Shown: in pieces, positions 1 through 24,451 of the stretch
Numbering within the stretch: the first letter of the stretch is position 1
How the letters are laid out: each line of letters opens with the position of its first letter
Virus record (IMG/VR): IMGVR_UViG_3300017598_000225
Span: 1-24,451 of that record
DNA: 24,451 nucleotides
From: a virus
Reading direction: 5' to 3' (one strand)
The notes under the pieces: generated by a model
Told to the model about the DNA's origin: nothing
Seen by the model: the letters and a program-made list of their open reading frames with translations, nothing else
Database searches by the model: none
Position numbers and translations under genes: made by a program

Positions 1-66
1 AAAAAGTTTCTCCGTCACCAGACGAGCAAACCAGAGCTCCAAGACACCCTTTGGCAATTCCATCTT
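1..66. repeat. Left arm of a 66-bp perfect inverted repeat
   Basis: Bases 1-66 are the exact reverse complement of bases 541-606, and the match stops sharply at 66/67. The partner lies inside the 3' half of the ligase gene and is normal coding sequence there, so this left arm is the out-of-place copy. It sits exactly at the window edge and interrupts the ligase gene before its catalytic lysine motif. The simplest reading is a fold-back chimera or assembly artefact at a contig end. A real inverted duplication is less likely. Confidence 0.9.
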
Positions 67-770
67 ATGTAATGCTTTCCAGTGAAGAAAACTTTTTCTA
101 CAGCGTTCCTCATCTATCAGACATTCTAAACAAACTAGGTTTAAAAGCAGAACTAGATGGTGAACTTTACTATCACAGCATGGACTTTAACAAACTATCA
201 AGCATCGTCTCACGAACTGTAAACATTCATCCTGAGCATCAAAGAATACAATTTCATCTCTTTGACATCGTTAATGAAGAGCCTCAGATGAAGCGCTTAC
301 TTGATTTGGAAAACCTCAAAGGTCTCCATCCTTATATCCAAGTATCTCCATTCTGGATCTGTGAATCATTAGACGAGATAATGAAAACCTATGACAGAAT
401 CATCGAGCTTGGTTATGAAGGTATAATAATTCGTCACTTTCAAGCCCCTTACGTCCGTAAACGTAGTACATACATAATGAAGTTTAAACCCAAAAAGGAA
501 GACACTTATGAAATCACTGGCTATGTTGAGGAGAAGACCAAAGATGGAATTGCCAAAGGGTGTCTTGGAGCTCTGGTTTGCTCGTCTGGTGACGGAGAAA
601 CTTTTTCTGTCGGCACTGGATTTTCAGATGAGCAAAGAAGAACGCTATGGAAAGTACGAGACACTCTTCCTAGGTGCATTGCACGAGTTGAATATCAACA
701 TTTAAGCCCTGGTCGAAAGGTGCCTCGCTTTCCAGTGTTTGTAGAGGTGATAGAAAATGAAAGTACCTAA
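51..770 (+). CDS. ATP-dependent DNA ligase, 5' truncated
   Basis: This enzyme would seal DNA nicks using ATP through a lysyl-AMP intermediate. Seen, counting from codon 51: nucleotidyltransferase motif III LDGELYY (35-41), motif IIIa FHLFDIV (68-74), motif IV EGIIIR (123-128), motif V IMKFKPKK (142-149), then a C-terminal OB-fold with CLGALV and VGTGFSDEQR. The KxDG motif that carries the AMP-accepting lysine should lie shortly before the first visible residues but is absent. Sequence upstream of base 67 is an inverted copy of 541-606, so the TTG at 51 is not a credible start; the frame is simply open to the window edge. The real gene begins outside this window. Its end overlaps the next gene by 14 nt, which suggests translational coupling. 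The ligase assignment is strong; the 5' boundary is artificial. Confidence 0.88.
   Translation: MAIPSYVMLSSEENFFYSVPHLSDILNKLGLKAELDGELYYHSMDFNKLSSIVSRTVNIHPEHQRIQFHLFDIVNEEPQMKRLLDLENLKGLHPYIQVSPFWICESLDEIMKTYDRIIELGYEGIIIRHFQAPYVRKRSTYIMKFKPKKEDTYEITGYVEEKTKDGIAKGCLGALVCSSGDGETFSVGTGFSDEQRRTLWKVRDTLPRCIARVEYQHLSPGRKVPRFPVFVEVIENEST
541..606. repeat. Right arm of the 66-bp inverted repeat (native copy)
   Basis: This is the reverse complement of bases 1-66. It is read in frame as the conserved C-terminal OB-fold segment of the ligase, containing the GCLGALV and GDGETF stretches, so it is the native copy. Confidence 0.9.
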
Positions 771-1140
771 ATGGAAAACAAAAGATGGTAAACTTATAGA
801 GATCCATGAAATGAGTGATAAGCATCTTTTAAATAGTCAAAGATATTGTAGAAACCAAGTTTGTGGCTTTAATGATATGATAAAGACTGCAGCCCATCCT
901 GTTTTTGCTTCTAGAGGCGATGGTGCTTGTTATGCATATGAACAAGCAGTAGAAGAAGGTTTTAAAGTAGCTAGTTCATGTAATTATATAGAACATTTTT
1001 TAGATAGAGAAGTTAAAAAACGAGGACTTATATCTCTCGAAATAAATCCTCCACTTAATTTACCTGAGATAGAAAATGTAGAATATCTTGATGAGGTACA
1101 ATATTTAAACTCAAACCAAAGAAAGGAGAAAAAGCTATGA
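757..1140 (+). CDS. Phage hypothetical protein (KWKTKDGKLIEI family)
   Basis: A 127-residue soluble protein whose start overlaps the ligase stop by 14 nt, with GTAGAGGTG just upstream as SD. The N-terminal pattern KWKTKDG, then EIHEM, then DKHLLNS is one I recognise from small uncharacterised phage proteins, which read W-TTKDG followed by MSDSHL-N; no biochemical role is known. Four cysteines are present (CRNQVC near 31-36, then single Cys around 58 and 74), so metal binding is possible but unproven. The codons are distinctly A/T-ended compared with the ligase. Its stop overlaps the next start (ATGA), indicating one operon. Confidence 0.75.
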   Translation: MKVPKWKTKDGKLIEIHEMSDKHLLNSQRYCRNQVCGFNDMIKTAAHPVFASRGDGACYAYEQAVEEGFKVASSCNYIEHFLDREVKKRGLISLEINPPLNLPEIENVEYLDEVQYLNSNQRKEKKL

Positions 1141-1484
1141 ACACAACAGAAGACAATGTAGAGGGCTACAAACCTCTCCGTGAGTTCTTTATCGCTGGAG
1201 TACAATTCCATCAACTCAAAACTATCATCGACAAACTCGAAGTCGATAACTATCTTCAACTAACCCCAGAACCTACCAACAAGTTCGATCCTAATGCAGT
1301 TCGCATTGAGTGCTTTACCAATGATGGAGATGTTATGTGTGGTTATGTTCCGAAGAAGTTCAGCAGTGAAATAGCTGCTTCTATAGAAGCTGGCTTCACA
1401 CTCGAATGTACTATCACCGAACTCAACAAGAATGCTAAACCTTGGGAACAGTGTAAAGTTTCTATTAAGGAGGTAATAGAATAA
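1137..1484 (+). CDS. Stand-alone HIRAN-domain protein
   Basis: A 115-residue protein that is essentially a single HIRAN domain. Seen: FFIAGVQFHQ (17-26), the hallmark PEPTNKFDPNAVRI (44-57), GYVPKK (69-74), and a C-terminal strand around PWEQCKVSI. In eukaryotic HLTF, HIRAN domains bind 3'-OH single-stranded DNA ends; phage and bacterial versions are thought to recognise damaged or stalled DNA. That fits the neighbouring ligase and recombination genes, but here it is inference. GAAAGGAG precedes the ATG, and the start overlaps the upstream stop (ATGA). Confidence 0.82.
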   Translation: MNTTEDNVEGYKPLREFFIAGVQFHQLKTIIDKLEVDNYLQLTPEPTNKFDPNAVRIECFTNDGDVMCGYVPKKFSSEIAASIEAGFTLECTITELNKNAKPWEQCKVSIKEVIE

Positions 1485-1621
1485 AAAATGAAAAAACTAT
1501 AAGATTTTTTATAGCTTTACTATTAACCCCAGTTCTAGTCCCTTTGTTTCTAATAGTATGGTTTATAGGAATCTCAATAGCTTGTCTTTTATCTTTATCA
1601 GCGATGGAGGATTTGAAATAA
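1481..1621 (+). CDS. Small membrane protein, non-canonical start or frameshift
   Basis: An open frame of 46 codons encodes one strongly hydrophobic helix (about FFIALLLTPVLVPLF through IACLL), a short tail EDLK and a TAA stop. No ATG, GTG or TTG opens this frame before the helix. An ideal SD, AAGGAGGT (1467-1474), lies 6 nt before ATA at 1481, giving MKNEKTIRFF. An ATG at 1488 lies in another frame and reads MKKL then stop, across a run of six A. A -1 slip or one extra A there would give MKKTIRFF joined to the same helix. Either ATA initiates, or a frameshift, slippage or homopolymer error is involved. It could be a holin-like or other small inner-membrane protein, but position and size alone do not settle this. 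The first codons overlap the HIRAN stop. Confidence 0.55.
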   Translation: MKNEKTIRFFIALLLTPVLVPLFLIVWFIGISIACLLSLSAMEDLK

Positions 1622-1644
1622 ACCTTTCAAGAAAGGAAAATAAG

Positions 1645-1998
1645 ATGAAAACTGTCTACTGTGCTCAATGTGGGACTCGGTTAGAAGTATTCAGGAAAGC
1701 ATTAAAAGGCTACGGACGTATCATAGATCTCATCCAACCTCATAAATGCCCTGAGGAACCAATCGAGCTTGACTTAACTCCTACTGAAATCCCTGTCAAG
1801 TCACCTGAAGGAAAGTTCGTCCAAAACTTGGATATTCTGCGTCCGTCTAACACTCCTTCCGTTTCAACAGCTGACTTCCGTGACAGAAGAACGGAAGTTA
1901 AATCAACTGCACCTGCTTCACTCTTAGACCAAATAAAGCTGCAAAATCCATCTATACCAGAAAATGACATTTCGAGTGAACCTGAAGGAGGTGAATAA
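1645..1998 (+). CDS. Phage hypothetical protein with N-terminal CxxC
   Basis: A 117-residue protein starting at ATG 1645 behind GAAAGGAAAATAAG. The same frame is open upstream to an ATG at 1558, but that lies inside the small membrane ORF and has no SD, so 1645 is preferred. Seen: YCAQCGTRL (5-13), a helix with LKGYGRIIDL, then PHKCPEEP, giving a CxxC plus one further Cys, a probable small metal-binding head. The rest is Pro/Ser/Thr/Glu-rich and probably disordered. I recognise the N-terminal pattern as an uncharacterised phage family. Function unknown. Confidence 0.75.
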   Translation: MKTVYCAQCGTRLEVFRKALKGYGRIIDLIQPHKCPEEPIELDLTPTEIPVKSPEGKFVQNLDILRPSNTPSVSTADFRDRRTEVKSTAPASLLDQIKLQNPSIPENDISSEPEGGE

Positions 1999-2001
1999 CT
2001 A

Positions 2002-2307
2002 ATGGCTAAGGTCTACATAGTAAACAAATCTAATCACGATTTCTCTGCAGCCAGAAAGTATGGAGACCTTGTATTTCTTAGCGAAGGTCCTATGAATCGC
2101 TATAGCACTAACAACATGATGAGGGTGTTTACTGAGAAAATGAAGGATTCAACTCCTGACGATTACATAGTTCCATGCTCACTAAACGTCATGAACTCTA
2201 TTGCCTGTGCTATCTTCGCTTTCAAGCATGGAGCTTTGAATCTTCTTTTGTTCAAGGAAGGTAGTTACATTGAGAGAAACCATATACTCTGGAAGGGAGG
2301 TAATTAA
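2002..2307 (+). CDS. Phage hypothetical protein, 101 aa
   Basis: A compact globular protein with no recognisable catalytic motif, starting MAKVYIVNKSNHDFSAA and containing LVFLSEGPMNRY and a conserved-looking hydrophobic helix near NVMNSIACAIFAF. The start follows the strong SD GAAGGAGGTG by 8 nt, and the gene lies 3 nt after the upstream stop. The pattern resembles small proteins common in phage early regions, but I cannot name a function. Confidence 0.72.
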   Translation: MAKVYIVNKSNHDFSAARKYGDLVFLSEGPMNRYSTNNMMRVFTEKMKDSTPDDYIVPCSLNVMNSIACAIFAFKHGALNLLLFKEGSYIERNHILWKGGN

Positions 2308-2308
2308 G

Positions 2309-2458
2309 CTGAGTGATAAAACTATATTAGAAACTAATTTCGCAGATATAGAAATTAAATATATAGCATATTTGCTTAATAAAGGTATACCTATAGAGGA
2401 GGTGATTAACTATGGTAACAGAGAGGACTCTAAGAATATGGAGGAAGGAAGCGCTTAA
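2309..2458 (+). CDS. Small hypothetical protein, probable CTG start
   Basis: A 49-codon ORF giving SDKTILETN, IKYIAYLLNKGIPIEEV and a charged tail. The frame is open upstream to a TTG at 2270, but that would place 38 nt inside the previous gene. The clear SD, GGGAGG at 2295-2300 on the preceding gene's last codons, lies 8 nt before CTG 2309, so CTG is the most plausible initiator; an ATG, GTG or TTG mutated or misread to CTG is the alternative. The last 47 nt overlap the next small gene. Codons are very A/T-rich. No known domain. Confidence 0.5.
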   Translation: MSDKTILETNFADIEIKYIAYLLNKGIPIEEVINYGNREDSKNMEEGSA

Positions 2459-2573
2459 AGTAAAAAGTTATCAAGACACTGATGAACCTATTAGAAAATT
2501 ATATCACTTTTCAAATCGCATCCTTCGAATGACTCAAGAGTTGATGGACATACACTTAATGAAAAGGAAATAA
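2412..2573 (+). CDS. Small basic hypothetical protein, 53 aa
   Basis: A 53-residue ORF with ATG at 2412, preceded at good spacing by GAGGAGGTG and ending TAA at 2571-2573, just before the nuclease gene. It overlaps the end of the preceding small gene in another frame. Seen: VTERTLRIWRKEALKVKSY, then a helix-forming KLYHFSNRILRMTQELMDIH and a basic tail MKRK. It is probably helical and may bind nucleic acid or a partner protein, but no family is recognised. Its strong SD and exact fit between neighbours argue that it is real despite its length. Confidence 0.65.
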   Translation: MVTERTLRIWRKEALKVKSYQDTDEPIRKLYHFSNRILRMTQELMDIHLMKRK

Positions 2574-2576
2574 GAA

Positions 2577-3578
2577 ATGCCAATACCTAGTGATCCAACT
2601 TGGGAAATAAAAGACTCATCAAAACTCGACACTTGGATACGCTGTAAACGCTGGTACTTCTTCGAATACATCTTAGGCTGGCGTCTTGATATGCCTGCTC
2701 AAGACTTACACTTCGGTGAAGCCTGGCATCATGGCAGAGAACATCAGCTTCTCAATGGCTATGAGGACATCCAAGGTGCTTTTGAAGAGTTTGAAACCTG
2801 CTACCGTAAACACTTTCACCCAGACACAGATCACATCTACACACCTAAAACTCCAGCAGGTGCTCTCGCTGGCTATCTTACCTTTGCTACTCAATATCCT
2901 AGAGACTTAATCGACAATGAAGTTGTTGAACTAGACGGTGTTAAGATGACTGAAATCTCAGGTAAAGTTCCTATTAGCGAAAAGCGGTTCCTCTACTATC
3001 GCATGGACTCTATCATGAGACGAAGAGAAGACGGAAAGATATTCTCTTGGGATCATAAGTCTTCTACAGAAAAGTGGATCAACAATAGAATCTGGTCTGA
3101 TGGGTTTTATCTTGGTCTCCAGAACGGAACTTACACTCATTGTCTCTACTGCCTATTTCCTATAGAAGAAGTACTCGGAATAGAGTTCTGCGGAGCTGGC
3201 TTTGCTTACCTCAAACGTGGATCTTCACAACGCTCTCAAGGTTACCACTGCTCTCTACGTCGTGTCTCTGCGTTCAAAACACCTGACCAGATGAACAACT
3301 GGCTCTGGCATGTGAATAACTATCTCGATGAAATAGATCGAGAAATGGATCGCTTGACTCACTGCTCTGAATCTGATCCTGTAATGATGTGCTTTCCAAT
3401 GAATCCAGTCTCATGCACAGCATTCCGTGGTTGTCCTTACCACGACTTTTGCATGAGTTGGCAAAATCCGCTTCAAAACGCTTACGAGCCACCTCTTGGA
3501 TTCAAGGTAGACCGCTGGGATCCTTCAGCAATGGACACTAATGTTAAGAAAGACTTAACGTGGAAAGGAAGTGAATAA
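2577..3578 (+). CDS. PD-(D/E)XK nuclease, Cas4/RecB-like, with Fe-S cysteines
   Basis: A 333-residue nuclease of the RecB/Cas4 type that would trim or resect DNA ends. Seen: SSKLDTWIRCKRWYFFEY (14-31), FGEAWHHG (46-53) with the motif I histidine H51, acidic residues around E126 and D144 (RMDSIMRR), and motif III WDHKSS with D159-x-K161. Cysteines C23, C280, C286 and C292 (the last three in CTAFRGC-PYHDFC) have the Cas4/AddB arrangement that holds a 4Fe-4S cluster. It is followed after 3 nt by a Sak4-like ATPase and then an SSB-like gene, so a role in phage recombination is inferred. No cas1, cas2 or CRISPR array is in the window, so this is not evidence of CRISPR adaptation. Confidence 0.88.
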   Translation: MPIPSDPTWEIKDSSKLDTWIRCKRWYFFEYILGWRLDMPAQDLHFGEAWHHGREHQLLNGYEDIQGAFEEFETCYRKHFHPDTDHIYTPKTPAGALAGYLTFATQYPRDLIDNEVVELDGVKMTEISGKVPISEKRFLYYRMDSIMRRREDGKIFSWDHKSSTEKWINNRIWSDGFYLGLQNGTYTHCLYCLFPIEEVLGIEFCGAGFAYLKRGSSQRSQGYHCSLRRVSAFKTPDQMNNWLWHVNNYLDEIDREMDRLTHCSESDPVMMCFPMNPVSCTAFRGCPYHDFCMSWQNPLQNAYEPPLGFKVDRWDPSAMDTNVKKDLTWKGSE

Positions 3579-3581
3579 CTA

Positions 3582-4418
3582 ATGGCTTACGACTATAAAA
3601 AAGAACTAGAAAAAGTAAAAGAATACTATCAACAAGACCCACTTCAAAAACGCTTCTCTGCTCTTGTAACTGGAGAAACTAACGCTGGGAAAACTTACCT
3701 ACTCCGAACTGCTCGCTTCCCAGTCCACATAGATTCCTTCGACCCTGGTGGAACAAAGTGCTTACGTGACTTGATAGAAAAAGGAGACGTAATCGCTGAT
3801 ACGCAGTGGGAAGCTGATGACCCATTCTCTCCTGATACCTTTGCTAAATGGAAAAGATCCGTTGACATCAGGATGAAGATCGGTTACTTCGACCATGTAG
3901 GAACTTACTGCCTCGACAGTGCTACAACCTTCGGAGATGCAGTAATGAACTATCAACTCGCTTCTCGTAACCGTGCTGGAGAAGCACCTCAACACCGTCA
4001 TGACTATAATCCACAGAAAGTAGAAATGACAAACTACATTAAAAAACTTATGCGTCTCCCATGTGACTTCATAATGACTGGCCATCTTCGGGAGATTAAA
4101 AAAGTACTTCGTATAGATCCTAAAACTGGGGTAGTGTCAGAGGACATAAAATACCGCTTTTTCACAACTGGTCAAGCCGTGGTAACTATCCCTCTTCTCT
4201 TCGACGAGATATATGTAATAATTGGGAAAGGAGGTGGTGCAGGTAGAGAGCCAAAGCGCGAAATGCTCATTGATTCTCTCGGTGAGTACATCGCTAGATC
4301 TAGACTAAAAGCAAATGGGAAACTAAACGCAGTCGAACCACCTGACATTCGTGCTTTGTTGTTTAAAGCAGGTCTCGACTGGAAAGACAAAACCAAACTA
4401 AATCTAAAAGGAGATTAA
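3582..4418 (+). CDS. Sak4-like RecA-fold ATPase (single-strand annealing/recombination)
   Basis: A 278-residue P-loop ATPase. Seen: Walker A GETNAGKT (31-38), a strand-helix HIDSFDPGGTKCL, and Walker B-like TYCLDSAT with D112, then DFIMTGHLREIKK, where the histidine/arginine sensor region would fall. The layout and length match the phage Sak4/AAA_24 group of RecA-core ATPases, which anneal DNA strands with help from an SSB; the next gene, 1 nt downstream, is SSB-like and the previous gene is a Cas4-like nuclease, the usual neighbourhood for Sak4. The ATPase fold is certain; the Sak4 role is inferred from resemblance and context. Confidence 0.85.
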   Translation: MAYDYKKELEKVKEYYQQDPLQKRFSALVTGETNAGKTYLLRTARFPVHIDSFDPGGTKCLRDLIEKGDVIADTQWEADDPFSPDTFAKWKRSVDIRMKIGYFDHVGTYCLDSATTFGDAVMNYQLASRNRAGEAPQHRHDYNPQKVEMTNYIKKLMRLPCDFIMTGHLREIKKVLRIDPKTGVVSEDIKYRFFTTGQAVVTIPLLFDEIYVIIGKGGGAGREPKREMLIDSLGEYIARSRLKANGKLNAVEPPDIRALLFKAGLDWKDKTKLNLKGD

Positions 4419-4419
4419 A

Positions 4420-4839
4420 ATGTCACTAGTAGATTATTCAAGCTTGGAAAAAGAAATTGAAGATGCTCCGGAACCAAAAATCCTTCCTACCGGCTCCGAA
4501 GTCCGCATTCGCATAGTTGCAGTCCGTGAAGGTATGAGTGACAAGAATGGCGCTGGATTCTTCATGCCTATGTTCGACTGCCCTGACGATCCTATGGTAA
4601 TCGAGTTTAACGACTTCTTCTGGGATCTCGCTGATGCATCAAAGATTGATCCTAAGCAAGTCCAACGTGGTCTGCATAAGTTCAAAACCTTTGCTGATTC
4701 TATTGGACTTGACTACTCACGACCTTTCAACTGGATGGACGATCTACCGGGTATGGAAGGTTGGGCTATCCTTGGCATACGCAAGAGCGAAGAATACGGA
4801 GATAGTAATACTATCAAAAAGTATATAGCTGTGAGATAA
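4420..4839 (+). CDS. SSB-like OB-fold protein (Sak4 partner)
   Basis: A 139-residue protein behind AAAAGGAGATTAAA. Seen: a short acidic leader (YSSLEKEIEDAPEPK), then LPTGSEVRIRIVAVREG, which looks like the first OB-fold strands, MPMFDCPDDP, EFNDFFWDL, a helical KQVQRGLHKFKTFADSIG, and the strand-like GWAILGIRKSEEYGD. This order resembles phage single-strand-binding or DUF669-type proteins encoded beside Sak4-like ATPases. It would bind ssDNA and load or stimulate the ATPase. There is no classic acidic C-terminal tail. Function is inferred mainly from context. Confidence 0.65.
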   Translation: MSLVDYSSLEKEIEDAPEPKILPTGSEVRIRIVAVREGMSDKNGAGFFMPMFDCPDDPMVIEFNDFFWDLADASKIDPKQVQRGLHKFKTFADSIGLDYSRPFNWMDDLPGMEGWAILGIRKSEEYGDSNTIKKYIAVR

Positions 4840-4843
4840 AACT

Positions 4844-4924
4844 ATGGGAATCATTCTTTTGAAGCGGTAATTGAAGAGCCATATTGTCTTTGTCAGGACA
4901 CTTTGGATTGAGAATGGTTCCCAT
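4844..4924 (+). ncRNA. Intergenic RNA stem-loop with 14-bp closing stem
   Basis: Bases 4844-4857 pair with 4911-4924 over 14 uninterrupted base pairs, with one U-G wobble. Inside, 4879-4906 can form a second hairpin (CCA with TGG, then TGTC with GACA, closing an 8-nt loop). No T-run follows, so it does not look like an intrinsic terminator. It starts 5 nt after the SSB-like stop and runs directly into the repeated 27-nt intergenic element ahead of the next gene. It could be a regulatory leader, an RNA-processing site or a small RNA. The pairing is seen; the role is unknown. Confidence 0.6.
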
Positions 4925-4950
4925 TAGTCCATCCAAAAATCAAACAAACT
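4924..4950 (+). promoter_or_regulatory. Repeated 27-nt intergenic element, copy 1
   Basis: It begins TTAGT, then T-x-C, CAAAAATC and AACAAACT, ending directly before GGAGGTAAACT-ATG. It matches copy 4 (24187-24213, minus strand) at 22 of 27 positions and points the same way relative to its downstream gene. It is probably a phage-specific promoter or other transcription signal, inferred from recurrence and position only. Confidence 0.55.
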
Positions 4951-4961
4951 GGAGGTAAACT

Positions 4962-5273
4962 ATGACCAACGATGAGTTCCAACTTCACATGCAAGACTCT
5001 TTCCTTCGCAGTCGTAGAACTTTAGCTAAAAAAGAAAAGGAATACTCTGAAGGTATCGACCGCTTAGATCAATTCAAGAAAGCCGGAATCCTTAACAACG
5101 TCTCACCTACTGAATCCCTCTGGGGCATGGCTACTAAACACGTTACTTCAATAGCAGACATGGTGAAAGATCCCACATCGTACAATTTAAAAATCTGGCG
5201 AGAAAAACTTGGCGATCTTCGCAATTATACGATACTCTGCGAAGCTCTACTCTCTGACCTCGGTGTAAAGTAA
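4962..5273 (+). CDS. Phage hypothetical protein (possibly DUF1599/Nmad1-like)
   Basis: A 103-residue, probably all-helical protein with the best SD in the region (CTGGAGGTAAACT-ATG). Seen: RRTLAKKEKEYSEGIDRLDQFKKAG, ESLWGMATKHVTSIADMV, and IWREKLGDLRNYTILCEALL. The K-EYS, D-FK, KH, and EK-D--NY pattern is widespread in phages and recalls the DUF1599 nucleotide-modification-associated domain, whose members are thought to act on modified nucleotides. Its position directly upstream of dCMP deaminase fits nucleotide metabolism. The family link is from memory and tentative. Its TAA shares a base with the next ATG (TAATG). Confidence 0.65.
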   Translation: MTNDEFQLHMQDSFLRSRRTLAKKEKEYSEGIDRLDQFKKAGILNNVSPTESLWGMATKHVTSIADMVKDPTSYNLKIWREKLGDLRNYTILCEALLSDLGVK

Positions 5274-5860
5274 TGACTAAATACATTCAATCTATATGTT
5301 ACAACTGCGACTCTCGGTGTTGGAGACCTGGACAATCTGTCTACCTCAATGCTGAGGGTCGTTGCACTTCATGTGGGAGATTTGTCATGGAACCTAAGAA
5401 AAATTACTATAATGAAACTTTAAAGCGCTGGGATACTTATTTCCATAAACTCTGCGTTGCCGTGGCAAGTAAATCACCCTGCATGTCTCGCAGAATAGGC
5501 GCTATCTTGGTAAAAGACAATATACTTATCTCAACAGGCTACAACGGCCCTCCTCGTGGTTATCCTCATTGTTTAAGTTGTCCACGGAAAGCTGAGGGCT
5601 TCAAATCTGGAGAAGGCCTCCATCTATGCCCTGCAACTCATGCTGAGGCTAACTGCATTGCAACTGCTGCAAGAAGCGGAGTCTCAGTCTTTCACTCAAC
5701 ACTCTACATGAATTGCATTGTGCCTTGTAAAGACTGCATGGCTTTACTTATCAATGCTGGAGTTCGTGAAATAGTAATTAATGAACTCGAACCTTACCAC
5801 GAGATGTCATTAAAGATGGCAGGAATAGCTAACATTAAACTAAGGGAGTTTGTAAAATGA
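5273..5860 (+). CDS. dCMP deaminase with N-terminal zinc ribbon
   Basis: A 195-residue cytidine/deoxycytidylate deaminase that would convert dCMP to dUMP, the precursor of dTMP. Seen: catalytic zinc motif HAE (H123, E125) and PCKDC (C152, C155), plus GYNGPPRG (89-96), characteristic of dCMP deaminases. Further Cys/His between 99 and 119 could hold the second zinc of T4-type enzymes. Residues 1-38 add a CxxC (C9, C12) and a second CxxC (C31, C34), a likely zinc ribbon not in ordinary dCMP deaminases. Start 5273 has no SD but is coupled through TAATG; an internal ATG at codon 39 has GGGAG upstream and could give a shorter form. No thymidylate synthase is in the window. Confidence 0.9.
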   Translation: MTKYIQSICYNCDSRCWRPGQSVYLNAEGRCTSCGRFVMEPKKNYYNETLKRWDTYFHKLCVAVASKSPCMSRRIGAILVKDNILISTGYNGPPRGYPHCLSCPRKAEGFKSGEGLHLCPATHAEANCIATAARSGVSVFHSTLYMNCIVPCKDCMALLINAGVREIVINELEPYHEMSLKMAGIANIKLREFVK

Positions 5861-6048
5861 AAATCTTATATGCAGCTGAAGAAGGTGGAAAATGGCATCC
5901 TTGGCATATAGCAGTTCCAGGAAACAAAGTATTCGCTATCTGCCTATCAGATGGAACTATTTGGGATGAGGTGATTGGTGTATATGACCTAAATACAATG
6001 TCAAAAGATGAATTTAAAAAACTATTCAAAGGAGAACACTTAAGATGA
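5857..6048 (+). CDS. Small hypothetical protein, 63 aa
   Basis: A short ORF behind AAGGGAG at 8 nt, overlapping the deaminase stop and sharing ATGA with the next gene. Seen: MKILYAAEEGGKWHPWHIAVPG and FAICLSDGTIWDEVIGVYDL, suggesting a small beta-rich domain with several Trp, then a basic helix KDEFKKLFKGEH. Codons are A/T-rich compared with the neighbouring enzymes. I do not recognise a family. The tight coupling supports expression together with the SQD1-like gene. Confidence 0.65.
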   Translation: MKILYAAEEGGKWHPWHIAVPGNKVFAICLSDGTIWDEVIGVYDLNTMSKDEFKKLFKGEHLR

Positions 6049-7235
6049 GAATACTGATATTAGGTTCTGACGGATACATCGGATACCCTCTAACTCTCCA
6101 CCTACTCAAAAAAGGTCACACTATAGCCGGTCTCGACAACTTATCACGTCGAGCTCGTATAAAAAATCTTGGTGGAAACTCACTAACTCCAATCGAAGAG
6201 CCTTCAATGCGTGAGGCTTATCTAAAATCTACTTTCATTAAATACTACGGACGTTCAACTTGGACATTGCATGAGTTTAGTTATCCTAATGTCATAAATA
6301 TGTTAGATAACTTCAAACCAGATGCTATAGTTCATCTTGCAGAACAACCATCTGCACCATGGTCTATGAAGCAATGGGGCTTTGCAACTCAGACTCAGCT
6401 TCAAAATATAATAGGTACACTTCAACTCCTCTGGGCAATCCATAAGCAGTGTCCTGAAGCTCACTTGGTCAAACTTGGCACTATGGGTGAGTACGGAACT
6501 CCCAACTGTGACATACCTGAAGGTAGGATACCTGAAGAATGTATTGCAGGTCACATTATAGATATGTGCCCAGAAACCTTTTCACCAGCATTAAAATGCC
6601 CTATGTCCGGCCTTATCTTCCCTCGCACTGCTGGCTCTTTCTATCACCTAACCAAAGTCCATGACACTCTCAACATCGAGTTCGCTTGCCGTAACTGGGG
6701 TCTCCGCTCCACGGACATAATGCAGGGTGTGCTATTCGGTCTTGTAGGTGAAACACACGAACTAACTCGCTTCGACTACGACGAATACTTTGGTACTGCA
6801 ATAAATCGTTTCTGTGCTCAAGCTCTTTGTGGTATGCCTCTTACAGTCTACGGCAAAGGCAATCAGACTCGTGGCTTTCTACCACTCAAAGACTCTCTAC
6901 AATGTTTAACTCTCGCCCTCGAACAACCACCTAAACTCGGTGAGTATCGTACTCTTAACCAGTTCGAGAACATCTACAAAATAAATGATCTTGCAACTAT
7001 GGTGTGCAAAGCTGCTGATCAACTTGGAATTGGAGCTAAAATAAACCACATCCCTAATCCTCGTCTTGAGGCTGAGAATCACTACTACAACCCAGATCAT
7101 CAAAATCTATTCAACATGGGCTATGAACCCACAACAGATATTCAAAATGAGATCCTACAATTATTGGACAAGCTTTTGCCATTTTCAGATAGAATAATAA
7201 AAGATGTAATAATGCCTGTGACTAACTGGAGGTAA
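6045..7235 (+). CDS. sqdB/SQD1-like: UDP-sulfoquinovose synthase-like NAD-dependent enzyme
   Basis: A 396-residue extended short-chain dehydrogenase/epimerase whose closest relative in my memory is UDP-sulfoquinovose synthase (plant SQD1, bacterial SqdB, archaeal Agl3), which makes UDP-sulfoquinovose from UDP-glucose and sulfite. Seen: NAD-binding GSDGYIG (7-13) and LDNLSRR (30-36), EQPSAPWSM (100-108; the plant motif as I recall it is EQRSAPYSM), the nearly invariant KLGTMGEYGTPN (143-154) with catalytic-type T146, YHLTK (Y200, K204, with H201), YGKGNQTRG, NPRLEAE-HYYNP and the family-like C-terminal end IMPVTNW. Length matches the family. It lies among DNA-metabolism genes with no sulfolipid synthase nearby. 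Possible uses are decorating host lipid, LPS or a phage component; which one is not visible. A different nucleotide-sugar substrate is possible. Confidence 0.85.
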   Translation: MRILILGSDGYIGYPLTLHLLKKGHTIAGLDNLSRRARIKNLGGNSLTPIEEPSMREAYLKSTFIKYYGRSTWTLHEFSYPNVINMLDNFKPDAIVHLAEQPSAPWSMKQWGFATQTQLQNIIGTLQLLWAIHKQCPEAHLVKLGTMGEYGTPNCDIPEGRIPEECIAGHIIDMCPETFSPALKCPMSGLIFPRTAGSFYHLTKVHDTLNIEFACRNWGLRSTDIMQGVLFGLVGETHELTRFDYDEYFGTAINRFCAQALCGMPLTVYGKGNQTRGFLPLKDSLQCLTLALEQPPKLGEYRTLNQFENIYKINDLATMVCKAADQLGIGAKINHIPNPRLEAENHYYNPDHQNLFNMGYEPTTDIQNEILQLLDKLLPFSDRIIKDVIMPVTNWR

Positions 7236-7237
7236 CA

Positions 7238-7486
7238 ATGAAAGCATCTGAAGACTACCGCCCTCGCTTTATCTTTGAAATAACTGAAGAACAAAAGCAG
7301 AGGGCAGATCGTTATTTATCAACCTATGGCTTACGCAAAGCTGTATTCGGACGCTTACTCGATGAAGTCCTTGATCTAGTAGAAGAATACGGAGGTATGA
7401 CTATAGGCATAATCATGGACAAAAACATCAGACCAAGGGAGATAATCCCTTCTATGAAATCTGTGGAGGAGGTAGGTAAGAAATGA
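7238..7486 (+). CDS. Small phage protein, ribbon-helix-helix-like
   Basis: An 82-residue protein behind CTGGAGGTAACA. Seen: RPRFIFEITEEQKQRADRYL, then RKAVFGRLLDEVLDLVEEYG. A short strand followed by two amphipathic helices with basic residues is the arrangement of Arc/MetJ-type ribbon-helix-helix DNA-binding proteins, so a small transcription factor is plausible. The pattern is one I recognise as common in phages, but no function is established. It overlaps the next gene by 4 nt (ATGA). Confidence 0.65.
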   Translation: MKASEDYRPRFIFEITEEQKQRADRYLSTYGLRKAVFGRLLDEVLDLVEEYGGMTIGIIMDKNIRPREIIPSMKSVEEVGKK

Positions 7487-7746
7487 AAAAATACAGAAAA
7501 ATACCAGTTGAAATCGAAGCAACACAAATAACAAAGGAATGGTTTACAAAGGATCACCCAAATCCATTACATCCTGTATCAAAGGATAGAGAAATAATTA
7601 TTGATCCTATAAGCCAGCATGTTCAAATTCATACACTTGAGGGCGTAATGATTGGCAATATAGGTGACTATATTATCAAGGGTGTTAAGGGTGAACTTTA
7701 TCCTTGCAAGCCTGATATTTTTAAACTAACCTACGAAGCCGTTTAA
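7483..7746 (+). CDS. PGDYG-family phage protein, copy A
   Basis: An 87-residue protein of the small PGDYG-type family widespread in phages. Seen: KYRKIPVEIEATQIT at the N-terminus, HTLEGVMIGNIGDYIIKGVKGE and YPCKPDIFKLTYEAV at the C-terminus. Molecular role unknown. A paralogue follows at 8111-8374 with an almost identical C-terminal third. SD GGAGGAGG precedes the ATG. Codon use is A/T-rich. Confidence 0.82.
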   Translation: MKKYRKIPVEIEATQITKEWFTKDHPNPLHPVSKDREIIIDPISQHVQIHTLEGVMIGNIGDYIIKGVKGELYPCKPDIFKLTYEAV

Positions 7747-7768
7747 GACTGGATAAGAGGGAGAAGAA

Positions 7769-7990
7769 ATGAAATGTTTATTCTGTGGTAGAGAAATAAC
7801 AGAAGGTATGAAGGAATATAGTTTATTCGTAGAAGGTGAATACAACCTCGCTTGTATCACCTGCTTCATGCTCACTAAAATAGTCGAACTTCTGGAGGTA
7901 ATAAAAGATGACAACGATAGACGACCTAAACTACAAGTCAATCACGGAGATGACACAGGACGAGGCATTAGACTTGATAAGGCAAATTAG
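7769..7990 (+). CDS. Small CxxC protein, possibly frameshifted at its end
   Basis: A 73-residue ORF behind AGAGGGAG. Seen: MKCLFCGRE (CxxC at 3-6) and LACITCF (CxxC near 29-32), a likely four-cysteine zinc knuckle, then a helix TKIVELLEV. The remainder is read out of frame through the start of the next gene for 83 nt, which is unusual here, where overlaps are normally below 20 nt. Just after the helix, another frame has tandem TAA-TAA (7899-7904) ahead of the next gene's SD and ATG, which would be a natural end. A one-base indel or sequencing error is therefore possible. Confidence 0.55.
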   Translation: MKCLFCGREITEGMKEYSLFVEGEYNLACITCFMLTKIVELLEVIKDDNDRRPKLQVNHGDDTGRGIRLDKAN

Positions 7991-8108
7991 ACTCAGCAGA
8001 CTAACACCTAAAAAGAAAACTAAGCCTACAAAAAGAAAATCAAAAGCTGTACCTAAAGTAAATGCAGATCAAGCAGCTGAACTATTAAAACTTCTCGGAG
8101 GTAACTAA
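7908..8108 (+). CDS. Small basic phage protein, 66 aa
   Basis: A 66-residue protein with an excellent SD (TGGAGGTAATAAAAG-ATG). Seen: MTTIDDLNYKSITEMT then EALDLIRQIRLSR, a lysine-rich linker (PKKKTKPTKRKSK), and a short C-terminal helix DQAAELLKLLGG. The helix, basic linker, helix order is one I recognise from small phage proteins of unknown function. The basic linker suggests nucleic-acid contact; that is inference. Confidence 0.72.
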   Translation: MTTIDDLNYKSITEMTQDEALDLIRQIRLSRLTPKKKTKPTKRKSKAVPKVNADQAAELLKLLGGN

Positions 8109-8110
8109 TC

Positions 8111-8374
8111 ATGTCTAAATATATGAAAAAACCTATAGTAATTGAGGCATTTCAATTAACAGTAGAAAATATAGAAGATCTTGAAAGTTGGTGTGGTGGA
8201 TCTATCAAGGGAATTCTACTTTCTATAAATCAAAGAGTAATAGATATAAATACTCCTGAGGGAGAGATACGTGCTAATATGGGAGACTTTATAATCAAAG
8301 GTATTAAAGGTGAGTTCTACCCATGCAAACCTGATATATTTAAACTTACTTATGATAAAGTGGAGGTTGACTAA
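8111..8374 (+). CDS. PGDYG-family phage protein, copy B
   Basis: An 87-residue paralogue of the gene at 7483-7746. Seen: KYMKKPIVIEAFQLT, NTPEGEIRANMGDFIIKGIKGE and YPCKPDIFKLTYDKV. Compared with copy A, both ends are strongly conserved and the middle (an acidic helix ESWCGGSIKGI here) has diverged. It starts behind GGAGGTAACTAATC and shares a base with the next gene (TAATG). Role unknown. Confidence 0.82.
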   Translation: MSKYMKKPIVIEAFQLTVENIEDLESWCGGSIKGILLSINQRVIDINTPEGEIRANMGDFIIKGIKGEFYPCKPDIFKLTYDKVEVD

Positions 8375-9696
8375 TGACTATTAACGTAGGCACTGTAGCT
8401 ATGATACCCTTAGACTCTATAACAATAACTAACCGCGCTCGTGAAGTAATGGGAGACTTAACTCCAATGGAAGAGGATATGAAAGCTTCTGGATTAATCT
8501 CTCCCTTAACCGTAAAAGATAACAAAAATGGAACCTTCTTACTCCTCGCAGGAGAGCGCCGTTATACAGTGTTAAAGAAAAACGAAATCACTTCAATTCC
8601 AGTCCGTATCTACAAACGTGAGTTGACTCAGCTAGAAATGAAAATAATTGAGAAGTCTGAAAACTTTCATCGTAAAGACTTTGAATTTTGGGAGTTAGAT
8701 AAACTAACAACTGAAATCCACAGGATGAAACAAGAACTCCATGGTGTTAAAGCTCCAGGCCCTGACCAAGATGGCTGGGGAACTCGTGATACTGCGGAAA
8801 TGATTGGAGCTAAATCTCCCTCCGCTGTCGTCGACTCTGTTAAACGAGCTGAAGCCCGTGAAGCTTTCCCTGAACTATTTGAAAAGTGCAAGTCTGCCTC
8901 TGATGCCTCCAAAGTCCTCAAAAATCTCAACGAGTCAATGATTAAGGAAGTTATTGCAAAGAAACTTGAAAACCAAAAAACTAACGCTACTTTCACTAGC
9001 GTTGCAAAGTGCTACATTGTAAAAGACTTCTTCGAAGGTGTGAAAGACATCCCAGATGAACACTTTCACCTTGTAGAAATAGACCCACCTTACGCTATTG
9101 ATCTTAAGAAAAAGAAAAAGAGCGAAGGTGAATCGCAGTATGTTAAAGATCACTACAACGAAATAGACACTGAACATTATCAAGTTTTCCTATCCAACCT
9201 ATTCGCAGAATGTTATCGAGTAATGACTGAACACTCATGGCTTATCTGCTGGTTCGCTCCTGAACCTTGGTTCGAAGTTATCTTTCGTGAACTTAACAAC
9301 GCTGGCTTCTCAACCTCTCGAATGTGTGGTATCTGGACTAAACCTTCAGGCCAAACTATGCAGCCTCAAACTCGTCTCGCTAACTCCTACGAGATGTTCT
9401 TTTACGCTTGGAAAGGACGTCCAGTGTTAAACAAAGCAGGACGCACAAACACTTTCAACTTCTCCCCAGTCTCTCCTAACCAAAAGACTCATCCCACAGA
9501 ACGTCCAATTGAGTTAACCACTGAACTTTACGAAACCTTTGCTTTCCCAGGCTCTCGTGTCTTAATCCCTTTCCTTGGCTCAGGCAACGGAATCATTAGT
9601 GCCAACGAACTTGGAATGTCTCCTATTGGATTTGAACTAAGCAAAGCCTACAGAGACTCATTCCTAGTCAAATGCAATTCTTTATTTAACGTATAA
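8374..9696 (+). CDS. ParB-like nuclease domain fused to a beta-class DNA methyltransferase
   Basis: A 440-residue two-domain protein. N-terminal part: ParB/sulfiredoxin fold with IPLDSITITNRAR (11-23), SGLISPLTV (39-47), and AGERRY (59-64). A helical middle section (about 80-200) resembles the DNA-binding region of ParB/KorB proteins. C-terminal part: amino-methyltransferase with motif IV DPPY (237-240), then WLICWFAP, a target-recognition-like segment, HPTERPIEL (373-381) and the SAM-binding FLGSGN (400-405). Motif IV before motif I is the beta-class order. DPPY predicts N6-adenine or N4-cytosine methylation. No restriction enzyme is adjacent, so it looks like a solitary phage methylase for regulation or protection against host restriction. 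Confidence 0.88.
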   Translation: MTINVGTVAMIPLDSITITNRAREVMGDLTPMEEDMKASGLISPLTVKDNKNGTFLLLAGERRYTVLKKNEITSIPVRIYKRELTQLEMKIIEKSENFHRKDFEFWELDKLTTEIHRMKQELHGVKAPGPDQDGWGTRDTAEMIGAKSPSAVVDSVKRAEAREAFPELFEKCKSASDASKVLKNLNESMIKEVIAKKLENQKTNATFTSVAKCYIVKDFFEGVKDIPDEHFHLVEIDPPYAIDLKKKKKSEGESQYVKDHYNEIDTEHYQVFLSNLFAECYRVMTEHSWLICWFAPEPWFEVIFRELNNAGFSTSRMCGIWTKPSGQTMQPQTRLANSYEMFFYAWKGRPVLNKAGRTNTFNFSPVSPNQKTHPTERPIELTTELYETFAFPGSRVLIPFLGSGNGIISANELGMSPIGFELSKAYRDSFLVKCNSLFNV

Positions 9697-9720
9697 GTCT
9701 GTCCAAATTCCGCATAAACT
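9694..9720 (+). promoter_or_regulatory. Repeated 27-nt intergenic element, copy 2 (divergent)
   Basis: It starts on the methyltransferase TAA, and reads T-AAGT, TGT-C-CAAA and ATAAACT, followed by an SD (TTGGAG) and ATG 9742. It matches copy 4 at 19 of 27 positions, the weakest of the four, with differences mainly in the A-tract core. Position relative to stop and start is the same as in the other copies. Confidence 0.45.
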
Positions 9721-9741
9721 TACAATAATTGGAGCTTAACT

Positions 9742-9984
9742 ATGAAAAAGAATATTACTCCCATAAGTTCATATAGAATATTTAAAAGAAGCTATCTACC
9801 TAATGAATTACTTGGTGAAATAACTACATTAATTAATTCAGATGATTACTGTGATTATGTATTTATAGCTAATGGAAATATTAGATCAGTAAGAATAGGA
9901 TCAGAAGATTCTAGTATAAGATATGGAGATGTTCTCTATCTACTCGAATTAGCAAAGCTAGATATTATGGAGGTAAATCAATGA
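9742..9984 (+). CDS. Hypothetical protein, 80 aa
   Basis: An 80-residue ORF with SD TTGGAG before its ATG, directly after intergenic element copy 2. Seen: ISSYRIFKRSYLPNELLGEI, then DYVFIANGNIRSVRIG, SIRYGDVLYLLELAKL. It appears to be a small mixed alpha/beta protein. Codons are strongly A/T-ended. No family recognised. It overlaps the next start by 4 nt (ATGA). Confidence 0.65.
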   Translation: MKKNITPISSYRIFKRSYLPNELLGEITTLINSDDYCDYVFIANGNIRSVRIGSEDSSIRYGDVLYLLELAKLDIMEVNQ

Positions 9985-10196
9985 AAGCTAAATACATATA
10001 TACTCTTGAAGTAACTTTAGTCTTAACTCGAAGAGAAACTGATTGGCTAAAGTCTGTAATGCAGAATCCTCTTACAGAACCAGAGACAAAAACTGATAGA
10101 GAAATGAGAAAGATAATCTGGGACACTTTAGATAACGGAGAAAAAAACTGTGAAAAAAGCAACCTACGTTCCACCTTGGGGAAATCTCGAGGCTAA
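9981..10196 (+). CDS. Small phage protein upstream of DNA polymerase
   Basis: A 71-residue ORF behind ATGGAGGTAAATCA. Seen: YTLEVTLVLTRRETDWLKSVMQNPL, then DREMRKIIWDTLDNGE. The pattern, a strand followed by the TRRE-WLK-VMQNPL helix, is one I know from small phage proteins encoded just before DNA polymerase. Function unknown. Its last 47 nt overlap the polymerase start, longer than most overlaps here, so the tail SNLRSTLGKSRG may be non-essential. Confidence 0.65.
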   Translation: MKAKYIYTLEVTLVLTRRETDWLKSVMQNPLTEPETKTDREMRKIIWDTLDNGEKNCEKSNLRSTLGKSRG

Positions 10197-12672
10197 GCTA
10201 GGAATCTGCTGTGAACAGCCTGGTAAGAGTGAAATCTTCTCTCGGCCTCGTAAGCCACTTGTTGGTAAAACTGGACAAAGCTTCGACGACTGCTTACGTT
10301 TAACTAAGACTATCCGCAGTAATCTCTACTTAACAAACGTAATCAAAGATCTTGATCATCCACTTAGATACTACATAAACATAAGCAGTCAAGGCAAAAG
10401 CACTATTAGTCAAGAAGGCTATGAATACATCCAAGCACTTGCATCTGAACTAAAAGCACTAAACCTAAACTGTGTCCTCGCTTGTGGAAACGTTGCACTC
10501 CTCGCTCTAACAAACAGAGTCGGAGTAACTAAATGGCGTGGCTCTGTACTCGAATCTACCATTGTACCTGGATTAAAAGTAATCCCTACTTTCCATCCAT
10601 CTACCTTTACTCCACCTAAAAATTTCAGCTTCTTAAACAAACCCTTATTCGTCACTGACTTACTAAAGGCTAAAGATGAGTCTGAGTTTCCTGAGATCAG
10701 AAGAATGGCAAGAAACTGCATTACTCGACCAGATTTTAACTATGCAACGAATATACTCAATTACTGCTATGAAGTTGGCCGTAGAGGACAATCCATTGCT
10801 GTTGACCTTGAAGTTATTAATGGTGAAGTGGATTGCTTCTCAGTTGGCTGGTCTAATACACAAGCTGCCTGTATCCCATTCCGTGATTATCAAGGTAGCT
10901 ATTTCAATCCTGATCAAGAGCTTGAGATTATGCTGCTCTTCGCCAGAATTATACAGGATGAAGGAATAGCTAAATGCGGTGCTAACTACATCTTCGACAT
11001 GCAGTTTCTATTCCGCAAGTATGGAATTGCATCTCGTGGAATAAACAACTGTACTCAAATAGCACAAAAGATAACCTATCCAGACTTCTCCGCTGGCCTT
11101 GCCTTTGTAACATCTATGTATACTGACATTCCTTATTACAAAGAAGATGGAAAACAGTGGATGAAGATGGGTGCTGGTTCATGGGAAGAGTGGTGGAACT
11201 ACAATGCAATGGATTCTATAGTTCCACTTGAAGCGCTTCCAAAACAGTTCCAAACTATCCGTAAACAACAGAATGAAGAAATCTATGAACGTCATAGACG
11301 TTTACAAGAACCTCTAATATACATGTCAGAGCGTGGAATTAAAGTAGACGTAAACGGCATGGTTGAGCATAAGAAAGACCAAGAAGACAAACTAACCTCA
11401 CTCGCTGACGAACTTGACGATGTCGTAGGCTATCATATAAACTACAACTCACCTCAACAGTTAATGAAATACTTCTACGACGAGTGTGGTCTTTCTCCTT
11501 ACAAAAAGAAGAATTCAAGAGGTGAATATAAACCGACTACGGACGTAGACGCACTCAAACGCATCTCACGTAAAGATGAGAAAGGTTCTCAAGCTGCTCA
11601 AATAATGCTTGACATCCGTGGACTTAGCAAGCGTTGCTCTACATACTTAAATGTAGGAAAGGTGGATTTAGATGGAAGATACAGAAGTTCATACAAGCCA
11701 GTGGGAACTGAGACTGGACGGCTCAGTAGTGGCGAAACTATCTTTGGGACTGGAGGTAATCAACAAAATTGGCCTCATGACCTCCTTCGATTCTTCCTCT
11801 TTGATGAAGGATATATCGGATACAGCTTTGACCTTAGTCAAATCGAGAATCGTATCGTCGCTTATGTTGGAGGAGTCCTGCCACAAATCGAAGCCTTCGA
11901 AAACCAAATAGACCTCCACCGTATGACTGCTTCAGTAATCTTCTCTAAACCCTACGATCAGATATCTGACAAAGATGGTTCTAGCAACCTCGGCGATGGT
12001 AGACAGTCAGAACGCTTCTGGGGAAAGAAAGGAAACCATGCAATTAACTACGATGTAGGCTTTAAAACCTTCGCTTTGAAAAACGAACTACGTGAAGGTG
12101 AGGCTAAATATCTACTAGAAACTATCCACCGTGGCTATCCTCAGATCCGTGGAGGTTATCATAAAGTTATCCAAAACATGCTTTTGAAAGACAGAACTAT
12201 CACAAATCTCTTCAACCGTAAGCGCTTGTTTCTAGGCCCTGTAACTCCATCACCTCCTCTAATACCAAAAGGTGCTTGCTTAAACACACTCCGTGAGGCC
12301 CTCGCACAGCTTCCACAAAGCACTTGCGCTGACAAGATAAACGAACACGGATTGCTTTACATCTATGAAAATCAAGCGATATTCAAACCAACTGAGCTTC
12401 TCACACAGATACATGACTCTATCGTATTCCAGATTCATCAATCTCTCCCATTAATAGAACATGCTAAGATCCTTTTAGCAGTAAAAGCTTCACTCGAACA
12501 ACCTCTCTACTGGCATGAAAGAGAAATTCAAACACCTTGTGATCTCTGCATAGGCTTCAATATGTGTAAGAAAGAAATGAAAGAATTAAAAAGCAAAGAG
12601 ATCTCCTCCAAACCTGAAAAACTCGCTGAAGACCTAAACCAGATAATAGAAAATCTACGAGGCTCTAACTAA
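10150..12672 (+). CDS. Family A DNA polymerase with N-terminal UDG-like domain
   Basis: The 840-residue replicative polymerase. GTG start at 10150 behind CGGAG. Domain 1 (about 1-175): UDG-superfamily fold with CCEQPGKSE (20-28), RKPLVGKTGQ (34-43) and FHPSTF (148-153), as in SPO1-type polymerases; whether it still excises uracil is unknown. Domain 2 (about 205-370): 3'-5' exonuclease with DLE (D219, E221), D283, and Y351-x3-D355, so proofreading looks intact. Domain 3 (about 385-810): polymerase with TGRLSS (522-527), motif A FDLSQIENR (D561), motif B with R622, K626 and Y634, and motif C QIHDS (H755, D756). The E. coli F762 equivalent is H630. A cysteine-containing tail (CDLCIGFNMC) follows. 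The TAA is shared with the next ATG. Confidence 0.95.
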   Translation: MKKATYVPPWGNLEAKLGICCEQPGKSEIFSRPRKPLVGKTGQSFDDCLRLTKTIRSNLYLTNVIKDLDHPLRYYINISSQGKSTISQEGYEYIQALASELKALNLNCVLACGNVALLALTNRVGVTKWRGSVLESTIVPGLKVIPTFHPSTFTPPKNFSFLNKPLFVTDLLKAKDESEFPEIRRMARNCITRPDFNYATNILNYCYEVGRRGQSIAVDLEVINGEVDCFSVGWSNTQAACIPFRDYQGSYFNPDQELEIMLLFARIIQDEGIAKCGANYIFDMQFLFRKYGIASRGINNCTQIAQKITYPDFSAGLAFVTSMYTDIPYYKEDGKQWMKMGAGSWEEWWNYNAMDSIVPLEALPKQFQTIRKQQNEEIYERHRRLQEPLIYMSERGIKVDVNGMVEHKKDQEDKLTSLADELDDVVGYHINYNSPQQLMKYFYDECGLSPYKKKNSRGEYKPTTDVDALKRISRKDEKGSQAAQIMLDIRGLSKRCSTYLNVGKVDLDGRYRSSYKPVGTETGRLSSGETIFGTGGNQQNWPHDLLRFFLFDEGYIGYSFDLSQIENRIVAYVGGVLPQIEAFENQIDLHRMTASVIFSKPYDQISDKDGSSNLGDGRQSERFWGKKGNHAINYDVGFKTFALKNELREGEAKYLLETIHRGYPQIRGGYHKVIQNMLLKDRTITNLFNRKRLFLGPVTPSPPLIPKGACLNTLREALAQLPQSTCADKINEHGLLYIYENQAIFKPTELLTQIHDSIVFQIHQSLPLIEHAKILLAVKASLEQPLYWHEREIQTPCDLCIGFNMCKKEMKELKSKEISSKPEKLAEDLNQIIENLRGSN

Positions 12673-13937
12673 TGCACAGACGGAATCTACCTGACTGGCT
12701 CGAAGGATTCATGCTCTTAACTGAAGAGTCTGAGCCTCCTGTTCTATATCGCAAGTGGTCTGCAATTTCTGCTATCGCCAGTGCACTCCAACGTAAGACT
12801 AAAATAAGCCTTGGGATCTCACTAACCGTTTACCCAAACTTCTACATTGTCTTAGTAGGTCCTTCAGCTACTGGCAAAGGCACTGCTATGAAATTCGCTT
12901 ATGATATTATAAGCCAGATACCTAACATCAAGCTTACTGCTCAAGCTACGTCACGTCAAGCCCTCATCCGTAGAATGAAAGAAGTAAACTTAACTGACAC
13001 TGACTTAGAAACTAGCAAGCAACTATACCACTCGTCTATAACAGTCTTCTCCAACGAGTTCACCGTCTTCCTCGGCTATCAAGAACGTGAACTAATCGCT
13101 AATCTCTGCGACTGGTACGACTGTCACAATGTCTGGACTTATGACACTATCTCACGAGACAGAGAAAAAATCGTAGGCTGCTGGGTAAACATTATAGGAG
13201 GAACTACACCTGAAAATATTCAAGAAAGTTTACCTGAAAAAGCTATTGGCTCTGGTCTAACTTCACGAATTATCTTTGTTAATGAAGATAAGAGAAGTAA
13301 AGTAGTAGTCTTCCACTCAGCAGCCCAACGTGAACTTGAATTACAACAACACTTAATACATGATCTTGAAGCAATCAACTTAATGACAGGAACGTTTAAC
13401 TTCAGCAGTGATGCTATAGACTACTACACCTCATGGTGCTATGAAGCTGCCAGCAATCCACCTTTCCATGACACTAAATTTGACGGATACTGTGGACGTA
13501 GACGGAACCATTTACTATCTCTCTCAATGGTTTGTAGTGCAAGTCGAGATAACGAACTCGTTGTCTTGAAAGATGACCTTGAGCGTGCTGATGTATTGCT
13601 TAAGGAAGTAGAAGTTAAAATGGGAACTGTCTTCCGTGGAATGGGAAAGAGTAACATAGCAGCTTTAATCAACGATACTATAATATTTATGGAGAATAGT
13701 TTTATAAGAGAAATTCCAATGTGGCAGTTTGCAAGACGCTTTGAAGGACAAATGGATAAGTTTACTATGGATAGGGTTCTAGACACACTTGCTGCATCTA
13801 GATACATTGAAGTGATTAAAATCCCTGGGCAGGGTGAGACGATTAAAATTTTAGACCGTCCAAAAATCGAACGTACTAATCAGGCTTCTCAGGCGATCTC
13901 CGAAGACGACCAACCTCATTCAGAAAATTCTCAGTGA
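12672..13937 (+). CDS. DUF3987-like P-loop ATPase, probable replicative helicase
   Basis: A 421-residue P-loop protein. Seen: KWSAISAIASALQRK (28-42), YPNFYIVLVGPSATGKG (54-70) with Walker A GPSATGKG, TSRQALIRRM, Walker B-like ITVFSNEF (E129), a WVNIIGGTTPENI segment with the sensor Thr, and GSGLTSRIIFV carrying a probable arginine finger. This order is that of DUF3987-type phage and mobile-element proteins, considered primase/helicase-associated ATPases. Position directly after DNA polymerase (TAATG coupling) supports a replication helicase. The C-terminal 20 residues are polar and overlap the convergent virion gene by 62 nt. Helicase activity is inferred. Confidence 0.8.
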   Translation: MHRRNLPDWLEGFMLLTEESEPPVLYRKWSAISAIASALQRKTKISLGISLTVYPNFYIVLVGPSATGKGTAMKFAYDIISQIPNIKLTAQATSRQALIRRMKEVNLTDTDLETSKQLYHSSITVFSNEFTVFLGYQERELIANLCDWYDCHNVWTYDTISRDREKIVGCWVNIIGGTTPENIQESLPEKAIGSGLTSRIIFVNEDKRSKVVVFHSAAQRELELQQHLIHDLEAINLMTGTFNFSSDAIDYYTSWCYEAASNPPFHDTKFDGYCGRRRNHLLSLSMVCSASRDNELVVLKDDLERADVLLKEVEVKMGTVFRGMGKSNIAALINDTIIFMENSFIREIPMWQFARRFEGQMDKFTMDRVLDTLAASRYIEVIKIPGQGETIKILDRPKIERTNQASQAISEDDQPHSENSQ

Positions 13938-16900
13938 TTACTCCACCAGCGCTATCAACTATTGCCATCTCACGCTGTATGTCTTTTCTATCTAATGGAC
14001 TCAAACTCTCCCACCTATGATAGAATACTTTGGCTCTAGCTTTGGTATCAAGACCTTTCAATCGTAGCCAGAAAGATCTGTTCTTAAGATCTTTTATCTC
14101 AACGCTATACCTAAAGCGCTCAAATAATCTATCAACTACATCTAGATCTTTGAAACTTCTAATATACTCACCTATTTCCTTCTTCGAAGTATTCTTCTGA
14201 TACAGATAACCATCGACTCTTAAATCAAGTCCTCTATTCTGCACCATTACGTCTAGCTCACTTGCTTGCTTAGCTTTCTCTATACTACTCGCATACTGTG
14301 AGTAAGGATTAGTTATTCCAAAGAATCTTCGGATAATAGGTTTCTTCGCTAATACCTCAGCTAAATGCTTCTCACTCATATCCTTAGGCATATCACCGAA
14401 CATAGCTTTATAACCTTCACCTAAAAGATAAGACCACATAGTTCCTTTTGTTGTAAGTTCCTCAACTGCATACCTCATCCGTTCAGGTGAAAGCTCAGTC
14501 TTTGCACCTACATCTTTATAAAACTCTGGAGTCAGATAACTATATTCCTCACTACTAAACGGATAACTAAATGGCTTGTCAGTCTTCTTCCATATATCTT
14601 CATTTAACCAGAAGTCTTTATTAGTAACATAGCCAAGCAGAGCACTCAAAAACGGAGGCATCTCAGTCACACCAGTTGGGCTAAACTCCTTCAATGAATC
14701 AACTACTCTATCCACATCAATCTCATTCCCTAACCACTTATCAGTGCAAGCCTCAAAGAATGTTTTGAAGAACTTCTGACTTGGATCTAATGGCATCTTA
14801 AGATACGGATATCTCATCTGTCCATGGCTGTCTTCAAAGCCAAACTCATCACCAAGTGGGATACAGATATTATTCTGCATATCTATATTACCCTGCAGTG
14901 CTTCCTTTGTCTTAGGACTCATCTTACCCATTGCTATGGTAAGCCCACTTACAGCAGCTGCAAACTGTGCCATTTTATATGTAGAAGCTATAGGGTTATC
15001 TTTAAAAGCTCTAAACAAACCTCTCCCACCTTGCACAGCTGCATTAAAGTAAGGAAGCCCATTATCGAAAGCTTTAACTGCCCAACCTCCTTGTCCAAAG
15101 TCCATGTAATCACGAGCAGTGAATGTAGCTTCATCGGTTATCTCTTTATTCTTTCTCGCTTCCTCCATACTCAACTTACGCTCCTTAGCCCTACGTCTTA
15201 TCACGCTCTCACGTATTGAAAGTCTAGTCATTATCTCAGACGTCTCACCTAAATAACCAAGGAAGTCAAGTACCTTATCAGCCTTACCCTCAAGATGCCT
15301 ACCTCGTTGAAACAATCTACCTTGATGTACTAAGAACTCCATCCCTCCACCTTCATTAATATAATCCTCATAACGACCTTTTCTTAACAAGGCATCACTG
15401 AATGTAGTTACCAAGTCTCTCGTCATCTGCATACCATATATAGGTGCATGAGAACTATAAAGAGGTTTCCAGTTCTCTCCTTCAAACACTCTAGCTGCAT
15501 ACCAAATATGCATTACGTCTCTTGGTAAATTAGCTAATGCAAAGCCCCAGTTAATTCCAGTAGCCATCATTCTAAGTACTGGTGCTCCACTTATCCATCT
15601 TACAAGCTGACCTAAACGATAGCTCATATCTGGGCTACTATTAATCCATTCCTTAGACATCTCCTTAGATAGATAAACAGCTTTACGTTTTCCATCTTTA
15701 AATACAAAGATTCTACTCCAACCACTTGGTATTGGCTCGTCTCCTTTAACCCTTGCAAAAGAATTCAGTGGATCTCTCTCTGCTAAATCAAGTAATGATA
15801 AACCAGCTTTGTTATTAAGTATACGTCCATAAGCTCTATTAAATGTCTCAAGAGCCATGATCTCACTTGACGGCTCATAGATATCAGTCTCACGGCCTCG
15901 GGCTAATGACTCAACCCCTGAATCATAAACAGTCATTCTTTTCTTACCTACTTTAGCCCTATAACGCTGATCGAAGATGTTAACTAACTTTGTCTTACGA
16001 TAGTAATGTGAAGCTAATTCACCACGCTCTGCTTCAGATATAAGCCCTGCTTCATACATATCCTCCACAGCTTGTGTCATATAGTTATCATATGCTTTAG
16101 CTCGGCTCATTAAAAGTTCTGCTCTCTCACCAGTCAGATCCTCAAGACCATTTACATCTTTATACCTATAAGTCTCTATAAACCTAACAAAGTCCTCAAG
16201 CTTTAACGGAAACTTATATTGCTTTTCACTCTTATACCCACCTATGTCTTTCATCCTCAGTGATAAAATTAAGTCATCTAAAATCTTCTTCTCATTACCT
16301 GAAAGCCCACCGAAGACTTCATTTTGCATCTGCTTAAGTTTCCTCGCTGCTAATGACGAAGAGCCTCTTGTAAGCACCATCTTCTGCACAATTCTATAAC
16401 CTTCATCACCTAGTTTCATAAGCATTTGCTTTCTAATATTCCCTGACTTATCTACCAATGCAGTAACGGCTTCTTCCTTAGTCATTTTTGCAGCTTCTTT
16501 TGGTTTAAAAGCTTTCATACCACGAGCTTTTGATGTATAGTCAGCTACACGCTTAGCGCTTTTAATTACTTCTCTTGGGTCTATTCCTGAAAAAAGCTTT
16601 ACACCTTCTTCTCTCAATCCTTTAGTATATTCCTTAGGATCTGTGTAAATATCTGGATAACGTAAATGCTCACCTTTCTTTATCTTAAATCCTTCTTCAG
16701 CATTCTTTATTGACTTCATTAATTTTTCTCTGCTAGCACCAAAAGTTGCTAACGTTGTTTCTGGAGGGTCTAACTTTGGGTCTATCAACATACCATACCA
16801 AGCCATCCCATCTTCAAATCCGAGAAGTCTAAGTCCAAATTCTTTAGCCAGCTCAGCAGCTTTCCTCGCTTCACCTGTGAGTTCAGAGATAGGAATCTGT

Positions 16901-19527
16901 GAATGTACTTTAGGTCCATCTTCTGTAGGATCTATCTTTCTCCTCCTAATAACATCACCTTTTCTCACTTCAGCTATGTCCAAATCCCTTAACCACCGCG
17001 AAGCTTCATCTACAGTCTCCTTCCACTGCATAAAGTCTACACCTGTTAAAAACTCACCTCGGAGTTCCTCAGCACGTTCACTAAGCATACTCATCATCTT
17101 ACGTATCTGATCTATGTTAACTCTCTTATCACCATGAAAAAACCTATTCCCATCATTGATGAGCTTTTGAACAAAAAGATCTGGGTCACTCTCTATCGAT
17201 GCAGATCTAACAGGATCATTGTATACCTTCATGTAAGCTACAGTTGTCTCCTTATCTTGATGAAAGGGACTTTTCTCTCCACGCATTTCAGGTAGATCAA
17301 CTCCTGTCTTACGGTCTACTTCAGTCACAGGTTCGTTAGATCGGTCTGGTTCTGGAATAGTTTGTTCAATTTTTGTACGCTCTGGATATATTTTCTTTAT
17401 CACTTCATCAGCAAACATATCAGCAACTTTAGATATCTGCTTTACTGTAGCTCCCTTACGAAATGCTTTATCTATCTTTGGCATAAAGTCTTCAGTATAT
17501 TCAGGTCTAAGAAACAAATCCTGAAATGATTCATCTGTAAGTCTGGCCTTTTTTCTAACTTTAAGCAAAAATAAATTTCTAGCATCAAACTGACTTTTCA
17601 ATCCTTTCTTTTCTATACCATCAATAGCAAAATCTATAATTGACTCAGGAGTTACTTTTTCTTTAACTTTCTTCTTCGGCTTAACCTTAACAGGTTTAGG
17701 ACCTTTCGCTGGGTAAGTTGCTTTAGGTACTATCTCTACAGACCCTGGTTCTATTTCAGTCCGTTCAAAATCCGTATGAACTTTTCCTTTCTCAGCTGCA
17801 CGCTTAACAAAGTGATTACTTACTGGTAATCTATCTTTATCATACCATTGATCTCCAGATTTAAAATAATAGTTTCCTTTCTTACTAGTAAACTCATACT
17901 CAGGCTTGATATCTTCAGAAAGCCTCTCACCAAGTGCAATTTGTATATCTCTTTTCTTCGCTTTCTCAAGCCCAGTGCTAGTAATAGGTCTCATTTTAGC
18001 TTTAGCAATTTCCTCAGCTTGCCTTGCTTGTTCTTCATGGATTAAAGAGTCTTCCTCAAACCGCTTTGCAATCTCTGCAGCACGTAACTCAACTTGCTGC
18101 TTCTTAGCACCAAGAGCTAACTCCTCAGTCCTACGAAGTATTTCATCAGGGATAGCTTGAACCTTCTGTTCCACCTCAGCTATCTCATTAGCCTCTTTAA
18201 CAACACTACCAATCTCCTCAGCAAATCTCCCTCTAGATCCACCATGGTAAGCTAAAGCCATAGTCATAAATCCAAGTGCATCGCCAGTAAACTTTAACGC
18301 ACCTTGAACATTAGGATGGTCTTTGAAAACTTCTAATGTAGATAACTTCTGACCAGCCATTGATGGGACTGTTAAGGGAACTAAAGCTACTTGCAATGCA
18401 GTCTGTGCTTCTGGAGTAATCTCACCTAGCATAGCTTTCTTTGCTGGCTCAAAGAACTCCATTGACTTCTGCATTTCCATTGAAGCTGTGTCATAAAGAT
18501 CATTAAGTGTAAGATCTCCAGTCTGTTCCCAGACAGGTTTTAGTGGATTGAAGTTTGTTATAAAAGCATCTATGCTTTGACGTAAAGTTCCGCTTGCTGC
18601 AGATAGCATTCCAGTTGCAAATCCAGGAAGAGAAAGCAAAAAGTCAAATCCACCTTGAGCTATCCCCAACCAACCTTCAGGTGTAGCTACAGTCTTAGCC
18701 AACATCTGAAACGTCCCTGCAATGTCATTAGATATTTTCTCTGGTCTGTAGTAAGGATCACCTCTTTTATTCAGCGGAACTCCATCTTCTCTCCACCCAC
18801 CTTCTGGCACAGGACCAAAGCCCATCTTTCCTACATGGGATGCAACTTCAGGATTCCACATGAAAGGGATTAAAGGTTGCACTGGAGCACTAACAGCATA
18901 AGACCCATAGAAATGTTCAGTAGCTTTTGATTCAACAGTTTTAGGCATTTCAAGTTTTGGAACCTCAGGTTCAACAGTTGGCTCAGATGGCTTATCAAAT
19001 AAGTCAAGAGCACTTACAGCTTTGACCTTACCCCCAATGCCTTTAGCAATCATTTCCTTAACTATCTTTGCCTTATCCAGATTCTCTAAAAAGCTCTTAG
19101 TCTCCGGAAGCCCTCTAGGACCATACTTTTTAACATTATTAGGTCCCATGTTATGAGCTGCTATAGCCTTCTCCCATGAACCTAGTCTATCATAATTCTG
19201 TCTTAAGTATTTAGCTATATAATCTATGGAAGCTACTGGATCCTCAGGGTCTACATCAGGATGCTGACTAGGCATTATCTGGCCTATTCCCATAGCCCTT
19301 CCACGCTTAGTCTCAGGGCCTATAGCTTTAGGATTAAAGCTACTTTCTAAATGAAACATATTAGGCAGTAATCCTTTAGGAACTTTATACTTCCTTTGTG
19401 CAGATTCTATATAACCTTTATAAGGTTCAGACTTTGGTCCATAAGTAAATGAATAAGATAGTTCTTCAGATGAAGAAGTCGACTTTACCTCACTTGTTTC
19501 TTTGAATAGATCAAGAGCCGATGGCAT
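13876..19527 (-). CDS. Giant virion/ejection protein with lytic transglycosylase domain (polyvalent-like)
   Basis: 1883 residues from ATG 19527, which has CGGAG 10 nt upstream; an in-frame GTG at 19548 would add 7 residues but overlaps more and has no clear SD. Residues about 35-150 form an SLT lytic transglycosylase: HLESSFNP with catalytic E61, GIGQIMP (80-86) and AAHNMGP (123-129), able to cut peptidoglycan during DNA injection. A Pro/Glu-rich linker, hydrophobic stretches around 275-300, a charged coiled-coil-like zone (about 430-520), a Lys/Pro-rich segment, and long helical regions follow. The last third (LPRDVMHIW, then ARDYMDFGQGG, PYFNAAVQGGRG) resembles the LPD38-type domain of polyvalent proteins. 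It is likely packaged and ejected like T7 gp16. SALDLF occurs twice (3-8, 172-177). Confidence 0.85.
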   Translation of the reverse strand: MPSALDLFKETSEVKSTSSSEELSYSFTYGPKSEPYKGYIESAQRKYKVPKGLLPNMFHLESSFNPKAIGPETKRGRAMGIGQIMPSQHPDVDPEDPVASIDYIAKYLRQNYDRLGSWEKAIAAHNMGPNNVKKYGPRGLPETKSFLENLDKAKIVKEMIAKGIGGKVKAVSALDLFDKPSEPTVEPEVPKLEMPKTVESKATEHFYGSYAVSAPVQPLIPFMWNPEVASHVGKMGFGPVPEGGWREDGVPLNKRGDPYYRPEKISNDIAGTFQMLAKTVATPEGWLGIAQGGFDFLLSLPGFATGMLSAASGTLRQSIDAFITNFNPLKPVWEQTGDLTLNDLYDTASMEMQKSMEFFEPAKKAMLGEITPEAQTALQVALVPLTVPSMAGQKLSTLEVFKDHPNVQGALKFTGDALGFMTMALAYHGGSRGRFAEEIGSVVKEANEIAEVEQKVQAIPDEILRRTEELALGAKKQQVELRAAEIAKRFEEDSLIHEEQARQAEEIAKAKMRPITSTGLEKAKKRDIQIALGERLSEDIKPEYEFTSKKGNYYFKSGDQWYDKDRLPVSNHFVKRAAEKGKVHTDFERTEIEPGSVEIVPKATYPAKGPKPVKVKPKKKVKEKVTPESIIDFAIDGIEKKGLKSQFDARNLFLLKVRKKARLTDESFQDLFLRPEYTEDFMPKIDKAFRKGATVKQISKVADMFADEVIKKIYPERTKIEQTIPEPDRSNEPVTEVDRKTGVDLPEMRGEKSPFHQDKETTVAYMKVYNDPVRSASIESDPDLFVQKLINDGNRFFHGDKRVNIDQIRKMMSMLSERAEELRGEFLTGVDFMQWKETVDEASRWLRDLDIAEVRKGDVIRRRKIDPTEDGPKVHSQIPISELTGEARKAAELAKEFGLRLLGFEDGMAWYGMLIDPKLDPPETTLATFGASREKLMKSIKNAEEGFKIKKGEHLRYPDIYTDPKEYTKGLREEGVKLFSGIDPREVIKSAKRVADYTSKARGMKAFKPKEAAKMTKEEAVTALVDKSGNIRKQMLMKLGDEGYRIVQKMVLTRGSSSLAARKLKQMQNEVFGGLSGNEKKILDDLILSLRMKDIGGYKSEKQYKFPLKLEDFVRFIETYRYKDVNGLEDLTGERAELLMSRAKAYDNYMTQAVEDMYEAGLISEAERGELASHYYRKTKLVNIFDQRYRAKVGKKRMTVYDSGVESLARGRETDIYEPSSEIMALETFNRAYGRILNNKAGLSLLDLAERDPLNSFARVKGDEPIPSGWSRIFVFKDGKRKAVYLSKEMSKEWINSSPDMSYRLGQLVRWISGAPVLRMMATGINWGFALANLPRDVMHIWYAARVFEGENWKPLYSSHAPIYGMQMTRDLVTTFSDALLRKGRYEDYINEGGGMEFLVHQGRLFQRGRHLEGKADKVLDFLGYLGETSEIMTRLSIRESVIRRRAKERKLSMEEARKNKEITDEATFTARDYMDFGQGGWAVKAFDNGLPYFNAAVQGGRGLFRAFKDNPIASTYKMAQFAAAVSGLTIAMGKMSPKTKEALQGNIDMQNNICIPLGDEFGFEDSHGQMRYPYLKMPLDPSQKFFKTFFEACTDKWLGNEIDVDRVVDSLKEFSPTGVTEMPPFLSALLGYVTNKDFWLNEDIWKKTDKPFSYPFSSEEYSYLTPEFYKDVGAKTELSPERMRYAVEELTTKGTMWSYLLGEGYKAMFGDMPKDMSEKHLAEVLAKKPIIRRFFGITNPYSQYASSIEKAKQASELDVMVQNRGLDLRVDGYLYQKNTSKKEIGEYIRSFKDLDVVDRLFERFRYSVEIKDLKNRSFWLRLKGLDTKARAKVFYHRWESLSPLDRKDIQREMAIVDSAGGVITENFLNEVGRLRRSPEKPD

Positions 19528-20650
19528 ATTTAATAGTCTCCGTATCACCTGAAGGCCATTTGACCTTCCAGATTATGTCACGCTTGTTGTCAGAAAAGTT
19601 AACACCAACTACAGTTCCACCACCTGCAGCAATTTTACTTTCTATGTAAGCAGCAGCAGCCTTTGGTTTAGCATTTGAATCGTCTGAGAACATATACTGC
19701 ATTCTTACAGCTGAGCTATTTAAATACTCATTAACATCATCTAACCACTTTGGGTCCTTGAAGTAGATCTGACCTTTAATATCAGCCATAGCTTTCTTCT
19801 GTTCAACTTTCTCACCGACAGAGATTCTAGTAGCTCCAGATTTTCTAAGACCAGTTTCCATTTCAAGCATCTCTGGATTTTCTTCTAAGTATTCAAGAAA
19901 CTTAGCTCGCTCTGGTGCTTCAAACTCATTAATAAAATCTTTATAAGACATAATATCTGAATCACCAGACGTCCTTGCCTGATTAACATAGGCAGCATAG
20001 TTCCTACGCTCCATTGGAAGTGATTGCCATTCTCTTAATGTGACAGCTCCTACATCAGGAACCTGAATTGGGAACTGTCTATCAAGTGGCTCACCTTGTA
20101 TTATATCTTGCACCTGAGCCATTTTAAGAATAGTATCAACATCACTTTCCATTTTCCTCTGCTTAAGCTGCTCTATATTCAAAGCACCGCTTAGTGCATT
20201 AGATACGTCCTGTGGAGTCAAGCCAGCTAGATCGGCCGCTGATAGGCCTAGCTGACTAGGAGAAGGGTTTAAGAAATCTAAAAACCCTCCTTTCTTTGCT
20301 TCTGGTAAGTTAGGCATTCCAGGCACTTGTACGTTAGGTGTTTGTACTCCTGATAAGCCAGATGAGAGAAGATTTGGCGAGCTACCTTGTGGAGCTCCCA
20401 TACCTCCTTCTTTGTTTTCAAAGACACTTGGCGCTAGAGTCATGTTTAAACCTTTGTTATTAACACTCATCTTCGAGTCACCAAGTTTTCCAGCAAGCAT
20501 CTGTCTAAAGACAGATATTAATTCATTCTGATGCTTAGATTTAAAACCTGACTGAACTAATTGATTCAAGTTCTGTGTCCAAGGCTGTTCATTAAGCCCT
20601 GCACCAGCAGCTGAAAGCGCTTGCATTAAAAAATCAGTATTTATAGGCAT
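19511..20650 (-). CDS. Probable internal virion/ejection protein, 379 aa
   Basis: ATG 20650 has AAAGGAG 8 nt upstream and is preferred to the in-frame codon at 20677, which lies in the intergenic element. Seen: helical N-terminus FLMQALSAAGAGLNEQPW, LISVFRQMLAG, a central low-complexity Gly/Pro/Ser/Asn region (about 75-150) with PNVQVPGMPNLPEA, then a charged helical C-terminal half (ERAKFLEYLEENPEMLEME) and a beta-rich end. No enzyme motif. Placed between the giant transglycosylase protein, which it overlaps by 17 nt, and a glycine-zipper protein, it probably belongs to the ejected inner-virion complex, comparable in position to T7 gp15. Function inferred from context only. Confidence 0.65.
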   Translation of the reverse strand: MPINTDFLMQALSAAGAGLNEQPWTQNLNQLVQSGFKSKHQNELISVFRQMLAGKLGDSKMSVNNKGLNMTLAPSVFENKEGGMGAPQGSSPNLLSSGLSGVQTPNVQVPGMPNLPEAKKGGFLDFLNPSPSQLGLSAADLAGLTPQDVSNALSGALNIEQLKQRKMESDVDTILKMAQVQDIIQGEPLDRQFPIQVPDVGAVTLREWQSLPMERRNYAAYVNQARTSGDSDIMSYKDFINEFEAPERAKFLEYLEENPEMLEMETGLRKSGATRISVGEKVEQKKAMADIKGQIYFKDPKWLDDVNEYLNSSAVRMQYMFSDDSNAKPKAAAAYIESKIAAGGGTVVGVNFSDNKRDIIWKVKWPSGDTETIKYAIGS

Positions 20651-20666
20651 TTTCTTACTCCTTTCA

Positions 20667-20693
20667 AGTCTGTTCAAAAATCGTACATACTAA
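20667..20693 (-). promoter_or_regulatory. Repeated 27-nt intergenic element, copy 3 (inverted core)
   Basis: On the minus strand it starts at the upstream gene's TAG and reads TTAGTATGTAC, GATTTTT, GAACAGACT, followed by the AAAGGAG SD. The flanks match copy 4 almost exactly, but the 7-bp core is the reverse complement of the core in copy 4. Confidence 0.6.
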
Positions 20694-21568
20694 AATAATG
20701 ACATTGCTAGACCAAGTGCACCGCCTATCATAGCTCCAACAGGATTACCACCACTTGCCATATATCCAGCTGCAGCTCCAGACATAGCCCCACCAACAGT
20801 CTTTTGCATCGTGCTAGGTTCATTTTTATCTGCAGTAGCTGCTGCACCTGTCAAGGCACCAAGCATTGCTCTAGCATTTTCAAACAAGTTAATATCCCAC
20901 ATAGCGTCTTTAGCTTGATACTCAAGCGCATCACGCTCTGCATCCATCCTTAAAGAATAATATAATTTAAAGAGTTCACCATAGACTCGAATAACAGCTT
21001 CATTCCAATCTACATGCTTATTCCAGATTTGTACCGAGACATCTAACACATGAAGACGTATTTGAGCTTGGAATTTGTTAATAGCTTTCAAATATCCATC
21101 TTCGAGAATATTAGCTCTTCCAATAATAAAGGCAGATGATTGTACTGCATTAATATCTCTCATCCCTGCATCGAATCTTGGAAAGACAGCTGAGTCAAGT
21201 TCATCAAGTAAAACAGCTGACTGCGCTGCTACTGCATTAGCTATCTCACCTCCATCAAGTACATCGTCATAAGTCTGACTCCACAAATCATGTAGATCTA
21301 GACCAGCCATGAACTTTCCAAACATATCCCAAAGTGAGGGAAAGTCACCTATTGAATAGCCATCAGAAAAGAATGCATCGCTTAAATCTATTGATTCATA
21401 ATCTGCATAAGGTGAAGCTCCAAGAGTTACATTAAAGATATCTATGAAGCTTGAAGTTGGACTATCAGCTCCAGCATGGTTTAGGATACTACTATGTGCA
21501 CTTTCTAAATAAGGTGCATAACGCACAGTGGTATCTCCACCACCATCATCGTCTTTTCCACCACTCAT
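20690..21568 (-). CDS. Probable internal virion/membrane-active protein, 292 aa
   Basis: Starts behind GGGGGAACT-ATG. Seen: an Asp/Gly-rich N-terminus (SGGKDDDGGGD), an acidic first third (YESIDLSDAFF), a long helical middle (AVAAQSAVLLDELDSA, FQAQIRLHVLDVSVQIW, AERDALEYQAKDAMWD), and a glycine/alanine-rich end from about 258 (GGAMSGAAAGYMASGG then GAMIGGALGLAMSLF), typical of a glycine-zipper membrane-inserting segment. Such tails occur in phage internal virion proteins, such as the T7 gp14 type, that help build the DNA-ejection channel. Gene order with the next two virion genes supports this. Assignment is by resemblance and context. Confidence 0.65.
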   Translation of the reverse strand: MSGGKDDDGGGDTTVRYAPYLESAHSSILNHAGADSPTSSFIDIFNVTLGASPYADYESIDLSDAFFSDGYSIGDFPSLWDMFGKFMAGLDLHDLWSQTYDDVLDGGEIANAVAAQSAVLLDELDSAVFPRFDAGMRDINAVQSSAFIIGRANILEDGYLKAINKFQAQIRLHVLDVSVQIWNKHVDWNEAVIRVYGELFKLYYSLRMDAERDALEYQAKDAMWDINLFENARAMLGALTGAAATADKNEPSTMQKTVGGAMSGAAAGYMASGGNPVGAMIGGALGLAMSLF

Positions 21569-21576
21569 AGTTCCCC

Positions 21577-22020
21577 CTATAAAATCTTTCTACATATAGT
21601 TTTATGTTTTTCAAATCCTAATGATTCAAGGATTTGTCCTATTCTTTTATTTGAATACTCAGCCACTATAACATTACAGTCATTCGCTTTTGCAAACTTT
21701 CTTATTCCTTCATATAACTCATCCATTAAATCTTGAGATATTAATCTAAAACCATAGAGTGTGTCTACTAATAAAGCTTTAACACCATAGTTTTTTTCAT
21801 CTGATATTTTGGTAGTAGCAATATACTGAAGTCTCCTATTTCCTTCATCGTCAAACTTATACCCAAACCAGCACTGAGCTAGTCCAGAAAGATGATGTTC
21901 AAAGGATCTATTTGTAAAATCTTGTTGAAAATCTTTTGGTATTTTATAAGCACTAATCATTGACTGCTTTATAAGACTCCAAAAAATCGCTGTCTGTTCA
22001 GGCTGTAATTTAATAAGCAT
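21577..22020 (-). CDS. GNAT-like phage protein in the tail/virion block
   Basis: A 147-residue protein with a possible SD AAAGGG before ATG 22020 and an 11-nt overlap with the upstream gene's end. Seen: QTAIFWSLIKQSM, CWFGYKFDDEGNRRLQYIATTKI, VKALLVDTLYGFRLIS, CNVIVAEYSNKRIGQILESLGF. The strand order and the final NKR-G-ILESLGFE helix-strand resemble a GNAT N-acetyltransferase fold, but the acetyl-CoA loop (Q/R-x-x-G-x-G/A) is not clear. It may be a degenerate GNAT with a structural role. I recall similar proteins next to tail genes in other phages. Activity uncertain. Confidence 0.55.
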   Translation of the reverse strand: MLIKLQPEQTAIFWSLIKQSMISAYKIPKDFQQDFTNRSFEHHLSGLAQCWFGYKFDDEGNRRLQYIATTKISDEKNYGVKALLVDTLYGFRLISQDLMDELYEGIRKFAKANDCNVIVAEYSNKRIGQILESLGFEKHKTICRKIL

Positions 22021-23731
22021 CTAAAGGCCCTTTCGGATCACGAGTGAAACGCTGATCTATAAATTTAAGTTGAATGGCTATCTTAGACAAATCAAAAGGT
22101 TCATAGTCTTCACTCTTTAACCTAATTCTAAATTCAACAGCTGCTACCCTTATAGAAGCAACTCCCTCTTTATTCAACTGAGTCCATGGAGAAGTTTTAA
22201 ATTCCTGTCTTCTATCATATCTGTAATCAATAGCTGCCCAGAGCTGAAGTGGAGATGTACAATCAAAGTGAACTGATTCTATTGACTTAAGCCCGCTGTG
22301 TTTGAAGTCTAAAACATCAGTGCAGATGGCAACTGGATTATGTTCAGATTCAGATGGAGCTACTAATTTCAAATCACTGTAGACTCTATAAAGTCCATTA
22401 ACTAATGCATATCCACCAGTTAAAATGCTCTCATTGAATATATACCCTGTCGATGCATCACTGATGTAGAGTCTTTGCTCTGCCTCATCCCAAGACATAG
22501 TTGGATTTGTTAGTGGGAGTAGAAACTCTTCATATCCAAACTTTTCAAGCCCTTGAGTTGAAAATTTACAAAGGCATCCAAGGATGTCTACAAAGTAATG
22601 AATATTCTTATCTCCACACACAGCTGTTTTATTCTTAATTCCTACTCTCGATACATCTTTAAATCCAAATGTAGCGGCTGGGCTGTCTGTAGGAAATGCA
22701 ACAGTTATTCCACCACTCCCGTAGATAGCTACATTTTTATCTATTTGTAGTGTCTGATAAACAAATCCAGGCCAAGCCATTGGTCTACGACCTGCCTCGT
22801 TTAATCTATCAAGTATCATATCTACATCACCAATCTTACTCCATGCTACCCAGTTTGCCTTTTCCCTATTAACTATGCAACTGCCATTAATAGACATTTC
22901 AAGAGTTAATTCATCTGCATCAACAAATGCTGCAGACGGAACTTCTCCAGATATAGATATCTCCATCACAAGTTCAAGATCATCCATTTCGTAAAAGTCT
23001 TCAAGAACATTTCCAGAGATAGATATCTCTAATATCGGAATTCCTGCATAGTTGTTAGCCTCACAATTAAAAGTTACATCATTATCATGGTCATAGATTG
23101 GAGGAGTAGTAGGTGCCTCAGTTGTTAACATAGTTGTAGGAACAACTGTAGTCGGTAATACTGTTGTAACAGGAGGTGGAGACGTAGGTGGAATTGGTGA
23201 AGTAGGAGCTACAGTAGTTGGAGGAGCACCTGTCGTTATTGTAGTAGTAGGAACAGCTGTAGTGGGTGGAACAGTAGTGGGTGGTGCTGTAGTCGGAGTC
23301 ATGTCTTCAAGAATAAGTTGATCAATTCTTAAATAATGTCCTACAATTCCATAAGTTTCATGAACTATTTTTATCTTAGCCTGTCCACCACTAGACCAAT
23401 TAGCTGTGTCTAAAGTAGCCCATTCATAAGTCTGATCAGATGATTCGTTAGGTATAGTTCCAAGCTCTGACCAATAACTAAAATGATAGTTCCATGCATA
23501 AGCTTTGACTATATGAATACTGCTACCTTCATAATAGCCAACCATCTTCGGTCTGAAGTGGGATACAGTCCCAGGAATGGATTCAAAAACGAACTCATAG
23601 TCAAAGCCTGGCTCTGCAGCTTCTTCATTTAAACCTAACTTATTCCCATCATCAGTTGTAGTCCTAGCTATTGTTCCCCAAGCTATACTACCAGTATTTA
23701 TAGTGAGACTATCTACATCATACCAGGCCAT
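22010..23731 (-). CDS. Probable tail/receptor-related protein with Thr/Pro-rich linker
   Basis: A 573-residue protein behind TTAGGAG. Three parts are visible. Residues 1-143 look like a beta-sandwich (AYAWNYHFSYWSELG, WATLDTANWSSGGQAKI, HYLRIDQLIL). Residues 144-211 are a mucin-like Thr/Pro/Val/Ala tract with repeated PTT units. Then come three repeats of about 22 residues around ISISG (236-240, 258-262) and MSINGS (279-284). The remaining C-terminal part (about 290-573) contains NVAIYGSGGITV, FGFKDVSRVGI, HYFVDILGCLCKF and RLYISDASTGYIF, a beta-rich pattern like phage tail/stabilisation proteins. It is likely a surface-exposed tail component that might bind the host. Exact role inferred. Confidence 0.6.
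   Translation of the reverse strand: MAWYDVDSLTINTGSIAWGTIARTTTDDGNKLGLNEEAAEPGFDYEFVFESIPGTVSHFRPKMVGYYEGSSIHIVKAYAWNYHFSYWSELGTIPNESSDQTYEWATLDTANWSSGGQAKIKIVHETYGIVGHYLRIDQLILEDMTPTTAPPTTVPPTTAVPTTTITTGAPPTTVAPTSPIPPTSPPPVTTVLPTTVVPTTMLTTEAPTTPPIYDHDNDVTFNCEANNYAGIPILEISISGNVLEDFYEMDDLELVMEISISGEVPSAAFVDADELTLEMSINGSCIVNREKANWVAWSKIGDVDMILDRLNEAGRRPMAWPGFVYQTLQIDKNVAIYGSGGITVAFPTDSPAATFGFKDVSRVGIKNKTAVCGDKNIHYFVDILGCLCKFSTQGLEKFGYEEFLLPLTNPTMSWDEAEQRLYISDASTGYIFNESILTGGYALVNGLYRVYSDLKLVAPSESEHNPVAICTDVLDFKHSGLKSIESVHFDCTSPLQLWAAIDYRYDRRQEFKTSPWTQLNKEGVASIRVAAVEFRIRLKSEDYEPFDLSKIAIQLKFIDQRFTRDPKGPLDAY
23099..23302 (-). repeat. Thr/Pro-rich low-complexity coding repeat
   Basis: This stretch codes residues 144-211 of the 573-residue tail-like protein, made of degenerate PTT, APPTT and VPTT units. 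On the + strand it is rich in GTAG and GGAGG-like words. It is an extended flexible linker between two folded regions. Confidence 0.75.
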
Positions 23732-23741
23732 TAGTTATCTC

Positions 23742-24170
23742 CTAAACACTTGCCAAAGCAACAGTAATGTTAGCTATTGTCAACGTTCCACCATTGTAAG
23801 CTGTTTTGAGCATACCAAAGTCAATGTAGCCAACTACTGGATCATTTACTAATGTATCATCAAGGATAATAGCACCCGCTGCAGAGATATTTCCTCCAGC
23901 AGCTGTCCATACTTCATTATCCCAAGTTACTAAAGTAGCATTTAAAACATCGCTTCTTGTAGTAGCTACACCAGCAAGTGTCTCACCACCAGCTGTATAG
24001 CCATTAGCAGTTGGCAACTCATTGCCTGATACATCAACATACTCATCATGAGTAGCTCTGTTAAACGTAAAGCCTTCTTCCATGAGAATAATTTGAAAAG
24101 CATCATTGTCAAAGTCTGGTGCACCAGCCGACATTAACTCAGTCCAATTATTAGAAATTTGTGAAGCCAT
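23742..24170 (-). CDS. Small virion-like structural protein, 142 aa
   Basis: Starts behind AAAGGAGTTCTAA-ATG, directly after intergenic element copy 4. Seen: NNWTELMSAGAPDF, FQIILMEEGFTFNRATHDEYVDVS, LAGVATTRSDVLNATLVTWDNEVWTAAGGNISAAG split by small turns, then IILDDTLVNDP, VVGYIDFG and a terminal GGTLTIANITVALASV. The W-x-A-x-G-ISA-GA-I-DD, then GYIDFG, then G-TLTI pattern is one I know from small phage structural proteins next to tail genes, possibly a decoration or adaptor protein. No enzyme motif. Precise role unknown. Confidence 0.65.
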   Translation of the reverse strand: MASQISNNWTELMSAGAPDFDNDAFQIILMEEGFTFNRATHDEYVDVSGNELPTANGYTAGGETLAGVATTRSDVLNATLVTWDNEVWTAAGGNISAAGAIILDDTLVNDPVVGYIDFGMLKTAYNGGTLTIANITVALASV

Positions 24171-24186
24171 TTAGAACTCCTTTATA

Positions 24187-24213
24187 AGTTTGTTCGATTT
24201 TTGTACATACTAA
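24187..24213 (-). promoter_or_regulatory. Repeated 27-nt intergenic element, copy 4
   Basis: On the minus strand it begins at the stop codon of the upstream partial gene with TTAGTATGTAC, then AAAAATC, GAACAAACT, and is followed by AAAGGAG and ATG 24170. It is closest to copy 1 (22 of 27), and to copy 3 except for the inverted core. Confidence 0.6.
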
Positions 24214-24451
24214 AATTCCATAGGCCAAACTTGTGGTTCTGCGTTTCTCCCTCCTTCTGTATTTACAGGGATAAGTATTTCATCATAAGGAGTATCACTT
24301 AAAAGCTCAAGATTAGTATTCCAGGCAGCTCCCCAATTTCTACTTGCTATACCTGTTCCTTCAGTTCCAGTTCTCCCTGCTACTTCATATCTAAACATCA
24401 TTATTTTCCCTGTTAATTTATTCATAGCTGAACATGCAGTACCAAACCATG
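24210..24451 (-). CDS. C-terminal part of an unidentified virion-like protein (partial)
   Basis: The frame is open through the window edge, so this is the 3' end of a longer gene. Before the ATG at 24425 it continues in frame as WFGTACSA. Seen: MNKLTGKIMMFRYEVAGRTGTEG, NWGAAWNTNLELLSD, PYDEILIPVNTEGG, and a terminal PQVWPMEF. The ATG at 24425 has no SD, so a separate 71-residue gene is less likely. Position in the virion block suggests a structural protein, but no family is recognised. Confidence 0.55.
   Translation of the reverse strand, partial: WFGTACSAMNKLTGKIMMFRYEVAGRTGTEGTGIASRNWGAAWNTNLELLSDTPYDEILIPVNTEGGRNAEPQVWPMEF

Follow-up and report, generated by a model that had tools for sequence, protein, structure and literature searches.

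A divergent SqdB-like enzyme of a phage lineage and its possible part in the glycosylation of phage proteins

A viral contig of 24,451 nucleotides (positions 1 to 24,451 of IMG/VR record IMGVR_UViG_3300017598_000225, hereafter the window) encodes a divergent SqdB-like nucleotide-sugar enzyme, which in related, uncultured phages co-occurs with a GT27-like glycosyltransferase and with Thr/Pro-rich repeats in late proteins. We propose, as a reading whose chances we judge evenly balanced, that enzyme and transferase together serve the glycosylation of phage proteins, with the repeats as likely acceptors, and not the synthesis of host sulfolipid.

An SqdB-like enzyme with a substituted active-site arginine

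The gene, here called sqdB, and its surroundings comprise the following features:

6045..7235, plus strand: gene for the SqdB/SQD1-like NAD-dependent nucleotide-sugar enzyme (396 aa; profile, structure-sequence, alignment, tree and fold evidence)
6030..6034, plus strand: Shine-Dalgarno-like AGGAG, 10 nt ahead of the sqdB ATG
6348..6350, plus strand: codon CCA for Pro102, replacing the essential Arg of EQRSAP (alignment and Agl3 mutagenesis; PMC4388408)
5857..6048, plus strand: 63-aa ORF, its stop overlapping the sqdB start
5273..5860, plus strand: dCMP/cytidine-deaminase-family protein, flanking the sqdB presence/absence site in many relatives
7238..7486, plus strand: conserved 82-aa protein of unknown function, encoded immediately after sqdB and kept in relatives with and without it
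8374..9696, plus strand: ParB-N / N6/N4 DNA methylase fusion, a core gene and the phylogenetic marker of the lineage

The reading frame is intact from the ATG at 6045 to the stop ending at 7235; its start overlaps the stop of the preceding ORF in an ATGA (6045-6048), and its GC3 is that of the adjacent genes. A chance ORF or a frameshift artefact is ruled out by the intact frame, the ribosome-binding site and the conserved family. The motifs quoted in the initial annotation are all present, namely KLGTMGEYGTPN (residues 143-154), YHLTK (200-204), YGKGNQTRG (269-277), NPRLEAE (338-344) and an IMP-W-type C-terminus, with IMP at 389-391 and W395.

The original assignment to a near-full-length SQD1/SqdB-family protein holds, as SQD1 is the best match both by sequence and by fold. 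In a sequence search of solved structures, SQD1 (1qrr) is found at 3.4e-99 and the next family at 9.5e-9; Foldseek, queried with an AlphaFold model built from 18 viral relatives (pLDDT 73, pTM 0.80, low confidence at residues 147-200), ranks 1qrr first at 4e-35, with the next family at 1.8e-18. The comparison with other epimerases that had been advised comes out the same way: SQD1 and Agl3 are nearer than other epimerases or dehydratases, as judged by profile and fold scores, our tree of 85 proteins comprising no outside family. The GxxGxxG cofactor motif (G7, G10, G13) is in place, as is the [ST]MG...YxxxK fingerprint of SQD1-type enzymes (PMC8987622), kept as T146 M147 G148 and Y200-K204. 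The NCBIfam model for UDP-sulfoquinovose synthase (NF041015) aligns over 1-384 of its 384 positions with 443 bits and so misses its cut-off of 575 bits; this cut-off is narrow, since Chloroflexota and Pseudomonadota copies that have the Arg discussed below (R-type) likewise fall under it, at 327-505 bits. Membership in the SQD1/SqdB/Agl3 family in the broad sense is thus virtually certain, and the protein is very probably an active nucleotide-sugar enzyme.

The best guide to its active site is Agl3, in which alanine mutants of His95, Arg101, Met145, Tyr182 and Lys186 are inactive, while E147A and Y148A are weak (PMC4388408). Arg101 is the Arg of EQRSAP, since the 'R101A' primer decodes to AEQ-A-SAP (PMC4388408); in a 393-aa Thermoproteota protein (L197), which its length and residue numbering suggest to be Agl3, the same Arg falls at position 100. 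The window protein retains H95, M145, E147, Y148, Y182 and K186 of Agl3 as H97, M147, E149, Y150, Y200 and K204, but reads EQPSAPWSM in place of EQRSAPYSM at residues 100-108. This exchange had been pointed out from the start, and proves weightier than supposed, in that the Arg is essential in Agl3 and the Pro marks an entire subclade. Pro occupies the site in 63 of the 66 aligned viral copies (one has Arg and two are unaligned there), and it also characterizes a cellular subclade of Chloroflexota, Nitrososphaerota, Dadabacteria and others; Arg is found in Sulfolobales, in plant SQD1 and in Pseudomonadota copies of the low-scoring group. One set of 80 cellular loci was fetched partly by a Pro-containing pattern, which biases its P/R counts; unbiased NF041015 searches of cellular genomes return both P- and R-type copies. 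The two types occur together in 2 of 13 cellular genomes (G008, with L166 and L176; G013, with L172 and L177). Around the cellular P-type copies, the neighbours most often conserved, from related Chloroflexota, resemble amino-acid biosynthesis genes and are uninformative on function. Given the modest pLDDT of the model and its low confidence at 147-200, we base no argument on the geometry at Pro102. Because Pro replaces the essential Arg, we file the protein as a divergent, P-type SqdB-like enzyme, whose chemistry is probably retained but whose product is not assured.

Relatives of the protein occur in more than 100 IMG/VR contigs and in none of the INPHARED phage records searched. In the 85-protein tree, which places SQD1 and Agl3 on separate branches, the window protein falls inside a virus-only clade of 35 (SH-aLRT 100), separate from several other viral acquisitions. 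Its sqdB is thus an established phage gene and not a recent pick-up from a host.

Genes that accompany sqdB in related phages

Using the ParB-methylase fusion as a probe, we found phages of the same lineage with and without sqdB. They share a conserved order of exonuclease, AAA/Sak4-like gene, two small genes, deaminase-family gene, sqdB, 82-aa gene and then ParB-methylase fusion, followed by the UDG-polymerase and a DUF3987 primase. In this otherwise conserved operon sqdB was gained or lost at one site, usually cleanly, with the deaminase on one side and the 82-aa gene on the other. Among named phages the nearest is Desulfofustis phage MD01, which is without sqdB; its host was assigned by CRISPR, with a spacer match shown at <80% identity (PMC10370329).

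Some other genes of the window are of interest in their own right. The polymerase (10150-12672, plus strand) is a DNA polymerase A whose N-terminal part (residues 8-154) matches Pfam UDG, a domain of the uracil-DNA-glycosylase superfamily; the protein is conserved throughout the lineage. Two paralogous 87-aa proteins (7483-7746 and 8111-8374, plus strand) surround a short stretch in an apparent gene duplication, and at least the first of them matches phrog_419. A HIRAN-domain protein (1137-1484, plus strand) is also matched by PADLOC PDC-M03B models; for the SqdB-like protein PADLOC returned no defence model. On the minus strand, 13876-19548 encodes a protein of 1890 aa, which has a transglycosylase domain at its N-terminus and matches internal virion proteins with an endolysin domain.

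The initial annotation described an operon without a sulfolipid synthase. The operon is likewise without a glycosyltransferase on the window, but only because the contig ends early, within the late genes; the search for a glycosyltransferase suggested there leads, in near-complete relatives, to a GT2-family protein of ~330 aa (alignment A3/A6; hereafter family A3) encoded between the gene for the small and that for the large terminase, and we infer that the window's own, incomplete phage carries it as well. It lies in a variable cassette with methyltransferases, epimerases, further glycosyltransferases and one sulfotransferase-like gene. The last, beside the transferase in one relative (L306:5297-5908), would offer another route to a sulfated glycan; in a further cassette a B12-binding and a radical SAM domain are fused to a GT2 domain (L279:4046-6064), and similar GT2 fusions occur in some phages without sqdB.

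Among the contigs of this lineage on the marker tree, family A3 was found in all 16 sqdB-positive contigs holding the terminase locus and in 2 of 14 sqdB-negative ones, counts that leave out two positives lacking both transferase and terminase locus (G772, G776) and include some distant negatives entered with the locus unchecked. A Pagel-type likelihood test on the methylase tree supports the co-occurrence (p=6e-5, n=30; 1e-3 in the close lineage, n=24); a starred-branch independent-pairs test had just four pairs and hence no power. The absence of sqdB was confirmed in 13 of 20 sqdB-negative contigs by a repeat search with positive control. The two loci are widely separated on the genome, so their co-occurrence is not accounted for by simple linkage. 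In this lineage sqdB was never seen without the transferase where the terminase locus is present; at least three contigs (the two counted above and G821) have the transferase but no sqdB, so it can work without an SqdB-derived donor. An sqdB-positive contig of another lineage (G779) is without family A3, and among 20 contigs with more distant viral sqdB copies 15 have some GT2-family gene.

The structure predicted for the transferase (pLDDT 92) is informative. In comparisons with Foldseek and VIA-align, the 29 best entries are all polypeptide GalNAc-transferases (Z 26-24), the next family following at Z 18.9; the best match aligns 279 of 322 residues with an rmsd of 2.8 (Z 26.1). By sequence the protein matches ppGalNAcT10 at 1.7e-6 over a region spanning DSH and WGG-x-[DE]...H, other GT2 enzymes scoring similarly over its N-terminal part. 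Of the residues that correspond to the DxH metal motif and to the WGGE(N) motif with its downstream metal His in GT27, DSH94-96 and H222 are invariant or near-invariant, and WGG is invariant, with G/A then D/E at the Glu position. The 322-residue protein ends after the catalytic domain and lacks the ricin-type lectin domain that animal GT27 enzymes typically have at their C-terminus. Going by the modelled fold, we predict a GT27-like enzyme that resembles mucin-type polypeptide GalNAc-transferases and would glycosylate Ser/Thr. Characterised GT27 enzymes use UDP-GalNAc.

A candidate acceptor is present on the window itself:

22010..23731, minus strand: 573-aa protein of the late block with a Thr/Pro-rich mucin-like repeat, probably structural and without a family hit; candidate acceptor
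23099..23299, minus strand: extent of this Thr/Pro repeat, 67 aa of which 39% are Thr and 30% Pro

The late block that encodes it runs opposite to the sqdB operon. Tandem Thr-Pro repeats of the PTTLAPTTLAPTT type, 82-602 aa in extent, are found in late-region proteins of 12 of 20 sqdB-positive phages, the window included, and in none of 17 sqdB-negative ones, save for one borderline 33-aa non-PTT hit (Fisher 7e-4 with this hit counted; Pagel p=0.004 with phylogeny). By the same measure the other eight sqdB-positive phages are without a long Thr/Pro repeat; either other acceptors must exist, then, or the link is partial. Thr-Pro repeats are a classical substrate type for mucin O-glycosyltransferases. 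Since they are encoded among late genes, the repeat proteins are presumably virion components; that the repeats are the acceptors is an assignment we make tentatively, at slightly less than an even chance.

Proposed pathway and alternatives

How might these components work together? The window enzyme would bind NAD+ and UDP-glucose, oxidise C4, eliminate water across C5-C6 and add sulfite; what results would be UDP-sulfoquinovose or a UDP-hexose that is closely related to it and likewise modified at C6. This product would be the donor for a phage-encoded protein glycosylation, of which the GT27-like enzyme encoded between the terminase genes would be the key enzyme and the Thr/Pro-rich repeats of late, probably virion, proteins the likely acceptors. 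The sulfite would come from the host, and indeed would have to, as a search of 15 phage records for the sulfite-generating PAPS reductase found none. As sqdB travels with the transferase and the mucin-like repeats, its role probably lies in sugar-coating the particle and not in the host membrane. That the enzyme is the donor source for a phage-encoded glycan appears to us probable; that the product is UDP-sulfoquinovose is a prediction about as likely to hold as to fail. Of the earlier suggestions, the one best supported here is that the enzyme feeds the decoration of a phage product. The most complete version, phage mucin-type O-glycosylation in which the GT27-like enzyme places the SqdB-made sulfonated sugar on virion Thr-Pro repeats and thereby builds a negatively charged sulfoglycan coat, is a speculative one and on balance unlikely.

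The same pathway could instead run on another sugar, with P-type enzymes acting as UDP-glucose 5,6-dehydratases or other C6-modifying enzymes that make a non-sulfonated nucleotide sugar. Agl3 deprived of sulfite does make UDP-glucose-5,6-ene. Pro is fixed in the viral clade, and in a wide subclade of cellular copies as well, at a site where Agl3 requires Arg (PMC4388408), which would fit such a change, and the presence of both P- and R-type copies within the same genome, in 2 of 13, suggests different jobs. However, the other active-site residues that were tested, and the SQD1-specific TMG fingerprint, are all unchanged, and P-type proteins occur on both sides of the tree, in the SQD1- and in the Agl3-like branches, so that the P/R difference may be neutral; a non-sulfonated product thus strikes us as rather doubtful.

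Remodelling of the host envelope was another of the roles initially put forward: host transferases would introduce UDP-sulfoquinovose into sulfolipid or a surface glycan, altering the envelope or blocking superinfection. While the enzyme family normally serves such lipids or glycans, and sqdB, in its replication operon, may be expressed early, the gene tracks a phage transferase resembling protein O-glycosyltransferases and Thr/Pro repeats in phage proteins, and no sulfolipid synthase was identified among its neighbours in the window or the relatives, which leaves this role unsupported and improbable. Attachment of the sugar to phage DNA bases, which the adjoining deaminase-family gene, the DNA methylase fusion and polA might bring to mind, is very unlikely, as these neighbours are equally present in phages without sqdB and the transferase found with sqdB has a fold like that of GT27, unlike a DNA glucosyltransferase.

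Glycosylation of phage proteins, our preferred reading, would give a phage metabolic gene that has had no explanation its place in a pathway of donor synthase, transferase and acceptor repeat, for which close relatives provide a natural series of presence and absence. If it is true, viral 'sulfur metabolism' genes of the sqdB type are a matter of particle surface chemistry, not of host sulfur cycling. Many proteins are, moreover, likely labelled UDP-sulfoquinovose synthase without having the Arg required by Agl3, the one mutagenised prokaryotic enzyme.

Relation to known systems

In the literature searched we found nothing relevant on mucin-type glycosylation in phages, and no mention of the P-type clade, of a link to a GT27-like enzyme or of an association with repeats. 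A putative UDP-sulfoquinovose synthase has been reported from a viral contig of the Cariaco Basin (PMC7785012), which shares with our case the named function, the viral origin and a proposed role in glycosylation; that contig is described as Mu-like, and the part of the report available to us gives no link to a glycosyltransferase or an acceptor. Given this one report, viral sqdB by itself is not new, while its linkage to transferase and repeats appears to be. Desulfofustis phage LS06-2018-MD01 (OP947158) has the same order of ligase, nuclease, ATPase, ParB-MTase, DNA polymerase, primase and terminase, but is without sqdB, the inter-terminase transferase and the Thr/Pro repeat.

The window enzyme is homologous to SQD1, SqdB and Agl3 over its full length and shares their fold; it also keeps GxxGxxG, TMG...YxxxK and those His, Met, Glu, Tyr and Lys residues that were mutated in Agl3. 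It differs in having Pro for the EQRSAP Arg, a score under the NF041015 cut-off, a place in a virus-only clade and a setting in a phage replication operon. The phage transferase, in turn, shares with the polypeptide GalNAc-transferases of GT27 the predicted fold and has, in DSH, WGG-x-[DE] and a downstream His, a partial likeness to their motifs, but is phage-encoded, has no lectin domain and is ~15% identical. Mucin-type protein O-glycosylation is known from animals and parasites; if our proposal is true, the phages studied here have a counterpart of their own, operating with an unusual sulfonated sugar.
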